A program made the translations under genes and the position numbers. Shown here piece by piece: positions 1 to 64,000 of a DNA stretch of 64,000 nucleotides. This stretch comes from Fibrobacter sp. UWH6 (lineage in GTDB: Bacteria > Fibrobacterota > Fibrobacteria > Fibrobacterales > Fibrobacteraceae), in the NCBI RefSeq assembly GCF_900142465.1, contig NZ_FRAX01000009.1:62001-126000 (forward strand), given 5' to 3'. The notes under the pieces are model-generated. The model was not told the DNA's origin. It saw nothing but the letters and a program-made list of their open reading frames with translations, and ran no database searches. How positions within the stretch are numbered: the first letter of the stretch is position 1; each line of letters opens with the position of its first letter.

Positions 1-735
1 AATGTAACCCAGGCGCCAACCTGTAATGGAATAAGTCTTGGAAAGGCTGGAACATTCGATGGTACGCTCACGCATGCCAGGCAACGTAGCCATGTGGGTA
101 TGAACGTGAGGCGCAAAAATAATGTGCTCGTACACCTCATCCGTAATCACATACAAATCATACTTGATGGCAAGATCCGCAATAATCTGCAGTTCCGCAC
201 GAGTAAAAACCTTACCGCTAGGATTCGAAGGATTGCAAAGCACCAGAGCCTTTACGCCCGGCTGCTTCATGGCATCTTCAAGGACGTTGGCGTCGAAGGT
301 AAAATCGTCAGGATTCAGCGGCACATAAATAGGAGTAGCGCCGCTCAAAATCGTATCCGCCGTATAGTTCTCGTAGAACGGAGAGAAGATCACCACCTTG
401 TCGCCGGGATTGCAAACCGACATCATGGTGATCATCATGGCTTCGGTACTGCCGCAAGTAATGACGCATTCCTTTTCGGGGTCAAAGCGCATGCCGCTGA
501 AATGTTCCTGCTTATTGCAAACCGCCTCACGGAAATTCTTGGCACCGATGGTCAGCGCATACTGATGAGGACCGGACTTGGCCACTTCCGCCATGCGGTT
601 CTGCAATTCCACCGGCGGGTCAAAATCCGGAAAACCCTGAGACAAATTGACGGCACCGCAAGAATAGGCAATGCGGGTCATGTAACGGATAACAGATTCC
701 GTAAAATGGCTAGTGCGATCGCTTAAAGGTTTCAT
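1..735 (-). CDS. PLP-dependent aminotransferase, class I/II (partial, C-terminus off window)
   Basis: The frame runs open from an ATG at 735 to the window edge, giving the first 245 residues. The translation begins MKPLSDRTSHFTESVIRY and carries the class I/II aminotransferase signatures: NLSQGFPDF near the N-terminus, a GSTEAMM cofactor-phosphate segment, the CNPSNPSGKVFT motif and DEVYEHIIF. The edge falls just after SSLSKTYSITGWRLGY, so the PLP-binding lysine (SLSKTY) is present. This family transfers amino groups between amino acids and 2-oxo acids in the cytoplasm; NLSQGFPDF fits the methionine/kynurenine-type aminotransferase group, but the substrate cannot be fixed from the sequence. 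It has no neighbour in an operon within the window. Confidence 0.9.
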   Translation of the reverse strand, partial: MKPLSDRTSHFTESVIRYMTRIAYSCGAVNLSQGFPDFDPPVELQNRMAEVAKSGPHQYALTIGAKNFREAVCNKQEHFSGMRFDPEKECVITCGSTEAMMITMMSVCNPGDKVVIFSPFYENYTADTILSGATPIYVPLNPDDFTFDANVLEDAMKQPGVKALVLCNPSNPSGKVFTRAELQIIADLAIKYDLYVITDEVYEHIIFAPHVHTHMATLPGMRERTIECSSLSKTYSITGWRLGYI

Positions 736-868
736 AAAAAACGTTCTTTTTTACAAATTCATTTTTCAAGTTTGCGGAAACGATCTGCTTTAAATATGGG
801 TTTAAGCAATTCAGATCCGCATACTATAAAAAAATAGAAATATGGAAGTCACAAAAGGAACTGCAAAC
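736..868 (-). promoter_or_regulatory. Leader and probable promoter region of the aminotransferase gene
   Basis: An AT-rich gap of 133 bases lies between the aminotransferase start and the stop of the expansin gene on the same strand. It contains no open frame or clear terminator. I place a promoter here only because the spacing suggests a new transcription unit; no convincing -35/-10 pair stands out. Confidence 0.3.
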
Positions 869-1957
869 TTACAGGTAGTAATTCGCCTCGCCCACAGCCA
901 AGTCGCTTCCCTTGATTTGCAAGGTATCGGGCACACCAGTGCGATACTCGATAATCAACTTGACCATATCATCACTCCGCAAAATTCCCTGAGGGACCGT
1001 CCAGAAGTTTTCCGCCTCGATGGCGTACTTCAAAGCTACAGGTTCCGCATCCGTCACCGCAGAAATTTGCGTCACGGCATCCTTCGGGTTACGAACCTGC
1101 ACAATGCTCCAGTAAGGGCCAGCCCCTTCCTTCACCCAGACGCTGGTGGAATCGCCCCACACGCCTTCAACGCCTTCGCAGGATACGAATTCCCATTCGC
1201 CGTAATAGCGGCCCACCGTAATGCCCATGATGTCGCTAGCAGGTGCGCCACCCAAATCCACACCGCAACTTTCGTCGGGGCAGCGGTCCGTAATGCGCAC
1301 CGTAACGCGCTTCCAGCCATCAGGAGTTTTCGCCTTTACGCGAACGCAGCCACCGCAGGCAAGGCCCCCATTCCAGGGTCCTTTATCGTCACCGCTAGAA
1401 ACGTTCACATGGATGGCGGCATAATACTGGATGTTGGTCTGGCCGTAATTGCAGGCGCCACCCAGACTGGTTTCTTTCTCAGTTATGCTTCCGTAAGTCG
1501 TAATGGAGCCGGTACCGCCGCGTTCATTCAGCACCGGGTCCTGAGCCGTATAGTTGTCGCACTTTTCGCAGGCACCGTCAGCGTCGTCAAAATACCATTC
1601 GTCAGAAGCGTTAGACGCAACCGTCTGGGACGCAGAACTTTCGGGAGAAGAATCTGTAGAATGCTCTGCGGAACTGCTCTGCAAGATTCCGCCCGCGCTA
1701 GAAGTTACGCCGGAATTTGACGACACCGCGGAGCTTATCGGAGCTTCGGCACCAGACGACCCCGCCTGCGCCATACCGCCACTGGATTCCTGCGAACCGT
1801 CGGACGAACTTACTCCAGACGATTCGGATACGGCAGCGGAACTATCAACTGGTCCCGCATCCGACGGACTTGAAGAATCATCACCACAGGAAAACATCAA
1901 GGCTCCCGCAAACAACAAACTTAAAACGTTTTTTCTTTCCCAATAACTCATATACAT
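869..1957 (-). CDS. Expansin-like lipoprotein (DPBB plus CBM63-like domain)
   Basis: The protein of 362 residues starts with a lipoprotein signal (lipobox FSC, Cys24, then GDDSSS). A Ser-rich linker runs to about residue 118. Residues about 145-262 look like the double-psi beta-barrel of expansins: GGACNYG at 166, ACGGCVRV at 200, VRITDRCPDESCGVDLGG at 220-237 with acidic D224 and D234. Residues about 272-362 match the CBM63-type second domain of bacterial expansins (PYWSIVQVRNP, aromatic pair Y282/W283). Expansins loosen cellulose networks without hydrolysis; lipid anchoring would keep it on the cell surface. The start could also be the ATG at 1951. A terminator-like hairpin sits directly upstream of the start. 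Confidence 0.88.
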   Translation of the reverse strand: MYMSYWERKNVLSLLFAGALMFSCGDDSSSPSDAGPVDSSAAVSESSGVSSSDGSQESSGGMAQAGSSGAEAPISSAVSSNSGVTSSAGGILQSSSAEHSTDSSPESSASQTVASNASDEWYFDDADGACEKCDNYTAQDPVLNERGGTGSITTYGSITEKETSLGGACNYGQTNIQYYAAIHVNVSSGDDKGPWNGGLACGGCVRVKAKTPDGWKRVTVRITDRCPDESCGVDLGGAPASDIMGITVGRYYGEWEFVSCEGVEGVWGDSTSVWVKEGAGPYWSIVQVRNPKDAVTQISAVTDAEPVALKYAIEAENFWTVPQGILRSDDMVKLIIEYRTGVPDTLQIKGSDLAVGEANYYL

Positions 1958-1963
1958 GAATAT

Positions 1964-1996
1964 AAAAAGCCCCGCGCATTTTTTTCCGCGCAGAGC
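1964..1996 (-). terminator. Hairpin with U-run just upstream of the expansin start
   Basis: On the minus strand GCTCTGCGC pairs with GCGCGGGGC (two G-U pairs) across an A-rich loop and is followed by five T. It ends only about seven bases before the expansin start codon. It is either the terminator of a lost upstream unit or a leader attenuator. Confidence 0.6.
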
Positions 1997-2024
1997 TTAA
2001 TTTTTTTCGTTTACCTGCTGGTCT

Positions 2025-2310
2025 TTGCGACGCTCGCCTTACCTGTCATTGCGCTCTGCGTGCGCAGGACTTACGGCTCGGTCCTACCGGCAACAAGCTT
2101 TTCGTCGCGACGCTCGGCTTGCACGCTTTTCCTTGACGAGTGCGCAGAAGTCAGCCACTTCGTATGTTGGTCTTATGGGCGTTCCCCACACTATCGTGTG
2201 GGTCGGGCTATATTCTGGGGGCAATCGGCTGCGCTTACGCTTGCAGCTCACCTCCCAGAACCAAGCCTCGCTTCGCGAGTCTTGTCCCCAAGGGATCACA
2301 ATCCCTAACG
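2025..2310. repeat. Intergenic repeat remnant, copy 1 (modules A-B)
   Basis: This GC-richer block within an AT-rich gap holds module A (2045-2079) followed by module B (2077-2120), with the end of another B just before A. The same two modules recur at 5773-5856 in the opposite order, so the source is probably a tandem unit of about 80 bases. The rest, to 2310, has hairpin-like segments such as CCACACTATCGTGTGG and no credible gene; several short frames cross it on both strands with no family resemblance. Confidence 0.6.
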
Positions 2311-2561
2311 CAAATTTTAATAGGATACAAAAAAATACCATAAATTACTCAAAGTAAGTACAACGTGCGCAAAATCATTGTGTGACAAAATCTACTCCAT
2401 TGGGATTTTTGCTAACCCAAACAGACTCCTGAATTCAAAATGATCTTCAAAAACTCTTTGCCGAATATTTGTAAACAAATTTTTTCTTTAAATCTTGCGT
2501 TTTTCATACAAATTCGCATTATATTTTAAACATCTTTTTCTACAACATAATAGGAGGATTA
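2311..2561 (+). promoter_or_regulatory. AT-rich leader of the PDZ/DUF6345 cassette
   Basis: No gene is seen in these 250 bases. A box TTTGTAAACAAATTTTTT lies at 2468-2485, 94 bases before the first ATG of the cassette. TTGCGT near 2488 and TATATT near 2519 could be a -35/-10 pair with a long 18-19 base spacer. A strong Shine-Dalgarno AGGAGG sits at 2552-2557, eight bases before the ATG at 2562. Confidence 0.35.
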
Positions 2562-3150
2562 ATGAAAAAAGATGGCCTTGATGGCGTTTGCTCTTTGTGC
2601 AACGACACTTTTTGCTGACGAATCGTTTGGAGGCATTGGTCTTGTTGTACAAGACTGAAACATTGGATTAGGAATTGAAGCTATCATCCCAAACACACCT
2701 GCGGCAAAATCTGAATTAAAGGTAGGCGATTTAATCATCGCTGTAGATGGTAAAGGGTTTGAAAATCTGTCGTTCGAACAATCCGTTTCCTTATTCCGTG
2801 ATGTAAAGAACAAACCGATTGTTCTCACATATATCAGTGATGGCGACACACTTCAAGCAACACTTCGCCGTGCAATAATTACGACAAAACAAGTATCTTC
2901 AATTGACGCAAGTGTCGGAGAAATCAACGGAAAGAAATATGTTTCCACATTTGAACTTGGTGATGACAATTACACAGCTGTTTTTCTTGACAGCTCATCA
3001 CCATCTTTTAAAAATGACAACTCTAATCACAATGACAGGCAGAGTGGTCTTCGTCTGTTGCAAATTCAAGACAACATCATCAGCTATGAGAACAGGGCTA
3101 GTGGGAAAACATTTTCCACTGATTTGAATGGCAAATCTCGTAATAAATGA
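2562..3150 (+). pseudogene. Broken secreted PDZ-domain protein
   Basis: From a good ribosome site and ATG at 2562, the frame shifts after six A residues: MKK continues only if one base is removed, giving MALMAFALCATTLFADES (signal peptide) from the ATG at 2572. In that second frame a TGA at 2656 interrupts GIGLVVQD*NIGLGIEAII, where Trp would fit. After it the frame is open for 163 codons to a TGA at 3148: a PDZ core (GIEAIIPNTPAAKSELKVGD, LIIAVDGKG), then a polar C-terminal part. Two lesions in the first 100 bases argue for a dead gene or a sequencing error pair. It is the first gene of a four-gene run; the next start lies 20 bases after its stop. Confidence 0.75.
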
Positions 3151-3170
3151 GTATAGGAGAAGATTTTTCA

Positions 3171-4010
3171 ATGAAGAAGATATACTTTTTAGCTCTTGGC
3201 GCATTGATTTCGTACACTCACGCACAGTTGATTGTGAGTGAAAAAATTTATCAGCAGATGGACGCACGAGAAAATCCGCGAGTCCTTATGAAAAGTCAGA
3301 AGGCTGTTTCGCAAGACTCCTACATTTATACGATTGCAGGATCACGCGACTTTAAATCGGGGAAAAATTTTCAAGTCAAGAAACTTGATGATTTTCATCG
3401 TTTCACTGTAAACAAGAAAAACAAGAAGAAACTCCACCTTGCGTCTGAAGACGAAATGCGCATACGCGCCATGGATGACATCAAGGCAATCTTACCCAAG
3501 GATGTCGCCGACTCCTGCGCCATAACGTCTGTAGGCTATGATTATTTAATGACTGATTCTTCGGAATCTAGAATCGTCGGCAGTACCGTTATGGTTCATC
3601 GAAAACTTGATGGAATGTCTGTCAGGAGCAACTCATATATCTTGGTTAATTACGATTCAACAGGAAATATGTCGTATATGGATGTTCGATGGGAAAAGTA
3701 CAACAAAATTTCTGCCAAAAGTACCGTTGAAAAGTCCCAAAGATCTAAAATTCACAGGCAGGAGTTCAACGGTATGGTTGAATCCGTATCTAGAAATTTA
3801 AAAGAAAAAAATCTTCGGGGAAGTTTGGACAATTCTGTTCAAACTTTAGCCAGTTTTGAAAACGAAAACGGGGAAGTAATGCTTCTTCCGAGTGTCACCT
3901 TTATTGGACAATACTCTACCATAGATAGCGATGAAAGCATTCCGATGACATTCGACATTCCATCAGATGCATCACTAGTTCCAAACAACAAAGCGGTTGT
4001 TAGCAGATAG
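3171..4010 (+). CDS. Secreted protein of unknown function, possible propeptide-like partner
   Basis: I start at the ATG at 3171 because it follows AGGAGA at proper spacing and yields a signal peptide, MKKIYFLALGALISYTHA; an in-frame ATG at 3147 overlaps the upstream stop and lacks a site. The 279-residue protein has no family that I can name with certainty. Residues about 110-190 (GSTVMVHRKLDGMSVRSNSY then ILVNYDSTGNMSYMDVRW) resemble the beta-rich FTP/PepSY-like propeptides of secreted proteases. The next gene, 12 bases downstream, encodes a candidate cysteine peptidase, so an inhibitory or chaperone role is possible but is inference. Confidence 0.7.
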   Translation: MKKIYFLALGALISYTHAQLIVSEKIYQQMDARENPRVLMKSQKAVSQDSYIYTIAGSRDFKSGKNFQVKKLDDFHRFTVNKKNKKKLHLASEDEMRIRAMDDIKAILPKDVADSCAITSVGYDYLMTDSSESRIVGSTVMVHRKLDGMSVRSNSYILVNYDSTGNMSYMDVRWEKYNKISAKSTVEKSQRSKIHRQEFNGMVESVSRNLKEKNLRGSLDNSVQTLASFENENGEVMLLPSVTFIGQYSTIDSDESIPMTFDIPSDASLVPNNKAVVSR

Positions 4011-4022
4011 GAGATTGATTAT

Positions 4023-4874
4023 ATGAAAAAAATAATCTTCTTTTTTATGTTTATTTGCATCCTTGCAAACGCAAAAGATTCTAATGCTCCTTCAAGTTTT
4101 TCAATCATCACCTTTGCAATTAACCATTACGGTTTAAATAGTAGAGGTGAGCCATGGCGAACAAATTTAGATACACCTATTGAAAACGCTAATACACTAG
4201 TTAATTCCTTTAAAGATAACATCACAAAGAATTATCCTAGCACGTCATTTAAAACTCCAAAGCAATATACTGATGCCGGAGTGACAAAAGCAACATTTAT
4301 AAAAGAAACTGATAACTACAATTTTGTGTATTATGATGGACATGGTGGTGTAGATAGAATAACAATGTGTCCGAATAACGAAAGAGTCTGGAATAATGAC
4401 AAAGCATTCGGAGGCAATACATATTGGGTTATGTTTTCCGCATGCCAAGTCTTCAAAAAAGATGAGATGAATCCTTTTCCTTGGTTTAATGGAGTTCATT
4501 CTATTCTTGGTTATAGTTCATCTGTTACCGATTACGGGACAGAAAAGTATAAAGTAAAATGCGGACTGTTAAATTTATTCAGTTGCTCTCGAACAAGAAA
4601 ATCCTCTTATGTACAAAGAGACTTTGCAACCAATTGGATTAAAGCCAAACAAACTATATGGGAATCCTACAAAAACGCTGTATATAAATGGTTGGTTCAA
4701 GGACGTGATTATGGCGTGGAACCTATAATGGTACATCTTTTTGGTACTGTTGACGGAAAACATTTCGATGGGTCCAAGGAGACGTTTGAAAATTCCATCC
4801 AAAAACCATTATATAGAAACTCAAACTTAAAATTGTATAAAACAATATGTACTTTTGGCACACCAGAATATTAA
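4023..4874 (+). CDS. Secreted DUF6345-like protein, candidate clan CD cysteine peptidase
   Basis: The 283-residue product has a signal peptide (MKKIIFFFMFICILANA) and a site AGGAGA before the ATG. The core is FVYYDGHGG (H107) followed 30 residues later by YWVMFSACQVF (C141), then FNGVHSILGYSS. This layout, a hydrophobic strand then His-Gly, and a second hydrophobic strand then Ala-Cys, is the clan CD arrangement of caspases and gingipains, and the whole resembles DUF6345 proteins. Whether it is a peptidase is inference. It has four extra cysteines (C116, C180, C188, C276). It sits between a possible propeptide-like protein and a lipoprotein. Confidence 0.75.
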   Translation: MKKIIFFFMFICILANAKDSNAPSSFSIITFAINHYGLNSRGEPWRTNLDTPIENANTLVNSFKDNITKNYPSTSFKTPKQYTDAGVTKATFIKETDNYNFVYYDGHGGVDRITMCPNNERVWNNDKAFGGNTYWVMFSACQVFKKDEMNPFPWFNGVHSILGYSSSVTDYGTEKYKVKCGLLNLFSCSRTRKSSYVQRDFATNWIKAKQTIWESYKNAVYKWLVQGRDYGVEPIMVHLFGTVDGKHFDGSKETFENSIQKPLYRNSNLKLYKTICTFGTPEY

Positions 4875-4890
4875 CCCAAAGGAGCGTAAA

Positions 4891-5328
4891 ATGAAAAAAA
4901 TATCAATCTGCCTTATACCTTTTCTTCTCCTATTTTCAGCATGCTCTAGTAATCCTGACGAATCAACCACAAGAGATTCTCAAATAACTCTCGATGAAAA
5001 TTTAATACTTTTGGATTCTATATCTCAATGCCTATCTGACACTAACGAAATATCAGAACATTCCAAAATAGACACAGTTTACCTAACGCAGCGAAATAAT
5101 ACGCTATCGCTTGTTTTTCCTTCAGAAATTTATTGTTCCCGAGAAAACATCAAATCAATAGGAGTTTCAATCCAAGATGATACGATTAGTGTCGAATTAA
5201 TTCAAAAGGAATCCAAAACTAATGCTAAACTTGATTGTCCCGTTTGGGTTTACAGTACATTAAACGGAGACCTTAAAGGAAAATACCTACAAGCCCGAAC
5301 GAATGTATATGCACTAATCAAACAATAA
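4891..5328 (+). CDS. Small lipoprotein of unknown function
   Basis: The start is the ATG at 4891, after AAAGGAG; a TTG at 4855 inside the previous gene is a poorer choice. The 145-residue product has a lipoprotein signal with lipobox FSAC (Cys20) and a polar, Thr/Ser/Ile-rich mature part with two cysteines in the second half. I do not recognise a family. It closes the cassette of four same-strand genes, 16 bases after the DUF6345-like gene, and a strong terminator follows. Confidence 0.75.
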   Translation: MKKISICLIPFLLLFSACSSNPDESTTRDSQITLDENLILLDSISQCLSDTNEISEHSKIDTVYLTQRNNTLSLVFPSEIYCSRENIKSIGVSIQDDTISVELIQKESKTNAKLDCPVWVYSTLNGDLKGKYLQARTNVYALIKQ

Positions 5329-5340
5329 TTTGGCTTTCAG

Positions 5341-5380
5341 CAAAAACAGCTGACTCACAAGATGGTCGGCTGTTTTTGTT
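5341..5380 (+). terminator. Rho-independent terminator of the AT-rich cassette
   Basis: CAAAAACAGC at 5341-5350 pairs perfectly with GCTGTTTTTG, and TGAC/GTCG extends the stem to 14 pairs with one G-U. The U-run is the descending arm itself plus TT. It lies 12 bases after the lipoprotein stop. Confidence 0.8.
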
Positions 5381-5891
5381 AGATTCTAGACTAGAGAATA
5401 AGAGCAAAAGCTCAAAAAAAAATGTCTATCAATAATATAGATTATTCAAAGAGGAAGGGAGATGCCGCATCAGGTGCGGCATGACATTTGGGTGGGTGGG
5501 GTAAGCCAGGGGTTGCGGGCAGGCGCTTGAAGCCCGCTAGAAAGGGTGGAGAGCAACGGAGTGCGAATCAGGGGAAGGCTTTCCCCTTTAAAAAAACATC
5601 CGCCTAATAAGACGGATGTTTGAAATTTTCAGAGATTGCTTCGGGCTGCTCGCCCCTCGCAATGACAAATGACTGACTAGCGAACGACTTTTCGGTCTTT
5701 AGCGGTCATTTCCAAGAACTGAGCGACAGTCATCTGACCCTTGGGGACTCCTTCGGAGTCCTTCCCGCTCGCCTCGGTCCTACCGGCAAACAAGCTTTTC
5801 GTCGCGACGCTCGGCTTACCAGTCATTGCGCTCTGCTAGCGCAGGACTTGCGGCTCACTCAAGAACAAGCAAGCTTGTTCTTGGTTTCGCC
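5381..5891. repeat. Mosaic of intergenic repeats
   Basis: About 510 bases without a gene. From left to right I see a hairpin element ending GCGGCATGACA (5458-5487), a GC-rich stretch, a terminator (5588-5621), an element of the GATTGCTTCGGGCTGCTCGC type ending CGCAATGACA (5633-5666), modules B (5773-5817) then A (5822-5856) of the repeat also found at 2045-2120, and a palindrome CAAGAACAAGC/GCTTGTTCTTG (5860-5883) close to the next gene's stop. Confidence 0.65.
5588..5621 (-). terminator. Terminator-like hairpin for the Bat-type TPR pair
   Basis: AAACATCCG (5594-5602) pairs with CGGATGTTT (5613-5621). On the minus strand the stem is followed by a run of T, so it would stop transcription coming from 7285 to 5892, about 270 bases after the stop. 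Confidence 0.65.
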
Positions 5892-6554
5892 TTACCAGTC
5901 CTTGGCAGGTCTTGCCTGGCCGCGGAGGGGTTTCCAAGGTTTACGTTCACCATTCTGTTCGTCAAAATCCTTCAAAAGCTGGCTGGCTTCTTCAGGGCTC
6001 ATCTGACCTGCAGGAACCTCCTGCGGTTCCTCGGGCTGCTGGGGCTGTTCGCCCTGGCTATCGCTGGACTGTTCCTCAGGCTGCTGCGGTTGTTCGCCGG
6101 AGCCGCCTTCGCTATCAGAACTCTGACCCTGACTATCGCTAGACTGGTCACCATTATTCTGATCTTGATTCTGGTCCTGCTGATCCTTGTCCTGATCCTG
6201 GTTTTGATCTTGGTTCTGGTCCTTATTCTGGTCTTGATTTTGATCCTGATTGTTCTGATCATTCTGATCGTTCTTAGGATCGTTTTTCTTATTCTCGTTC
6301 TTCTGCTCGTCCTTGGCTTCCTGAATGCGATCCAGGAGCATCTGCAGCTTCTGATCATTGGGATAATACTGCAAACCTTCATTACAGGTAATTTCCGCAG
6401 AAGGCAAGCGATTCTCAATGTACTGGAAAGCGGCATCGCTATAATAAGCACTTGCAGACTTGGGAGCGGCAAATGCAGCAGCGGCACACAACAAGACGCA
6501 AACCGTCATGCGTACCGGGTTCTTCACTACGTTCAGAATGACGTCCTGGAACAT
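5892..6554 (-). CDS. Bat-type TPR protein with Asn/Asp/Gln repeats
   Basis: The 220-residue product has a signal peptide (VCVLLCAAAAFAAPKSASA), one TPR-like segment (residues about 38-70), a long low-complexity stretch built from DQNQDQN and EQPQQPEE repeats (about 80-175), and the C-terminus MSPEEASQLLKDFDEQNGE...KDW. That tail, with a terminal KDW, is typical of the BatC/BatE-type TPR proteins of Bacteroides-aerotolerance operons. The ATG at 6554 overlaps the upstream stop (TAATG) and follows GGAGGTGATC, an excellent site. Residues 4-15 (DVILNVVKNPVR) are encoded by a dispersed repeat; the older start may have been the ATG at 6509. Confidence 0.8.
   Translation of the reverse strand: MFQDVILNVVKNPVRMTVCVLLCAAAAFAAPKSASAYYSDAAFQYIENRLPSAEITCNEGLQYYPNDQKLQMLLDRIQEAKDEQKNENKKNDPKNDQNDQNNQDQNQDQNKDQNQDQNQDQDKDQQDQNQDQNNGDQSSDSQGQSSDSEGGSGEQPQQPEEQSSDSQGEQPQQPEEPQEVPAGQMSPEEASQLLKDFDEQNGERKPWKPLRGQARPAKDW
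6513..6548. repeat. Dispersed REP-like element inside a coding sequence
   Basis: The plus strand reads GGGTTCTTCACTACGTTCAG then AATGACG, the same core as the intergenic elements near 43990-44025 and 45420-45470. Here it lies in frame between the start codon and the signal peptide of the Bat-type TPR gene. Confidence 0.65.
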
Positions 6555-7285
6555 TAGATCACCTCCAAGTCGTTATCGGTGTTGCTGGCATCGATTTTTG
6601 CCTTGGGCTTGCGACCAGCCTTGATTTCAATGACATCGTCAACACGCTGCACATAGGCATTCAGCTGACCAGCCGTTTCATCTTCGGCGATAATGTTTTC
6701 CAGAATCTGCTTGGCTTCTTCGTACTTGCCATCCTTACTCAGCTGGAGGGCTCGTGCCAGGGCTTCCTTGGCCTTTTCACTTAAAGGAGGCTGCTTCTGG
6801 TCATTGTCCTGGTTCTGATCCTGATTCTGTTTCTGCTTATCCAGTTCCTCTTTCAGTTTGCGCTGGACAATTTCAACATTCTTCTTGGCATTTTCAAAAT
6901 TGTTGTCCAGGTCGATCGCCTTTTTAAGGTATGCCACGGACTCACGCCAAGCGGCAATACGTTCGCTGGGCTCAGCGGCCTTTTCACCAACGCGGAAATG
7001 GGTATTGGCCAAATTGTAGGCCGCCTTCGCCGCCATCTTCTTATCGGGCATGCGTACCGCACTTTCCAATTCCTTCTTGGCCTCTTCATAATTTCCAAGG
7101 CGGTACTGGCAAGTTCCGATGTTGTAGAACAGCAAAGGATTTGCCGGCTCCGATTCACGGGCCTTCATGTACTTTTCTAGGGCTGCGGCATAATCGCCTG
7201 CGGCAAACAACTTATTGCCATCATTAATGGGGCGCGCAAAGCCCATCACCGACAGCAAGACAATCAACAAAATAGACAATCGCAT
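6554..7285 (-). CDS. Bat-type TPR protein (BatC-like)
   Basis: The 243-residue product has a signal peptide (MRLSILLIVLLSVMGFA) and two to three TPR units: NKLFAAGDYAAALEKYMKA, PLLFYNIGTCQYRLGNYEEA and AAYNLANTHFRVGEKAAE, then a loop and AVAYLKKAIDLD-like helices. A KQNQDQNQDND stretch splits off a second TPR-like part (ALQLSKDGKYEEAKQILENI). It should act in the periplasm as an adaptor in a Bat/MoxR-type complex. It overlaps the next gene by one base and the two share the Gln/Asn/Asp repeat style. No von Willebrand (BatA/BatB) gene is adjacent; MoxR and a BatD-like gene are 37 kb away. Confidence 0.82.
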   Translation of the reverse strand: MRLSILLIVLLSVMGFARPINDGNKLFAAGDYAAALEKYMKARESEPANPLLFYNIGTCQYRLGNYEEAKKELESAVRMPDKKMAAKAAYNLANTHFRVGEKAAEPSERIAAWRESVAYLKKAIDLDNNFENAKKNVEIVQRKLKEELDKQKQNQDQNQDNDQKQPPLSEKAKEALARALQLSKDGKYEEAKQILENIIAEDETAGQLNAYVQRVDDVIEIKAGRKPKAKIDASNTDNDLEVI

Positions 7286-7315
7286 ATCAAATTTCCTAAT
7301 CGACCAGTAATATAC

Positions 7316-7358
7316 AAAAAAACGAGGTCCCAGTACTTTTTGACTACGGACCTCATTT
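7316..7358 (-). terminator. Terminator of the glycosyltransferase gene
   Basis: GAGGTCC (7324-7330) pairs with GGACCTC (7348-7354); on the minus strand a GTTTTTTTG run follows. It starts 12 bases after the stop of the gene ending at 7370. Confidence 0.8.
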
Positions 7359-7369
7359 TATCCCTAAAA

Positions 7370-9145
7370 CTACTTCTCTGTATAAACCACAGGGTTTACC
7401 CAGTCAGCATGGTCAAAATTCTTGGCGCCCATTTCGTCAGTCACCAGAGATATTCTACGGCCGCCGCGAATATCCAGATCCGCCGATTTTACCTGACGGC
7501 CTTCCATACGGCCACTTCTCCAGATTTCACGGTTGTCCAGTAAGACGATAAAGTCTACGACACCATTGCCCGACTCATCATCCACGCCGCAAGTCACCGT
7601 AAATCGGGTCGCATTCTTCGGCAGTTCATAAACGTGCCTTGAAGGAGCATGGGTTCCAATGCCTGCTACGTAAAGTTCGCCATTGACCCGCAGCGGATTT
7701 CCATCAATGGATTTTCCAATATGGGTGTTTCCATAACCCTGTTCCTGATGGATCAAGTTCAAATCATACACAAAGACTTCACCATCCTTCAGGCTGTAAG
7801 CGGAACGGGCCATCTGGGCAAAAGTACTTCCCATATCCACGCCATAAACCAACAGCAACAGCACATAGGGAACAAGTCCCGGCAAGGGGATTTTTTTGAA
7901 CAGCCCACAGAGACGTTCAAACTTTTCAGGAGCAATGTTCTGAGCCAGGAAATAGACCATGGCAAAAATGCCGGCAATGGAAATCCAGAACCAAAGCGCA
8001 TCGCCACGGGTAGACATCAGCATCGAAATATTCAAGTAAGCGACAGCCGACAAAATTACGGCACCATTGATGTTCGGCTTTCTCTGGCAGGACACCGCCG
8101 CAACGCACATGACAGCCGCGGCAAGGCAGTAACGTTCATGCATGCAAGGCAACAACATAAAGAAGGCCAGTGCATTCAGGGCAGCTACCATCATGATGGC
8201 GCCCATGTCAAGCCTCCTGAAGAACGTCACCAGTAGTACCGCGAACGAAACGATTACAAACAAAATCTTTCCCATGAGGCCCGGATTCATAAAAGCCGGA
8301 GCCCATTCGAATATGGGCCTGGTATCGGGAGTCATGTTGCCCACGAGGGCCATCCACAAGTTACCCGCATTCATGGCCGCATAAGGGTACTGCCCCACGG
8401 AACTCAGATAAGCCTGAGAGAATTCCTTGGCAAAGTTCCCCGCCAGAATAAACGGCAAGAAGACCAGCACAAAAACAGCACCGGCAGCAAACAAGCCCTT
8501 CCACATAATCTTGCGGTAGCGGAGAGCCAGGGCTCCGAAAACCGGGAGGAACATAATCATCTGGAACTTGGTCAAAAGACCAAGCATGAACAGAGCCATA
8601 CCAATCGCAAAAGTATTGGGCCTTGCCGCATACCACAGCGCCCACACGCAAATCGTTACCGGCAAGATATCCACCTGTCCCCACACAGGTCCATCCAGGT
8701 AGAACGCAGGATTTATCGCCACCAAAAGCATGACCACAGTCTTTATCTGCGGCGGCCAATCACGACTCCGCAGGCGGAGCCACACGAAATGGGCCAGGGA
8801 TACATGGGCCAAAATCACAGGTAGCAGGCAGAACTGTTTCAGTTCATAATCCAATTGCAACGAAAGCCCCGTGGCCTTGTAGAAGGCTGCCACCACGCGA
8901 AGCCACAAGATATAAAACGGCGGATAGTCGCCCGAAAAATTACCGACGCCCATTTCAAGGTTGCTGATCCAGCTGCGCCAATAGCCCAGGTCAGAACTGA
9001 ATCCCAGCGCATGGAGCATCACGAAATTCAGGAAAACAATAAGCAAGCCCCAACTGGCAAAAGACTTTCGATCCAAAAAAGAATCAAAGGTAATTCTTCT
9101 AAAAGAGTTGATTCTATTCTTTACTTTATTCAATACAAGCTTCAT
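7370..9145 (-). CDS. GT-C type membrane glycosyltransferase fused to an NPCBM domain
   Basis: The 591-residue product has about ten membrane segments from residue 31 to 430. The first outer loop has the acidic and aromatic pattern of GT-C enzymes (SDLGYWRSWISNL, then FSGDYPPFYILWL), like polyprenol-dependent mannosyltransferases. The last 150 residues form a separate domain that reads as NPCBM: LNLIHQEQGYGNTHIG, GIGTHAPSRHVYEL, TCGVDDESGNG and DHADWVNPVVY. The topology would put that domain outside the inner membrane. The gene overlaps the M18 peptidase stop by one base. It probably adds a sugar to an envelope glycan or protein; acceptor and donor are unknown. Confidence 0.85.
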   Translation of the reverse strand: MKLVLNKVKNRINSFRRITFDSFLDRKSFASWGLLIVFLNFVMLHALGFSSDLGYWRSWISNLEMGVGNFSGDYPPFYILWLRVVAAFYKATGLSLQLDYELKQFCLLPVILAHVSLAHFVWLRLRSRDWPPQIKTVVMLLVAINPAFYLDGPVWGQVDILPVTICVWALWYAARPNTFAIGMALFMLGLLTKFQMIMFLPVFGALALRYRKIMWKGLFAAGAVFVLVFLPFILAGNFAKEFSQAYLSSVGQYPYAAMNAGNLWMALVGNMTPDTRPIFEWAPAFMNPGLMGKILFVIVSFAVLLVTFFRRLDMGAIMMVAALNALAFFMLLPCMHERYCLAAAVMCVAAVSCQRKPNINGAVILSAVAYLNISMLMSTRGDALWFWISIAGIFAMVYFLAQNIAPEKFERLCGLFKKIPLPGLVPYVLLLLVYGVDMGSTFAQMARSAYSLKDGEVFVYDLNLIHQEQGYGNTHIGKSIDGNPLRVNGELYVAGIGTHAPSRHVYELPKNATRFTVTCGVDDESGNGVVDFIVLLDNREIWRSGRMEGRQVKSADLDIRGGRRISLVTDEMGAKNFDHADWVNPVVYTEK

Positions 9146-10383
9146 TAAAACTTCCCCAAGAAAATTTTCAAAAGACTAATCAAACCCACATGATCCTTAG
9201 AGGCGATCATCTCACGAATGCTGTGCATGCTGAGCATGGGCTCACCGATATCTACAGTGGGAATTCCAAGTGAAGCCGAAATGGTAGGACCAACAGTACT
9301 TCCACAGGGCATGTCATTACGGGTGATGAACGTCTGATAAGGAACGTCTGCCTTTTTACAAAGAAGTTTGAATTGTGCCGAAGAAAGAACGTCACTGGCA
9401 TAACGCTTCTGGGCATTCGTCTTTAGCACCACACCGCCGCCCAAGACAGGCGCATGGTTTGATTCATGCTTCTGCGGGAAGTTAGGATGTTCTGCATGAG
9501 CCATGTCAATGGACAAGGCTAAGGAATCAGCCAACACTTCAGACAGGCTACGGCCAACACCACCATTTTGGGCATAACGGTTCCAGAGGGTTTCAAGAGT
9601 TGACTGGAGGAAGTTTCCGCCAGCACCATCACGAGAAACAGAGCCCACTTCCTCGTTGTTCATGAATGCAGCCACCAGGAAGTCATTTTCGGGAACATCC
9701 GAATTCAGCATTGCTTCGGCAATGGCGTGGCAACTGCTCAAGTTATCCAGGCGTCCGGAATAGACCCATTCATCATTAAAGCCACCCACACTTGCAGGCT
9801 GGGCATCAAAAAACTGGACGTCAAAATCAAGCAGGTGTTCATCACCACCCAGTTCCGCCTGAAGGACATCAGCAAATTTCCGGGAGGCATCTGCGGCGCT
9901 AGAACTGGAACTCCATAACGCATCCAGATCCGTCTGGGGGTTCACCTTCAGACCATCCTGATTCACGCCACGGTTCAAGTGGATTGCCAACTGAGGGATA
10001 CGGAACAACTTGCTTCCGCGAATCAGTCGAGAACCGACTTGGCCATCCTTTTCAAAAGCCAGCAGACCGGCATATCCCAGATCACGATCCAGCCAGCTTG
10101 TATAAAGCAGGCCGCCATAAGTTTCAACATGAAGTTTGTTCACTCCCGCACAGTTCTTGTCGGGATTGGGAGATATCCTGAGCGCAGGAAAATCCGTATG
10201 GGCCAGGGCGATACGAAACCTGGTGTTAGAATTCACCTTCCTAGGCAAACGGACCGCAATAAGGGCCCCATTTCGTTCAAAAACGGAGTCCTTACCAAAA
10301 CCAGCCTTTTCAAAAGCCTTCTTTAACTCCGATACCGTGTGAAAAGGTGTTACTGCACTATCTAGAAACTCAAAAAAATCCAT
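9145..10383 (-). CDS. M18 family aminopeptidase (aspartyl aminopeptidase-like)
   Basis: The 412-residue length and the motifs fit the M18 metallopeptidases. Metal and catalytic residues lie in ALAHTDFPALRI (His), YSGRLDNLSSC (Asp), NNEEVGSVSRDGAGG (Glu pair), DMAHAEHPNF (Asp) and SMHSIREM (His). The family removes N-terminal acidic or neutral residues from peptides in the cytoplasm, using two metal ions in a large oligomer. The product has no signal peptide. It is the first gene of a two-gene unit with the glycosyltransferase (TAATG overlap). Confidence 0.93.
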   Translation of the reverse strand: MDFFEFLDSAVTPFHTVSELKKAFEKAGFGKDSVFERNGALIAVRLPRKVNSNTRFRIALAHTDFPALRISPNPDKNCAGVNKLHVETYGGLLYTSWLDRDLGYAGLLAFEKDGQVGSRLIRGSKLFRIPQLAIHLNRGVNQDGLKVNPQTDLDALWSSSSSAADASRKFADVLQAELGGDEHLLDFDVQFFDAQPASVGGFNDEWVYSGRLDNLSSCHAIAEAMLNSDVPENDFLVAAFMNNEEVGSVSRDGAGGNFLQSTLETLWNRYAQNGGVGRSLSEVLADSLALSIDMAHAEHPNFPQKHESNHAPVLGGGVVLKTNAQKRYASDVLSSAQFKLLCKKADVPYQTFITRNDMPCGSTVGPTISASLGIPTVDIGEPMLSMHSIREMIASKDHVGLISLLKIFLGKF

Positions 10384-10470
10384 GATCTCCTCAAATATCG
10401 CTTTTAAAAAATAGAAACATAACGGAAAGACCCATCCAAGTGGTAAATAATTATTTATATATTTCCCAAT
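10384..10470. promoter_or_regulatory. Divergent promoter region, M18 peptidase / MCE protein
   Basis: An 87-base AT-rich gap separates two divergent starts. GGTAAATAATTATTTATATAT is present just before the MCE gene; no Shine-Dalgarno is obvious for that gene. Promoters for both directions must lie here. Confidence 0.45.
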
Positions 10471-11478
10471 ATGGCTTTTAAACCGCTAAAGCGCATCAAC
10501 TGGATGGAAATTTCCGGCCTCCTGGTCGGAATCTTCTTTACCGTTGCCATCATGATTTTTGGCATTGTGCTTTACGCAAAGCTTTTCTCATCTGGTATGA
10601 TCGGCGTGGAAGAATACAAGCTCCACAGTAGGTTCGAAAAGGCGTTCGGCTTACGCCCCGGAACCCGTGTCCAGATTAGCGGTGTAGACGTGGGCCAGAT
10701 TTCCGACATGGAAATTGAGGGCGAAGGCGTCAAGATGGAATTCATCATCCGCAAGCAATACCAGAACTGGATTACCGACAGCGCCAAGGTGTTCGCCATC
10801 CGTGACCAGAACCTGATTTCGGCCCGTGTTGTTAACATCGACGTGAACCGCGGCAAGGGACGAGTACTGGAGGATGGAGAATTCTTACCTCCGGGCCAGG
10901 CGCAGGATATCGAAACCGTTCTTGAAACGGCAAACGAACTTCTGGGACGCGTAAATGTACTTGTCAACGCTGCCGACACCCTACTCTCCATGGCAATGGA
11001 TACGGGAACTACCGTCGGCGCATTGTTCGGCTCCCGAGGACTTTACGACAACCTGAACCGCCAGCTAGGTCGTCTAGACGATATGACCTACATCGGCAAG
11101 AAGGTCTTATTCCAGGCAGCAGGCTTGTTTGACACGATTCAGACAGAAATGCCTCTCCTGTTAGGAAAGGTCAATATCATCGCCGACGACGTATCCGCTA
11201 TGATGGGTGAACTGAAGCCCATTCCCCAGCGAATCGACGGCTTGATGGGTAGTATCGATGGTATGATGGGCAAGGTCGACAAGACTTTCGAACGTGTAGA
11301 TGGAGTCCTTACCGAAGTTGGCGTACTGACAAGCGGAATCGGCGACTTTATGGAAGCCACCGAACAGACTTTGCAGAATGCCGACGACCTTATGGCAGGA
11401 ATCTCCAACATGTGGATAGTCCGCAGATCCATGCCCTCCAAGGATAGCGTGCCCTTCTTGGTGGAGACCCTATGGTAA
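10471..11478 (+). CDS. MCE/MlaD family lipid-transport protein
   Basis: The 335-residue product starts with a single membrane anchor (about residues 10-34), then an MCE domain (about 43-125): SRFEKAFGLRPGTRVQISGV and VDVGQISDMEI, VFAIRDQNLISARVVNID. The remainder is helical, with heptad-like stretches such as GLMGSIDGMMGKVDKTFERV. MCE proteins are the periplasmic substrate-binding part of ABC systems moving phospholipids between the membranes. The permease (MlaE) and ATPase (MlaF) are not in the window. Its stop overlaps the next start by seven bases, so the two are co-translated. Confidence 0.88.
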   Translation: MAFKPLKRINWMEISGLLVGIFFTVAIMIFGIVLYAKLFSSGMIGVEEYKLHSRFEKAFGLRPGTRVQISGVDVGQISDMEIEGEGVKMEFIIRKQYQNWITDSAKVFAIRDQNLISARVVNIDVNRGKGRVLEDGEFLPPGQAQDIETVLETANELLGRVNVLVNAADTLLSMAMDTGTTVGALFGSRGLYDNLNRQLGRLDDMTYIGKKVLFQAAGLFDTIQTEMPLLLGKVNIIADDVSAMMGELKPIPQRIDGLMGSIDGMMGKVDKTFERVDGVLTEVGVLTSGIGDFMEATEQTLQNADDLMAGISNMWIVRRSMPSKDSVPFLVETLW

Positions 11479-12272
11479 AGAAACTGCCTAAGTTCCGCCT
11501 TGCCCGCACAGCAGCCGTCGCCATGGGAATCGCCCTGGCCGCCACTTCTTTCGCAGAAGCCTCCGAATCGGGAATTCTTGCTGCAAGAGCCCAGCGTTCC
11601 TTCAGCAACGGAAAGTTCGCCAAGGGTTACGGCCAGCTGGAAAGAGCTCTTCTCGCCAGCCGCAAAGAATCCGACCTATTTTCTGAAGGTCGAGTCCTGA
11701 TTAACATGGCACGAATCCGCACCATCAGCCTTGACCTAAACCTGGCAGATTCTCTGCTTACCGTTGTCAGGCCCGAAGCCCTGGACGTCAGCACCTTGGT
11801 GCAGCTGGTCACCACAAAGGCCGCCATCGCAAACGCCCGAGGCGACTACCAGAAGGCAAACAAGAACTGCGAATCCATCGTTGCAGACTCTCTAAAGAAT
11901 GCGCAAGAAACTGCACAGGCCGCTTATTATAGCGAATGCGCCATTGCCCAGGCTGGGGCACGTCAGATGGATGCCGCCAATGAATCCCTCAAGATGGTCG
12001 GAAAGCGAACCGACAAGAAGGGCGGGTTCTATGCCTTTACCGCAGCCCGCATCGCAGACATCTCTGGCAACGCCGAAGCAGACTCCCTCTACCGCATCGC
12101 CGAAGCCAAGGCAATCCAGGCAAACCTCCCCTTTACCACGGCAACGATTCTGTACTTGCGTTCCCAGCTGAAGTCTACGCCTAAAAAAGAAGCCGAAGAC
12201 CTGAAGTTGCGTTGCAAGAATGCGTTCGAACTGATCGGCCTCCCCAACAACGCAAAACGTTGTTCTAAATAA
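11472..12272 (+). CDS. Periplasmic TPR-like protein, partner of the MCE protein
   Basis: The 266-residue product has a signal peptide (VAMGIALAATSFAEA) and is otherwise almost entirely helical, with repeated Ala-rich pairs of helices (ERALLASRKESDLFSEG, AAIANARGDYQKANKNC, YRIAEAKAIQANLPFTT) as in TPR solenoids. I cannot name a family. The seven-base overlap with the MCE gene and the terminator behind it define a two-gene operon, which suggests that it works with the lipid transporter. Confidence 0.78.
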   Translation: MVKKLPKFRLARTAAVAMGIALAATSFAEASESGILAARAQRSFSNGKFAKGYGQLERALLASRKESDLFSEGRVLINMARIRTISLDLNLADSLLTVVRPEALDVSTLVQLVTTKAAIANARGDYQKANKNCESIVADSLKNAQETAQAAYYSECAIAQAGARQMDAANESLKMVGKRTDKKGGFYAFTAARIADISGNAEADSLYRIAEAKAIQANLPFTTATILYLRSQLKSTPKKEAEDLKLRCKNAFELIGLPNNAKRCSK

Positions 12273-12299
12273 AATTTTTCAGAATTTATATAAGCAAGA

Positions 12300-12330
12300 A
12301 AGCCTTCCTTACGGAAGGCTTCTATTTTTT
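12300..12330 (+). terminator. Terminator between convergent genes
   Basis: AAGCCTTCC, loop TTAC, GGAAGGCTT, then CTATTTTTT. It serves the MCE/TPR operon; the stem could also work for the convergent gene ending at 12345. Confidence 0.85.
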
Positions 12331-12344
12331 AAAGTCAGCTGTTT

Positions 12345-13202
12345 TTAGTTCGACGTAGAATCCGGAAAAGCAACGGCAACGGAATCGCTAGGCGGCTCAA
12401 CACTGTCAGTCTTGACTTCCGGTTCCTCAACCTTCTTCATAGCCAGCAATTCCCTGTACACAAGGCCAGGATGCATCTTACCCTCCACCATGGCATTCAT
12501 GAGGAACTTCACCCTCTGATAGGTTTCATTCTTCTCGGGATCGCCAACCATACCTTTATATCCAAGAAGTCGAAGAACCTTGGAATAAAAACCTTCCCTG
12601 AACTTCTTGAAGCGAGGTTGCATCATGTCATTCAGCACTGATTCCAGGGCCATTTCGGTCTGCATGGTATCCAGCTCAAAACTGCGGTAGATGGTACGGA
12701 TATGGGGCGGAATAGTGGTATCGGGGCTATCGAAATAACGGCGCATCACGTTTGCGGCCTCGGTCTTGTTCGGATGGGGACCGCGAGCAAGACGCATGGC
12801 ATAGTAGAGCGAATAGCGCCAGTTTTCAGGATAGACTTTACTGGCCCTGCGAAGCACCACAAAGTCAGAAGTATCCTGAGCATCGACAGGAGTGATACCG
12901 CCAACAAAATAGTAGGGGGTATTAAAAAGGCTATCCAACTCCGTGCAAAGATTTGCCACATGACCCAGATAGGCATACTCCTTACCCGTCAGGAAGCTTT
13001 CACCCAGTTCGGTAAGACCCTTGATCCAGAAAAGCCCCGCCACAGATGCATCGTGACCGGCAGCCACATAGCGAACAGAAGAGGCCTTGGGCAAGAAGGA
13101 TTCGTCGAAATTGGTACTGGGAAGAGGCTTTGCCATACGGAAAGCCACCGCCACGAGGGCTACTGCAACAACGATTACCGCAATAAACCTAACAGACCGC
13201 AT
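12345..13202 (-). CDS. Membrane-anchored helical protein of unknown function
   Basis: The 285-residue product has one N-terminal membrane segment (FIAVIVVAVALVAVAF) and a soluble helical part with TPR-like features (LFWIKGLTELGESFLTGKEY, RRASKVYPENWRYSLYYAMR). It ends in an acidic, Pro/Ser/Asp-rich tail. The pattern of tryptophans and tyrosines within helices is like the TPR-type assembly proteins found in this phylum, but I do not recognise a family. It follows pyrF by 21 bases on the same strand. Confidence 0.75.
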   Translation of the reverse strand: MRSVRFIAVIVVAVALVAVAFRMAKPLPSTNFDESFLPKASSVRYVAAGHDASVAGLFWIKGLTELGESFLTGKEYAYLGHVANLCTELDSLFNTPYYFVGGITPVDAQDTSDFVVLRRASKVYPENWRYSLYYAMRLARGPHPNKTEAANVMRRYFDSPDTTIPPHIRTIYRSFELDTMQTEMALESVLNDMMQPRFKKFREGFYSKVLRLLGYKGMVGDPEKNETYQRVKFLMNAMVEGKMHPGLVYRELLAMKKVEEPEVKTDSVEPPSDSVAVAFPDSTSN

Positions 13203-13223
13203 TCGACTACCTCAACCTTGTTC

Positions 13224-14117
13224 CTAGATCTGGCAAGCTTCAGCCAGACGTTCCAGGGCGTCAACGCATTCGTTAGCGAAGTTTTCGGGCTTTTCGCTAC
13301 GCTGGTAAGCGAAATTCAGACCACTGGAGCTGTTCAGCACATGGAACTTGCGCTTGCCGCCACCGTTCTTGATTGCGGTAAGTACAGTCTTTGCATCGCC
13401 ACCCTGACCACCGGGCACACCAGGAATGGAAACGCCAGGAATCAGGAAGGGAATTTCGTGCTGGTGGGCAACACAGTAGGCGGTAATCTTTTCAAGTTCT
13501 TCGGGATGAGTTGCACCGACCACAGCACCGAAGAAGCCCTTGTCGCCGTCCCATTCAAAGATCTTGTCGGCAACAGAGTAGAAGGCTTCGTTCACGTCGC
13601 GGGGATCGTCACTACCGATAACAGGCATATCCTGGAAATCGTGAGCGCCCTTGTTGCTGGTACGGAGCAGCACATAAGCACCGTTCTCGGAATTTTCGCG
13701 AACAAAGGGATTCACGGAATCGGAACCCATCCACGGGGAAACGGTCACCACGTCAGCCTTGTACACGTCAAAGGCGGCGGTAGCGTAGGCAGCGCTGGAC
13801 TTACCGATATCACCGCGCTTGGCATCGAGAATCACGGGAATGCCAGCACTCTTGTAATCAGCAATGAGCTGCTGCAAGGTGAGCATGGCCTGCACGCTGA
13901 CGCATTCGTAGTAAGCGCTATTGGGCTTGACTACAGCGGGCTGCACATTGCGCTTCAGGCAGCACTCCAGAATTTCGGAATAGAAACGCTTGATCTTGTC
14001 TTCGGCAGAACCTGCAGAAACACAAGGGTCAATCAGCTTCATCACCGGATCCATGCCCATGCAAACCGGGTTGCCGCACTTGGCGACGCGCTGTTCTAGA
14101 CGTTCATGAAAGTTCAT
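13224..14117 (-). CDS. pyrF: Orotidine 5'-phosphate decarboxylase, long form
   Basis: The 297-residue product fits the type 2 (long) PyrF group. CMGMDPVM near residue 20 and the catalytic PVILDAKRGDIGKSSAAYA segment with Asp-Lys-Asp are intact, followed by VTVSPWMGSDSVNPF and the phosphate loop near PGVSIPGVPGGQGGD. The enzyme turns OMP into UMP, the last step of pyrimidine synthesis, in the cytoplasm. It lies 23 bases downstream of the rRNA methyltransferase gene and probably belongs to the same long minus-strand unit with dxs and ispA. Confidence 0.96.
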   Translation of the reverse strand: MNFHERLEQRVAKCGNPVCMGMDPVMKLIDPCVSAGSAEDKIKRFYSEILECCLKRNVQPAVVKPNSAYYECVSVQAMLTLQQLIADYKSAGIPVILDAKRGDIGKSSAAYATAAFDVYKADVVTVSPWMGSDSVNPFVRENSENGAYVLLRTSNKGAHDFQDMPVIGSDDPRDVNEAFYSVADKIFEWDGDKGFFGAVVGATHPEELEKITAYCVAHQHEIPFLIPGVSIPGVPGGQGGDAKTVLTAIKNGGGKRKFHVLNSSSGLNFAYQRSEKPENFANECVDALERLAEACQI

Positions 14118-14140
14118 TATAAACCTCAGCTATTTCCGTT

Positions 14141-15466
14141 TTACTTCAGTTCGTCCAGGATCTGGGCGGCTTCGTAAGAAAGGATGCCGTGAGCCACAGC
14201 AACATTCAGGGATTCCAGATCGCTACTCATGGGGATCTTGACGGTTTCGTCAGCCAGTTCAATGAAGTAGGGATTGGTGCCAGCACCTTCGTTACCCACC
14301 AGGAAAGCCATCTTGCGGAGCTTATGCTGGGGAATTTCGCGGAGGGACTGCTTACCGTGAAGATCAGTAGCAATAATGGTGTAACCCTTGCTGCGGAGGA
14401 AGTTGATCTGGTCGATCAGGTCAACATCAAATTCGAAAGGCACGCGGAGGAAAGTACCCGAGGAACCACGAACAACCTTGGGGTTGAAGGGGCTAACGGT
14501 ACCGCGACCGAGAATCATACCATCGGAACCGAAACCGAGGCTGGTACGGAAGAGAGTACCCAAGTTACCCGGATCCTGCACGGCGTCCACGAGAGTGAGG
14601 ATGCTACGGCTGGATTCATAGGCGGGCTTCTTGCTGGCAATGCGGGCCACGGCAATCACACCCTGGGGGGTAACGGTAGAAGACAGACGCTTCATCTGGT
14701 CTTCAGTCAAGATGTTAATCTTGATTTCAGCTTCATTAATGGTTTCGATCAAGCCTTCGTCAGCGAAACCTTCGACAGCATAAACGCCAACCACCAATTC
14801 ACGATGATGGGAAACCAGTTCCTGCACAACGTGAACACCTTCACCAATGAAACGGCCTTCGCGTTCGCGGCCCTTTTCGGTGGTGAGAGCCAGGAGCTTC
14901 TTGAACCAAGGCGGGTTGAAGTTTACATCTTCGCTAACTTCAGCCTGGGCTACGCGTGCTTCCAGTGCGGCTTCGTCCAGAACTTCTTCCACAGCTTCTA
15001 CAGGCTGTTCTTCAGGACGCTGACGGTAAATGGGGCGGCTAAATTCACGACGTTCGCCACCATCGCGGTTAAAGGGCTTGCGGTCGCCACGGAAGGGGCG
15101 GTCACCGAAAGAACGGGGGCGACGGTCACGATTGAAGGGGCGGTCTTCACCTTCTGCGCCTTCATGGTTGAATTCACGACGGTCATCGTCGCGACGGGGG
15201 CGGTCACCAAAGGGACGGTCACCGAAACGGCGTTCGCCGCGGTCACCAAAAGGTTTGCGGTCACCGAACTTGCGATCACCAAAACGGCGTTCGCCACGGT
15301 CACCAAACTTTCTGTCGCCAAAAGACTTGCGGTCGCCACGGCCTTCACGGGAGTCACGGCTATCGCCGTCACGACGGGGGTTACGACGGTCAGCAGCTTC
15401 GCTGACGCCGAACTTGCGGTTCAATGTGGCCTTTACGGTGCGGTTTTCGTTATTTTCTTCGCTCAT
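14141..15466 (-). CDS. SpoU/TrmH family RNA methyltransferase with Arg/Gly/Asp-rich N-terminus
   Basis: Residues about 185-441 form an RNA 2'-O-ribose methyltransferase of the SPOUT class: motif 1 DPGNLGTLFRTSLGFGSDG, motif 2 AFLVGNEGAG, motif 3 IPMSSDLESLNVAVAHGI, which form the knotted SAM site. An RNA-binding substrate domain precedes it (EVSEDVNFNPPWFKKLLALT onward). Residues about 20-150 are an unusual low-complexity tract of FGDRKFGDRGERR type repeats, positively charged and probably disordered, likely extra RNA-binding. The target is probably 23S rRNA, by family. Its ATG overlaps the dxs stop (ATGA). Confidence 0.9.
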   Translation of the reverse strand: MSEENNENRTVKATLNRKFGVSEAADRRNPRRDGDSRDSREGRGDRKSFGDRKFGDRGERRFGDRKFGDRKPFGDRGERRFGDRPFGDRPRRDDDRREFNHEGAEGEDRPFNRDRRPRSFGDRPFRGDRKPFNRDGGERREFSRPIYRQRPEEQPVEAVEEVLDEAALEARVAQAEVSEDVNFNPPWFKKLLALTTEKGREREGRFIGEGVHVVQELVSHHRELVVGVYAVEGFADEGLIETINEAEIKINILTEDQMKRLSSTVTPQGVIAVARIASKKPAYESSRSILTLVDAVQDPGNLGTLFRTSLGFGSDGMILGRGTVSPFNPKVVRGSSGTFLRVPFEFDVDLIDQINFLRSKGYTIIATDLHGKQSLREIPQHKLRKMAFLVGNEGAGTNPYFIELADETVKIPMSSDLESLNVAVAHGILSYEAAQILDELK

Positions 15467-17331
15467 AGTTTTTCCATTATTTGTTTGGCGACGGATTCCC
15501 CGTCAATATTCAAAAGTTTGTAGAGGGCCGAAATTTCGCCCTGTTCAACGAATTTGTCCGGAAGTCCGAAGCGGAGCAAACGTTTGTCCGTAATTCCGAG
15601 ATCCATAAGCAGTTCGCCGATAGCAGAACCAAAACCACCAACTAAGGTATTGTCTTCGAGAGTTACAATAGTCTTGTGGCTTTCGAAGAGTGCGCGGTAG
15701 CATTCTTCGTCCAAGGGTTTGATGATGCGAGCATCCACGAGAGTCGGGTTGTAACCGTTCTCACGCAAGACACTTGCAGTCTTCTTCAGTTCGTTAGTCA
15801 TGAAGCCTGCACCCAGGAGCAAGATATCCTTACCCTGTTCAAGAACCTTGGGCAGTTTCGCATCAAAGTTCTCAGTTGCAGGTTCCAAAGTTTCTGCCAA
15901 GGCAGTACCGCGAGGATAGCGGATCGCCACAGGCCCTTCCATGTCGATAGAAGCCTGGATCATATCCCGAAGTTCATTCTCGTTAGACGGAGCCAGGATG
16001 GTAATTCCCGGAACCGTACGCAAGAACGACAAGTCAAAAACGCCATGATGGGTAGGACCATCGGCCCCCACCAAACCGGCGCGGTCAAGCACCATCACCA
16101 CATGCAAATTCTGCAGGGCGATGTCATGCATGATCTGGTCGTAGGCGCGCTGCATAAAGGAGGAGTAGATTGCCACTACAGGCACCACACCATCACAGGC
16201 AAGACCAGACGCAAAAGTCAGAGCGTGTTCTTCGGCAATACCCACATCGATAACGCGATCAGGAAGTTCCTTGGCAACGATATCCATGCCGCAGCCCGTG
16301 GGCATTGCAGCCGTAATACCGATGACACGGTTATCCTTCTTCGCAATTTCAAGAAGGGTCTTACCAAAGATGCTGGTAAGAGACGGATTGGGCTTACCCG
16401 GAGCCAGGGGCAGACCACTTTCAGGATCGAAGGGACCGCAACCATGGAACTTGGTGGGGTTAGCTACAGCCGCAGACATACCACGGCCTTTTTCCGTCAG
16501 CACATGAACGAGGCAAGGCCCGGGCTGGGACTTGACTCGCTCCAGAATCATAATCAATTCATCGATGTCATGACCATCGATAGGACCAAAGTAGCGGACG
16601 CCCAGATCTTCAAAGAACTGACCGGGCTTCACAGCCGTCTTGGCAGCACTTTCCACCTGCAGGAACAGATCGCGGAAACGGGAACCCAGAATACCGGGAA
16701 GACGCTTCATCAGGCGGTCCAGGTCCGTACGCATCTTGTTGTAAACCGGATCGGAAATCACACGGTTCAGATACTTGCTAAAGCCGCCGACATTGGGCGC
16801 AATGCTCATCTTGTTATCGTTCAAGATGATGGTCATGTTCTGCTTAGAAATGCCAGCATTGTTCAGAGCTTCATAAGCCATACCGCCGGTCATGGAGCCA
16901 TCACCAATAACAGCCACCACGTTGTTCTTGCGCTTGAAGTGGTTACGGGCAACAGCAAAACCCAGAGCAGCAGAAATGGAAGTGGTTGCATGACCTGCAC
17001 CATAGCAGTCATACTCACTTTCGTTACGCTTCAGGAAGCCCGAAATACCGCCCTGCTGACGCAAGGTACCGAAGCGATCGATACGGCCAGTCAGAAGCTT
17101 GTGAACATAAGCCTGATGACCCACATCCCAGACAATCTTGTCTTCGGGAGCGTTGTACACATAGTGCAGCGCAAGAGTCAGTTCCACTACACCAAGGCTC
17201 GAAGCCAAATGGCCGCCATGCTTAGAAACCTGACCAATGATGGTCTCGCGAATCTGGGAGGCCAACTGTTCAAGTTCCTTCACAGAACAATGCTTAATGT
17301 CCTGAGGCGACTTAATGCTCTTAAGGTCCAT
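15463..17331 (-). CDS. dxs: 1-deoxy-D-xylulose-5-phosphate synthase
   Basis: The 622-residue product is full length for DXS. The thiamine diphosphate motif is present (AVIGDGSMTGGMAYEALNNA then NDNKMSIAPNVGG), as is the transketolase-like half with DRAGLVGADGPTHHGVFDLS and the C-terminal domain. It condenses pyruvate with glyceraldehyde 3-phosphate, the entry into the MEP isoprenoid route. Its ATG overlaps the ispA stop (TAATG) and its stop overlaps the next gene (ATGA), so ispA, dxs, the methyltransferase and probably pyrF form one operon. Confidence 0.97.
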   Translation of the reverse strand: MDLKSIKSPQDIKHCSVKELEQLASQIRETIIGQVSKHGGHLASSLGVVELTLALHYVYNAPEDKIVWDVGHQAYVHKLLTGRIDRFGTLRQQGGISGFLKRNESEYDCYGAGHATTSISAALGFAVARNHFKRKNNVVAVIGDGSMTGGMAYEALNNAGISKQNMTIILNDNKMSIAPNVGGFSKYLNRVISDPVYNKMRTDLDRLMKRLPGILGSRFRDLFLQVESAAKTAVKPGQFFEDLGVRYFGPIDGHDIDELIMILERVKSQPGPCLVHVLTEKGRGMSAAVANPTKFHGCGPFDPESGLPLAPGKPNPSLTSIFGKTLLEIAKKDNRVIGITAAMPTGCGMDIVAKELPDRVIDVGIAEEHALTFASGLACDGVVPVVAIYSSFMQRAYDQIMHDIALQNLHVVMVLDRAGLVGADGPTHHGVFDLSFLRTVPGITILAPSNENELRDMIQASIDMEGPVAIRYPRGTALAETLEPATENFDAKLPKVLEQGKDILLLGAGFMTNELKKTASVLRENGYNPTLVDARIIKPLDEECYRALFESHKTIVTLEDNTLVGGFGSAIGELLMDLGITDKRLLRFGLPDKFVEQGEISALYKLLNIDGESVAKQIMEKL

Positions 17332-18218
17332 TATTTAACTCGGGTAATGATGAAAGCTGCGACAGAGCGAAGGATCGTGGTATCGTACTTAAGACCGTCC
17401 AATGCCTTGATAGACTCGTCATAAAGTTCGCGAGCCCTTTCCCTGGACTTTTCCAGACCAACCAGAGCCGGGTAGGTTGCCTTGCCCTTCTCGATGTCGG
17501 ATCCGGCGTCCTTGCCCAGTTCTTCGGTGGTAGAAACGATGTCCAGGATATCATCGACAATCTGGAAAGCCAGACCGATAGAACGGCCATAGTCGCGAAT
17601 AATCTTGATTTCGTCTTCGGTTGCGTTTGCCAGACGGGCACCCACTTCCAGAGAAGCTTCCAGGAGAGCGGCAGTCTTGTGGTAATGGATATAGTCCACA
17701 GTTGCCAGATCAACAGCCTTACCTTCGGATTCGATGTCGATCATTTCGCCACCGATCATACCATAGGTACCCAGCAGGTGAGCCAGGATTTCGATAGCCT
17801 TGGCATTGCCGGTCTTGCCCATCATTTCAAAAGCATGGATGCAGAGGGCATCGCCAGCCATCACGGCGGTAGCTTCGCCAAACTGCTTATGGCTAGTGGG
17901 CTTGCCGCGACGGAAGTCGTCGTTATCGACGCAGGGCAGATCGTCGTGAATCAGGGAGAACGTATGGAGCATTTCCAAGGCGCTCATGGCGTAATCCACA
18001 GAGTTTCCCTTACCGCCGAACATGTCAAACGCAGCCTTGACCAAGGCCGGGCGCAAACGCTTGCCACCTGCAAACATGGAATAGCGCATAGCCTCATGAA
18101 GGCGACAGGGCTGATCCGTCACAGGGGGGAGTAATTCATCAAACTTCTTTTCCGCTTCCTTGGAGACGCGGGAAAGGTAATCCAGGGCAATAGCCGCTTC
18201 TTTTTCAAGAGATTCCAT
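17331..18218 (-). CDS. ispA: Farnesyl/geranyl diphosphate synthase
   Basis: The 295-residue polyprenyl synthase has both Asp-rich motifs, DDLPCVDNDDFRRGKPT (first) and FQIVDDILD (second), with GGKRLRP near the N-terminus. It builds C15 or C20 prenyl diphosphates from IPP and DMAPP. I start at the ATG at 18218 (MESLEKEAAIALDYL): an in-frame ATG at 18263 would put the first codons inside the terminator hairpin of the upstream gene. It is the first gene of the operon leading to dxs. Confidence 0.94.
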   Translation of the reverse strand: MESLEKEAAIALDYLSRVSKEAEKKFDELLPPVTDQPCRLHEAMRYSMFAGGKRLRPALVKAAFDMFGGKGNSVDYAMSALEMLHTFSLIHDDLPCVDNDDFRRGKPTSHKQFGEATAVMAGDALCIHAFEMMGKTGNAKAIEILAHLLGTYGMIGGEMIDIESEGKAVDLATVDYIHYHKTAALLEASLEVGARLANATEDEIKIIRDYGRSIGLAFQIVDDILDIVSTTEELGKDAGSDIEKGKATYPALVGLEKSRERARELYDESIKALDGLKYDTTILRSVAAFIITRVK

Positions 18219-18234
18219 ATTTACCAAATTTACA

Positions 18235-18261
18235 TAAAAAAAGGCCCCCACAAAAGGGGCC
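18235..18261 (-). terminator. Terminator between the surface lipoprotein gene and ispA
   Basis: On the minus strand GGCCCC, loop TTTTGTGG, GGGGCC-type stem followed by seven T. It stops transcription from the TIGR02147/lipoprotein pair and shows that ispA needs its own promoter. Confidence 0.85.
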
Positions 18262-18286
18262 ATTCCTTTAAATGAAGCGTTTGAAG

Positions 18287-20050
18287 CTAGAAAAGCACAC
18301 CATAAAGTTTAACGTCATCCACATAGACTTCATTCTTCGGACTCAGGTAGCAGTTGTCCTTGCAACCCGGGAAGAAATGAATCTGACGGACGCCGTTCTT
18401 TACGCGCTCCCAAGTACTCTTGCAATCCTTCTTTTCGTCATTATCGATGCAAAGTTCTGAAGGCTTGATTACAATACGCTTCCAGCTTGAATCCAGGGAA
18501 ATCCTGGATGAGGCAGCCTTGGTACCCTTATCATAGTTCTCCCAATTTTCGAGAGTCACCCTGATGTTGCCATCGCCCTTGGCATAGAATGCGATGGAAT
18601 CAAGATCCGAAAGATTCAGCGTTTCCTTAAACTGAGTTCCCAGCAGAACCCATGCGTAAGGATCAAAGGCAACCGAGTACTTTCCATGGAATACGGTAGA
18701 TCCGCGAGAAGAATCCGCTTCTAGGTAATCGGCAATCTTATGGGAAGAATCAGCCTTGCCGTTCTTGTAGAAAGAGGACCCCTTCCACAGAGTATCGACA
18801 CTCATGTACCAACGCGTATCGTCTTCTTCAAAGTCGTAAAGAAGTACCGACGGCTTTTCAGACTTGGAAACCTTAGAAGTCTTTACAGTCCAGTCAACAA
18901 AGGGTTTGGTTCCGTCATTATGAACAAAGTAAACTTTTAAGGAATCGTTAGCAGGAAGCGCAGGCAGCACATAGGCGCCAGACGCATCCGTCTTCACCAG
19001 TTCATCAAGGCCATAAACTCCAACCCAGGCAAAATCTTCGTCGGCAGTCAAGGTCACATTGCTGGAGTAGCTTACCGAAGTAGTCAACGTAATAGAATCA
19101 ACATCCTTCAGCTCTTCTGCAGAATAAACTCTGGAATAGGACTGGCTTCCCGAAGTGACAGTCAGACGGTAATCGCCAGACTTAGGCCATTCCATATCAA
19201 AACGTCCATTCTCGTCGGCATACTTATCTGCAACAACCATGAAGCTCCTGACAGAACGAATTTCGCCAACGCTATCAAGGGATCTCAGGGCAACCGTGGC
19301 ATAAGCCGCCGGAGAGCCGTTCTGAAGCAGCACGGAAACCTTGGGCAGAGAATCGGCAACCACCTCCGAAGAATCCGTTACGGAACTGTCAATTTCTACG
19401 GGAGTCTTATAGTTGTACTGCACCTGTTCGTAGGGCTGCAGGAACACGGACTCACGTCCCAGGTCTTCCTCATAGCCGTCATCCATGAAATACAACTGCA
19501 AGGTGTCGTTAGCAGGAATTGCCGGAATAAAGAATACACCATTGGAATCAGAACGCACCAGCACATCAGTGCCGACAACGCCAACCCATACCGCCTTGCT
19601 GCCTTCAGGAATATCGGCAACACCCGTCAGGGTTGCAATAGCAGAAAGGTCTACAACCCCTTCCAGAGAATCCAGAGCCTGATAGCTCTCATGAGAAACA
19701 ATCTTTGTATAGGCAGAACCGTCATAGGACACGGTCATACGGTATTCGCCAGAGTCGGGCACGGTCAATGCAAAGCGGCCAACACTATCGGTAACCGTCG
19801 TCGCCACGGCGACCACCATAACTTCTTCCTTAGCCTCGGGTACGGTATAGTCAACCTGATGCAAGGACACGCTGGCATTAGAAACAGGAACGCCACCAAC
19901 ACGGGCAACGATACCATTGGTAGTAATACTACCCGGTCCACCAGCGAGATTATTTCCGGAATCGGAAGGATTATCGGAGCAGGCAAAGAACGACGCTACC
20001 AATGGTAGCGACAAAGGCAAAACAAACTTTTTCAGCAACTGGCTGTTCAT
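18287..20050 (-). CDS. Surface lipoprotein with Ig-like repeats and a carbohydrate-binding-like domain
   Basis: The 587-residue product has a lipobox FFAC (Cys24), followed by SDNPSDSGNN. Two carboxypeptidase-regulatory/Ig-like repeats share the pattern DSVGRFALTVPDSGEYRMTV and ENGRFDMEWPKSGDYRLTV, each followed by a WVGV(V/Y)G...PA(I/L)PANDSL block, so they are internal duplicates. Residues about 405-587 form a beta-sandwich like CBM11-type galactose-binding domains (LLYDFEEDDTRW, SIAFYAKGDGNIRVTLENW, VYVDDVKLYGV). It is co-translated with a TIGR02147 regulator (four-base overlap), a pairing seen repeatedly in Fibrobacter. Substrate unknown; a polysaccharide ligand is likely. Confidence 0.85.
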   Translation of the reverse strand: MNSQLLKKFVLPLSLPLVASFFACSDNPSDSGNNLAGGPGSITTNGIVARVGGVPVSNASVSLHQVDYTVPEAKEEVMVVAVATTVTDSVGRFALTVPDSGEYRMTVSYDGSAYTKIVSHESYQALDSLEGVVDLSAIATLTGVADIPEGSKAVWVGVVGTDVLVRSDSNGVFFIPAIPANDTLQLYFMDDGYEEDLGRESVFLQPYEQVQYNYKTPVEIDSSVTDSSEVVADSLPKVSVLLQNGSPAAYATVALRSLDSVGEIRSVRSFMVVADKYADENGRFDMEWPKSGDYRLTVTSGSQSYSRVYSAEELKDVDSITLTTSVSYSSNVTLTADEDFAWVGVYGLDELVKTDASGAYVLPALPANDSLKVYFVHNDGTKPFVDWTVKTSKVSKSEKPSVLLYDFEEDDTRWYMSVDTLWKGSSFYKNGKADSSHKIADYLEADSSRGSTVFHGKYSVAFDPYAWVLLGTQFKETLNLSDLDSIAFYAKGDGNIRVTLENWENYDKGTKAASSRISLDSSWKRIVIKPSELCIDNDEKKDCKSTWERVKNGVRQIHFFPGCKDNCYLSPKNEVYVDDVKLYGVLF

Positions 20051-20883
20051 TTTTCCTTCTCCTGCAACGGTTTTGTAAAGGCAAGAGGGAACAACTGGAT
20101 ATTCAGCTGGAAAACCGTGTTGTCGCCTTCGCCTTCCTGAGATAAACGTAGTAAATCCGTTCGAAATTCATTAATCTTTTCGCGAATCAACTGGATATCA
20201 TCCATGTTGAACGTCATGGTGACAGTGCTGATATCTCGCAGGTGCGGTGCATGACGTTCCAGCGACTCCCCTGCCAGGGCGATAGTGTCTTTCTGGAACT
20301 GTCGAACAGCGGCAGAGCGCCAGTTTCCGCCGGTACTCACGAAGGTATCGTTTACCTTCCAGAAGCCGTCGCGGTCTGTTGAAATCATGTTCAGTTCGTA
20401 AAGCAACTGAACGGCCGCTTTCGCCTCGTCCTCGGTAATCTGGGGAGTGCAGCATTCGGCTAGGCCTTGATAGTCATCCTTGAACTTGCAAATACCGATA
20501 ATGGAACGGATTGCGTTGTAGTACCAGTGGCGGTAGAATTCCAGTTCCTTCTTCTGCAGAAGCTTGAGAGACACACCCTTTAAAGCCTGCATACGTTCGT
20601 AATGCTGCAAGGCTTCGTTGTCAGTCTTGGCTCGGCCAAAGAAAACCATTTCTGTCCAGTAGGCAGTTTCCTTTTCATCCAGTTCGAAGAACTGAGCCGC
20701 CGGCTCGATAAGCGCGGTAGAAAGGTGAATCTTGCCCTGGGAAACACGAAGCAGATTACCAGGATCGGCACCCATCTTCATAGCCATATAACGCCACGAA
20801 ATCACAGTCTTGCGCTGCTTAAAGTCATCGAATGCGTCACGTAACCACTCGCGGTAGTCGGTATATTCAAAAATCTGCTTCAT
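20047..20883 (-). CDS. TIGR02147 family regulator
   Basis: The 278-residue product opens with the family hallmark FEYTDYREWLRDAFDDFKQR and a helix-turn-helix-like segment (SWRYMAMKMGADPGNLLRVS, then QGKIHLS). The family is known mainly from Fibrobacter and Bdellovibrio and is thought to regulate transcription; each copy tends to sit next to a secreted or lipid-anchored protein. The gene overlaps the following lipoprotein start by four bases. It probably controls its own operon, but no operator is clear in the 46 bases upstream. Confidence 0.85.
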   Translation of the reverse strand: MKQIFEYTDYREWLRDAFDDFKQRKTVISWRYMAMKMGADPGNLLRVSQGKIHLSTALIEPAAQFFELDEKETAYWTEMVFFGRAKTDNEALQHYERMQALKGVSLKLLQKKELEFYRHWYYNAIRSIIGICKFKDDYQGLAECCTPQITEDEAKAAVQLLYELNMISTDRDGFWKVNDTFVSTGGNWRSAAVRQFQKDTIALAGESLERHAPHLRDISTVTMTFNMDDIQLIREKINEFRTDLLRLSQEGEGDNTVFQLNIQLFPLAFTKPLQEKEK

Positions 20884-20929
20884 ACAGAAAAAGATAAATC
20901 AGCCCGATGAGAAATTCCACCACCGCAGA

Positions 20930-21325
20930 CTAATCTCCGTTGTGAAACTTTACAACGATATCCAGGTCCTTGCTGCAGGTCGCCTTCCACCGACATTCGG
21001 GGGCGGAATTTCTTTCCGCATCGACGCAAACCCCAGTAAAATAAAGGGTTCCAGCCTCTTCCTTTGATTTTCCGTATGCCACTCTGTATGCAAGATCCGC
21101 CACCGGCGAAGCCTGAACCAAATCCTCGCCCATCAGTTTAGCCGTGAGCCGAATCACACAATTATCCTTGGTGGGCATGGATTCTTCATCCTCGCCCACT
21201 CCGGGAATCCAATGAATCTGCAGGGGCCGGAACTCCGGCTCGGGGCTCTTCTTGGCGCAACCCGTTACGAGGACCGCGGCAAGAGAGCAAGCAACAGCTG
21301 CGATATAGAAGGCAGCCTTATTCAT
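20930..21325 (-). CDS. Small lipoprotein of unknown function
   Basis: The 131-residue product has a lipoprotein signal (LAAVLVTGC, Cys23) and a short mature domain with four cysteines toward the C-terminus (CVDAERNSAPECRWKATC). I do not recognise the fold. It lies four bases after the diguanylate cyclase gene on the same strand, so it is probably co-transcribed and could report or bind a periplasmic signal for it. Confidence 0.72.
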   Translation of the reverse strand: MNKAAFYIAAVACSLAAVLVTGCAKKSPEPEFRPLQIHWIPGVGEDEESMPTKDNCVIRLTAKLMGEDLVQASPVADLAYRVAYGKSKEEAGTLYFTGVCVDAERNSAPECRWKATCSKDLDIVVKFHNGD

Positions 21326-21329
21326 ATCG

Positions 21330-22658
21330 TTAACGGGTACGCTTGAAGGTGGCGCTAGTCACCCTGTTGCGGCCGTTCTCCTTAGAAGCGTAAAGGGCCT
21401 TGTCAGCACGTTCGAACAGGCGCTTAGGATCTTCGCCAGCCACCATTTCGGCAATACCGAAGGAGCAGGTCACCTGCTGCTGCTTGATCAGCTGAGTATT
21501 TTCAATAGCCATACGGAGCTTTTCAGCAAGGAACTGGGCATTCTGGATCGGCGTGTCGCTGCAGAGGATCACGAATTCTTCGCCTCCCCAACGGACCAGT
21601 GCATCCGTATTACGGATCTTGCTCTGGATCAGCTTGCAGAGATTCACCAACACTTCGTCACCGACGCTATGACCATACTGGTCATTGATATGCTTGAAGT
21701 GGTCGATATCCAGAATCACGAAGGAAACAGGGCTGTCATTCTTGACCAGGTTTTCCTGTTCGCGCATCAGGATGCTGCTGAAACCGGCACGGTTGAGGCA
21801 ACCGGTCAGCGGGTCTTCCTTACTGGACTTTTCGTATTCAGTCTTTTCGATTTCGAGAGCCTTCAGGTTCTTTTCCAGTTCTTCACGCTTCTTCTTGGCT
21901 GCGGCCCGTTCACGGCTATAGTCAAAGAAGCGGATGACCAGGATCATGAAGAAGGTCACGAACCACACACCGACGATGCCGGTCGTAAGGTCTTCCTTGG
22001 CGATCTTCTTGCCCTTGAAGCAGAGACCGCGGATTTCAAGAGTACCATAGCCCAGGGGAGCGTTGGTACCGGTCTGAATTTCGATCAGGGGGATGTTAGA
22101 AAGGTCTACACGAGCCTTATGAACGTCCACCTCGTTCTGAGCAACCCACCAGCCGGCCACGCGGAATTCCTGGGGAACGAACACTGCCGGATAGGTTTCA
22201 TTCAGGGGGAAGAATTCTATTTCGTTGAACTTCAGTGAAGTTTCATCACCGTCGCGATAGATAGCGCTATCATAACCGCGCATGTAGAGACGGACGGAAC
22301 CTTCGCCACGGGGCTTCACCCACACGAAGATACTGTCGTAATGGGAAAGATCCTTACCGCGGACCTTACCGTCTCCAAGGAAAATCTTCACGCCAGCATA
22401 AGGATAGGCGTAGCCTTCACGGAGTTCATAGTCCATGATGACAGAGGAATCCGTACGGGTCAGCTTTACTGCAGATCCGCCGCCATCCACAGAGTCAGAC
22501 TGGGCGATGACGTAAGGGAAATCCGACAATTTGAGGAATTCGATATTATCTAAGCCATTTTCGTACGCAAAAAGGGCGATGGCGGTAAGAGCCAACAACA
22601 CGAAAATCAGGATATTCATCCTGAACAGCACATAGATTTTCTCAAAGAGCCTAGACAT
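21330..22658 (-). CDS. Diguanylate cyclase with periplasmic sensor domain
   Basis: The 442-residue protein has two membrane segments (about 14-30 and 228-245) around a periplasmic beta-rich domain (YDSIFVWVKPRGEGSVRLYM, IEIQTGTNAPLGYGTLEIRG) that resembles galactose-binding-type modules. A coiled coil (REELEKNLKALEIEKTEYEK) leads into a GGDEF domain (SFVILDIDHFKHINDQYGHS). The active loop is GGEEF, an active variant, and the inhibitory I-site RNTD stands at the proper five-residue spacing. It should make c-di-GMP in response to an envelope or sugar signal. A lipoprotein gene follows after four bases. Confidence 0.93.
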   Translation of the reverse strand: MSRLFEKIYVLFRMNILIFVLLALTAIALFAYENGLDNIEFLKLSDFPYVIAQSDSVDGGGSAVKLTRTDSSVIMDYELREGYAYPYAGVKIFLGDGKVRGKDLSHYDSIFVWVKPRGEGSVRLYMRGYDSAIYRDGDETSLKFNEIEFFPLNETYPAVFVPQEFRVAGWWVAQNEVDVHKARVDLSNIPLIEIQTGTNAPLGYGTLEIRGLCFKGKKIAKEDLTTGIVGVWFVTFFMILVIRFFDYSRERAAAKKKREELEKNLKALEIEKTEYEKSSKEDPLTGCLNRAGFSSILMREQENLVKNDSPVSFVILDIDHFKHINDQYGHSVGDEVLVNLCKLIQSKIRNTDALVRWGGEEFVILCSDTPIQNAQFLAEKLRMAIENTQLIKQQQVTCSFGIAEMVAGEDPKRLFERADKALYASKENGRNRVTSATFKRTR

Positions 22659-22709
22659 AGGAAACCTATACTTGTAAGATATTGTCCCTCAAATATATAA
22701 AAATAGGGG

Positions 22710-23831
22710 CTAACGGGATAGCCAGCCACCCAGTTTAGCTACAAATGGGCGCAAAGTACGGGCCAAATCGGCCTGGGAATGCACATCCGGATGCCCAAGG
22801 AGGCCTGCATTATCCGTACGGACCTCCACAAATTCCAAATCCTTGTGACCGGCAGCCAGTTCGGACTGGTAAATGGCCTTTACAGTGGGAGTCAGGTCAT
22901 CATTGGGCCAGATTTTTGTGGACACCAGCAGGAACTTCACCCCTTCATGGGCCTTGCGCAGTTTCTGAAGGAGCTCCGCATAAGCCTTGGAGAATTCCTT
23001 CTTGTCGCCATAAGGAGGGTTTCCCTGGAAGTCATTGATGCCAATAAAGATTACAACCACCTGGGGGTGGAAGCTGCCAAAATCCCACTTGAGGGATTCT
23101 TCGGGCAGCTTGCCAGCCAAATCCGCCGGGGCCTCACCGGGAACGGTAAATTCATAAAGGCGAGGCACCTTCCATTCAGGCACAATATTGTCGTAATTGC
23201 GGACCATGCCGCGACCGCTAAAGGCGTTCACCTGAAAATCAGCCTTGAAGCCATCGGCAAGCAGGTAGGCATAGCTCTTGGAGGCGTTAGTCTTTTCGAA
23301 AACCAGGGACGGGTCATCGGAACCGCTACCTTCATCACCGAAGCCCACGGTAAAGGAGTCCCCAATAAATTCGATACGTCGGCCACTCTGCTTGGGAACG
23401 GAGCCAAAACTTCCGGAACCATCCAGAGAAATTCCGTAGACCTTTACGGAACCGGGATTCGTCTCGCTGATTTTCACCAGGCGATAACGGTGGGATTCAC
23501 CATCTCCGGCCACCTTGACCGACTGGACCTTACGCGCACCGCTAACAAAGGCGGCAACTTCCCTTGAATCTTCTACGAGGATCCAGCGGGATTCCCCTTC
23601 CAGATCGAAATCAATAGACTTCGCCACGGCATTAAACTGAATAACTGCCGCCGGAGCGCTAGTCCTGCTGAACTGATTCTGATGATCCCAGCGGCCATTA
23701 AAAATGCAATTCTTCGCCAGTGAGCTTTCAGACAAATTATTCATAGAATTTTCCTTGGCCTGGGGAGAAGCCACAAAAGAAACAAGTGCGAGTCCAAAGA
23801 CCGCCACTTTAAAAAAAACACCTAATCTCAT
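22710..23831 (-). CDS. CE2-like acetyl esterase (SGNH hydrolase)
   Basis: I start at the ATG at 23831 because it gives a signal peptide (MRLGVFFKVAVFGLALVSFV). Residues about 35-140 form the beta-sandwich of carbohydrate esterase family 2 (YRLVKISETNPGSVKVYGIS), followed by the SGNH part: nucleophile block RRIEFIGDSFTVGFGDEG, VVIFIGINDFQGNP, and the C-terminal GHPDVHSQADLA with the catalytic His. CE2 enzymes remove acetyl groups from xylan or other plant polysaccharides. No lipobox is seen, so it is probably periplasmic or secreted. It diverges from a cytochrome c gene. Confidence 0.88.
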   Translation of the reverse strand: MRLGVFFKVAVFGLALVSFVASPQAKENSMNNLSESSLAKNCIFNGRWDHQNQFSRTSAPAAVIQFNAVAKSIDFDLEGESRWILVEDSREVAAFVSGARKVQSVKVAGDGESHRYRLVKISETNPGSVKVYGISLDGSGSFGSVPKQSGRRIEFIGDSFTVGFGDEGSGSDDPSLVFEKTNASKSYAYLLADGFKADFQVNAFSGRGMVRNYDNIVPEWKVPRLYEFTVPGEAPADLAGKLPEESLKWDFGSFHPQVVVIFIGINDFQGNPPYGDKKEFSKAYAELLQKLRKAHEGVKFLLVSTKIWPNDDLTPTVKAIYQSELAAGHKDLEFVEVRTDNAGLLGHPDVHSQADLARTLRPFVAKLGGWLSR

Positions 23832-23890
23832 AAACAAAATTATAGTAATTGTCCCGACGTCCTCAAGCAAGCCTTACTAAATTGTCGTTT
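23832..23890. promoter_or_regulatory. Divergent promoter region, esterase / cytochrome c
   Basis: Only 59 bases separate the two chosen starts. The AATTATAGTAATTG segment near 23840 could supply -10-like boxes for either side. No operator is evident. Confidence 0.35.
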
Positions 23891-24370
23891 ATGGGCGTAA
23901 ACAAGTTTAAATGTTTATTTACACTGTTAGCTGTGTATGGGATGCTGCTAGGCACCTCCATTATGCCCGCATTCGCAAACAGCGAACCAGACACTTCGCA
24001 AAGCCCAGGCACCCCCGCCCCAGGTTCCGAAGGAGACACCCTCACCCGCGAAGACGCACGCATGGCCCTTCTCGTGTACAAACTTCTTCAACCCGATGGA
24101 AAATTAAAGGGAGCCAACCCGGAACGCGGGAAAAAACTTTTCAATCAAAACTGCAAGTCATGCCACGGCGAAGAAGGGCATCGACTCAACTTCGCCCACG
24201 ATTACAGAAAGCCCCCGATTTTCATCGGGGACCGAGCTAGAAATGACATGCCAACTTTCTGGTATCAGATGAATTTCGGCGATGATGACCGCAACATGGA
24301 ACCCTACATAGACGAATTAACACTGGATGAGTTAATCGATATAGCGGGCTATGCGCAGACCCTGCCATAA
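23891..24370 (+). CDS. Secreted monohaem cytochrome c
   Basis: The ATG at 23891 gives a signal peptide (TLLAVYGMLLGTSIMPAFA) and a 159-residue product. After a Pro/Ser linker, residues about 75-159 form a class I cytochrome c: RGKKLFNQNCKSCHGEEGH with C88, C91 and H92 binding haem, and Met127 or Met136 as possible sixth ligands, ending in a helix LTLDELIDIAGYAQTLP as usual in this fold. It should carry electrons in the periplasm. It stands alone and converges on the gene at 24382. The haem-attachment machinery is not in the window. Confidence 0.9.
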   Translation: MGVNKFKCLFTLLAVYGMLLGTSIMPAFANSEPDTSQSPGTPAPGSEGDTLTREDARMALLVYKLLQPDGKLKGANPERGKKLFNQNCKSCHGEEGHRLNFAHDYRKPPIFIGDRARNDMPTFWYQMNFGDDDRNMEPYIDELTLDELIDIAGYAQTLP

Positions 24371-24381
24371 GAAAACGAATT

Positions 24382-26265
24382 CTAGGGTTCCTTGCCGTTA
24401 AAGACCTTCACTTCCTGAATAAAGGACAGGTCCAGCATTTCCCTTTCTTCCTTTCCATAAATCTGAATTTCAATGACCTGGGGAGACTTGGCCAGTTTCA
24501 ACGCATGGACAAAGAAAATCTTTTCTTCTTCCTTGGCATTACGCTTGACAGGATCCTTGGCCTTGACGCCAACCAAGGTTCCCACAGTCTTGGCATAACG
24601 CAGCACCTTCACCAGATCGAACGTGCTCATCTTCTGATAGTTGCTGCCATACTTCGTAGAGTTCAAGGCCGTCTGCAAAGTATTTTCATCGGCATCATCT
24701 TTCAGTTCATAGTCGGGAGCCTTCGCCTCGGGCCATGCCACGACAAAGTCCTTGCGCCATTCTTCGGTAGGTGCAGGAAGACGGTTCACGTCATGCTTTT
24801 CGACAAAGGGGCAATAACCGTAGTTTTCCAGAATTTCAAAAGCCTTATGTTCCAGTTCCGGCTTCAAGATAAAACCGTAACCGGGAATGTATTCGGTCGT
24901 AGCTTCGGTAAACTGCGGGAAGCGGGAAAGTTCCGCAAGCACTTTCAGATCTTCAATTTTCAGAAGTCGAACGGTATGAACTCTGGCCCCATAATAGGAG
25001 GAGTTCCATTCCGAAATTGTAGAGGCAACATTTTCGGGAGGCTTAATCCAGTTCTTGAAATTTTCGATTTCCGCTTCAGGCAGACCACACCTTAAACCCT
25101 GAATATAAGTTTCACGGTTCAAGGCAAAGCGGAGGAACACTTCATCATTTTCAACCTTGGAAAGACTTGCCAAAGTGAAAAGCACACGAGGAGAAGTTCC
25201 CGTCGATACGATCAGTTCAAAATTGGGCAGGCAGGAAATGTTCTGTTCAGGAATGGAGGCGATAGATGTTTCCACCCAATCCTTGCCAGACTGTTCCATG
25301 ACAACACCGGCCACCTTACCGTCAACCATCTGGAATTTCACAAATCCCAGCAGCCACAATTCACGCAAGGGGCGAGGCAGGTATTCCCAAGGGAGCTCCT
25401 TGTTCTTCTCTACCATGCGGAACGTCGGGTCAAGAACCCACAGCAGATTGCAGGCGTCGGCGACAGGACGAGGCTGTTCCAAAATTTTCAGCAACTGGAC
25501 GCAGTGATTGCGATCGCCGCGGAAACGTTCCTTTAGCCACCAGGACACTACATCCTGATGCAAGCGGAAACCATTCTTACGAATAAATTCAAGAGCCTTT
25601 TCAGACGGAACCAAGCAGGAGTCTTCCTGTTCCAGCCAACCATTCCCTGTCAGGAAATTGAAAATAAAGGACAGCTCGTTTTCGGCAGCACGTTCAGACA
25701 GTTGCTTTGTAGACGTAAAGGAATCCACGCAAATCTGGTAACCACGACGATGGATGGTACCATTGGTATTCACCTTCAGTTCCTTGCGCAAGGCGTACGA
25801 CAACACCAGGCAGATGTGCCAGTCCAGCAAGTTCTGAAAACAGGCGAACTTGGCTCTAGCCGGGAACTCCATTTCAGAAGCCATTCCAAAGCAGCCCCAG
25901 AAATTAGAGAAACCGTAGTAGACCATCGTACTACCAGTAGATGTGCGCCACAGCAAATATTCACGGCACATATCCAAAAGGAACTTCTGCAGGTCGCGTA
26001 CTTTTCCAACCGGAACGGTCAGACGCAATTCATTATAAGTCAAGCCGCGGGAACCGCTATTGTAAACCAAGCTGATGCAGCGACGCTGCCATAGTTCCAT
26101 CTTGCTAAACAAGTCGGCAGCACGTCTGCGATCATCAAAATAAGACAAGGCTTCGCTCTGGATCAGAGCGTTATTCAAAAGACCCTTATGTCCGAAGGCC
26201 TTCGCATGGACACCACGAAGGAGTTGCTTGGACATTCCATCAAAAAACGAATTTAAATCGTACAT
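24382..26265 (-). CDS. Helicase-associated (XPB/Helicase_C_3-like) protein without a motor
   Basis: The 627-residue cytoplasmic product has no Walker motif. The central part (about 340-400: ISCLPNFELIVSTGTSPRVL then FTLASLSKVENDEVFLRFAL) reads like the Helicase_C_3/XPB-associated domain, whose usual signature is a strand pair followed by a tRNA-ligase-like helix set. The N-terminal 200 residues look like repeated winged helices, and the C-terminus (VIEIQIYGKEEREMLDLSFI) like a WYL-type end. It follows the dinG gene by 54 bases on the same strand. A role in DNA repair beside DinG is likely but unproven. Confidence 0.75.
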   Translation of the reverse strand: MYDLNSFFDGMSKQLLRGVHAKAFGHKGLLNNALIQSEALSYFDDRRRAADLFSKMELWQRRCISLVYNSGSRGLTYNELRLTVPVGKVRDLQKFLLDMCREYLLWRTSTGSTMVYYGFSNFWGCFGMASEMEFPARAKFACFQNLLDWHICLVLSYALRKELKVNTNGTIHRRGYQICVDSFTSTKQLSERAAENELSFIFNFLTGNGWLEQEDSCLVPSEKALEFIRKNGFRLHQDVVSWWLKERFRGDRNHCVQLLKILEQPRPVADACNLLWVLDPTFRMVEKNKELPWEYLPRPLRELWLLGFVKFQMVDGKVAGVVMEQSGKDWVETSIASIPEQNISCLPNFELIVSTGTSPRVLFTLASLSKVENDEVFLRFALNRETYIQGLRCGLPEAEIENFKNWIKPPENVASTISEWNSSYYGARVHTVRLLKIEDLKVLAELSRFPQFTEATTEYIPGYGFILKPELEHKAFEILENYGYCPFVEKHDVNRLPAPTEEWRKDFVVAWPEAKAPDYELKDDADENTLQTALNSTKYGSNYQKMSTFDLVKVLRYAKTVGTLVGVKAKDPVKRNAKEEEKIFFVHALKLAKSPQVIEIQIYGKEEREMLDLSFIQEVKVFNGKEP

Positions 26266-26319
26266 CAGTCACACCCTATTAGGGCGCCAAATTTAGAAAA
26301 AATAATCCGGAGCCAAAGT

Positions 26320-29040
26320 CTAGGACTTCACAAAAGACTTGATGTCTTCTATGGAGTCGGCAACCTTCTGCTTCATGTTCCAGATCCGCATAAAGCTCTT
26401 GCCATAATGTTCCAGCACCACGCGGTTATCAAGAATCAGAACCTTACCAGAATCTTCTTCAGAACGAATCAGACGTCCCAGCCCCTGACGCAATTCCATA
26501 TAGGCTTCCGGCACATAATAATCCTTAAAGGAATTCTTACCGTCGGATTTCATCTTGGCAGAAATTCCCGCAACAAGAGGATCCATGGGATTCGGGAACG
26601 GAAGCTTAGGAATCACCAGAAGTTTCAAGGCGTCACCCGGGAAATCAACACCTTCCCACAAGCTTTGACAGCCCAAAAGGCAAGCGCCCCTTTCCTTGCG
26701 GAACATGGCAATCAGTCCATCCAGAGCACCGTCGACATGTTGGCAAAGAAGCAGTTTGCCCTTTTGCGCAAACAGCGGAGCAAGTGCCGCCTGGGCCTTC
26801 ATCATCGCCGAAACGCTGGTAAAGAGAACCATGGCATTTTCTTCCACCTCCGGCAAGAACTGACATAGGGTATCGTTCAAAGCCTCGTTATATTCCGGTG
26901 CAGAAGGTTTCGGCAAATATTTAGCCACCATTACAGACTGGCGAGCCTCCTTTGTAGACGATTCGTTATACACTCTAAGGAAGGGGGCCCTCTTTGGATC
27001 CTGGACGTTCAAGCCCATTCTTTCAACAAAGTAAGTCAAGTCACCCTGTACCGCCAAGGTCGCAGAAGTAAAGGTAGCAGACTTGATCCAAGGATAGAAC
27101 TTTTCTTTCCAGATAGTACCGAAATTCAACGGGTAGGCATGAAGCTTTATGGTATGAGGATTAAAAGGTTCCTCCATAAAGAAGATCCAGTCTTCGCGAG
27201 CGCCCTTGGTCAGGAACTCAAAATCAGAAACGAATCTTTCGATCTCCGTCATTCGGCCATTCAGATCATGCACCAATCCAGAAACAGATTCATTGACCCT
27301 GGAAGCCATGGCGGAAAGTTTTTCTACCAGTTTCTGAACCTTGGCATACTGGTCCATAAAGCCTGCAGGATCGGCATCATATTCTGCCATCATGCTAGAA
27401 GAATACGAGAAGCCATTCTTATTTTTCTGCTTTGTCAGCTTCTTGCCGATCTTCATAAAGAAACGATGCAAGGCCTTTTCCAATTCGCCCAGGCTTTCAA
27501 CCAAATTAGCGCATACCTCATGGGCTTCAGTACACTCCGCCGGAATTCCAGCCTCGATTTCTGCAACGAGGCCATCCTTTTTAGTGCGGGACGGAACCAT
27601 AGTCTTAATGACATTACGCAGGCCAAAGAACGACACCGTACGGCACAGCGACTGGTTGCTGATTTCAGGCAGACGGTGAGCTTCATCAAACACAATATGT
27701 TCGTAAAGCGGAAGCAGCGCAAAATCCAACGACATGTCTGCCAGGAACAGAGAATGGTTTACCAGCAGCAAATTGGAATTCATGGCACGGCGCTTTGCGG
27801 CAAGGGCTGGGCACCTGCCATAATTCGGGCACTTTTCTCCAAGGCAAGACTTTGCAGAACTTGCCATCTTGGACCAAAGCACACGATTACGTCCCTGACT
27901 AAACGAAGAGCATTCATTCACGTCACCAGTTGTCGTCGTATAGACCCAAGGTATAATAGCCATGAAGGAATCTCTTTCTTCCGGCAAGAGCATATTTTCG
28001 GGGGACGCAAGAATTGCCTCAAACTTTCTTAGGCACAAATAATTTTCGCGCCCTTTCAAAACAGAAGCCTTCAACTTGCCATTGTACAAGCAGGACAGCT
28101 GGGGAATATCGCGATTCCACAATTGTTCCTGAAGCGCACGGGTTGCCGTACTAATGACGACTCGTTCATCGGATGCAGCCTTGTTAGCGGCGGCCACTAA
28201 ATACGCAAGCGATTTTCCAGAACCCGTAGGCGCCTCGATGACGCAAAGCCCACCCTTATGCATATTGCGTTCCACCACAGCGGCCAAATCCTGCTGGTTA
28301 GAACGGGGCTGATACCCAGCCATATTCTTGGCAAGAATGCCGCCTTCCTGGAAGAATTCTCCCACGCGGGGAACGTGGTTCTTTACAGGAACCTCTTCCA
28401 GGGGGACTTCCGGCAACTTGTAAGAAAATTCATTTTCGGATTCACCAGAAACGGGCCAAATTGCAGACCAGTTGGAATTGACTGCAACCTTGGAAAGGGC
28501 GTTATACAGCCAGCGGTCTTCACCCTGAATTTTTTCCAGGGACATCACAAAAAGTCTGCCGCAGGCATCGGCATCAGGCAACGCGCGGTGTGCCCGGCTC
28601 CTGGGAATATTCAATTCCTGGACCAGGGTATCCAAGCGATGATTAGGAACATTCTGGTAGGCGATACGAGAAACCGTCAAGGAATCCCACACCATATGGT
28701 TTTCAAAGGAAATACCGACCTTTGCAAAAGTCTGGGTCAGAAACTTCGAATCAAATGCGGCATTATGAGCAACAATGGGATAATCTCCGATAAAGGAATA
28801 AATCTTGCCTGCCACACCTGCAAATGATTCTGCATTTTCAAGATCGCTCTTGTATATTCCAGTCAGATTTTCAATAAAGGGGCGCAAGGAAGCCGTCGTT
28901 GGCTTGACCAGATAATCCACATCTTCAACAGGGACCCCATTTTCAAAACGGACCAACGCGACTTCGATAATTTCATCTTTTTCAAAATCAAGACCCGTTG
29001 TCTCAAGATCAATCGCAACAAAAGTCGGAATATTTCCCAT
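26320..29040 (-). CDS. dinG: DinG-family ATP-dependent helicase with N-terminal 3'-5' exonuclease
   Basis: The ATG at 29040 follows GAGGAT, better than a TTG at 29055. Residues about 1-165 form a DnaQ-like exonuclease: FVAIDLETTGLDFEKDE, VAHNAAFDSKFL, HRALPDADA (all DEDDh acidic residues present). The helicase follows with Walker A APTGSGKSLAYLVA and the box FDEAHRLPEI. Four cysteines, one in VNECSSFS and three in SCLGEKCPNYGRCP, fit the Fe-S cluster of XPD-like helicases. The architecture matches the Bacillus-type DinG (exonuclease plus helicase). It unwinds 5'-3' and acts in repair or R-loop removal by family. It lies 19 bases after the upstream lipoprotein gene. Confidence 0.94.
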   Translation of the reverse strand: MGNIPTFVAIDLETTGLDFEKDEIIEVALVRFENGVPVEDVDYLVKPTTASLRPFIENLTGIYKSDLENAESFAGVAGKIYSFIGDYPIVAHNAAFDSKFLTQTFAKVGISFENHMVWDSLTVSRIAYQNVPNHRLDTLVQELNIPRSRAHRALPDADACGRLFVMSLEKIQGEDRWLYNALSKVAVNSNWSAIWPVSGESENEFSYKLPEVPLEEVPVKNHVPRVGEFFQEGGILAKNMAGYQPRSNQQDLAAVVERNMHKGGLCVIEAPTGSGKSLAYLVAAANKAASDERVVISTATRALQEQLWNRDIPQLSCLYNGKLKASVLKGRENYLCLRKFEAILASPENMLLPEERDSFMAIIPWVYTTTTGDVNECSSFSQGRNRVLWSKMASSAKSCLGEKCPNYGRCPALAAKRRAMNSNLLLVNHSLFLADMSLDFALLPLYEHIVFDEAHRLPEISNQSLCRTVSFFGLRNVIKTMVPSRTKKDGLVAEIEAGIPAECTEAHEVCANLVESLGELEKALHRFFMKIGKKLTKQKNKNGFSYSSSMMAEYDADPAGFMDQYAKVQKLVEKLSAMASRVNESVSGLVHDLNGRMTEIERFVSDFEFLTKGAREDWIFFMEEPFNPHTIKLHAYPLNFGTIWKEKFYPWIKSATFTSATLAVQGDLTYFVERMGLNVQDPKRAPFLRVYNESSTKEARQSVMVAKYLPKPSAPEYNEALNDTLCQFLPEVEENAMVLFTSVSAMMKAQAALAPLFAQKGKLLLCQHVDGALDGLIAMFRKERGACLLGCQSLWEGVDFPGDALKLLVIPKLPFPNPMDPLVAGISAKMKSDGKNSFKDYYVPEAYMELRQGLGRLIRSEEDSGKVLILDNRVVLEHYGKSFMRIWNMKQKVADSIEDIKSFVKS

Positions 29041-29059
29041 ATTTATCCTCACCAAAATT

Positions 29060-30838
29060 CTAATGCAGAGACGGAATTGCAGCCTGCAACTGGTCTAGAA
29101 TATTTTCACCATTCTTCAGCTTCAATGTATCGTTAATCGCTCTCCAGGGAGACCCATAACGGAAAGGTTCAATGGAACCTCCATCAGGAATATTCTTTCC
29201 TTCCTGGGGATAATAGTAGTCCATAAAATAGGACCCTTCGACCAGTCCGTTAAACTTAAAGCGGCCCGCATTATCACAAGGTTCTATAAAATCCTTATCA
29301 GACTCGATGGAATGCAGACGGACCAGGGCACCTACCTTTGCACCGGGGACAGCACCCTGCAACGTTGCAAGTTTCAACTTCGCCACCGTTTCAAATTTCT
29401 GCAGTTTCTTGTACTTCAGTTCAACAACGGTATCACGAACGCCATTACTGTCGGCAGCCGCCAACGTCGTATCGTTATACCCCATCAAGAAGTTCATCGT
29501 AAGGTCCGTTCCCCACGGGTCAGAATTCAATACCACAAAACGCACCGGATCGATTTGCTTGACCTGAACCTCGGTCGTATCCTTGTTAACCGCCACATAG
29601 AAGGTTTCTTCTACAGAATCCAGTTTGGGCTTATTAAACAAGACGATCAGGGAATCGTCAGGGAACAGGTTCTTTGACTTCGAGACAGCCTTCACCGTAC
29701 TTACCGCAGGCGGAAGCGTATCGGACTCCATCTTCTTCCATTCCCATTCCACTTCATTTCTTGCCGTATCCAAAGTTCGATAAAGCGAATCCTTTCCGGC
29801 AAGACAAGTAAACTTGTAAAGAATTTCACTTTTGGGTGCCGGATCAAAATAGAACTGCGGCTTATTGGAAGATGCTCCCAAATAAACAAGCTTCGGATAC
29901 ACCTTCTCATTTTCAGGAGAAGTCAGGAAGCAGTTGGCAGAATCTCTAAACAGGGAATCAAAATAGACGTTTCGTGTAAAGTTCGCTTCCAGCACATTTG
30001 CAAAGGGCTGAGATACAGATTCCAGTTCCAGATGAGACGAGTCCATATCTGCCACGGCAATCCATAAGGTATCCGTTGTCTCTGCAGTCAGGTGAATATC
30101 CTGGGTCCAAACGCCAGCCTGTTCCGTTGCCAGTTCCACCTTCTGGTTACCATTGCCATCCACAAAGGCTACGACACGATACATTCCCGCCTTAAGACCC
30201 GTCAAGGTAAAATGCCCCGCACTATCGGCTCGAGTCACATACAGGGGCGGTTCCTTAAGAATCATAGGCAGAGAGTCCAGCGCCTTGGTTACAGAATCGC
30301 GGTACTTATCCAGATAATGTTTCGTTTCACGATCTGCACCCATCAGGAACAAACCCACACTGGGAAATTCCTTCTTCTTTGCCATAGCCGCATTCACAAG
30401 AACTCGGCCCGAAAGAGTCAGCGAGTCAATATAGGCTCCCGTCGAGAACACAACCTGGAAAGGCTTTGCAAGAGCATTGCCGCGCAAATCCTTGATACCA
30501 CCCGCAAACGTTACTGTGTACGTCGTTCCAGAATCAAGCTCTGCACGAGACGACAACTCCAGAGTTTTGCCGCTGACGTCAAACCGCACTCTTTTATCAA
30601 TCGGCGGAGAAATAGAAACAGCGCTCCTGGGAATAGAGGCGTTAATCCATTCGTCAAATTCAAGCTTTACATAAAGTTCGTTAGGATGGTTTGTCGTATA
30701 CGGAGCTGGATACACCCCCGCCACACGCGGAGGCAACTTATCTTCGGGGCCACCGGACGGAGCCACCTGCGTCGCACAGGCCACAAGCAAGCTCGCAACA
30801 ATCGCACCTAGAACGTATACGGTCTTAAAAAAATTCAT
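29060..30838 (-). CDS. Lipoprotein with an SbsA Ig-like (Big_5) domain
   Basis: I choose the ATG at 30838, which gives a lipoprotein signal (MNFFKTVYVLGAIVASLLVA, Cys21). The mature start CATQVAPSGGPEDKLPPRV and the Big_5 domain (VKLEFDEWINASIPRSAV, then SGTTYTVTFAGGIKDLRGN, to about residue 125) match a group of lipoproteins common in Bacteroidota and relatives. A carboxypeptidase-regulatory-like repeat follows (GHFTLTGLKAGMYRVVAFVD) with further beta-rich domains to residue 592. The role is unknown; the family is usually found with envelope genes. It lies 19 bases from lepB and from dinG, so the three are co-transcribed. Confidence 0.85.
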   Translation of the reverse strand: MNFFKTVYVLGAIVASLLVACATQVAPSGGPEDKLPPRVAGVYPAPYTTNHPNELYVKLEFDEWINASIPRSAVSISPPIDKRVRFDVSGKTLELSSRAELDSGTTYTVTFAGGIKDLRGNALAKPFQVVFSTGAYIDSLTLSGRVLVNAAMAKKKEFPSVGLFLMGADRETKHYLDKYRDSVTKALDSLPMILKEPPLYVTRADSAGHFTLTGLKAGMYRVVAFVDGNGNQKVELATEQAGVWTQDIHLTAETTDTLWIAVADMDSSHLELESVSQPFANVLEANFTRNVYFDSLFRDSANCFLTSPENEKVYPKLVYLGASSNKPQFYFDPAPKSEILYKFTCLAGKDSLYRTLDTARNEVEWEWKKMESDTLPPAVSTVKAVSKSKNLFPDDSLIVLFNKPKLDSVEETFYVAVNKDTTEVQVKQIDPVRFVVLNSDPWGTDLTMNFLMGYNDTTLAAADSNGVRDTVVELKYKKLQKFETVAKLKLATLQGAVPGAKVGALVRLHSIESDKDFIEPCDNAGRFKFNGLVEGSYFMDYYYPQEGKNIPDGGSIEPFRYGSPWRAINDTLKLKNGENILDQLQAAIPSLH

Positions 30839-30857
30839 CCTAACAACACTTTCAGAC

Positions 30858-32255
30858 TTAATCAATCAAGTGGATAATCTTGCCCAGTCGGTTCCAGCGG
30901 ATCTTGAAGGGCAGACGCCACCAGGTAAAGGGATTGGACAAGGCGAAAGACTCATCTTCATTTTCAAAAGAGAAGTAAATGACAAAAGCCTTGGCGCGCA
31001 TATTACGGAGCGACACATATCCCCAATAACGACTATCTGCGGAATTATCACGGTTGTCACCCATCATGAAATACTGAGGAGTCTGAACCACATAGTAATC
31101 CATTTTTTTACCGCCGAGAGTCAAGTTCTTCCTGATTTCAAAAACAGGAGAACGAGCCACATCAGCCTTCAGCGAATCAGCCAGGGAATCAGCAACAACG
31201 GAATCCGTAACCGCAGAATCGACAACAGCGGCACTAACAGCCGATGCATTCAAAGCGTTCACATTGTCTTCCAGATCCTTCAACATAGAAGCTTCGAAAC
31301 CGATGTAGCTAACTTCGCGCATCAGCCCACCCTTGGCATGGGGATCCAGCATAGGCAAATAGCAGATACGGGCCAGTTCCCTGAAATAGGCGAAGCTCAT
31401 CACCCCAGAAACGGTGTCCCCCTGGGTCACACGCTGCTGAAGGATAGTACGATTGCGGCGGAACAGTTCATTCATGGCCAGCCCGCGGTCATTTTCTACC
31501 GGTATGCGGAAGTTCTCGAAATCGTAGTTATTGCTTTCGACACCATCCTTCCACAGAGAAATATCAAGCTTGACGGAGTCATCCGGATTTTCCTGGGCGA
31601 CAAGGGAACGCAACCACCAGAGCTTATCCAACGGCAGGGAATCCACATACAGAGTATCACCTACAGACGGCACAACAAAAGGTTCTCGTTCGTCACGAGG
31701 AGACATGGTTCGAACCGTACTAGTCCATTTACCACGTCCGGGCAAGGTATCCTGCTTAACGCCATTCACATAAAGACGACCGCCATGAACGGCAACCGTA
31801 TCGCCACTCACAGCCACACAGCGCTTGATGTAATCCTTCGGACCATCGCCATAATGAACTAAGTGAGGCTGTCCCTCTTCAGGTTCATGATCCCAGTAGA
31901 AATTGCCAAGCATCAAGGCGTTAAAGAGATGAGTATAGCGGCGAGGATTACCATCGGGATATTCAGGTTCCCCGGGATAACGGAAAATTGCCACATCCCC
32001 AGGCACGGGATCGGTAATAGCAGGGAACTTCTGATTTCCAAAAGGTATGGGAGAGCCATAGGTAAACTTCAAACCGAGAAGGAAGTCTCCTGTTTTCAGC
32101 GTATCTTCCATAGATCCGCTAGGAATCTGGAAAGCCTGAATCACATATTGGATTACAATCAACGCCAGAGCAATGGGAACAATTATTTCCCTAAACAAGC
32201 CCTTCACAAAACCCTTCACAGAAAAAACTTTCTTCTCTTGCAAGTTGTCCTTCAT
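30858..32255 (-). CDS. lepB: Signal peptidase I
   Basis: I use the ATG at 32255; a TTG four codons earlier is possible. The enzyme has one N-terminal membrane segment (about 23-42), then the catalytic Ser in FQIPSGSMEDTLKTGD (Ser48) and the catalytic Lys in DYIKRCVAVSGDTV, and the final GDNRDNSADSRYWGYV box. At 465 residues it is much longer than E. coli LepB; the extra length is an insert between the Lys box and GDNRDNS (about residues 165-390), with a Ser/Ala/Asp-rich part. It cuts signal peptides of exported proteins at the inner membrane. It heads the lepB-lipoprotein-dinG run. Confidence 0.95.
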   Translation of the reverse strand: MKDNLQEKKVFSVKGFVKGLFREIIVPIALALIVIQYVIQAFQIPSGSMEDTLKTGDFLLGLKFTYGSPIPFGNQKFPAITDPVPGDVAIFRYPGEPEYPDGNPRRYTHLFNALMLGNFYWDHEPEEGQPHLVHYGDGPKDYIKRCVAVSGDTVAVHGGRLYVNGVKQDTLPGRGKWTSTVRTMSPRDEREPFVVPSVGDTLYVDSLPLDKLWWLRSLVAQENPDDSVKLDISLWKDGVESNNYDFENFRIPVENDRGLAMNELFRRNRTILQQRVTQGDTVSGVMSFAYFRELARICYLPMLDPHAKGGLMREVSYIGFEASMLKDLEDNVNALNASAVSAAVVDSAVTDSVVADSLADSLKADVARSPVFEIRKNLTLGGKKMDYYVVQTPQYFMMGDNRDNSADSRYWGYVSLRNMRAKAFVIYFSFENEDESFALSNPFTWWRLPFKIRWNRLGKIIHLID

Positions 32256-32288
32256 CTTATTTTCCAAATTAAAATCTGACTTATAATT

Positions 32289-33056
32289 TTACAGGCTGCG
32301 AATCTTTTTGAACATGGCCTGGCTTACTACCAGTTCAGTCCTGCTCTTATCTCGAAGCACCATGGTAATGCGGGAGTTCACCTTGCGATACTCTGCGATA
32401 TGGTCAATCGAAACAATGGTCGAACGGTTAACGCGTATAAAATGCATGGGATCCAGACGTTTCTCAAGTTCCATGGTCGACACATCGACTATATGCATCT
32501 CGTTCATCGTATAGGCCATGGTAAAACGGCCTTCCGTCTGAAAACGGACCACTTCATCTACACTCAGAAAGATACAACGATCTCCTTTTCGAACCTGAAT
32601 TCGCTGCAGGTAGAAATTGCTCAAGTCTACCACGTTACGGAACTTCTTCCAGGTAAAATCAGGAGGCGCCGGAATACTAAAACCATCATCGGGGAATATC
32701 TTGCGCAGTTTTTCAACTGTGGCCATCAAACGTTCCGAATCAAAGGGTTTCAGCAAATAATCAACCGTATTTTCTTCAAAGGCCTTTAAGGCAAACTCAT
32801 CATAGGCGGTCGTAAAGACCACATACGGGACTTCCTCCGGATTCAAGGCATGCAGAACATCAAATGCATCCATATCCGGCATCTGGATATCCAGAAAGAC
32901 GACATCAGGAAGATGGTCCTGAATAGCCTTGATTGCCTGAGCTCCAGATTCTGCCTCCCCCTGAATATCAAACTCGCTCGCGTAATCCTCCAACATGGAG
33001 ATGATGCGGGCACGAGCCCAAGGCTCGTCATCAATCACTAAGGTCTTGACCTTCAT
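32289..33056 (-). CDS. LytTR-type response regulator
   Basis: The 255-residue product has a receiver domain (acidic D9, D10; phospho-acceptor D56 in VVFLDIQMP; FTTAYDEFALKAF; Lys in YLLKPF) and a C-terminal LytTR DNA-binding domain (SVDEVVRFQTEGRFTMAYT, HFIRVNRSTIVSIDHI). LytTR regulators bind pairs of 9-10 base direct repeats and often control surface or virulence genes. No histidine kinase is near, so the partner is elsewhere. Its ATG overlaps the NlpE-like lipoprotein gene (ATGA), which precedes it in the same operon. Confidence 0.93.
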   Translation of the reverse strand: MKVKTLVIDDEPWARARIISMLEDYASEFDIQGEAESGAQAIKAIQDHLPDVVFLDIQMPDMDAFDVLHALNPEEVPYVVFTTAYDEFALKAFEENTVDYLLKPFDSERLMATVEKLRKIFPDDGFSIPAPPDFTWKKFRNVVDLSNFYLQRIQVRKGDRCIFLSVDEVVRFQTEGRFTMAYTMNEMHIVDVSTMELEKRLDPMHFIRVNRSTIVSIDHIAEYRKVNSRITMVLRDKSRTELVVSQAMFKKIRSL

Positions 33057-33544
33057 TTCGGATCCTTGGATTTCTGGACGGGAGCCGTCATGATTCTAAA
33101 CAGTTCTGCACGACGGCCATTTTCATCTTCATAGACCTGACCTGCAGAATTCATATAAACCAGATTTCCAGATGCAGAGCGTTTAAAATTCCAGTGAACA
33201 CTATCTGCACTTTCAGAAGCAGAGGGCAAAACAATCCTTATGGAACTATCCACTACAGAAAACACACCCTTCAGGGAATCCACCTGCATGGAATCAGTTA
33301 CACGGGTCTGCACCGCATTAACAGTGGAGTCTTCATTCAAGGTTATGCGCAATGCCTTCATGGTGCAGTCATCACAAGGCATACTTCCCGAATAGAGGCC
33401 CGTCACATCCTTCGGCAATTCAACAGGCGGAAGTTCCGGTAAAGGTTCAGACTTTTCTTCAGAGCAGGAAGAAATCAGCAATGCCATCCCAACAGGAAGC
33501 AAAAACCTTACAAATGAAAAAGCCATGGAGTTCGAAATCTTCAT
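33053..33544 (-). CDS. NlpE-like lipoprotein
   Basis: The 163-residue lipoprotein (LLISSC, Cys27) has the NlpE N-terminal signature: GLYSGSMPCDDCTMKALRIT, with the CxxC pair, followed by the beta-barrel pattern ending in NGRRAELFRI. NlpE proteins sense surface attachment or faulty lipoprotein traffic and pass the signal to a two-component system in E. coli. Here the gene overlaps a response-regulator gene, which makes an envelope-sensing link plausible; that is inference. The leader before the start is AT-rich. Confidence 0.82.
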   Translation of the reverse strand: MKISNSMAFSFVRFLLPVGMALLISSCSEEKSEPLPELPPVELPKDVTGLYSGSMPCDDCTMKALRITLNEDSTVNAVQTRVTDSMQVDSLKGVFSVVDSSIRIVLPSASESADSVHWNFKRSASGNLVYMNSAGQVYEDENGRRAELFRIMTAPVQKSKDPK

Positions 33545-33590
33545 GGCTACAATTTAACAAATTAGCCGTTTAGGCATTAACAGAAATTAT

Positions 33591-34523
33591 CTAAAAACCA
33601 GTCGAATGCACCAAACGAAGGCCCAAATCCTTACCCCGATAAAGGGGTTCCCTTTTAGCAACAGTATCGGCGGCAAGGGCCTTGACTTTATCGCCCCAGC
33701 CACCTCCACGAACGACTTTCAAACTGCCGGATTTCGCCCCGGTATAATTCATCTGCGATTTAGTCGGTTTCACTCCGTACCAGTCGTTAGTCCATTCCGC
33801 CACATTGCCAGCCATATCATAAAGGCCATAGGCATTAGGCATAAACTGAGCCACGACAGCGGGGCCACTACTTTGTACATAATAAGCGTATTTAGAAGCT
33901 TCTTCCCGATCCCAATAATATGTCGTAGTCGTTCCGGCACGGTAGGCGACTTCCCATTCCATTTCCGTAGGAAGTCTCACGGACTCAACGCTGTAATCAA
34001 CATACAAGTTCTGCAGATATTGTGCGTTTTCGGCAGCCTCATAGACATAGGCCGTATCAAGCCCCACCTTTTTCGATAGAGCATTGCAGAACAAGATTGC
34101 CTCATACCAGTTTACGTTCGCCACCGGAATACTGTCACCAGAGACACCCATTGCCGGCAAGGAATCCATAATGGTTCTATACAAAGACTGGGTCACCTCC
34201 GTCTTCCCGATTTCAAAGGAACTCACAGAAAAAGACATGGAGCCTCTTTTTACAGAGGACGCAGGAATCTTTACCCAGCTTACATAATAAGACAAAAGGG
34301 AATCCGAGCTCAATGCAGAACTACACGAAGGTTCCGCAGAACCCGAAGACTCTTGAACAGGGCTTTCCGATCGGCTAGAAGAACTTCTGACAACGGCACT
34401 AGACTGACGTTCATGCCCACTGGAGGAGGTTTCGTCCAAATCTTCAGGCGCCCCACCAGCAACAGAACTGCAGGACACCATCAAACCCATGGCAAGAAAC
34501 CCTAGGCATAAGCGGAACCTCAT
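33591..34523 (-). CDS. FGE/sulfatase-modifying-factor-like lipoprotein
   Basis: The 310-residue product has a lipobox VSC (Cys18) and a Ser-rich linker to about residue 75. Residues about 88-310 form a formylglycine-generating-enzyme-type domain: FEIGKTEVTQSLYRTIM, PVANVNWYEAILFCNAL, VRLPTEMEWEVAYRAGT, YDMAGNVAEWTNDWYG, VVRGGGWGD. Active FGE needs a Cys pair near the C-terminus that I do not see here, so it is more likely a binding or structural relative than a sulfatase activator. It is co-translated with the M6-like protein (TGATG overlap) and is probably on the cell surface. Confidence 0.88.
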   Translation of the reverse strand: MRFRLCLGFLAMGLMVSCSSVAGGAPEDLDETSSSGHERQSSAVVRSSSSRSESPVQESSGSAEPSCSSALSSDSLLSYYVSWVKIPASSVKRGSMSFSVSSFEIGKTEVTQSLYRTIMDSLPAMGVSGDSIPVANVNWYEAILFCNALSKKVGLDTAYVYEAAENAQYLQNLYVDYSVESVRLPTEMEWEVAYRAGTTTTYYWDREEASKYAYYVQSSGPAVVAQFMPNAYGLYDMAGNVAEWTNDWYGVKPTKSQMNYTGAKSGSLKVVRGGGWGDKVKALAADTVAKREPLYRGKDLGLRLVHSTGF

Positions 34524-37500
34524 CAGCGGATAACTCCCACACGGTACAGTTTCTGCTTAGTCTTTCCAGACTTGAAATCTACACGCAGGCGAGCGGTGTA
34601 TACGTCCGAACCTAGCTTTTTCAGGTCAAGGTTTTCAAACTGATTGCGGCCAGCCACAACATCAGACATTTTCTGCTTGAACACGCAGAGGCCCGTTATG
34701 TCATACAATTCAATCGTTGCGGAATTGGCTTCTGCACCAACTTCAAAACGGGCCTTGGCCACCCCGCCACGCACCGGATTGGGGAACATGAAGAATTCCG
34801 TAATTTCATCCTTAGACTTAGAAGCCTTCACATCCTTCAGCTTGGAGGCATCAAGATAGCCAGTACGTTCGTTACCGCCGGCAGGCAAGGTCCATGCGGC
34901 AGCATTACCCGCAGCATCTTCAGCAGCCTTCTGCAAACGGAATGCACTAACGTTACTTCTGTGGAAGGCATAAAGTTCCGGGCCAGCAGACTTGCTACTA
35001 CCAACAGCGTCCGTTACATAAATACTCATAGGCTGCAATTCACTCAGGGAGTCCACATACTCAAAACTACCTGCAGCAAGGGGGAACTGTCCAGAAACCC
35101 GCTTGGCCTTTCCCGTATAGGCATAAATCAATCCGTCATTGTTAGGAACAAGAATTTCCGGAACATCATCACCAGTCACATCAACCAGCAACGGGTCGCT
35201 AAAGAATCCATACACAGGACTACCCTTTGAAATCTTCACGGGGAATCCAGAAACGGGCAAGCCAAAACGATCGAGGGCATAAACCAGGTTATCTCCCAGG
35301 AATACGATTTCAGGATAACCATCTCCGTTTATGTCACCCAGGGCCATACCAGAAGTTTCATCAGAGAGGCCGCTGGAGCCAGCAGCACCACGCTCATAAT
35401 TCTTGGTCCAGACAACAGACTTTCCATTCCGTTTTCTAGCAGACACCGTTCCACGGCTGCCGAGGACAATAGCTTCCTCAACACCGTCGCGATCCATGTC
35501 TGTACAGGAAACGCGGTAGAATTTTTCAGTTCCGTGAACTTTTGCGGGTTCACTTTCATAGGTAGCAGAATTCACCTTGGAACCGAAGCCCACTTCACCT
35601 TCGTCCGTAACATAGGCAATCTTGGAATTGCCATCCTCATCCGTACCACAGAAAGCCATATCTGTAATATTTCCGTCGGCAGTCACCTTGACGTCAAATC
35701 CCCTAGAGAACTTTCCGTCGCCAATTTTCACATTTCGAATCTGATGTCTAGTCGCATACCACAGTTCATTTCCAACCACCATGGGGCCAGCCACCACAGA
35801 GTCCACATCCAACGCCGTTTCACTTACGTAGGATTCGCTTTCAAACTGCGTACGGACCAGATGCTTTTCGTGAAGCGAATAAACGTATTTGCCATCGCTA
35901 GCCATACCCAGCAGGGGACCATAATTGGAACCGATGCGATAAAGCGGAATTTCCTTTTCAGTCCCCTTATTCGTCAGCTGTTTTTTAACAACGACCGTAT
36001 CCGCATCAAACAAGGTATCACCCAAAGCGCTAAATGCCTGCAGGGATCCATTGTCTGCACCGAACACAACAATTTTCTCCCCGCTCTTTTCAGGATTATC
36101 CACAAAGACTGCGCCACGGACGATTCCGTTCAGGCCAACCTCTCTCGGGAACTTGCTGTCTTCAATACTTCCATCATCAATAGAAACGGTCACCGTAATA
36201 AGAGTCGAGGCAAAATTAAGGACGCTATCCCCCATCAGGCCGTTAGCCGTCTTTTCCTTTCGGAAATCTTCGGGAACGGAAACAGAAATCTTGATACCCG
36301 TATAACCGCCCTGGGTCGTCATGGTATTCGCATAACCGGTGGGATTGATGGTCTTTACCGTATCGAATTTCTGCTTTGAAGATTTGTCCGCTACGCGCAA
36401 ATGAGGCAGCAAATCCGCACCACTTCCGTAATCATAGGTATCTTCGCCCAGGGCGTTCTTAAAGGTCTTTCCGATACTCAGCACGCCATCGGCTTCAATC
36501 AGTGAAAGTCCAAACTGATGGTCACGGAATTCATCGCCGGCCCAATAGTTGGCAACACCATCTTCCAAATTTCTACGAAGGAACCATTCGTTCACCTTCC
36601 ACACGGCAATACCGCTTGCAGGGATGCCCGCATCAAAGGAGCTTACATCAAGAATGACACCACGGGCCTTCTTCTTGTTCACCTTGCATTCCCCCTTGAC
36701 ACAAGTGCTATCCTGGAACACAAGGTCAAGACTATCTACGGGAACGGTCCTGATTGTCGTATCTGAACTTTCGTCAGGTTCACCCAGCACCACGCTCACC
36801 TCGCCATCCTTGTTCCAGGAACGCTGACGATTTTCTACAAGCAGGTATTCAGATGCGCTGAGAGGCACCTTCAGGACTTCAGTACAGACATTTTTACTCT
36901 TGGATTTTGAGCAGGCCCCGGAACCGGCTGCAGCCACATCCACAGAAATTTTCTTTCCTGCAGAGGGGCGAACTTCCTGAACGGAACTCCACCCCATATA
37001 GGTTCGTTCCCAGGCCGCAGGCAGTGCAGGCAAGAATCCATTTCCTGCATTATAGCCGGCAAAGTCCATCAAGTCAAAATAACCCAGGCGAGAAATTCCC
37101 TTCACCACATCATAGGTATCGGGCATACCAAGCTGACGGCCTATCTGATTTACCAGAATCCCGTTTACACCCCAGTTCAAACCATCCTGGGAAGCGGTTT
37201 CGCTCATGACCATTATAGAGCGCAAGGTATCGATAGAGGCCCCCTTAAGAGCAAGACCGTCAACTACAGACTTCTTGCTAGAGGAATCAGCCTTTAGAGC
37301 AACATTTGCCAAGGTATCAGACAGGAACGGCCAATACTCCCCGCTAACAAAAGCGTCTATAAAATCGGCAGGGGTGTCGGCATTGTTCGAACCCATGGTA
37401 CCGCCATCCATCAACCGGCTGGCACCGGCATGGATAATCATAAAGGCACGTTTCGTATTCGGATTTTTCGAAAGGGGAATGCTAAAGGGCGAATCGCTGG

Positions 37501-37960
37501 ATTCATGAGCGGCCATTACGGCATCGTACACGAACTGCATATAATCGCAAACACGGGAAGAATCAAATTCAGCAGTCTTTTCGCCATCCCTCTTGCTGGT
37601 TCGATTATAGTCGATGATTTGCTTCTTCAGCTTGTAAGCACTGGAAGATTCCGGAAAAATTCTGGACTTGATTACAATATTTCCGCCACTGGCAGCCTTG
37701 TAATAGGCATTCGCAAAATCAAAATGCTTCTTCCAATAGGGCACACTATTGCGACGGCCCGGCGGATCCAACTTATACGAATCCTTCTTCTTTTCGTCAG
37801 AGTCGAAAGTTCCATTTCCCGTGGTCAACGAATTGTCAGTCTTTTCTTCGGCAAACTGAACTCGAATCGCAAATACCTCCAAGGTATCTGCAGCAAAACT
37901 AAAAGACGCCTGGAACAAAACCAAGGCAAACAAAAGGCTAATCTTATAAAAAAAACTCAT
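34523..37960 (-). CDS. Degenerate M6 peptidase-like secreted protein with FG-GAP repeats and sorting tail
   Basis: I start at the ATG at 37960, behind GAGG; a GTG two codons earlier is possible. The product has 1145 residues with a signal peptide (ISLLFALVLFQASFSFA). Residues about 25-330 follow the M6 (immune inhibitor A) fold, but the zinc motif is lost: VNQIGRQLGMPDTYD stands where HEFGHxLGxPDxYD is expected (H to N271, E to Q272, H to R275), while LGYFDLMDFAGYN is kept. Beyond about residue 630 come FG-GAP-type calcium loops (DMDRDGVEEAIV, GDINGDGYPEIV, DVTGDDVPEILV). The last 85 residues (FMFPNPVRGGVAKARFE, then IELYDITGLCVF) are a sorting or FlgD-like tail. It probably binds rather than cuts. 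Confidence 0.88.
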   Translation of the reverse strand: MSFFYKISLLFALVLFQASFSFAADTLEVFAIRVQFAEEKTDNSLTTGNGTFDSDEKKKDSYKLDPPGRRNSVPYWKKHFDFANAYYKAASGGNIVIKSRIFPESSSAYKLKKQIIDYNRTSKRDGEKTAEFDSSRVCDYMQFVYDAVMAAHESSDSPFSIPLSKNPNTKRAFMIIHAGASRLMDGGTMGSNNADTPADFIDAFVSGEYWPFLSDTLANVALKADSSSKKSVVDGLALKGASIDTLRSIMVMSETASQDGLNWGVNGILVNQIGRQLGMPDTYDVVKGISRLGYFDLMDFAGYNAGNGFLPALPAAWERTYMGWSSVQEVRPSAGKKISVDVAAAGSGACSKSKSKNVCTEVLKVPLSASEYLLVENRQRSWNKDGEVSVVLGEPDESSDTTIRTVPVDSLDLVFQDSTCVKGECKVNKKKARGVILDVSSFDAGIPASGIAVWKVNEWFLRRNLEDGVANYWAGDEFRDHQFGLSLIEADGVLSIGKTFKNALGEDTYDYGSGADLLPHLRVADKSSKQKFDTVKTINPTGYANTMTTQGGYTGIKISVSVPEDFRKEKTANGLMGDSVLNFASTLITVTVSIDDGSIEDSKFPREVGLNGIVRGAVFVDNPEKSGEKIVVFGADNGSLQAFSALGDTLFDADTVVVKKQLTNKGTEKEIPLYRIGSNYGPLLGMASDGKYVYSLHEKHLVRTQFESESYVSETALDVDSVVAGPMVVGNELWYATRHQIRNVKIGDGKFSRGFDVKVTADGNITDMAFCGTDEDGNSKIAYVTDEGEVGFGSKVNSATYESEPAKVHGTEKFYRVSCTDMDRDGVEEAIVLGSRGTVSARKRNGKSVVWTKNYERGAAGSSGLSDETSGMALGDINGDGYPEIVFLGDNLVYALDRFGLPVSGFPVKISKGSPVYGFFSDPLLVDVTGDDVPEILVPNNDGLIYAYTGKAKRVSGQFPLAAGSFEYVDSLSELQPMSIYVTDAVGSSKSAGPELYAFHRSNVSAFRLQKAAEDAAGNAAAWTLPAGGNERTGYLDASKLKDVKASKSKDEITEFFMFPNPVRGGVAKARFEVGAEANSATIELYDITGLCVFKQKMSDVVAGRNQFENLDLKKLGSDVYTARLRVDFKSGKTKQKLYRVGVIR

Positions 37961-38020
37961 CTTCACAACCTCAATCTACAAAAATCAAAAACAGCCGCAC
38001 CGGAATCACAACCTAAAAAA

Positions 38021-38764
38021 TTACTGTTCAACAAGCTTAAAACTCCGGGGAACATTCAATTTCCAGGTTCCACCGCTAAAAGACTTTCCGTGGGTCACCT
38101 TCTTGATTTTTATTTCCAGGAATCGCTTTTCCCCACGTTCAAAAACAATGGTCTCGGGTAACACATTTCCCTCAAATTCGCGGAACCCGGAAAACTTCAA
38201 CGTTTCAGGTTTTCCGTCACGTCCCGTATAGGTTAGCTGAACCACTCGCGAATCCTGCAATTCATAGGTAAAGTGACGTCCCGTCCCATCAACGGCTTCG
38301 TGGCCAGGCACCACATCCTCGTAATTATCCGGAAGTAACTTACCCTCAAAAAAAGCTGCAATCTGATGGATATGAACCAGGGGTAAGCTCCGGTCATTGA
38401 GCAGCCCAACCATATAGCCAACGCCCTTCACATAAAGTTTTTCTGTGGGGAAGGTCATGAGCCAACCTTCTTCCGTCCAAAGCATCGAGGCAACCCCAAT
38501 GCCCATGGGGCCCGTCAATTCCATGCGATAACGTTTTCCAGGTACAGAAAACAGGACGGCATCCAGCTCCTGATTTTCACCATTCTGGACAATGGTCAGC
38601 TTAAACTTAGCCCGCAGACTATCCTGAGGAGCAATTTCCTTTTCCGCCACAGGTGCGTCTGTGCGAACCTTGCCCCCCGTACAGCCGGCAACAACAAACA
38701 TGGCCAGTACCAAGGCACAGACAGGCAGCAAAGAGAAAAGAGAGCGAAATCTAAACAGCGGCAT
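38021..38764 (-). CDS. LolB-like outer-membrane lipoprotein
   Basis: The 247-residue lipoprotein (FVVAGC, Cys28) has a LolA/LolB-type open-barrel pattern: FKLTIVQNGENQELDAVLFS, KRYRMELTGPMGIGVASMLW, GWLMTFPTEKLYVKG, then a beta-rich C-terminus. It may help to place lipoproteins in the outer membrane, though the sequence is far from the enterobacterial protein and DUF4292-type relatives are also possible. It follows the TPR lipoprotein gene by 14 bases. Confidence 0.75.
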   Translation of the reverse strand: MPLFRFRSLFSLLPVCALVLAMFVVAGCTGGKVRTDAPVAEKEIAPQDSLRAKFKLTIVQNGENQELDAVLFSVPGKRYRMELTGPMGIGVASMLWTEEGWLMTFPTEKLYVKGVGYMVGLLNDRSLPLVHIHQIAAFFEGKLLPDNYEDVVPGHEAVDGTGRHFTYELQDSRVVQLTYTGRDGKPETLKFSGFREFEGNVLPETIVFERGEKRFLEIKIKKVTHGKSFSGGTWKLNVPRSFKLVEQ

Positions 38765-38778
38765 AAAGCAACCGCCTT

Positions 38779-40743
38779 TTACTTTTTCTTGATATTAAGG
38801 AAGCGCCTTGCTTCAGGATGCTTCGGAATAAGCTTCAGCAATTTCTTGTAGGCAGCCGTGGCTTCAGCCTTATTGCCAAGGGCTTCCTGAATGGCAGCCA
38901 TATGTTCCCAATAAACGGCATCCTCATCAAACTTCGGATCCTTGATTTCCTGCATGGTCTTCAGGGCCTCTGCATAAAAGCCCTTGCGATACTGCCCCCA
39001 TGCCTTGGAATCCAGATAAGCCTCAGTGGGAGTTTCCGACTTTTCCATGGCAAGAGCCTTCAAAACCATCTGGAAACCCTTTTCCACTTCGTCTGCGTTG
39101 CGGTTCAGGTCAATCAAGGTATAGCCATAATAATTCAGGACTTCGGGCTGATCTACACTGCGGGCGCGAACGCTATCCAACAGGAATTCAAACATCTTGA
39201 AGGATTCTTCATAGCGTCCCATGCGTTCCAGATTCATGGCCATCAGCATGCGCACATCCATGTTCAACGAATCGACGGCGGCAATTCCCTCGTAAAATTC
39301 CTGTGCCTTGGCACGCTTCGCATTTGCAAGGGCGATCTTGGCAGAATCATACTTATCGGTCTGCAAAATTTCCTGGGCTTCATTAGCCAGAATACGTCCA
39401 TAGACGCTACGGAACTGCAACTTGTTCCGTTCCACTTCCGCGTTCATCTTGCGCAAAGTTACAGAATCAGCCACTCCGGCCAGCGGGCTCCACTTATCCC
39501 AAACGGCGATGAGGGAATCCAGCATCTTGTAGGCCTTGTCATACATCTTTGCAGAGCCGTACATCATGGCCAACATGGCCTTTTCTGCACCCATCGACAC
39601 AGAGTCAGCCTTCTCGGCATAAAGCACGGCATCGTTCATGCGCTTTTCCTTGACGGCGATTCCAGCCAGGGCGTGGTAAGCATTAGCCGCATAAACCTTC
39701 TGGTCGCCCAACGATTCAGCCGCCTGCAGCAGGTGAACCTTGGCGCTATCGACGTCTCCATGAATATTCTCGTAATGGCCCAGGAAGTTTGTCAGCACAG
39801 GAGAACGGACACCATCCTCATAGTATTTCTTCTTGAGCAGGGTATATGCAACAGCACGGTCCGTTTCCGCCAAAGTCGTCATCAGGAGAACGACCATGGA
39901 TTCGTTGTCTTCGCTAGAGCCAGTCAAAGTATCTACGACAGCTCGGGCTTCCTGCAATCGGCGCTGGAACACAAGTCCCTGAACCATCTTGGTCAAATAT
40001 TCCTTGTTGCCCGTAGCATCGTGAGCCCGTCCAAAAAGATCGATTACAGAAGAATCCTTATGATGTTCCAGCAACAAGTTCAGCTGACGCTGTAACAAGG
40101 ACGGCATATAGTTCACCTGGGGCAGCAGCAAGTCATAAACACGGATCAGTTCATCCGCATCCTGAACGGCCTCCAGGAACAAGCTATAATCGTAAAGCAA
40201 GGTCATGTCCTGATACTTGCTGGAATCAAGGGCTGCCTTGAAATACTTACGACAGGAATCGGCCACACCCGCCTTCACATAAAGGTGTGCCAGCAAGGAC
40301 AACTGAGAGGCAAGAATCTTACCCTTCAACTTCTGGCCACGCATGGCCTGAATCAAAGCCAGGGAATCATTGCCCTCGGCCATGAGCATTTCGGCCAACT
40401 TGAAGGTCAAGAAGCGGTTGTAAGGGTCAGACTCCGCGGCATGCTGCCAGAACACATTGGCCAGAGTCTTTTCGCCACGCATTTCCATTTCGAGAGCGCG
40501 GATAAAAGATTCATGGGCGGCATCGATATTTTCAGGAAGGCGCGGTTCCTCGGCACTTACAGCCACACCGCCTTCAGCAATCTGTTTTGCCACAGCGGCG
40601 GCAATCGCCAGGGAATCCGCCTTGCTCAAGGTAACGGCCTCTTCCTTTTTCGCAGGAGCGGAACTGCAGGCGTTCAGCAAGAACACCGCCACCACCATCA
40701 GCGACAAAAAGAAAGACTTCACCAAAACAGACCTACTCGACAA
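38779..40743 (-). CDS. Large TPR lipoprotein
   Basis: The 654-residue product has a lipoprotein signal (LLNAC, Cys26) followed by a solenoid of about 12 TPR-like helix pairs, for example LAEMLMAEGNDSLALIQAMR, MLMAMNLERMGRYEESFKMF and EALGNKAEATAAYKKLLKLI near the end. Such proteins scaffold envelope complexes at the inner face of the outer membrane. It overlaps the PASTA gene by 11 bases and precedes the LolB-like gene, so it belongs to the run purA-crp-PASTA-TPR-LolB. Confidence 0.85.
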   Translation of the reverse strand: MSSRSVLVKSFFLSLMVVAVFLLNACSSAPAKKEEAVTLSKADSLAIAAAVAKQIAEGGVAVSAEEPRLPENIDAAHESFIRALEMEMRGEKTLANVFWQHAAESDPYNRFLTFKLAEMLMAEGNDSLALIQAMRGQKLKGKILASQLSLLAHLYVKAGVADSCRKYFKAALDSSKYQDMTLLYDYSLFLEAVQDADELIRVYDLLLPQVNYMPSLLQRQLNLLLEHHKDSSVIDLFGRAHDATGNKEYLTKMVQGLVFQRRLQEARAVVDTLTGSSEDNESMVVLLMTTLAETDRAVAYTLLKKKYYEDGVRSPVLTNFLGHYENIHGDVDSAKVHLLQAAESLGDQKVYAANAYHALAGIAVKEKRMNDAVLYAEKADSVSMGAEKAMLAMMYGSAKMYDKAYKMLDSLIAVWDKWSPLAGVADSVTLRKMNAEVERNKLQFRSVYGRILANEAQEILQTDKYDSAKIALANAKRAKAQEFYEGIAAVDSLNMDVRMLMAMNLERMGRYEESFKMFEFLLDSVRARSVDQPEVLNYYGYTLIDLNRNADEVEKGFQMVLKALAMEKSETPTEAYLDSKAWGQYRKGFYAEALKTMQEIKDPKFDEDAVYWEHMAAIQEALGNKAEATAAYKKLLKLIPKHPEARRFLNIKKK

Positions 40744-41515
40744 TTACAAAGTTAATCTTGGTATCCGGCGGCAGATAATCGCCATACTTGGGAGAAGTTT
40801 CGATCACTGCACCCGGAACAGGATTTTCCATATCTTCGGGAGCCTTGGCGCGCTTGATACGTCCAACCACAAAACCCAGCTTTTCAAGCTTCGGGTAAAC
40901 TTCGTCAATGGGAGTACCGGCAAAATTCGGCAACAAGGTCTTACCGGTAGTCACACCGGCAGAAATCACCACCTTCACGGTATCGCCAATACGGACCTTT
41001 TCACCTGCGATAGGAATCGTACGAATCACCACACCGCGAGGAATGCTCTGGTGGGCCCCCTTCACAATGGCACCCTGCACAAGACCGGCACGGGCCAGAG
41101 AAATAGAAGCCTGCTTCTGGCTCTTGCCACGAAGATCAGGAATCTCGACCTGACGGAGCCCCATGCTGCGGGTCAGCTTCACGGTACGACCAAGCTTTGC
41201 CACACGGCCTGCAGCAGGAATCTGCACAAGAACCTTGCCGGAATCAATAGTCGCACTGTAGCGCCCCTCTTCCAGCCATTCAAACTTAAAACCAGCATCT
41301 GTCAGCGCAGCCTCGGCAGCCTCCTGACTCATGCCTTCCAGATTGGGAACCTCACCCGTGCTGGCAAACTTACCGGCAAAAGCGGGCATCAATACTTTAT
41401 CTACAGCCAAGGCGAGAAACACCAAAAGGACAATCCAGATAGCGATAGCCTTAACCACGGGAGCCTTTTTCAGCCACCCGCCAACACGACCCACAAGGGA
41501 TTTTAATTTATCCAT
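40733..41515 (-). CDS. PASTA-domain membrane protein without a kinase
   Basis: The 260-residue product has a short cytoplasmic start, one membrane segment (about 21-40) and three PASTA repeats, beginning at VPNLEGMSQEAAEAALTDAG, IPDLRGKSQKQASISLARAG and LPNFAGTPIDEVYPKLEKLG. PASTA domains bind peptidoglycan fragments or beta-lactam-like groups and usually sit on Ser/Thr kinases or PBPs; here there is no catalytic domain. It lies one base after the Crp-family gene and overlaps the TPR lipoprotein gene, so a role in cell-wall-linked sensing or assembly is likely. Confidence 0.9.
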   Translation of the reverse strand: MDKLKSLVGRVGGWLKKAPVVKAIAIWIVLLVFLALAVDKVLMPAFAGKFASTGEVPNLEGMSQEAAEAALTDAGFKFEWLEEGRYSATIDSGKVLVQIPAAGRVAKLGRTVKLTRSMGLRQVEIPDLRGKSQKQASISLARAGLVQGAIVKGAHQSIPRGVVIRTIPIAGEKVRIGDTVKVVISAGVTTGKTLLPNFAGTPIDEVYPKLEKLGFVVGRIKRAKAPEDMENPVPGAVIETSPKYGDYLPPDTKINFVIVE

Positions 41516-41516
41516 A

Positions 41517-42227
41517 TTAGCCCTTGCTAGCCTTTTCCTGCAGGGCGTTTTCGTCGAAGATGACGATATCCTTGCCGGTCATAGCAATAGCATTCGCCTT
41601 CACCAACATAGAGCAAATGCGGCTAACCGTTTCACGGGTAGTACCAGACATGTCGGCCAGCTGCTGCTGGGTGGGGCGGTTGTGAATAACAGTTACCATA
41701 GTGCCGGCATCAGTATGAATGCGAACACCACGTTCTTCCATCAAGTTCAGAAGAGTTCCAGCCACGCGTCCGCTTACAGACATCGTAGACAAGGAACCGA
41801 TCTGCTTGTTTGCCTTACGCAGACGCTTACTAATTTCGCTCAGCAGCGCCATGGCAATTTCGGGAGTCTGACGAATCAGGGTCAAGAAGGATTCACGGTG
41901 AATGATCATCATCTGGGCATCCGTCACCGTACGCACAGAGGCAGACCTAGGTTCACCGTCAATCAAGCTCATTTCGCCAAAGAAGTCACCGCGTTCCAGG
42001 AACGAAAGAATCGTCTCACGACCATCAACGCCGGTCATGTACACCTGGACGGAACCGGAGGCGATCAGATACAGAGCCTGCATCGAGTCGTCGCCCTCCA
42101 GCACCACGGTTTCATCGCGGTTATAGTTCTGGACAACAACCAGATTGGCCAGCATCGAAAGCTGATCCTCGTTCAATTCAGAAAAGAGCTCCACACCCTT
42201 CAGCAAACCAACAACGTTATTGTCCAT
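41517..42227 (-). CDS. Crp/Fnr family transcription regulator
   Basis: The 236-residue product has an N-terminal cyclic-nucleotide domain with FFGEMSLIDGEPRSASVRT; the Arg-Ser pair of the phosphate-binding cassette is kept, so cAMP or a similar ligand may bind. The C-terminal helix-turn-helix is PTQQQLADMSGTTRETVSRI, with the Arg-Glu-Thr recognition pattern of Crp. No Fe-S cysteines like those of Fnr are seen. A strong site GAAGGAGAAG precedes its ATG. It sits 23 bases after purA and one base before the PASTA gene. Confidence 0.93.
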   Translation of the reverse strand: MDNNVVGLLKGVELFSELNEDQLSMLANLVVVQNYNRDETVVLEGDDSMQALYLIASGSVQVYMTGVDGRETILSFLERGDFFGEMSLIDGEPRSASVRTVTDAQMMIIHRESFLTLIRQTPEIAMALLSEISKRLRKANKQIGSLSTMSVSGRVAGTLLNLMEERGVRIHTDAGTMVTVIHNRPTQQQLADMSGTTRETVSRICSMLVKANAIAMTGKDIVIFDENALQEKASKG

Positions 42228-42250
42228 AAGAACTTCTCCTTCCGCTTCAA

Positions 42251-43534
42251 TTAGTCCATGTCAACGATAATGCTCTGATCGCGCTTAGCACCGATAGAAA
42301 TCATACCGATCTTCACGCCAACCAGTTCTGCCATACGGTTCAGGTACTTCTTAGCATTTTCCGGAAGATCTTCCATCTTGCGGCACTTGGTAGTATCGCA
42401 CTTCCAGCCCGGCATTTCTTCGTAAACCGGCACGCAACGACCGACCTTGGACAGCTGGTTCGGGAACACTTCGATCTTTTCGCCATCGCATTCGTAGTGA
42501 GTGCAGATCTTGATGGTGTCGAAAGTATCCAGGACGTCAAGCTTGGTGATAGCCAGGTGAGTCAGGCCGTTAACGATAGCAGCCTTGCGGACAACCGGAG
42601 CGTCGAACCAACCGCAGCGACGGTTACGACCGGTGGTTGCACCATATTCGTTACCGATCTTACGGAGGGTGTCACCCATTTCGTCCAGAAGTTCGGTGGG
42701 GAACGGACCGTTACCAACGCGAGTGGTATAAGCCTTGACAACACCAACGACCTGGTCGATAGCGGTGGGGCCGATACCTGCGCCGCAGCTTGCATAACCA
42801 GCGACAGTGTTGCTGGAGGTCACGTACGGGTAAGTACCCTGGTCCACGTCCAGGATGGTGCCCTGAGCGCCTTCGAACACCAGCTTCTTGCCTTCCTTCA
42901 CAGCCTTGAACAGGAGGGCGCTAGTATCGCAGACGAACGGCTTGATCTTCTGACCCAGTTCCAGGTAATCCTTGATCACCACTTCCGGATCAATTTCGGG
43001 AACATCGTACATCACCTTGAATTCTTCGTTATGAACCTTGGCCATAGCTTCGACGCGGGGGCGCAGTTCACGTTCGTCCATCAAGTCACCGACGCGAACA
43101 CCGATACGGTTCACCTTGTCGCTGTAGCAGGGGCCAATGCCGCGGCCGGTAGTACCGATAGCAGCCTTGCCAGCCTTCTTTTCCTTGGCCTTGTCCAGAG
43201 CAGAGTGGTACGGCAGCACGACCTGAGCATTGTCAGCAATGAATAGGTGGCCTTCCGGGTTGATGCCCTTAGTATGGAGGTCGGCAATTTCTGCAAGAGT
43301 CTGGATCGGATCCAGCACAACGCCGTTACCAATAACGCAAAGCTTGTCGTCATGCATAATGCCAGACGGAATCAGATGGAACACAAACTTCTTGTCACCC
43401 ACTTCAACAGTGTGACCAGCGTTTGCACCGCCCTGGAAACGCACCACGATATTTGCGTCCAGAGTCAAGAAATCCACAACCTTGGCCTTACCTTCGTCAC
43501 CCCACTGGGAGCCGATTACAACACGATTTGCCAT
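42251..43534 (-). CDS. purA: Adenylosuccinate synthetase
   Basis: The ATG at 43534 (MANRVVIGSQWGDEGKAKVV) is chosen over an upstream in-frame start because it gives the canonical N-terminus. GDEGKAK replaces the more usual GDEGKGK; I recall the same variant in spirochaete enzymes. GGANAGHTV, IGTTGRGIGPCYSDK and FEGAQGTILDVDQGTYPYVT are intact. The enzyme joins IMP and aspartate with GTP, the first committed step to AMP, in the cytoplasm. It is the first gene of a run with crp, PASTA, TPR and LolB-like genes and stands after a long repeat-rich gap. Confidence 0.97.
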   Translation of the reverse strand: MANRVVIGSQWGDEGKAKVVDFLTLDANIVVRFQGGANAGHTVEVGDKKFVFHLIPSGIMHDDKLCVIGNGVVLDPIQTLAEIADLHTKGINPEGHLFIADNAQVVLPYHSALDKAKEKKAGKAAIGTTGRGIGPCYSDKVNRIGVRVGDLMDERELRPRVEAMAKVHNEEFKVMYDVPEIDPEVVIKDYLELGQKIKPFVCDTSALLFKAVKEGKKLVFEGAQGTILDVDQGTYPYVTSSNTVAGYASCGAGIGPTAIDQVVGVVKAYTTRVGNGPFPTELLDEMGDTLRKIGNEYGATTGRNRRCGWFDAPVVRKAAIVNGLTHLAITKLDVLDTFDTIKICTHYECDGEKIEVFPNQLSKVGRCVPVYEEMPGWKCDTTKCRKMEDLPENAKKYLNRMAELVGVKIGMISIGAKRDQSIIVDMD

Positions 43535-43719
43535 ATATCCTTCGTTTTGTTTATGACCCATTCGGGTCGATTAGTTAAACAGGAAATTAGCTACCCAGAG
43601 CGTTTCTCCGGGACCTTTTTCGCCTACAAGATAGTAAAGAGCGTAAAGCGGAAAGGATAAAGGCTAAAGAAATGACGCATAAAAACCTGCTTTACACTTT
43701 AAACTTTAACCTTTAAGCT

Positions 43720-43741
43720 AAAAAGGGCGGAGCCCCGCCCC
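43720..43741 (-). terminator. Terminator-like hairpin GGGCGG/CCGCCC
   Basis: On the minus strand the stem GGGCGG-GGCT-CCGCCC is followed by TTTTT. It would stop read-through from the repeat region toward purA. Confidence 0.5.
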
Positions 43742-43838
43742 TCGCTCCAACCGGCAAAGCCGTTTTCCGCTACCCCACCCAGCGGGGACACCCCGCAACA
43801 CCCCACAGCAGAAAGTACAGACAAGGTAACAGGTGCAA

Positions 43839-43938
43839 GGTATGAGGTTTGAGGTATGAGGTTTGAGGTATGAGGTTTGAGGTATGAGGTTTGAGGTATG
43901 AGGTTTGAGGTATGAGGTTTGAGGTATGAGGTATGAGG
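43839..43938. repeat. 14-base tandem repeat array
   Basis: The unit TATGAGGTTTGAGG starts at 43841, 43855, 43869, 43883, 43897 and 43911, six exact copies, followed by a diverged seventh and then shorter GAGGTAGT units. There are no spacers, so it is not a CRISPR array. It is a simple-sequence tandem repeat prone to copy-number change. Confidence 0.9.
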
Positions 43939-44210
43939 TAGTGAGGTAGTGAGGTAGTGAGCGACGAGCCGCATGCCTTTGCGCGGTCATCCTGAGCGGA
44001 ACGAAGTGGAGTCGAAGGATCCAGTGAGAGGACGAGGCGTAAGGTCACAGGTATCAGGCGCGAGGTAGTGAGCGACGGAGGCGCCTAATGTCACCCTGAA
44101 GGCGCTCAGGGTCTCGTGCGTTCATGGGATTCTGAAACAAGTTCAGAATCCCAGTCCACACAGTTCACTTCTTTCGTATCTCATAATTCATATCTAAATT
44201 CCTCCTCCGC

Positions 44211-44252
44211 AAAAAAAGGAACAGTGAAGTCGAACTTCACTGTTCCTTTTTT
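44211..44252 (-). terminator. Bidirectional terminator after moxR
   Basis: GGAACAGTGAAGT pairs perfectly with ACTTCACTGTTCC across a two- to four-base loop, with A7 on one side and T7 on the other. It lies 33 bases after the MoxR stop. Confidence 0.88.
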
Positions 44253-44284
44253 ATTGTTAACAGCTCAAGCCTCAAACCCAATAA

Positions 44285-45268
44285 CTAGGGTACGTCTACG
44301 GAATCCAGGATCTTCTGGACTACAGTTTCTGCAGAAATTTCTTCCGCTTCAGCTTCATAGCTCAAGATGATACGATGGCGGAGAACTTCCATAGCCACAG
44401 CCTTCACATCTTCCGGAGTCACGTAGGCACGGCCCTGGATAAAGGCATGAGCCTTTGCAGCCTGGGCAAGACCGATGGAGGCACGGGGAGAAGCTCCCAC
44501 TTCAATGAAGCCCACCAGATCAGCGCGCTTGATGCTGCCCGGATCACGGGTAGCCAACACCAGGTTCACGATATATTCGCGGACACGTTCGTCCACATAA
44601 ACCTGCTTCACAAGCTCACGAGCCTTCAGGATATCTTCCTTGGTAGCCACAGCATTAGGCTGACGGAGACCAGCACCGGCGACAGCATCCAGGATGCGCA
44701 TTTCATCGGCCTTGTTGGGGTAAGAAACCTTCACCTTCAAAAGGAAACGGTCCACCTGGGCTTCGGGCAGCGGGTAGGTACCTTCCTGTTCGATGGGGTT
44801 CTGGGTAGCCAAAACCAGGAACGGTTCATCCAGCTTGAAAGTTTCGTCGCCAATAGTAATATGGCGTTCCTGCATGGCTTCCAGCAAAGCACTCTGAACC
44901 TTACTGGGAGCGCGGTTGATTTCGTCAGCCAGCACCAGGTTGGTAAACAGAGGGCCCTTGCGAGTTTCAAACTTAGCTTCGCGGGCGTTATAGATTGTAG
45001 TACCCAGCAAGTCAGCCGGCAGCAAGTCCGGAGTGAACTGGATTCGCTTGAAGTCCAAAGAAACGGCATCAGCAAAAGCCTTCACCGCGGTAGTCTTTGC
45101 AAGACCCGGAAGGCCTTCCAGAAGAACGTGACCATCAGCAAGAATACCAGTCAAAATACTTTCCACCATGGCCTTCTGGCCAATGACGGTATCTTCCACT
45201 TCACGCAGCAGATTCTGACAGAAAGCGCTCTGCTGACGAATCTTTTCAGAAAGTTCCTGAATATCCAT
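44285..45268 (-). CDS. MoxR-family AAA+ ATPase
   Basis: I start at the ATG at 45268, behind GAGGAAT, and not at an in-frame start five codons upstream. The 327-residue product has Walker A LLEGLPGLAKTTAVKAF, Walker B LVLADEINRAPSKVQSALLE, sensor 1 (LATQNPIEQEGTYPLPEAQ) and VGASPRASIGLAQAAKAHAF, all typical of MoxR. These ATPases act as chaperones that insert cofactors or activate von Willebrand-type partner proteins. The BatD-like gene lies upstream on the same strand, 245 bases away. Confidence 0.94.
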   Translation of the reverse strand: MDIQELSEKIRQQSAFCQNLLREVEDTVIGQKAMVESILTGILADGHVLLEGLPGLAKTTAVKAFADAVSLDFKRIQFTPDLLPADLLGTTIYNAREAKFETRKGPLFTNLVLADEINRAPSKVQSALLEAMQERHITIGDETFKLDEPFLVLATQNPIEQEGTYPLPEAQVDRFLLKVKVSYPNKADEMRILDAVAGAGLRQPNAVATKEDILKARELVKQVYVDERVREYIVNLVLATRDPGSIKRADLVGFIEVGASPRASIGLAQAAKAHAFIQGRAYVTPEDVKAVAMEVLRHRIILSYEAEAEEISAETVVQKILDSVDVP

Positions 45269-45513
45269 TTTATTATTCCTCAAATTATTTCAAACTGAAT
45301 TTAGCAAATTTCATAAAAGGGATGAGGTACGAGAGACGAGAGAAAAAAACAGATACGAGATACGAGTTATTATAATCGCGCCGAAGACGCCTAACTTATT
45401 AATTCGTAATTCATATCTAATTTCCTGGATTCTTCGACTTCGTGCTTCGCACTCCGCTCAGAATGACACGTAGACGAATCACCACTCATCGCTCACCGCT
45501 CATAACTCACAGC
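45269..45513. repeat. Degenerate repeats between the BatD-like gene and moxR
   Basis: The gap contains AGATACGAGATACGAG, a REP-like element from GGATTCTTCGACTTCGTGC to CAGAATGACACG (about 45426-45470) and a run of degenerate GCTCACCGCTCATAACTCAC units (about 45482-45525). They relate to the GAGGTATGAGG-type array near 43.9 kb. Confidence 0.6.
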
Positions 45514-46380
45514 TCACCACTCTTCCCTGATTCCCATTAGTTTCATGGCCAGTTTCCAGGTTTCCCTGTTTTCAAAGCCGTCACGTTTGCCGCCACCATA
45601 GCGGGCATGGGAGAATTCTTCCAACAGGGATTCCCATCCTTCCAGATCGCCCTGCTTCTGCAGCACTTCCAAGTTAACCTTTTCTGCATCTAGGTAAAAA
45701 CGTTCAGCCGCATATTCCTTGCAGATTGCCTCCAGATCCAAAAGCCACTGGCGACTATCAGCCGAATTCACACGCTGTTTCAGAACAGTCATCTTCCCCA
45801 GCAATTCACTTTCGGCAGCCTTTTTAGCCGTCATGGCAGCACGGTTCGAGGCACGGCGTTTCATCCGTAGCATCCCAGCCAAAAGCACGACAACCGCCAC
45901 CATAACGCCAATCATCACAGGCAACACACTGGCAGGAGCATCCACACGCAAGGGCACGCTTTCGGTTCGCAAGGTCAAGGGCATCCCCATCTGAGTGGGA
46001 ATATCGTACTTCAACACGGGAATATTCAGATTCCCCGTATCCTGAGCCAAAATCTTATAGTTAAAAGTAATGGAAGCGATTTCCTTCCCGTCCTTAACGG
46101 AGCGGGCCGATTCCTGGCTAACGCCAATCTGCTCCAACCCCTTTGCGGTGGCTGAGTTCGTAGGCAATACCAGCAAGGCGCTTCCGCTAACACTCCAGCT
46201 CACCGTCACCGGAAAGTCAATGGTATCCCCCACAACGGCATTCATGGGCAACAAAGTCCCATCCTGGGAATGAACCCCTGCCACAACGGTAATCCCCAAC
46301 TGTTCCGCAGAGGGCATCTGAATTTCTTCTACCGCAGCACTATCCTGGGCCGCCTCCACATTCAAAGAATCATTTTCCAT
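45514..46380 (-). CDS. BatD-like membrane protein, no signal peptide seen
   Basis: The 288-residue product has a beta-rich first half (VSWSVSGSALLVLPTNSATA, IASITFNYKILAQDTGNLNI, PVLKYDIP) like the export-side domain of BatD, one membrane segment (about 152-171, VLPVMIGVMVAVVVLLAGML) followed by RMKRR, and a cytoplasmic helical tail (DLEAICKEYAAERFYLD). BatD normally begins with a signal peptide; here the only ATG gives MENDSLNVEAAQDSAAVEEI and no earlier start is available before a stop, so the N-terminus may be truncated. It probably works with the MoxR ATPase encoded next. Confidence 0.72.
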   Translation of the reverse strand: MENDSLNVEAAQDSAAVEEIQMPSAEQLGITVVAGVHSQDGTLLPMNAVVGDTIDFPVTVSWSVSGSALLVLPTNSATAKGLEQIGVSQESARSVKDGKEIASITFNYKILAQDTGNLNIPVLKYDIPTQMGMPLTLRTESVPLRVDAPASVLPVMIGVMVAVVVLLAGMLRMKRRASNRAAMTAKKAAESELLGKMTVLKQRVNSADSRQWLLDLEAICKEYAAERFYLDAEKVNLEVLQKQGDLEGWESLLEEFSHARYGGGKRDGFENRETWKLAMKLMGIREEW

Positions 46381-46430
46381 ACCGCAGAATATACAAAAAT
46401 CAATATGGATGGGGTTTGTCCATACTTTAT

Positions 46431-46464
46431 AAAAAAAGAAGGGTCCGCCTTAACGACGGATCCC
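46431..46464 (-). terminator. Terminator of the GH5-GH8 operon
   Basis: On the minus strand GGGATCCG pairs with CGGACCC (one bulged A), followed by TTCTTTTTTT. It starts 27 bases after the GH8 stop. Confidence 0.78.
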
Positions 46465-46490
46465 TCTTCAATGACTCGCTAGAGCAGCAA

Positions 46491-48401
46491 TTAGTCAGCG
46501 ATATGAATCTGCTGAACCTTCATGCCAGAAGACTGCTTGACCACAACCAGATAGTTGCCTGCAGTCAGGCCATTCAACTGGATCTGAGTCATACCAGCTT
46601 CTGCCTTTACAGCGGGAACAACCACGCGGCCCTGCATATCCATCACAGACACGCGTGCGGCGTTAGTCAGCTGGACATAGGCGATCTTTTCAGAAACGCT
46701 GATCTTCATCTGCTGAGCCTGAGCCACTTCGGCAATGCCATCAACCGGACCCGGATCGACAATTTCAACAGCCTGGCCATCAGCGGACTTCAAGGCCAGA
46801 TTAGAAATAGCCACCTGAGGTTCATCCCAGTTATTCAAGACAAGGGCCAGGTAAACACCACCAGACTGGGTAGCAGTGAATTCGCAGGTCTGAGCAACGG
46901 TCTGGCCGCCAACAAGCTTCTTCATGGCACCGCACAGCTGCTCAGTCATAGTTTCATCAGCATACACGGCGTAAGTCAGCCACAAGTTAGAACCTTCGGA
47001 CTGGGTAGCGTCCCAACTCATGACATAAGCCTTGCCGGCTTCAACGCTTTCTACCTTTCGATAGACTTCGCGCTTGTCGCCCTTAATCAGCTTACCCATG
47101 TAAACGCCAGTGTTGGATTCGTCGGAAAGTTCCACAGAGGTAGAGTTCCAACCGTAAGCACCGGAGTTTTCGTAGTAGGTGGTAGTATCCTTACAGGCGT
47201 CTTCAGGAATAGTAAAGGTCTGAGGTTCAACCGGAGTTGCCTTGGCAAGGTTCTGCATGTTACCAGACATCAGCAAGCCGGTCAGCAAACGGAGGGAAGA
47301 ATGGAAGTATCCCTGCTGCTGAGACATAAGAGCACCATAGTTGGTATTCAGAAGGTCCTTATACTTTTCGTCTACGATAAGAACGGAGCTCAAGGTACCA
47401 ATAGAAGAACCATTGGCCTTGCAACCATTGGACTTACAAGGTTCACCATTCTGGTTAATCGTACCATCAGGCTTCATATTGATATAGAGCTGACCATTGT
47501 TCCTGGTGCTTACCCAGGCAGCCAACTTGGTAGAAAGTTCCTTTGCATCGGAGTGACCATACCAGGCATAACTCCAGGCCCAACGCCAAGGAGCGCGGAC
47601 AGCATCATAGTCGTAACCGGCGAAGTTGTAGCCGTTATTACCGACAATGGGCTGGAAAGTGTTATTGTCTGCCCAACCAGAGGGAATACCCGTGCTAGCG
47701 TTCTGATTCTTCTTCAGCAAATTGTAGTTGGTAGTGATAGCGGATGCCCAGAAGCTGCTGTTACCGGTATCCACATCCTTGAACAATTCGTAAGCGGCAG
47801 GGCTAACATAGCTGGGGTTCTTGTACGGATCCCACTGGTCACCCAGCTTGTGCATACCATTGCTGGAGAATTCGCTCTTACGCATGTTGGCAACCAAGGT
47901 TGCTGCGTCAGACAAGTACTGGGAATTACCGAACTGGTAATAAGCCATGATCAAGGCCACAGCCACATCTTCTTCGGCATCAGTAGCACCACCGGTACCA
48001 ATAGCGCCACCGAATCCCTGGATGTTCCAGTTCATGATGCCGTTACCGTTCATGTTCTTCTTGTAGTAATTCCAGAGCTTCTTGAATTGGCTTTCGTAGC
48101 TGGTCTGATTGTCACTGAAATACACGCACATGAGCATGCCGTAGCCAATACCTTCAGAGACAGTACGAGCCTTGTCATCGAACTTGATACGGGCGAGATC
48201 ACCCTGTTCTTCGTAGTATTCCTTCAGGTAGGTGACAAACTGGTTCTTAAGCATGGTAGAAGCAGTCTGACCAGCGCAGTTCCAGACATCGGCAATAACA
48301 CTGGTATGCGGATAGCCATGAGCCTGAGGATAGGGGAACTTTACAGCAGCGGAAGCAACCGTAGCTGCAGCAAGACCAATAAGAGCTAAACGTTTAATCA
48401 T
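46491..48401 (-). CDS. Secreted GH8 glucanase with binding domain and sorting tail
   Basis: The 636-residue product has a signal peptide (MIKRLALIGLAAATVASA). Residues about 22-395 form a GH8 barrel: RTVSEGIGYGMLMCVYF with the proton donor E83, GATDAEEDVAVALIMA (D141-D145), and YDYDAVRAPWRWAWSYAW with D266 at the usual base position. Residues about 405-545 look like a CBM4/9-type beta-sandwich (SAYGWN-like start, NLWLTYAVYADETMTEQLC). The final 75 residues are a type-IX-like sorting tail (VSVMDMQGRVVVPAV, LNGLTAGNYLVVVKQ). It should cut cellulose or mixed-link beta-glucan outside the cell. It shares a TAATG overlap with the upstream GH5 gene. Confidence 0.93.
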   Translation of the reverse strand: MIKRLALIGLAAATVASAAVKFPYPQAHGYPHTSVIADVWNCAGQTASTMLKNQFVTYLKEYYEEQGDLARIKFDDKARTVSEGIGYGMLMCVYFSDNQTSYESQFKKLWNYYKKNMNGNGIMNWNIQGFGGAIGTGGATDAEEDVAVALIMAYYQFGNSQYLSDAATLVANMRKSEFSSNGMHKLGDQWDPYKNPSYVSPAAYELFKDVDTGNSSFWASAITTNYNLLKKNQNASTGIPSGWADNNTFQPIVGNNGYNFAGYDYDAVRAPWRWAWSYAWYGHSDAKELSTKLAAWVSTRNNGQLYINMKPDGTINQNGEPCKSNGCKANGSSIGTLSSVLIVDEKYKDLLNTNYGALMSQQQGYFHSSLRLLTGLLMSGNMQNLAKATPVEPQTFTIPEDACKDTTTYYENSGAYGWNSTSVELSDESNTGVYMGKLIKGDKREVYRKVESVEAGKAYVMSWDATQSEGSNLWLTYAVYADETMTEQLCGAMKKLVGGQTVAQTCEFTATQSGGVYLALVLNNWDEPQVAISNLALKSADGQAVEIVDPGPVDGIAEVAQAQQMKISVSEKIAYVQLTNAARVSVMDMQGRVVVPAVKAEAGMTQIQLNGLTAGNYLVVVKQSSGMKVQQIHIAD

Positions 48402-50542
48402 TACTTATTGCTCCAAGGAATAGTCTTCACCATGGAAGACTGTTTAACATTCACGAAATAGTTGCCGTGAGCGACTTCACCCAAATCCATCACGTTAGAG
48501 CCAGCAGATACGTACTTAACGACGTTCTTTACGGTACGTCCAGCCATATCAACAACCTGCACGGTAACAAAGCCAGAATGCTTTGCAGTCATCACAAGCT
48601 TATTGCCGTTCATACGAGCGTTCATGCTCACGTTAGCCATGGTCTTAGGAGTGATACCTTCAATCATGGACAGGTTGCCAGCACCGATATTGATCATGAT
48701 TGTTTCGTCAATAGCTTCATAAGTTTCAGCTTCGGGGGCAACAGCGTGAATGGTAATGGTAGCATCGACGTTACCAGCCACCAGCATTTCACCGTCCTGA
48801 GTTGCATAACCTTCCGGAGTAATGGTATAGGTCACAGGAACCTTATGAGCTTCAACAGTAAACACCTGAGTCGTGGAACCCAATGCAACAGTCTGGTTCT
48901 TGAAATACTTGGTATTCAGGGAGTTCACATTCTTTGCATAGGTAAAGGTCACGGTAGTATCAAGAGCGCGATAACCGGGAACAGCAGCTGCAGTAGCGCG
49001 GATATGGGCAACACCGACACTCTTGAAGGAAGCGATCCAGACCTGCTGATTCTTGTAGGAATAGCAGTTTGCAGAAGTACAGGTCATCTTCTCAACAGAA
49101 ACCACATCCGGATTGTCAGAGGTGTAAGTAATGGGGCTACCTTCGATAGTAACAGTTTCGTTCATCTTCTGCTGCATCTTGGAATCACCGGAGAAGTTCT
49201 GGCAACCGCTACCACTCAGACGGCAGGTCACATTGGGCTGGGTAAAGGTCTGGTTCGGCATAGCGGTAATGTTCACCACAGTCTGAGAACCGTCGTTACC
49301 AGTCATAATTGCCACACCGGCACCATGAATCTTGATGGAACCAGCTTCGATAGTAGCAACAGATTCATCGCTAGAAGTATAAGTACAGGAAGCGCTAGCC
49401 TTGCCTTCAATGGAAGTTTCCATTTCAGAAGCAGAAGCGTGAGCGAAGGCGCAAGCACCAGTGTGCTTACCGGCAGTAATAGAGTCTGCCCAGGTGCCTG
49501 CTCTAGACTTAGAGGTAAGATAGTTCTTGACGATAGTGCCAGAAGTGGTGTAGCTAGCTTCATTCAAGGCAGCCTTGGAATTCAACACGGTGCTACCCTT
49601 GAACATGGCAGAAGCTTCAGGCTTATTGCCGACAGTTTCGTGACGCAGAGACCAGTTACAGTTGGAAATACCCTTACCATCCAGGTAGTCCAGCCATTCC
49701 TTAGAGCTGCCTTCGCTAATGCTACCGGCACCAGAAGCTTCGGTAGTACCCCATTCGGTAACAAACACGGCATTGTTGCTCAAGCAACCTTCAATGGCAT
49801 TCTTGAAAGCCCCCAAGGTATGTGTTGCTGCGTAGAAATGGAACACGTAGCCTACGTTGGTCTGGTTAACGCCACCGCAGCTACCCATCTGGGAGTAGAA
49901 GGGGGTGCCCACCAGGGCCAGGTTCGGGGAGCCATTTGTACGGATGGCGCTGATAACGGTGTTTGCATAGGAAGCAATTTCACCCATGCCATCATTAACA
50001 GGTTCGTTGAACACTTCCCAGATGATATTGGGAACGTTGGCATACTTTGCAGCCATACGGCCAAAGAAATCCGTTGCCAAAGCCTGTTCGCTTCTTGCGC
50101 GATGGCTATGCCAGTCAACGATGATGTAGATATCGTTTTCAATGGCGACCTTCACCATGTTGTCCAGCTTAGCTTCCAAGCCAGACGGATTGCTCTTATA
50201 GGATGCGGCAACCTTTTCGTCGCTATTGTTACTGCAGTCGCTTTCCTTATAGCAATCAATTGCCATGGCAAAACGGAAAACATCGATGCCAAGCTTTTCG
50301 GCAGCCCAGCTGATCACTTCGGAATTGTAATAGGGGGAGCCGGTAGCATCGGACCAGAACAGGCTCATACCGCGGAGGGTCACCTGCTTTCCGCTGGAAA
50401 TGCTAACAACCTTGCTACCACTGGTACCCAAAGCACCATAGGCAGAAACGGGACCGACACGGAGCGGCTTAACTCCATCGTAGACTCCTGCAGCAAAGGA
50501 AACTGCGCAGGACAAAAGTAGTGTCGACAATAACTTTTTCAT
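48401..50542 (-). CDS. Secreted GH5 cellulase with Ig-like region and sorting tail
   Basis: The 713-residue product has a signal peptide (LLSTLLLSCAVSFAAG). Residues about 30-335 form a GH5 endoglucanase: LRGMSLFWSD, IIVDWHSH, IIWEVFNEP with the acid/base E180, VFHFYAATH and VFVTEWGTTEASG with the nucleophile E263. Residues about 360-630 are Ig-like or bacterial-adhesin-like (TIEAGSIKIHGAGVAIMTGN). The tail (VQVVDMAGRTVKNVV, LGEVAHGNYFVNVKQ) matches the sorting tails of its neighbours. A Shine-Dalgarno GGAGAG precedes the ATG. It is the first gene of a two-gene operon with the GH8 enzyme. Confidence 0.94.
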   Translation of the reverse strand: MKKLLSTLLLSCAVSFAAGVYDGVKPLRVGPVSAYGALGTSGSKVVSISSGKQVTLRGMSLFWSDATGSPYYNSEVISWAAEKLGIDVFRFAMAIDCYKESDCSNNSDEKVAASYKSNPSGLEAKLDNMVKVAIENDIYIIVDWHSHRARSEQALATDFFGRMAAKYANVPNIIWEVFNEPVNDGMGEIASYANTVISAIRTNGSPNLALVGTPFYSQMGSCGGVNQTNVGYVFHFYAATHTLGAFKNAIEGCLSNNAVFVTEWGTTEASGAGSISEGSSKEWLDYLDGKGISNCNWSLRHETVGNKPEASAMFKGSTVLNSKAALNEASYTTSGTIVKNYLTSKSRAGTWADSITAGKHTGACAFAHASASEMETSIEGKASASCTYTSSDESVATIEAGSIKIHGAGVAIMTGNDGSQTVVNITAMPNQTFTQPNVTCRLSGSGCQNFSGDSKMQQKMNETVTIEGSPITYTSDNPDVVSVEKMTCTSANCYSYKNQQVWIASFKSVGVAHIRATAAAVPGYRALDTTVTFTYAKNVNSLNTKYFKNQTVALGSTTQVFTVEAHKVPVTYTITPEGYATQDGEMLVAGNVDATITIHAVAPEAETYEAIDETIMINIGAGNLSMIEGITPKTMANVSMNARMNGNKLVMTAKHSGFVTVQVVDMAGRTVKNVVKYVSAGSNVMDLGEVAHGNYFVNVKQSSMVKTIPWSNK

Positions 50543-50579
50543 ACTAAAAACTCTCCGGCTAAAATATTTACCATCCCAA

Positions 50580-50598
50580 TAGTAAAGTTAATTTACTA
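50580..50598 (-). promoter_or_regulatory. Operator-like inverted repeat TAGTAAA-N5-TTTACTA
   Basis: Perfect seven-base arms surround GTTAA, 38 bases upstream of the GH5 start. Its place in the leader or just after a promoter suits a repressor or activator site. Confidence 0.5.
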
Positions 50599-50601
50599 TG
50601 C

Positions 50602-50642
50602 CTAGTTTTATAACCCTTGAACTAGCTATTTTTTGTTTACAT
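50602..50642 (-). promoter_or_regulatory. Candidate promoter and control region of the GH5-GH8 operon
   Basis: CTAGTT (50602) and AACTAG (50620) form an inverted repeat around 12 bases that include a TTATAA -10-like box on the minus strand. ATGTAAACAAAAAA (minus strand, 50642-50629) lies 87-100 bases before the start; an identical 14-mer occurs at 63511-63524 before the other GH5 gene. Confidence 0.45.
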
Positions 50643-50650
50643 AGGTAGAC

Positions 50651-50672
50651 AAAAAGCCCGCCAGAGGCGGGC
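50651..50672 (-). terminator. Terminator of the GH8 lipoprotein gene
   Basis: GCCCGCC-AGA-GGCGGGC stem; on the minus strand it is followed by CTTTTTG, 65 bases after the GH8 stop at 50737. Confidence 0.85.
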
Positions 50673-50736
50673 CTGTGATATTCTGCACGTTTTAGACTAC
50701 GTTTCGTTTACAATAGTTTACCACATTGACAGTCAA

Positions 50737-52197
50737 CTACTTAACAAAACCGCCATTCAGCAACGTTGCAAACAAGTTCATCAAGATTTCCTTGAAGTAA
50801 GTACCAGTGTATCCCACCGGATTGTAGCCTGCCATTTCGTTGTTGAATCTAGCGTAGCAAGCATCCAGCCAGGGCTGATTTACACCCATACCCATCAAGC
50901 AGTAAGCACCGATAAAGTGGGTACCCTTAATAGAACTGGTAGAAAGTTCGCCAGTAAGATAGTTATAGGAGTAATCAGAAAGGGCGTTAGGATCGCCTGC
51001 AGTTGCAGTAGAGATGAAGGTAGACATCTTGGTCAAGATAGTCTGCGCTTCTGCACTCTGATTCCAGTAGTAATCCCAGGCAATACGCCAGGGAATACGC
51101 ACAGATTCCTTATCGAACAGCATATAGGACTTGGCGGCAGATCCATTCTTCGGGTCAGTAGCTTCTGCGGCTGCGTTAGACCAATCCGGGAACAGAGGGA
51201 TAGCGCCCTTATCCTGAACATCCATCATGTACTTGTAGTTTGCAGCCAGGATGTCCAACCATTTACCTTCGGGCTGAACGGCATCAAACAGGCGGATTGC
51301 AGCCGGGGAAAGGTAGCTCAGGTTATAGACGTCCTTGTTTGCCCAGGTGTCACCCGGACGGATCAACAGATTTTCGGGATTGATACCCTTGAGCTTAACG
51401 GCATCCAGCAAGACAAGAGCGTCAGCCAGATAGTATCCACCGCCCCACTTGCTTTCTGCAAGAATCAGAGAGGTAGCCACATCAAGGTCAGCATCCAGAG
51501 CGGCAGAGTTAGAAACGGTATTGCTGAAAGACTGCAGTTCCCAGGGCATCAAGCCAGCGGTATTGTAGTCACGGGCCACCACGTTGTAAGCCCACAGAGC
51601 GTTGTACAGGTCCTTATCGTTGTGAAGGACAGCGAGCAACATACCATAGCCGATACCTTCAGAAACGGTACAACCCAACTTACGACGGAGAGCCACCGTA
51701 AAGTTCACGCCATTCCAAGATTGCATATCGGTAAGTTCGCACTGTTCGCCCGTACCGCCATCCCAAATCACTCGGGCCGGATTCGGATGAGGGGCACCCA
51801 TCTTGGCAGTCATAATATACTGTCCCTGGGAACCGGTGAACATTTCGTAGTTGAGGGTAGAACCACCGGCAACTTCATCATTAAGATAAATAATCCAGCG
51901 CTTTTTCCAAGTTTCGTAGAACGCGTCGGAAACTGCGGGAGATGCTCCTGCAGGCAGTGCGACAGTAGAAACAGCAGCTGCGGCAGAAGATGCGGGCTGT
52001 TCTGGAGAGGACTCGCCACCTTCATTGCCTCCAACGGGAGAGCTAGTGGGGTCCATAGAACCCTGAGAGTCAGAAGAAACAATAACAGACGGATCATCCG
52101 GATTGACAACAGGATCGGAACCGGCAGAGGAATCATCACCACAAGCATATAAAGCAAAAGCTATAGGCAATGCAAGGAAAGCTTTCGAAATATTCAT
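50737..52197 (-). CDS. GH8 lipoprotein
   Basis: The ATG at 52197 follows GAGGTG; a GTG two codons earlier is possible. The 486-residue product has lipobox YAC (Cys19) then GDDSSAGSD, with a Ser/Pro-rich linker to about residue 85. The GH8 barrel has GCTVSEGIGYGMLLAV with the proton donor E180, AALDADLDVATSLILA and KESVRIPWRIAWDYYW, where Glu stands at the position usually held by the base Asp. That residue choice marks a GH8 subfamily different from the secreted GH8 upstream. It should be held on the cell surface. It has its own terminator and no operon partner. Confidence 0.92.
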   Translation of the reverse strand: MNISKAFLALPIAFALYACGDDSSAGSDPVVNPDDPSVIVSSDSQGSMDPTSSPVGGNEGGESSPEQPASSAAAAVSTVALPAGASPAVSDAFYETWKKRWIIYLNDEVAGGSTLNYEMFTGSQGQYIMTAKMGAPHPNPARVIWDGGTGEQCELTDMQSWNGVNFTVALRRKLGCTVSEGIGYGMLLAVLHNDKDLYNALWAYNVVARDYNTAGLMPWELQSFSNTVSNSAALDADLDVATSLILAESKWGGGYYLADALVLLDAVKLKGINPENLLIRPGDTWANKDVYNLSYLSPAAIRLFDAVQPEGKWLDILAANYKYMMDVQDKGAIPLFPDWSNAAAEATDPKNGSAAKSYMLFDKESVRIPWRIAWDYYWNQSAEAQTILTKMSTFISTATAGDPNALSDYSYNYLTGELSTSSIKGTHFIGAYCLMGMGVNQPWLDACYARFNNEMAGYNPVGYTGTYFKEILMNLFATLLNGGFVK

Positions 52198-52232
52198 GAG
52201 CACCTCATTTTTTGAGTAGTCCTAATATATAA

Positions 52233-52268
52233 TAAAAAGGGGAATTCCGTCAAGCGAAATTCCCCTTT
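52233..52268 (-). terminator. Terminator of the secreted binding-type protein gene
   Basis: GGGGAATT (52239-52246) pairs with AATTCCCC (52258-52265), followed on the minus strand by TTTTTATT. It lies 22 bases after the stop at 52290. Confidence 0.83.
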
Positions 52269-52289
52269 TCTAGAATCTTGTGAGTTAAA

Positions 52290-53300
52290 TTACTTCACGA
52301 GGATCTTCTGGTTCATGACAGCGGACTTGCCAGCAGCGCGAACCATATAGACACCAGCCTGAACCTTGGAGAGGTCCATGGTCTTCACGGAGGAAGCGGT
52401 CATAACAACCTGACCCTGGAGGTTAACGATTTCAGCCTTAGCAACGGTCACACCGAAGGAGAGGGTGCGGCCAGCGAGGGTTGCCTTAACTGCGCTTGCA
52501 GCCTTAACAGTGTTGATAGCGGCGTCGCCGGAGCATACAGCAGCGCCAGAACCGTTGGACTTGCAAGTGAATGCAGGTTCAGCAGCAGCAGACTTTGCAC
52601 CAGAGCAGGTACCCTTAGGACCGACTTCGAAAATACGGAGCTGACCCTGAGCGTCAGAAGCCTGACCATCCAGCTTGAACTTAACAGCGGTAGCTGCAGC
52701 GAAAGCGTCAGCGCAACCGCCCGGCAGCTTTTTATCTGCCCAAGTGGGCTGCTTGAAGTCTGCGATAGCCTTGTCAGCCTTGGTCGGAGTAGCAGCCTTG
52801 GTGAGGGTCACGCTACAAGAAGCGTCGCCTGCATCCGGAGTTGCAACTTCGAGAGTCACAGCGAGGTCAGAAGTATAGGTAGCGCAGAGACCACCAGCAG
52901 CGGTGATGTCCATCGGATCCTGGCTAGCACCAACAGTGTTGAAGCCGAAGCCAACGAAGTTGTACGGATATTCAGCGGTCTGACCGGTAGTGGTCGGGTC
53001 GACGAGAACGTACTTGATGGTTGCATAACCGAGGTTTTCAATCATCGGCTGAACGAGGGATTCGTACTGGTCAGCTTCGTACGGATAGATAGCGTAGGAA
53101 CCACCCTTGTCGTTCTTACGGTCATCATAGTCGTACCAGTAACCCATAGTGGTTTCTTCGCAAACCTGGTATTCGTACATGCAATCTCCACCAGTGTTAA
53201 CCTGCTGGTTGGTGCCATCGAACCAAATTTCGAGGTTAACGGCAGCGGATGCCATTGCAGCCATGGAAACTGCAGAAAGTGCAATAAGTTTCTTATTCAT
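52290..53300 (-). CDS. Secreted carbohydrate-binding-type protein with sorting tail
   Basis: The 336-residue product has a signal peptide (LIALSAVSMAAMASA). Residues about 20-235 look like a galactose-binding beta-sandwich of the type found in Fibrobacter surface proteins: IWFDGTN, GYWYDYDDRKNDKGGSYAIY, PMDITAAGGLCATYTSDLAV, FKQPTWADKKLPGGC. Six of its eight cysteines are in this part. The last 65 residues are a short sorting tail (AEIVNLQGQVVMTASS, DLSKVQAGVYMV). No catalytic domain is present. The codon choice is very narrow (Lys AAG, Ala GCT/GCA, Thr ACC), as in strongly expressed genes. It is transcribed alone and may be an abundant cellulose-binding surface protein. Confidence 0.82.
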   Translation of the reverse strand: MNKKLIALSAVSMAAMASAAVNLEIWFDGTNQQVNTGGDCMYEYQVCEETTMGYWYDYDDRKNDKGGSYAIYPYEADQYESLVQPMIENLGYATIKYVLVDPTTTGQTAEYPYNFVGFGFNTVGASQDPMDITAAGGLCATYTSDLAVTLEVATPDAGDASCSVTLTKAATPTKADKAIADFKQPTWADKKLPGGCADAFAAATAVKFKLDGQASDAQGQLRIFEVGPKGTCSGAKSAAAEPAFTCKSNGSGAAVCSGDAAINTVKAASAVKATLAGRTLSFGVTVAKAEIVNLQGQVVMTASSVKTMDLSKVQAGVYMVRAAGKSAVMNQKILVK

Positions 53301-53383
53301 AGTATCTCTCTCTTTTTTTTCCCGACACCGGGAAGGGGTTTGGTTGAAATATATATACTTTTTTTTGGAATAGTATTTTTTTT

Positions 53384-53419
53384 AGTGTAAAAAAGCGTAT
53401 GTTAGTATTTTTTTACACT
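53384..53419 (-). terminator. AT-rich hairpin at the end of the six-gene operon
   Basis: AGTGTAAAAAA pairs with TTTTTTTACACT across 13 bases, overlapping the stop of the GH18-like gene. The A/T arms make it a weak terminator or an mRNA-end stabiliser. Confidence 0.4.
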
Positions 53420-54464
53420 ACTTTTTCTTCTTCGGGGCGTAATTCACTTCCGGACGGAGAACCAGACCGGCAGTCACCATCAAAGACACGATGTTTTCGT
53501 CATGATCCTGACTAATATCGTACATGGCGACACCAGCCAAGCTTTCATCCTTAACCATCATGCTAATAGCTTTCACAGAAGGAATACCCATGAAGACAAT
53601 GGTTTCAGAGTTGCTTACAGCCACTTCAGAGGAAGATTCTTCATCAAAGTTCACCTTGTAGTCCGGAGCTTCGAACTTCTTCATCAGTTCCTTATAGGCC
53701 AAGTAACCTTCGTTACCGCTACCTACACCCTGATGAGAAGAACCCAGGCCGCTTGCACCGGCAAAGGACTTACCATACATGGGAACAATGGGAACGATCT
53801 TGTCGCTGGAGACACCCTTGCCAGACAGAGCGCGAACAGCGGATTCCACGTCCTGCTTAGAAAGGTTGGGCTTGACGGACTCTGCAGATTCGTCCATCTG
53901 GTCGCCTACAGACAGTGTGACATAGTCAGCCTGGCTGATTGCATCGGAATAGGCATCCATGGTTGCAGCATAGGCCATCACGGAAACAGACTTGGAACCC
54001 AGCTTATCCTTGAGAGCGGAAACCAGCTTGCCAATGTCGGCGGCATCATCGCCAGTTGCATTGGTCCAGTCCAGTTCCACACCACCAAGATTATACTTTT
54101 CGACCCATTCCATAGCAGCATCGCAGAAAGCGGAAAGCTTGGAATCGTCACCGGCGATAGCCTTCAAATTGCCTTCGTTTTCGAAGCCACCGATGGATAC
54201 CACCAGGGAAACGCCATTTTCAGAAGAAAGCTTGGCCAACTCTTCGAAGTTAGCGGCATCGCTTTCGTCTGCGTAGGCAATGCTACCGTCTTCAGCCGGA
54301 GCCAAAGAGGCATAATGGATATCTGTCACGAACTGGTAACGAACATCCTTCGGGAAGAACTGGCTATACTGAGCCCAGGACGGGTAGTATCCAACGACCT
54401 TAAAAGGAGCCGCAACGGCAGCAGCAACAAGAGAAGCTAAAGCGATAAAAGAAAGCTTTTTCAT
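53418..54464 (-). CDS. GH18-fold secreted protein lacking the catalytic Glu
   Basis: The 348-residue product has a signal peptide (LSFIALASLVAAAVAA) and a GH18 chitinase-like barrel: FKVVGYYPSWAQYSQF, GVSLVVSIGGFENEGN, and the position of the DGxDxDWE motif reads LGGVELDWTNA. The first Asp is Gly127, the second Glu130, and the catalytic Glu is Thr134, so hydrolysis is unlikely. VSVMAYAATMDAYS and VPIVPMYGKSFAG complete the fold. The tail is Lys-rich (PKKKK). It is probably a sugar-binding protein. It is the last gene of a six-gene operon with three outer-membrane barrels. Confidence 0.87.
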   Translation of the reverse strand: MKKLSFIALASLVAAAVAAPFKVVGYYPSWAQYSQFFPKDVRYQFVTDIHYASLAPAEDGSIAYADESDAANFEELAKLSSENGVSLVVSIGGFENEGNLKAIAGDDSKLSAFCDAAMEWVEKYNLGGVELDWTNATGDDAADIGKLVSALKDKLGSKSVSVMAYAATMDAYSDAISQADYVTLSVGDQMDESAESVKPNLSKQDVESAVRALSGKGVSSDKIVPIVPMYGKSFAGASGLGSSHQGVGSGNEGYLAYKELMKKFEAPDYKVNFDEESSSEVAVSNSETIVFMGIPSVKAISMMVKDESLAGVAMYDISQDHDENIVSLMVTAGLVLRPEVNYAPKKKK

Positions 54465-54474
54465 AAAAACCTCG

Positions 54475-55569
54475 CTACGGATTACCGATTAAATAAACTT
54501 CACCGTCAACTTCGGACTTGCAGTAAAGATCAGCGGAGAAATCCCAAACTTCACCAGTGTTGCCAACAGGTGCAGCATTGGGGCTCATGGCCTGAGTAGA
54601 CGTCTTCTTCTTCTGGTAAATACTGTCTCTCGGAGCACGGTCTACATAATCCTTAACTTCTTTAGTCTCAATGGTGTAGATAGTATCCTTCGGAACGATA
54701 GAAGAATCGCCTTCTGCAAGATGCTTCTGATAGGAGGAAAGCAACATTGTGGTATCCTTGCCGTCAGCATCCACATAACTAATCTTAGTTGCGGAGTGAG
54801 TAGTATCGGCTCGTTCGGTTACGCTCCAAGTAGTGTCGTAAACCGTTACAGTGGTATCATAGCGGGTAACCGTAACGTCCAGCTGCTTGATGACAGCGTT
54901 ATCGCCTGCACGGCAGAAACGGTAGGCACGACCTTCATAACGGCCAGCACGAATGTACTGATACTTGATCAAGTTGGAATCAACAGGAACAGACTTCAGG
55001 AAAGCCAGGTCTGCAGAAGCCTTGTTACCGTAAATGTGGTACGGATTCAAGGCCAGGCGGTACTGCATCGCGGTCTGACCGAAGATGTTGATGGAAGAGT
55101 CCGGATTGTACATACCGTTCAGGAATGCGGCAGAACCAGGCCAGTAACTTTCGCTAAGACCAGCATAGTTAAGGAAGATTTCCTTTACTGCGGTAGAATC
55201 ATCAAAATAGGCAGTCCATTCGGCATCGTCGTTGAGGATGATACCGGTGACATAAGTCTTCTTGACCTGCTGTTCTGCCTTGGTCTTGGCAGAGGCGAGC
55301 TTTTGTTCATAGGTCTTATCGGAAGAGTCTGCCTCGATAGCAGCCTGAGTCAGCTGCTCGGTAATCAGATTACGAAGAACAGCATTGGAATCAGCCACGG
55401 CAGACAGGGCCTGATAGGTTCCCAGGTCCGGATTGACTCTTGCATATTCAGACACACTAAAATCAGAGGGCCAGTTTTCGGCGTCGCTATTGCTAATGCT
55501 ATCTGCAGAGCAGGCAACCAAAGCGATTGCTGCAGCGAGGCCCATGCCATACTTAAACATCTTATTCAT
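54475..55569 (-). CDS. Lipoprotein of unknown function in the barrel operon
   Basis: The 364-residue product has a strong site GGAGGTTATC before the ATG and a lipobox VAC (Cys20). The N-terminal half has helices (LRNLITEQLTQAAIEADSSD, YEQKLASAKTKAEQQVKKTY); the middle has YHIYGNKASADLAFLKS; the C-terminal half is Thr/Asp-rich with repeats of DTTVTVYDTTWSVTERADTT type, likely beta strands. No family is recognised. It lies 10 bases after one barrel gene and 11 bases before the GH18-like gene, so it is very probably a subunit of the same surface complex. Confidence 0.75.
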   Translation of the reverse strand: MNKMFKYGMGLAAAIALVACSADSISNSDAENWPSDFSVSEYARVNPDLGTYQALSAVADSNAVLRNLITEQLTQAAIEADSSDKTYEQKLASAKTKAEQQVKKTYVTGIILNDDAEWTAYFDDSTAVKEIFLNYAGLSESYWPGSAAFLNGMYNPDSSINIFGQTAMQYRLALNPYHIYGNKASADLAFLKSVPVDSNLIKYQYIRAGRYEGRAYRFCRAGDNAVIKQLDVTVTRYDTTVTVYDTTWSVTERADTTHSATKISYVDADGKDTTMLLSSYQKHLAEGDSSIVPKDTIYTIETKEVKDYVDRAPRDSIYQKKKTSTQAMSPNAAPVGNTGEVWDFSADLYCKSEVDGEVYLIGNP

Positions 55570-55578
55570 GATAACCTC

Positions 55579-57759
55579 CTAGAACAGAACCGTAATGTTA
55601 CCGGCAATCAAGAGCTTGCTCAGGCTCAATTCGCTAGGCTGAGCAAAAGCGACTCCGTTTTCATCAACGGCAATGCCCGTGTAGTTAACAGTGTTGGTCA
55701 GGAGACCACCCTGGAGATCCAGGACCGCACCGGGGCCCAACTTAATCTGCAAGCCACCCATGGCCAGCATTTCATCAATGTCATTAACAATGACTGTTTC
55801 AGACAGAGGCAGACCGCTACCAAATTCCTTAGTCAGCATCTGCATGCCGCCGAGGATAGTGAAGGGGCCCCAAACGTCTGCGGTAAGGCCAGCAACAACG
55901 CGGGAAGTCTTACGCTTCAGGTAGTTGCTTTCTTCTGCGGATTCGAAGGATCCCTGCAGAATGAGTCGGCGGTTCAGACCGAGGAACGGAGCCACATTCA
56001 GGCCAAGACCTGCACCGATAGTGGTATAGTCGTTATCGACATCGCTGCTATGGCTATACTGAGAGAAACGACCATTAATGGTAATGGCATCGTTCCAAGC
56101 CACGTTAGCGTTCAGGGCGAAACCTACACGGTCGGGAGTTGCCAGACCCATGGGCATAGCCATGTTGACAGAAGGATCGACAAATTCAGAATAGCTAGCG
56201 TATTCCAACTGCTTGCTAGCAACAGCTTCGTAACCATTCTTGTAGAAGTGGCCCAGTCTGTAGTTGTTAGCCAGACGACCGAATGCATAGTAGGAGTCAA
56301 CAGAGGAACCATTCAAGATCGGGGTTTCAGCGTCTTCAGACTTAGTCATCAAGTTCTGCTGCTGCAAAACGTTGACATTGTAAATGCTGAAGTACATGTT
56401 TTCAAGGCTACCGGAACGGAAGCGGCTGACCACATCAGCGTCGGCGCCAGAAATGTTAGCATCGCCATTCAGGATCGTTGCACTGCCAACATAGTAGGCA
56501 GAAGCAGCCTGTTCAGACCAGAACTTTTCGTCGTTCTTGACGATGGTTGCCTTAACATCAAAGTTAACACCAGCAATGTCACCGTTTACATAGGGAGACA
56601 CATGCAGAGCCATGCCAGAAACGTTTTCAATTTCTTCGTCGCTCCAGTGCTTACCGAGAGTCATACCGTCGGCCACATAGAACTTAGTCTGGAAAACAGA
56701 GTCCTTGCCGTTGTCGTCAAGAGCCTTGCCGTTTTCATCGAACACGGGGTAATCGTAGCTCTCAACCTTATAGTTGTGGATGGTATCGAGAACCAGGGAG
56801 TCGCGGGACAAGGTCCACTTGGAGCCACCGATTTCAGCATCGATACCGGCGCGGATCTTACCGTCCATGATCATGTCCTTGGTGTCATAACCAATAACAC
56901 CGGTGTAGACCATGTTGTCTTCGTAGTACAGGTTCTTGATAGCAGCATCTTCCTTGGAACGGGAAGACTTCTGACGGTCAAAGGTGTAGACGAAGTTACC
57001 ACCGATGGTTGCGCCAAAGGCTTCAACGCCCAGGTTTGCGCCATAGAGGTAGCGGTCGCTCCAGTCAAAGTCGAAGAAGACTTCATCGGCCTTCTTGGCG
57101 ATATTGCGGATACGGGCACCAGTCATCTGGACGTAAAGGTTGGACAGGGGGCCCATATCGAAGCTATTGTACTTGAAGTTCAAGCCCTGCAGCAAACGAT
57201 TGGAAGAGGTATCCAAGTTGCGCAAAGCAAGAGCTTCCTGACGCTTGGCAAAGAAGATTTCCGGTTCCTGCAGAATTTCAGCCTGGGGCACGTAAATGGT
57301 GAGAGGAGTATAACCAACTCTCATGTAGCCAAGATTGAAGTCGACGTGCTTGTCGAGAATCTTGCCATCGTAGCTAAACCAGTGACCGATCACAGGGTTG
57401 ATCGGTTCGTCGTAAGCGCTCTGCCAATCCTTGTGGAGACGGAGTTCTACTCGAGCTTCAGTTTCTGCACTGGGACGAGCGTTAACCTTGAGGTTTACGT
57501 CGGTGTAGGCCTGGTTTTCACGCTGGTCAGCTTCGTTGTAAAGCTGATCGGAACTCATGGTGGAAGAAAGAACCCCACCCTTAGCCGTACCGCCAATGCG
57601 AAGACCCAAGACTGAAGAATTCATAGAATCAAGAGTATTGAGGAGGCTCTGCTGACGTTCGACCAAGGTCGAATCTGCAGCGGCAGCGTATACTGCGGCT
57701 CCGCAAAGAAGAAGCGAGATTCTGGAAGTCATCTTAAACATATCCTTATTCATTTTCAT
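55579..57759 (-). CDS. Large outer-membrane beta-barrel protein (726 aa)
   Basis: The site GGGAGG precedes the ATG. A signal peptide (SRISLLLCGAAVYAAAA) leads to a helical segment (STLVERQQSLLNTLDSMN) and then alternating amphipathic strands to the end, closing with GNITVLF, the terminal-Phe pattern of outer-membrane barrels. It is a paralogue of the next protein: both share a YTPLTIYVP/YSPLTLFAP block, EPEIFFAKRQEALAL, LLQGLNFKY and AMPMGLATPDRVGFALN. The number of strands cannot be counted safely by eye. It may be a porin or a binding barrel for sugars; no SusC features (plug, TonB box) are seen. Confidence 0.83.
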   Translation of the reverse strand: MKMNKDMFKMTSRISLLLCGAAVYAAAADSTLVERQQSLLNTLDSMNSSVLGLRIGGTAKGGVLSSTMSSDQLYNEADQRENQAYTDVNLKVNARPSAETEARVELRLHKDWQSAYDEPINPVIGHWFSYDGKILDKHVDFNLGYMRVGYTPLTIYVPQAEILQEPEIFFAKRQEALALRNLDTSSNRLLQGLNFKYNSFDMGPLSNLYVQMTGARIRNIAKKADEVFFDFDWSDRYLYGANLGVEAFGATIGGNFVYTFDRQKSSRSKEDAAIKNLYYEDNMVYTGVIGYDTKDMIMDGKIRAGIDAEIGGSKWTLSRDSLVLDTIHNYKVESYDYPVFDENGKALDDNGKDSVFQTKFYVADGMTLGKHWSDEEIENVSGMALHVSPYVNGDIAGVNFDVKATIVKNDEKFWSEQAASAYYVGSATILNGDANISGADADVVSRFRSGSLENMYFSIYNVNVLQQQNLMTKSEDAETPILNGSSVDSYYAFGRLANNYRLGHFYKNGYEAVASKQLEYASYSEFVDPSVNMAMPMGLATPDRVGFALNANVAWNDAITINGRFSQYSHSSDVDNDYTTIGAGLGLNVAPFLGLNRRLILQGSFESAEESNYLKRKTSRVVAGLTADVWGPFTILGGMQMLTKEFGSGLPLSETVIVNDIDEMLAMGGLQIKLGPGAVLDLQGGLLTNTVNYTGIAVDENGVAFAQPSELSLSKLLIAGNITVLF

Positions 57760-57771
57760 CTTGCGCCTCCC

Positions 57772-60078
57772 TTAGAAATTCACGTTCAAGATGGCCTGAA
57801 CAACAGCCTGGGAGAATTTATGAGTGTATTCGGCAAGGTTCTGGGTATTGCCATCGACATCTGTAACCGTTACATCGGCATAGTTAGGCACATTGGATCC
57901 AGCACCTTCTGTGGTATTATATGTGTTTTCAACATTAATCATACCATAGTTCAGCTCGAGATAGACACCTTCTGCGACAGTGTAGTCGAGACCCACCATC
58001 CACTGCATCTGCTTACCCTTCAGCAACGGAGTCTCGTAACCCGGAGCAACGTTGAGTATCGGACTAGAAGATACAGCATCAAATGTGGTGTTAATCATCT
58101 GGAGACCAGCGTTAATACCGAGACGCGGCATGTACTGAACGTAGAGGCCTGCGTTGATGAAGTCCATGCTCAGTTCACCCTTGTCAGCGAAATAGGGCTT
58201 GAATTCATCAGTGAGTTCCTGAGTCTTTACAGCATGCTTGTAGCTGCCGGACAGTTCAAGAGGCAGAGAGAAGCCAAGCATCTTGAACACATCCACCTTA
58301 AGACCTGCACCGAATTCCTGGAATTCAGCTTCCTTCATGAAGACGTTGTCGCTCTTCTTCTGCTTCAGCATAGAGAAGATGGCGTTTGCTTCGGCGAAAT
58401 CCTGGAAGCCAAACTTCATGTCGATGTTGAAACCACTGCGGTTCGGAGTAGCAAAGCCATTGGGCAAGCTCATCTGAACAGACTTATCGAGCATGAAGCT
58501 CATCAAAGCCAATTCCCTGCGGGTGTAAACAGAAGTGCTATAGGCATTTCTCTGGATCGGAGCGATGTTGTAGCTGTTGGTCTGACCCTTAATGGTCGGG
58601 TCATCGGTATTAGCCAACTGGGTTCCCACCGGAGTAAACTTCGGATCGTAGTAGTACAGAGAACTGAAGGTGGAGTAGAGCGGAGAGTTAACACCGTAGC
58701 GGCTAACGTTACCGTCCTTATCGGAATTCAGAGTACGGGTAGCGAAGAACTGCGGAGACTGAGCAAGGTTGTTGAACCAGTTGCTGTCATTCATCACGTA
58801 GTTAGCTGCCAACTGGATGTCCAGACCGACAGGGAGCTTGTAACCAGCATTGAAGGAAATATTCAATGCAGAACCGTTGTCATCTTCGGTAACTTCGTTA
58901 TAGGCGACTACATTGCCGAATTCATCGAAAGCAGGCTCAAAGTGGCGCTGTTCATCGCTGGACATGGCGTATTCACCCATCACATCCAAGGTCAGGCTCT
59001 TGTTGCCGAGAATGCCAGCAATGTCGGCACCGGCGCGAGCAGAAATGATCGAGGTGTTCTGCGGATCAGTTTCATACGGGTTGATGGGCTGATACACAGT
59101 ATAGCCACCATCTTCGAAAGTACTGGGGTTAAGAATCGGGCCTTCCAATTCACCAGTTTCGGTGTTGTAGTAGCTCAGCTGACCATTGTAGATGACTTCC
59201 TGATACTGAGTACGGTAGGTATTGGTGAAGCTTGCGCTATCATCAAAGACCAACATACCAGTAAAGCCGAGGAAGACGTTCTTGTCTACAGGCAGGTATT
59301 CGACGTTTGCACTAAGCAACCACTTATCCATATTGGATGCCATGGAGGAACCCGGATAAATAGCACCGTCATTCAGCAAGCTGTTATAGCCGTTAGCAAG
59401 AAGGTTGCCGTTGGAACCGGAGAAGTCCAGGAGCTGGACGCGGCGAACGCGGGCAAAAATACCTTCTGCACGGATTTCACCAGCCATGCCACCGAAATCG
59501 TGGCGGAACTGGAGGTTCACACCCTGCAGGTTGCGCTGGTTCCCAACGATCATGGCTTCTTGCATAGCCATTTCACGGGCGCGAGCAAAGATCAGCGGTT
59601 CATAGAGAATGCCATCAAGACCGGTGGGGGCGAAAAGGGTCAGGGGGCTGTACTGCTGACGGAAGTCACCGACAATCCAATACAGGTCCTTACCGACATT
59701 GCCTTCCATATTCAGCCAGTTTGCAGTCAGGGACTTTGCGGAAGTAGCAAAGTAGTTCTGCATGCCTGCTTCCATACGGAGTGTTGCGTTAAAGCGGACA
59801 GCTTCGTAAGGACGGAAGTGGAAATCCAAGTCTGCAGAAACAAACTGGGATCTTTCGGTGTTGGGCATCTTGTTGAGCTTGCTGTCTTCCTGGTCAGAAG
59901 ACATGTAAGCGTTATTGAGCACGCCAGTAATGCGGCCACCAACTTCAAAACCGCGCTTGGAAGAAAGGGAATCTTCCTTAGCCTGGAGCTGTCGATCCAG
60001 TTCAGCTTCGGACACTGCAGAAGCGACAGAGGCGGCAGAAGCTACAAAAAGCAGGGATACTAAAACTTTATGCATCAT
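57772..60078 (-). CDS. Large outer-membrane beta-barrel protein (768 aa), paralogue of its neighbour
   Basis: The 768-residue product has a signal peptide (VLVSLLFVASAASVASA), a helical start (AELDRQLQAKEDSLSSK), the GFEVGGRITGVLNNAYMSSD opening strands and a long strand-rich body closing with VQAILNVNF. The shared blocks with the 726-residue protein (YSPLTLFAP, EPLIFARAREMAM, LQGVNLQF, SLPNGFATPNRSGFNID) show a tandem duplication, with the identity low enough to suggest old divergence. It lies 19 bases after the 845-residue barrel gene and 13 bases before its paralogue. Confidence 0.83.
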   Translation of the reverse strand: MMHKVLVSLLFVASAASVASAVSEAELDRQLQAKEDSLSSKRGFEVGGRITGVLNNAYMSSDQEDSKLNKMPNTERSQFVSADLDFHFRPYEAVRFNATLRMEAGMQNYFATSAKSLTANWLNMEGNVGKDLYWIVGDFRQQYSPLTLFAPTGLDGILYEPLIFARAREMAMQEAMIVGNQRNLQGVNLQFRHDFGGMAGEIRAEGIFARVRRVQLLDFSGSNGNLLANGYNSLLNDGAIYPGSSMASNMDKWLLSANVEYLPVDKNVFLGFTGMLVFDDSASFTNTYRTQYQEVIYNGQLSYYNTETGELEGPILNPSTFEDGGYTVYQPINPYETDPQNTSIISARAGADIAGILGNKSLTLDVMGEYAMSSDEQRHFEPAFDEFGNVVAYNEVTEDDNGSALNISFNAGYKLPVGLDIQLAANYVMNDSNWFNNLAQSPQFFATRTLNSDKDGNVSRYGVNSPLYSTFSSLYYYDPKFTPVGTQLANTDDPTIKGQTNSYNIAPIQRNAYSTSVYTRRELALMSFMLDKSVQMSLPNGFATPNRSGFNIDMKFGFQDFAEANAIFSMLKQKKSDNVFMKEAEFQEFGAGLKVDVFKMLGFSLPLELSGSYKHAVKTQELTDEFKPYFADKGELSMDFINAGLYVQYMPRLGINAGLQMINTTFDAVSSSPILNVAPGYETPLLKGKQMQWMVGLDYTVAEGVYLELNYGMINVENTYNTTEGAGSNVPNYADVTVTDVDGNTQNLAEYTHKFSQAVVQAILNVNF

Positions 60079-60096
60079 AGTTATACCTTAATCCCC

Positions 60097-62634
60097 TTAG
60101 AACCAGACCTTGGTTTCAGCCGTAATGAAGTGGCCGGTCCAGTCGTTTTCTGAAATGTAATTGTCTGTATGAGTTGCATACTTGTAACGGAGGTGGAGAC
60201 CTGCGCGAGGAGAGAAGTCCCAGTCGACGCCAAGACCGATTGCAGTCTGGTAGTAGTCCACAGGAGCCTTCTTATAGGTAGCCTGGCTAGTCGGGATCAG
60301 GAGACCGTACGGGCCACTAGCATTGGTAACCTTAGAGGAAACTGACACATCTTCTACCTGGTAGCCGTATTCAGACTTCCAGTTTTCAAAGCCGAGGTGA
60401 CCAACCAAGTGGATAGTCGGAGTCAGGGCAAAGGTAGGTTCGAACAAGCCGTAGAAGCTCCACAGAAGCATGTCGCTCTGAGATTCGCTATAGGCGATAG
60501 GAGCGAAAGTCTTGGACACACCGGAAATGGAAGCGTAGCCGCTCATCATCAGGTTGCGATCGGTACCGAACCAGTGGCCAATGTCATAACCACCGTCGAT
60601 GGAGAGGTAGGAAGACCACTTGATATGAGACGGAACTTCTTCCTTCTTCATCTGGTCAGCATTTTCGTAAGCTACGAAAGATTCCCACAGTTCCCAGGTA
60701 CCACCATAGAGACCGCCACGCTGGCGTTCCATCTTACGCTGGTTGGTGAGAACACCTGCACGGTTGTAGTAACCATTCTTTGCAATTGCGTTACCGGAGT
60801 CAGCCCAGAACAAGGCGTTAAACTTGGTCCAGGAGTTGGTGCTTTCCCACATGTTACGGCCATTCAGGCGGTAGTTGAAGAGGATGACGTCATCACCGGC
60901 TTCAATCTGGCGATGCTGGGCGTACTGAACACCGAGACGGCCACGGTTGAATTCCGGTTCGAACTTGAAGTTAAGACCAGCCATGTTGGGGCCATAACGC
61001 ATAGCACCACCATTCAGGTAGAATTCGTCCTTGCGCCAGCTGCGGAGACGAGACGGATCGGTAATGCCGTAGGGAGAGAAGAAATCCTTTCCGAAGTAGA
61101 CGGCTTCAACAGTAGTGGGCAGCCAATCAAGATGCTTGTCCTGAATCTTGACATAAACACCCAGAGACGGAGCGGAAACACTGGAAGTCGTTGCATCGCG
61201 AGTGTAAGCTCTCTTGCTAGTGGTGTCCACATCTTGGAAGGTAGTGGAATCATCCCAGCTAATGGCCACATCAGCCATCAAGTAGAACTTGGGAACGATG
61301 TTACCCTTGATGTCCAAGGAAACGATCTGATTGTTTTCAAAGTGCGGGTCACCTTCAAAGGCGTTCTTTGTCCAGGGGCCGGCAAATTCATCTTCGTCAA
61401 TAAGACCTTCATCGTAGAAGACACCCAGGTAGTTGGCACCGAGAGTCATACCGTCGAAGAGCTTGTTCTTTGCCAGACGGCCGTGAATCACGTCGCCACG
61501 GAAGTCGTAGTTACCGGACATTTCCAGTTCGCTGGGCTGACCACCGTAGAGGCGGAGACCGTCACGAGTACCGGCGTCCATATCCTTGGGCTGAGAAATC
61601 ATGGCCTGTGCGGTCATGCCAAAGGGCATGTTGTACACGTTCATGAACACGCCACCGAAAGAACGGTTGGTCCAGAATGCACGACCACCTTCCTTGACGG
61701 GCTTAAAGGACTTTTCCTTATAGTAGGTGCTGACAGTCTTTTCTTCTTCGAAGGTTTCGTACTGCCATGCAAAGCGGGGCATGGTTTCGCGTTCCCACAT
61801 GGTAAGGGGAGATGCGCAAGCCCAGATAACACCACCTGCGGTCACGTAGGCGCCAAACACAGAAGAACGAATATCGATACCGAAGTTCATTTCTTCTTCA
61901 ACGCCAGCTGCAGCGTAGTCGGTGTTGTGGTCAAACATCACACGAGTCCAGTTGTAGCTGGGATTGTTGTTGGGTTTTTCGGCCATATAGTTTGTATACA
62001 AACCGGTCAAGTCGAAGGGGAAAGTCATATTGGTCCACAAGGTCATATAGGAGTTGGGCATCAACACCATATTCATCTTGAGGGTAGCGTCAACAGCGGT
62101 ACGAGCCTTGTCGTCGCCGTACACCGGAGCGATTTCGGTGTAGTCGAAATTCTTGACGCGGAAGGCCATGTAACCGGAGACAGCCAGCGGAACATCGTCC
62201 TTACCCATGAGGGTAGATTCCATGTCGTTGGCCAGGGTATCCAGGTTTTCCTGGATGGCGGCAACGCGCTGTTCGGCGGTCAGGTCCTTAGGAATATAGA
62301 CCTTGGCTTCGGGAGCAACCTTTGCGGGAGCCTTTTCAACATTGGCACCGCCGAGAGGCTGAACTTCTTCGGCAGCGGCCACTTCTTCGGCAGGAGCGGC
62401 AGGTTCAACCTCAGTAGCCGGTTCGGCTTCGGAAGCATAAGAATCGGAGCCATAGGTATCAGAAGAGTATGCATCGTAGAAAGATTCGTTGGAAGAGCTT
62501 TCTTCAGAAACGCTTTCTTCTGCGGGAGCTTCTACAGCGGAAGCTTCGGAACCGTAATCGGAATAATCATCCTCTTGAGCAAGAGCAAGAGAGGAGCAAA
62601 GCAGGGTTGTTGCTAATAGAGATAATTTGCGCAT
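60097..62634 (-). CDS. Large outer-membrane beta-barrel protein with acidic N-terminus (845 aa)
   Basis: A signal peptide (LSLLATTLLCSSLALA) is followed by an acidic Ser/Ala/Glu-rich tract (about 20-95, EEVAAAEEVQ and the like), a short coiled coil (TAEQRVAAIQENLDTLANDM) as found in trimeric porin leaders, and a body of amphipathic strands rich in Trp and Tyr, ending HFITAETKVWF. It is less like the other two barrels. The many aromatic residues would suit sugar binding, and no catalytic site is recognised. It lies 16 bases from the upstream gene and 19 bases from the next. Confidence 0.82.
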   Translation of the reverse strand: MRKLSLLATTLLCSSLALAQEDDYSDYGSEASAVEAPAEESVSEESSSNESFYDAYSSDTYGSDSYASEAEPATEVEPAAPAEEVAAAEEVQPLGGANVEKAPAKVAPEAKVYIPKDLTAEQRVAAIQENLDTLANDMESTLMGKDDVPLAVSGYMAFRVKNFDYTEIAPVYGDDKARTAVDATLKMNMVLMPNSYMTLWTNMTFPFDLTGLYTNYMAEKPNNNPSYNWTRVMFDHNTDYAAAGVEEEMNFGIDIRSSVFGAYVTAGGVIWACASPLTMWERETMPRFAWQYETFEEEKTVSTYYKEKSFKPVKEGGRAFWTNRSFGGVFMNVYNMPFGMTAQAMISQPKDMDAGTRDGLRLYGGQPSELEMSGNYDFRGDVIHGRLAKNKLFDGMTLGANYLGVFYDEGLIDEDEFAGPWTKNAFEGDPHFENNQIVSLDIKGNIVPKFYLMADVAISWDDSTTFQDVDTTSKRAYTRDATTSSVSAPSLGVYVKIQDKHLDWLPTTVEAVYFGKDFFSPYGITDPSRLRSWRKDEFYLNGGAMRYGPNMAGLNFKFEPEFNRGRLGVQYAQHRQIEAGDDVILFNYRLNGRNMWESTNSWTKFNALFWADSGNAIAKNGYYNRAGVLTNQRKMERQRGGLYGGTWELWESFVAYENADQMKKEEVPSHIKWSSYLSIDGGYDIGHWFGTDRNLMMSGYASISGVSKTFAPIAYSESQSDMLLWSFYGLFEPTFALTPTIHLVGHLGFENWKSEYGYQVEDVSVSSKVTNASGPYGLLIPTSQATYKKAPVDYYQTAIGLGVDWDFSPRAGLHLRYKYATHTDNYISENDWTGHFITAETKVWF

Positions 62635-62649
62635 ATAATCCTAGTCCTC

Positions 62650-63390
62650 TTAGATCTCATTGCGGAACGGATAGTAGGCAGGACCCTCGTAAGCCTTGCC
62701 ATGCTTCTTAATAACAATATCGTCCATCCAGACCTTGAAGGATTCGTTTTCGTCCTTACGAACTTCGAGGCGGAAGCCCTTGAAATTAGACCAGTTGAAG
62801 GGGAGCATCACTTCGCGAGTATTCTTGGCATCCCAGTACACACCAGTGGTACCGAAAAGCTTCAGAGGAATGCTAAAGCGGGTCCATTCGGTGGTAATTT
62901 CACCGAGACCCTTGGAACGGAGCTTGACCTGCAGGGATTCACCGTTACTCTTAACGCCATCATCCACAAGCACGAACAGAGCGTTTTCACCACCCTGGGC
63001 ACCCTTGATCCAGAACTCCAGGACGCCGTCTTCCAGGTACGGAGCCAGGTCTACGGAACCGGCAATACAGATTGCGATACCGGAGTAGTCGCTAGCGATC
63101 AATTCCATTTCCATGGAAAGAGCGCCTTCCATGGCGTACTTATCCGTGAGGACCGGTTCGGGGTTTTCACGGGGATACTGGTAGGTATATCCACCACCAC
63201 GGGGAATTGCTTCACGCATGATGACGGTTACAACATCCTTATCCGGGCGGAAGGACTTGCCTTCTTTAAGGACAAAACGACCAGCATCGCGATCGCGATA
63301 GCTGCTAAAGGAAGCCGCATCAGCTAGGGAAACGGCAAGAAGCATGCCCAAGGCACACTTCAGTAACGACGAGATTCTCATATATTTCAT
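62650..63390 (-). CDS. Secreted protein with carbohydrate-binding-like domain, first gene of the six-gene operon
   Basis: The 246-residue product has a signal peptide (LKCALGMLLAVSLADA). Its body is one beta-sandwich like CBM11-type modules: MEMELIASDYSGIAICIAGS, YLEDGVLEFWIKGAQGGENA, LFVLVDDGVKSNG, WTRFSIPLKLFG, and the final FRLEVRKDENESFKVWMDDI. The ATG at 63381 is a possible alternative start with a better spaced AGGA. It begins an operon whose later genes encode three barrels, a lipoprotein and a GH18-fold protein. Its likely job is to bind cellulose or oligosaccharides at the outer membrane. Confidence 0.82.
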   Translation of the reverse strand: MKYMRISSLLKCALGMLLAVSLADAASFSSYRDRDAGRFVLKEGKSFRPDKDVVTVIMREAIPRGGGYTYQYPRENPEPVLTDKYAMEGALSMEMELIASDYSGIAICIAGSVDLAPYLEDGVLEFWIKGAQGGENALFVLVDDGVKSNGESLQVKLRSKGLGEITTEWTRFSIPLKLFGTTGVYWDAKNTREVMLPFNWSNFKGFRLEVRKDENESFKVWMDDIVIKKHGKAYEGPAYYPFRNEI

Positions 63391-63601
63391 ATCCTAAGGA
63401 GTCTCCAAAAACGGACGGTGCTCAAATATAATCAAATTTGAATACAAGCCCAAAAATAACATTTTTATATGCACTACGAATACCAGTTTCTCAAAAAAAC
63501 ATGTTTTCCGATGTAAACAAAAAAAACATTTTATCAATATGACCCTCAACGAATTAAATTTATGTTTACAATACCGACTTTTACACTACGGGAAAGGTTT
63601 T
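63391..63601. promoter_or_regulatory. Divergent control region, six-gene operon / GH5 lipoprotein
   Basis: This AT-rich gap of 211 bases holds a palindrome AAAACATGTTTT (63496-63507), the 14-mer ATGTAAACAAAAAA (63511-63524, 91 bases before the GH5 start) and TATGTTTACAATA (63561-63573), an inverted copy of the box. Similar boxes lie in front of the GH5-GH8 operon, so a shared regulator is possible. Confidence 0.5.
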
Positions 63602-64000
63602 ATGAAACGAATTCTGTCCACTCTCGCCATTGTATCTTCTGCCCTAATTTGGCAGGCTTGTTCCGACGATCCGGCCAGTTCCAGCGAGGAACCGGGCTCC
63701 TCCGCGTCTGCACTTCCCACCAGTAGCGCAGGCATCGATGAGGACGAACCCACAGGTCAGTCCTCGCTTCCGGATTACAGCCGCGCCATCGCCGTCAACA
63801 AGATGCTGGGACACGGCATCAACTTCGGTAACTCCTGGGATTCCGGCATCGATCCCCAGAAAAAGTGCGAAGAAGGCAAGGAAAACGACCGGTGCTACAC
63901 AGAAGGCAAGGTCTACGACTACCTGGACGAAAAGTGGAACAACCCCATTGATGACGAATGGTTCAAGATTGCCAAGGACGCAGGTTTCCAGTCTATCCGT
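63602..64000 (+). CDS. GH5 cellulase lipoprotein (partial, C-terminus off window)
   Basis: The frame is open from the ATG at 63602, behind GGGAAAGG, to the window edge (133 residues). A lipoprotein signal (STLAIVSSALIWQAC, Cys20) is followed by SDDPASSSEEPGSSASA, a Ser-rich linker. The start of a GH5 barrel follows: AVNKMLGHGINFGNSWDSG, then NPIDDEWFKIAKDAGFQSIR, a pattern close to GH5_4-type endoglucanases. The catalytic Glu residues lie beyond the edge. An insert with two cysteines (KKCEEGKENDRCYTEGK) is unusual between the first strand and helix. It is divergent from the six-gene barrel operon. Confidence 0.9.
   Translation, partial: MKRILSTLAIVSSALIWQACSDDPASSSEEPGSSASALPTSSAGIDEDEPTGQSSLPDYSRAIAVNKMLGHGINFGNSWDSGIDPQKKCEEGKENDRCYTEGKVYDYLDEKWNNPIDDEWFKIAKDAGFQSIR

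Follow-up and report, generated by a model that had tools for sequence, protein, structure and literature searches.

The window, i.e., the 64,000-nucleotide stretch of the Fibrobacter sp. UWH6 genome analyzed here (contig NZ_FRAX01000009.1, positions 62,001 to 126,000), carries near its start a closely spaced group of same-strand genes around a member of DUF6345, a Pfam family of unknown function. The features of this group are as follows:

2572..3150, + strand: remnant of a PDZ-domain gene, with an in-frame stop at 2656-2658
3171..4010, + strand: the partner, a predicted secreted PepSY/FTP propeptide-like protein of 279 aa (from its predicted model, structure matches, and linkage)
4023..4874, + strand: the DUF6345 protein, a predicted secreted clan CD-fold cysteine peptidase of 283 aa (from Pfam PF19872, its model, and structure matches)
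4341..4343, + strand: codon of H107, predicted catalytic histidine, within FVYYDGHGG (44 of 44 sequences in alignment A4, 6 of 6 further genes)
4443..4445, + strand: codon of C141, predicted catalytic cysteine, within YWVMFSACQVF (44 of 44 sequences in A4, 6 of 6 further genes)
4891..5328, + strand: small lipoprotein, third gene of the cassette, with a lipobox LFSAC identified by eye (relatives lie beside the pair in other Fibrobacterota)

The stop of the partner gene is separated from the start of the DUF6345 gene by 12 bases, and purine stretches resembling Shine-Dalgarno sequences were seen by eye ahead of the DUF6345 and lipoprotein gene starts. Because of this close spacing and these stretches, the partner, DUF6345, and lipoprotein genes probably form one operon; promoter and terminator scans returned no more than shuffles gave. 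Relatives of the lipoprotein come after the DUF6345/partner pair in many Fibrobacterota loci. The first-pass annotation had placed a possible propeptide-like protein, a lipoprotein, and a PDZ protein next to the DUF6345 gene. The first two neighbors are real, whereas the PDZ frame is present but broken by its in-frame stop in the UWH6 genome, and an ATG just 5′ of this frame is out of frame with it. Intact PDZ relatives occupy the equivalent place in L061, L056, L014, and L064 (with a PDZ domain scoring 33.6 bits against a cut-off of 27 in the L061 copy), and the interruption reflects either decay or an assembly error. In some loci, PDZ genes lie upstream of the pair or past the lipoprotein. 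Two PDZ relatives, L060 and L062, end in near-threshold type IX secretion system (T9SS) sorting tails (22.2 and 22.1 bits, cut-off 23), which we take as a pointer to the cell surface. All PDZ matches used here are un-iterated ones, since the iterated PDZ profile drifted into partner proteins.

The 4023-4874 protein matches PF19872 at 36.6 bits, above the curated Pfam cut-off of 26.9 (E = 4.4e-9), which bears out its initial description as DUF6345-like, and its hydrophobic, signal-peptide-like N-terminus (MKKIIFFFMFICILANA, judged by eye) agrees with the secretion that had been predicted for it. The UWH6 genome holds one DUF6345 copy. At E up to 1, DUF6345 was the sole Pfam match of the protein, with none to C13, C14, C25, or CHAT. 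Among NCBIfam models, the top match was ApbE (E = 0.001, 18.1 bits against a cut-off of 498), which we took as chance, as we did the other weak NCBIfam matches, including one to a bacterial caspase model at E = 0.12. No DUF6345 homologue was found in viral contigs (queried with the protein and with alignment A1) or in plasmids (queried with the protein and L048), and PADLOC returned nothing for DUF6345. A sequence search of the PDB with the protein found no match, and one with the 44-row A4 profile gave four weak matches, all to unrelated proteins.

An AlphaFold2 model of the 4023-4874 protein built from the 12-row alignment A1 (pLDDT 82.1, pTM 0.82) was matched by Foldseek to SAVED-CHAT proteins and caspases at the top, with 45 structures at an E of 0.001 or lower. 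Upon alignment with VIA-align, the best structural match was the SAVED-CHAT structure 8tl0 (Z 16.8 over 185 residues, 3.0 Å), followed by gingipain RgpB (4ief; Z 14.4 over 183 residues, 3.2 Å), DdvA (8rot; Z 14.0), and many caspases (Z about 13-14). Because models without a clear match typically reach a best Z of 7-8, according to the tool's own note, these clan CD matches stand well above background. Accordingly, comparison with caspase-haemoglobinase folds, the check proposed at first pass, yielded a clan CD-like model at Z 13-16.8. The His/Cys dyad of clan CD is described as sitting where two consecutive strands end (PMC4357240). We see the same placement in our model, H107 coming after strand 101-105 and C141 after strand 135-139, and both residues are invariant (see below). 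On the basis of this model, DUF6345 very probably adopts a clan CD fold.

The conservation of the two residues was evaluated in A4, an alignment of 44 DUF6345 members from Fibrobacterota and another group with a median pairwise identity of 20%. Its only invariant columns are H107, G108, and C141. All other Cys columns of the 4023-4874 protein are kept in at most 9 of the 44 sequences, and all other His columns in at most 2, with the exception of H159, which is kept in 36 and replaced by K or R in the other 8. Since these three residues are the sole invariant columns at such low identity, the His/Cys layout that the first-pass annotation had noticed goes beyond chance. Six genes were left out of A4, namely L017/L040 (interrupted frame), L042/L082 (long divergent fusion), and L108, L111, L115, and L120, the last four of which were found later, through the partner rather than through Pfam. 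All six keep the H-G and the C, which are thus present in all 50 DUF6345 genes seen. The four finds made outside Pfam matter here because a Pfam-guided collection could favor H and C. Neither of the outcomes named at first pass as refuting the idea, a fold unlike clan CD or poor conservation of one of the two residues, was thus observed. Judged from this conservation, the H107-C141 dyad is very likely functional.

At the sequence level, links of DUF6345 to clan CD are faint. Weak Pfam matches of A4 members to C25 (E = 0.0021, two members), C13 (E = 0.019, one), C14 (E = 0.031, two), and CHAT (E = 0.32, one) stand among 22 families listed for the 44 members. Profile alignment of A4 with Fibrobacterota C25 domains (27 of the 36, those holding GHG) gave E = 0.058, not significant alone, and a score of 21.05, which 1 of 40 column shuffles exceeded; the alignment register places GHG onto GHG and C141 onto a conserved SC.

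The residue two before C141 varies widely. After a cut at 70% identity, which leaves 35 members of A4, it is D in 9, S in 7, N in 7, E, A, and L in 2 each, and one of six other residues once each. In caspases, Gln184, ahead of Cys186, is described as contacting the P1 side chain (PMC4357240). The position is part of the caspase S1 site and varies in DUF6345, and specificity may therefore differ, which suggests that P1 preference varies among the members.

The partner, 3171-4010, matched no Pfam family at E up to 1. Across 32 partners, none reached the PepSY or FTP Pfam models at that limit, and the one weak Pfam match was to DUF4901 (YcdB/YcdC; E = 0.018). The predicted model of the 3171-4010 protein (from the 32-row alignment A3; pLDDT 83.6, pTM 0.77) nevertheless matched YycI best (2o3o; Z 12.5), followed by an uncharacterised Eubacterium protein (5coz; Z 10.2), fungalysin (4k90 chain B; Z 8.6), YpeB (5boi; Z 8.5), and vibriolysin MCP-02 (3nqy/3nqz; Z 7.2). 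The lower end of these values is near background, and the leading rows form a coherent PepSY-type group. YycI, which is annotated as a histidine kinase regulator, belongs to the PepSY group, and in 4k90_B and 3nqy_A the matched stretches (41-241 and 25-200, respectively) correspond to the propeptides. The predicted fold is thus of the PepSY/FTP type, the M4/M36 propeptides included, which, together with the linkage described next, upholds the early description of this neighbor as propeptide-like. The partner relatives L066-L070, which carry extra regions, span 456-966 aa; NCBIfam gave no match for any of them, nor did Pfam for the three that were scanned.

Of the 50 DUF6345 genes, 48 have a partner relative beside them, one gene off, or fused to them. 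Searched with A4, 18 of 111 Fibrobacteraceae genomes proved to carry full-length DUF6345 genes, 20 in all, and three others carry fragments; the partner directly adjoins 19 of these 20 genes and is one gene away from the other (G053). For 15 further Fibrobacterota genes, the partner was found by profile in 13 and by profile alignment in 2 (L078 and L079). For the remaining 15 (from the L014 and L017 genomes and a group of 394 genomes), it is beside or fused in 13, counting L017 and L086 as having a partner though incomplete; it is fused in L092, L093, and L094. Using as a yardstick 12 control proteins whose best profile-alignment score was 22.9, L078 (39.4), L079 (34.4), L092 (34.7), L093 (60.5), and L094 (56.5) all pass, L082 (27.7) qualifies as a weak fusion, and L091 (18.5) falls below the controls, while its layout is nonetheless like that of L092. 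The iterated partner profile was run on a small set of open reading frames from DUF6345 loci, and its reach was checked by whole-genome searches and controls. Gene order varies by lineage, the partner being upstream in loci like that of the window and downstream in most others.

The converse search with A3 matched 24 of the 111 Fibrobacteraceae genomes: the 18 with DUF6345, four with an orphan lipoprotein-type partner relative (G063, G069, G074, and G088), and two with fragments (G071 and G086); G083 has an orphan relative in addition to its linked copy. Seven Fibrobacter partner-family genes, five lipoprotein-type orphans and two fragments, are hence located away from full-length DUF6345, and the partner family therefore has some life of its own. 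Among the 394 genomes of the other group, A3 matched 11, all within the 12 that carry DUF6345. Both A3 and A4 were built from the same loci and match their own rows by construction; because 7 of the 11 matched genomes supplied rows to A3, the informative part is the lack of matches elsewhere in the 394.

The orphan lipoprotein-type partner relatives without DUF6345 nearby are L112, L113, L114 (by profile only), L116, and L121, three of which (L112, L113, and L121) adjoin a radical-SAM gene that, by eye, resembles a pyruvate formate-lyase activating enzyme. In other Fibrobacteraceae, L117, L118, L139, L140, and L141 are partner or DUF6345 fragments, which suggests that the cassette has been lost repeatedly.

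The family match, the conservation of the dyad, the linkage to the partner, and the operon-like layout are established for DUF6345, and both folds are predicted. Building on the models, we consider peptidase activity of DUF6345 probable, and, on balance, we favor reading the family as exported clan CD peptidases with a His107-Cys141 dyad that are paired with a PepSY/FTP-fold protein. In such a scheme, the dyad would cut peptide bonds, and the partner would do what propeptides do for thermolysin-type proteases, assisting folding and keeping the enzyme latent until the partner itself is degraded or displaced. The partner would usually be supplied in trans: it is a separate gene in Fibrobacterota, whereas some other lineages have it joined to the enzyme at the N- or C-terminus. 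The lipoprotein and the PDZ protein might serve as accessory envelope factors. That the partner is an inhibitor or foldase of the enzyme has about an even chance. The full picture is put forward tentatively, at slightly less than even odds: the two proteins would make up a zymogen system whose thermolysin-type (PepSY/FTP) propeptide module was recruited to control a caspase-fold cysteine peptidase, in trans from the neighboring gene or, elsewhere, through fusion at either end, with lipoprotein and PDZ surface accessories.

The partner might instead be an envelope sensor or adaptor, like YycI and YpeB, that places the enzyme and times its action. We regard this as rather unlikely, even though YycI and the Eubacterium protein outscore the propeptides (Z 12.5 and 10.2 against 7.2-8.6), since cis fusion at either end and proximity to the enzyme gene are just as compatible with a propeptide. 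The PepSY protein YpeB of Bacillus spores, which our partner model matches at Z 8.5, is described as stabilizing the exported hydrolase SleB in trans (PMC6660665) and as possibly keeping it inactive (PMC13393411, PMC6660665), and this pair is a possible precedent, by analogy, for in trans control by a PepSY protein. SleB, however, is a cortex-lytic enzyme and not of clan CD, and the same sources describe its inhibition in vitro by the N-terminal region of YpeB, not by the PepSY region (PMC13393411, PMC6660665), which weighs against carrying the analogy over directly.

A second alternative concerns the enzyme, whose dyad could serve not in general proteolysis but in transpeptidation/sorting or in the maturation of surface proteins. 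PorU, a C25 relative, acts in this way in type IX secretion, C25 proteins are widespread in the phylum (79 of 80 genomes), and the near-threshold T9SS tails on the PDZ relatives L060 and L062 point in the same direction. The 4023-4874 protein, by contrast, has no match to a T9SS tail, and the UWH6 genome already encodes one C25 protein (in a 1,371-aa open frame, presumably PorU), leaving this alternative improbable. That DUF6345 is a caspase-fold protein devoid of enzymatic activity, its H and C being kept for structure, would accord with the lack of a known activity and of any paper naming DUF6345 in the literature searched, but is very improbable, as structure alone explains poorly why invariance falls on just the dyad and its glycine in 44 sequences at 20% median identity.

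The favored reading, an exported clan CD peptidase with a PepSY/FTP-fold partner, resembles several known systems in part. With gingipain RgpB (C25), the DUF6345 protein shares its predicted fold, a His and a Cys after consecutive strands, and secretion. RgpB is described as having an inhibitory prodomain (PMC4357240). Unlike RgpB, the DUF6345 protein lacks a Pfam C25 match, and its partner is PepSY/FTP-like and usually encoded by a separate gene, not within the enzyme chain. SAVED-CHAT/CHAT peptidases gave the best structural match, whereas DUF6345 has no SAVED domain, is, judged by its N-terminus, exported, and matched the CHAT Pfam model in a single member only, at E = 0.32. The M4/M36 propeptides of vibriolysin and fungalysin are similar in fold to the partner, which likewise sits with a secreted peptidase-like protein; here, however, the enzyme is caspase-fold and not a zinc metalloprotease, and the partner is usually a separate gene.

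Orthocaspases are known as prokaryotic caspase homologues. In the literature on PepSY and caspases, no such pairing appeared among the matches listed, judged by title or start of abstract; a search on PepSY, propeptide, and cysteine peptidase surfaced only keratin degradation in Streptomyces, and one on clan CD and Fibrobacter only polymorphic toxins. The present data offer a testable function for DUF6345 and, as far as the models go, describe a probable new family, present in gut and environmental bacteria, of the clan that holds caspases and gingipains. Should the partner act as a propeptide, a single inhibitory module would serve both zinc metalloproteases and clan CD cysteine peptidases, two protease classes unrelated to each other, which, if true, would bear on the evolution of protease latency.

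Two further observations concern individual proteins. In L042/L082, the DUF6345 domain is embedded in a protein of 1,210 aa that starts with a laminin-G-like lectin domain (113.6 bits) at the N-terminus and has a C-terminus that is possibly PepSY-like. In the window itself, the minus-strand frame at 872-1957 encodes a Ser-rich, lipoprotein-like protein with a sub-threshold expansin-like match (EXPB1_D1, 23.3 bits, cut-off 27).

Follow-up and report, generated by a model that had tools for sequence, protein, structure and literature searches.

Six open reading frames, all on the minus strand, run from position 63390 down to position 53418 of the window (the whole 64,000-nucleotide stretch of Fibrobacter sp. 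UWH6 DNA that was analysed), where a preliminary description made from the sequence alone had placed a six-gene operon. The genes and the neighbouring features are the following.

62650–63390, minus strand: gene 1, CBM30-only secreted protein of 246 aa (Pfam CBM30), orthologue of S85 Fisuc_1525/FSU_2007
60097–62634, minus strand: gene 2, Bar1, large outer-membrane β-barrel of 845 aa (AlphaFold) with a variable low-complexity N-terminus
57772–60078, minus strand: gene 3, Bar2, large outer-membrane β-barrel of 768 aa (AlphaFold)
55579–57759, minus strand: gene 4, Bar3, Bar2 paralogue of 726 aa (profile-profile comparison)
54475–55569, minus strand: gene 5, lipoprotein of 364 aa with the lipobox LVAC
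53418–54464, minus strand: gene 6, GH18-fold protein without the catalytic Glu (Pfam GH18), orthologue of S85 Fisuc_1530/FSU_2012
63391–63538, no strand assigned: AT-rich intergenic region separating the operon from the divergent GH5 cellulase gene; presumed from its position only to hold the operon promoter
63539–64000, plus strand: divergent GH5 cellulase gene, running past the window (Pfam Cellulase, E=8e-38 on the full gene, L168:1540-2817)
52290–53300, minus strand: secreted protein with a T9SS tail (NCBIfam TIGR04183), context
50737–52203, minus strand: GH8 glucanase with a lipobox-like signal (Pfam GH8, E=2.5e-29), context
48401–50542, minus strand: GH5 cellulase with a T9SS tail (Pfam Cellulase, E=1e-41; TIGR04183), context

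The bases between consecutive operon genes, in order from gene 1 to gene 6, number 15, 18, 12, 9 and 10. The tight spacing is as previously described; the gap sizes given then (16, 19, 13, 10 and 11) are each one too high. All six genes start with ATG, and most are preceded by a purine-rich, Shine-Dalgarno-like stretch. The GH18-like gene is followed by 117 bases before the next gene downstream, that of the T9SS-tail protein, and the six genes therefore form one close-packed unit. The T9SS-tail protein gene probably lies outside the operon; a strong terminator-like hairpin is located 3' of it, at 52270–52234. Cellulase genes flank the operon, as had been pointed out, with the divergent GH5 gene on one side and GH8, GH5 and GH8 genes beyond the T9SS-tail protein on the other. 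A consensus promoter and terminator scan yielded no more sites than shuffled sequences (9 versus 11.3 for promoters). Because sites were not in excess, the scan is uninformative about internal promoters, either for or against them.

Gene order was compared in 80 loci obtained by scanning the named genomes with the CBM30-like protein. The order CBM30-Bar1-Bar2-Bar3-GH18 is maintained on a single strand in 69 of these, so the operon is not a chance arrangement; the preliminary description had asked whether the order is kept in Fibrobacterota relatives, and it is. Ten of the remaining 11 loci end at contig ends, and in one (L067) Bar1 and Bar2 form a single ORF. In 20 loci from relatives the six-gene order and strand are kept in Fibrobacteraceae wherever the contig permits. 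Two loci of one distant genus (L048 and L049) carry only the front part of the operon, plus other GH18 genes. Order and tight spacing are fixed in all uninterrupted Fibrobacteraceae/Fibrimonas loci, and the median gaps across loci are 9, 12 and 15 bases; F. intestinalis ATCC 43854, termite Fibrimonas and a Fibrobacterales isolate are represented. Among the six products, conservation is highest for the CBM30-only protein, with 69–94% identity across Fibrobacteraceae. Between Bar3 and GH18, 87 loci have a lipobox-bearing ORF that is highly variable in length and sequence. The fused ORF (L067:10721-15628) was not used as evidence because the last Bar1 strand is missing at the junction and the fusion could stem from the assembly. 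Genome G085, possibly from the same organism, has a comparable open frame of 1638 aa.

None of the three barrel proteins matches a Pfam family above cut-off. Sequence homology to general porins or TonB receptors was not detected above cut-off, matches to porin families (OMP_b-brl, Porin_4) being sub-threshold or confined to few members, and a profile search against the PDB identified no sequence relative. Judged from sequence, and within the Pfam, NCBIfam and PDB searches of this analysis, the three proteins belong to families without a description. Homology between Bar2 and Bar3 runs the length of the two proteins (profile-profile probability 100%, E=2e-81), whereas Bar1 has no relationship to this pair that is detectable by profile (probability 5% against Bar2). 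AlphaFold models of Bar1 and Bar2 were built from deep alignments. The Bar2 model (pLDDT 88.4, pTM 0.87) comprises ~22 long strands, the first barrel strand beginning at residue 44, and has no N-terminal plug. The Bar1 model is fair (pLDDT 74.3, pTM 0.73) and comprises ~24–26 strands; strand numbers are our own count of the listed structural elements. The two predicted barrels, together with the paralogy of Bar3 to Bar2, bear out the earlier proposal of three large outer-membrane barrels, none of them SusC/SusD or a TonB-dependent receptor. Clear homology to general porins, named at the time as a result that would refute the proposal, is absent above cut-off.

Two non-strand segments of Bar2, residues 142–181 and 431–546, have mean top-residue frequencies of 0.61 and 0.57, respectively, values that equal or exceed that of the strands (0.52) and exceed that of the other loops (0.34). 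It is inferred that these segments may close or line the pore. The Bar1 protein of the window contains an acidic Ser/Tyr/Ala-rich low-complexity stretch of ~100 residues (within residues 20–130) that most relatives do not possess.

The gene 1 product matches Pfam CBM30 with an E value of 1.1e-15 (58 bits against a cut-off of 27) and the CBM30-type modules of PDB entries 1wmx and 2c24 with E=1e-10, consistent with its first description as a carbohydrate-binding-like secreted protein. The lipoprotein evolves fast, spans ~208–404 aa in relatives and matches no Pfam family. Residues 22–320 of the gene 6 product correspond to a GH18 TIM-barrel domain (Pfam GH18, E=7e-35), with matches to PDB chitinases down to E=7e-48. 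Active GH18 enzymes contain the sequence DGxDxDWE (the DxxDxDxE motif), whereas the window protein has GVELDWT, without the catalytic Glu, in agreement with the description of this protein as catalytically dead. The catalytic Glu is absent from 87 of the 95 GH18 homologues in the loci. The eight homologues that retain it all come from loci of one distant genus, in which they probably represent a different gene. These observations suggest that one of the ‘chitinases’ counted in Fibrobacter genomes has no enzymatic activity, a point of relevance to how chitin or peptidoglycan turnover was interpreted earlier.

Profile searches located Bar1 and Bar2 phylum-wide, far beyond Fibrobacteraceae. In distant genomes, the product encoded after Bar1-Bar2 is in most cases not Bar3 but a ~1050-aa protein of the CBM30-CBM30-CBM11-GH51 type, which is 40–47% identical to Cel51A, encoded elsewhere in the genome of the window (L166). 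A few lineages have a shorter partner, without the GH51 portion. Cel51A is the major Fibrobacter outer-membrane endoglucanase and occurs in all 40 strains examined (PMC6291624). Cel51A (EG2/CelF, Fisuc_3111) has a CBM30 module in common with the operon. In distant Fibrobacterota its orthologues follow Bar1-Bar2 as the third gene, whereas in Fibrobacter it is encoded elsewhere and the operon contains the CBM30-only protein instead. By reading of their sequences, many of the distant Cel51-type partners start with a lipobox-like signal, as in surface lipoproteins.

The distant form has the features of a cellodextrin utilisation locus: among 23 genomes, a Cel51-type or CBM30 partner is encoded throughout, an ABC importer or its binding protein lies directly beside Bar1-Bar2-partner in 16, and GH94 cellobiose phosphorylase genes are directly downstream in six. 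The adjacent importer is of the oligopeptide type in most lineages (SBP_bac_5, two permeases and two ATPases) and of the sugar type in one genus, and several times it is co-directional with Bar1 and within ~40–130 bases of it. Only 2–5 SBP_bac_5 genes were counted in each genome checked, so that adjacency by chance is unlikely (a few per cent expected within 10 kb). A GH1 gene, recognized by sequence motifs and not by profile, precedes two loci of the genus with the sugar-type importer, and a giant GH9 cellulase adjoins several distant loci. GH94 alone does not track the barrels, as it is also found in barrel-negative genomes. Two small genomes, G003 and G006 (L158 and L159), encode a CBM30-CBM30-CBM11 partner without GH51, still adjacent to an oligopeptide-type importer or binding protein; on this account the cargo may differ between lineages.

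Co-occurrence was assessed in 50 non-Fibrobacteraceae genomes. A CBM30/Cel51 match is present in 31 of 31 barrel-positive genomes and in 1 of 19 barrel-negative genomes, not counting a weak GH51-only match in one further barrel-negative genome. The Fisher P value is 1e-12, or 6e-8 with one genome per genus; both are indicative only, because the genomes are not independent samples. A midpoint-rooted Bar1 tree separates CBM30-only-linked from Cel51-linked clades with support of 1.0, and genome G077 carries both kinds of Bar1-Bar2 system. The Fibrobacter operon is therefore one of two old paralogous forms. In the CBM30 domain tree, support for grouping the operon protein with the first Cel51 CBM30, the barrel-linked one, is only modest (0.83 and 0.67), so that the tree suggests but does not establish co-evolution of CBM30 and barrels. 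Loci of the genus of G077 (L160, L162 and others) also have a giant GH9 protein of ~1640 aa next door.

The S85 genome paper lists Fisuc_1523, just before the operon, as a GH5 cellulase, Fisuc_1525/FSU_2007 as a CBM30-only protein, and Fisuc_1530/FSU_2012 as a GH18 protein with the characterised activity ‘cellulose binding’ (PMC3079729); cellulose binding by the latter is also given elsewhere (PMC6851124). The numbering matches the conserved order, from which, and not from the S85 sequence, the S85 form of the operon is inferred to be Fisuc_1525–1530. The orthologue of the last operon gene is thus a F. succinogenes cellulose-binding protein listed as a chitinase or CBP. Earlier reports treat Fisuc_1530 alone, as a chitinase, whereas in this analysis it belongs to a fixed six-gene set, and its family lacks the catalytic glutamate. 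Neither a description of the operon nor, in main texts, any mention of Fisuc_1526–1529 was found in the literature searched. The preliminary description had proposed looking for the proteins in cellulose-bound membrane fractions, and the published data go part of the way: two of the six S85 products were recovered in envelope or extracellular fractions, and one of them is the reported cellulose-binding protein. Fisuc_1530 was detected in the outer membrane and at almost six times that level in the extracellular medium, and Fisuc_1525 uniquely in the medium (PMC4668043); another study found Fisuc_1525 in the envelope on glucose and cellulose alike (PMC4619616). The expected up-regulation on cellulose was not borne out for Fisuc_1530, expression of which is above the 90th percentile and stable (PMC6204037) and the protein level of which is 1.30-fold lower on cellulose (PMC6851124).

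We interpret the operon as encoding an outer-membrane complex for the capture and uptake of cellulose chains and cellodextrins, with a probability of roughly 60%; uptake is inferred and transport has not been demonstrated. A wider reading, in which the operon encodes some kind of surface complex dedicated to cellulose or cellodextrins, is considerably more secure and is regarded as highly probable. Assembly of all six into one complex, the barrels acting as channels, and a cargo of cellodextrin or a loosened chain end are likewise inferences. The strongest argument for uptake is the location of distant Bar1-Bar2-Cel51 loci beside ABC importers and GH94. The Fibrobacter operon itself is not beside an importer or GH94. 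Of the original proposal of a surface machine that holds cellulose or moves cellodextrins, the holding part is partly shown, through the binding reported for the S85 GH18 orthologue, and the moving part is inferred.

In the proposed mechanism, the CBM30-only and dead GH18-fold proteins, helped by the lipoprotein, would hold β-1,4-glucan chains at the cell surface; this binding is reported for the S85 GH18 orthologue and inferred for the other two. Bar1, Bar2 and Bar3 would anchor the surface proteins and, by inference, form a channel that admits cellodextrins or loosened chain ends to the periplasm, where ABC importers and cellodextrin phosphorylase would take over. The sister form across the phylum combines Bar1-Bar2 with a surface Cel51A-type endoglucanase, often in one locus with importer and phosphorylase, and the Fibrobacter form has the CBM30-only partner, an extra barrel, the lipoprotein and the pseudo-chitinase, with Cel51A kept elsewhere. 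There is no proof that the GH18 and CBM30 proteins stay attached to the barrels, since in one study the former was mostly, and the latter only, in the medium. Two further points weigh against uptake: barrels of this size without a plug would require some means of closure, and the GH18 gene is not cellulose-induced, its product being if anything lower on cellulose.

The alternative that retains most weight, although we consider it unlikely, is that the operon serves adhesion only, with the barrels as anchors displaying cellulose-binding proteins and soluble sugars entering through other porins. Cell attachment is required for cellulolysis (PMC3079729), the S85 GH18 orthologue is a reported cellulose-binding protein, stable expression of its gene fits an adhesion system, and the Fibrobacter operon contains no transporter gene. 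However, three large barrels exceed the needs of an anchor, distant relatives of these barrels are encoded with ABC importers and GH94, and fibro-slime, OmpA, TPR and pilin proteins have been held responsible for adhesion in F. succinogenes.

Secretion or assembly of the surface partners (CBM30, GH18 and Cel51 proteins) by the barrels is improbable, even though these partners are encoded in the same operon as the barrels and the best structural neighbours include chaperone-usher pores, with a Z score of ~14.8 over ~350 residues. The structural matches consist only of large barrels (ushers, OccK channels, AlgE, SusC-like proteins and siderophore receptors) in a narrow Z band, in which porins, AlgE, SusC-like and siderophore barrels follow the ushers closely. 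With ~10% sequence identity the usher match is probably an effect of barrel size, and no single known barrel family stands out; fold searches of this kind cannot separate import from secretion barrels. In addition, no chaperone, pilin or periplasmic secretion gene was recognized in the loci read, and importers repeatedly adjoin the barrel loci. Uptake of another β-1,4-glycan, such as chitin or peptidoglycan oligosaccharides, is very improbable: the GH18 fold, a chitinase/peptidoglycan link suggested in the literature (PMC6851124) and the GH51-lacking partners of G003 and G006 speak for it, but the GH18 protein lacks the catalytic acid in operon orthologues and is reported to bind cellulose in S85, the partners elsewhere are Cel51A-type endoglucanase, GH94 and GH9, and cellulose and the soluble products derived from it are the only growth substrates of F. 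succinogenes (PMC3079729).

The operon, read as a cellulose capture and uptake complex, resembles the SusC/SusD loci of Bacteroidota in that a large outer-membrane barrel and surface glycan-binding proteins are encoded near glycoside hydrolases, and the distant Bar1-Bar2 form also sits with genes for inner-membrane import and phosphorolysis. Unlike SusC/SusD, the barrels have no TonB plug (PF07715 and PF00593 are unmatched in Bar1–3) and no detectable sequence homology, SusD is missing, the partners are CBM30/CBM11/GH51 proteins and the pseudo-GH18, and the adjacent import system is an ABC transporter. The genome of the window encodes only two TonB-dependent receptors, and no SusD (PF07980) was found in the whole genome, whereas a Bacteroides control genome was positive. 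The operon is thus similar in role to the Bacteroides SusCD system but is not one by the features tested, its barrels belonging to unrelated and unnamed families. LamB and chitoporin, which are among the structural matches, are also outer-membrane barrels and serve oligosaccharides. Such sugar porins have 16 strands and ~420 residues, and are smaller than Bar1/Bar2 with ~22–26 strands, in barrels of 700–850 residues; no sequence homology between them was found.

The degradation of crystalline cellulose without cellulosomes and the entry of cellodextrins in Fibrobacter have been stated to be open questions (PMC6851124, PMC3079729); the cellodextrin transport mechanism of F. succinogenes is given as unknown, with no MalA-like receptor identified (PMC6851124). 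The uptake step is still missing from models of cellulose use by these main rumen fibre digesters. The present analysis puts names to six proteins of a single conserved unit and, by way of distant relatives, connects them with cellodextrin import and phosphorolysis. We put forward only tentatively the more specific possibility that Bar1/Bar2 are plugless, TonB-independent, very large importers, so far seen in Fibrobacterota, that take in cellodextrins or entire loosened cellulose chains while working in a fixed complex with a surface protein that binds or cuts β-1,4-glucan. If this were true, Fibrobacterota would possess their own polysaccharide-uptake system parallel to Sus.

The small secreted protein at 52290–53300 has no domain besides its T9SS tail, and a close relative carries three copies of it in tandem (L033:15204-18658). 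A T9SS tail is also present on a 1147-aa FG-GAP protein that lies next to a sulfatase-modifying-factor-like protein with an FGE-sulfatase domain (33591–37966 of the window).
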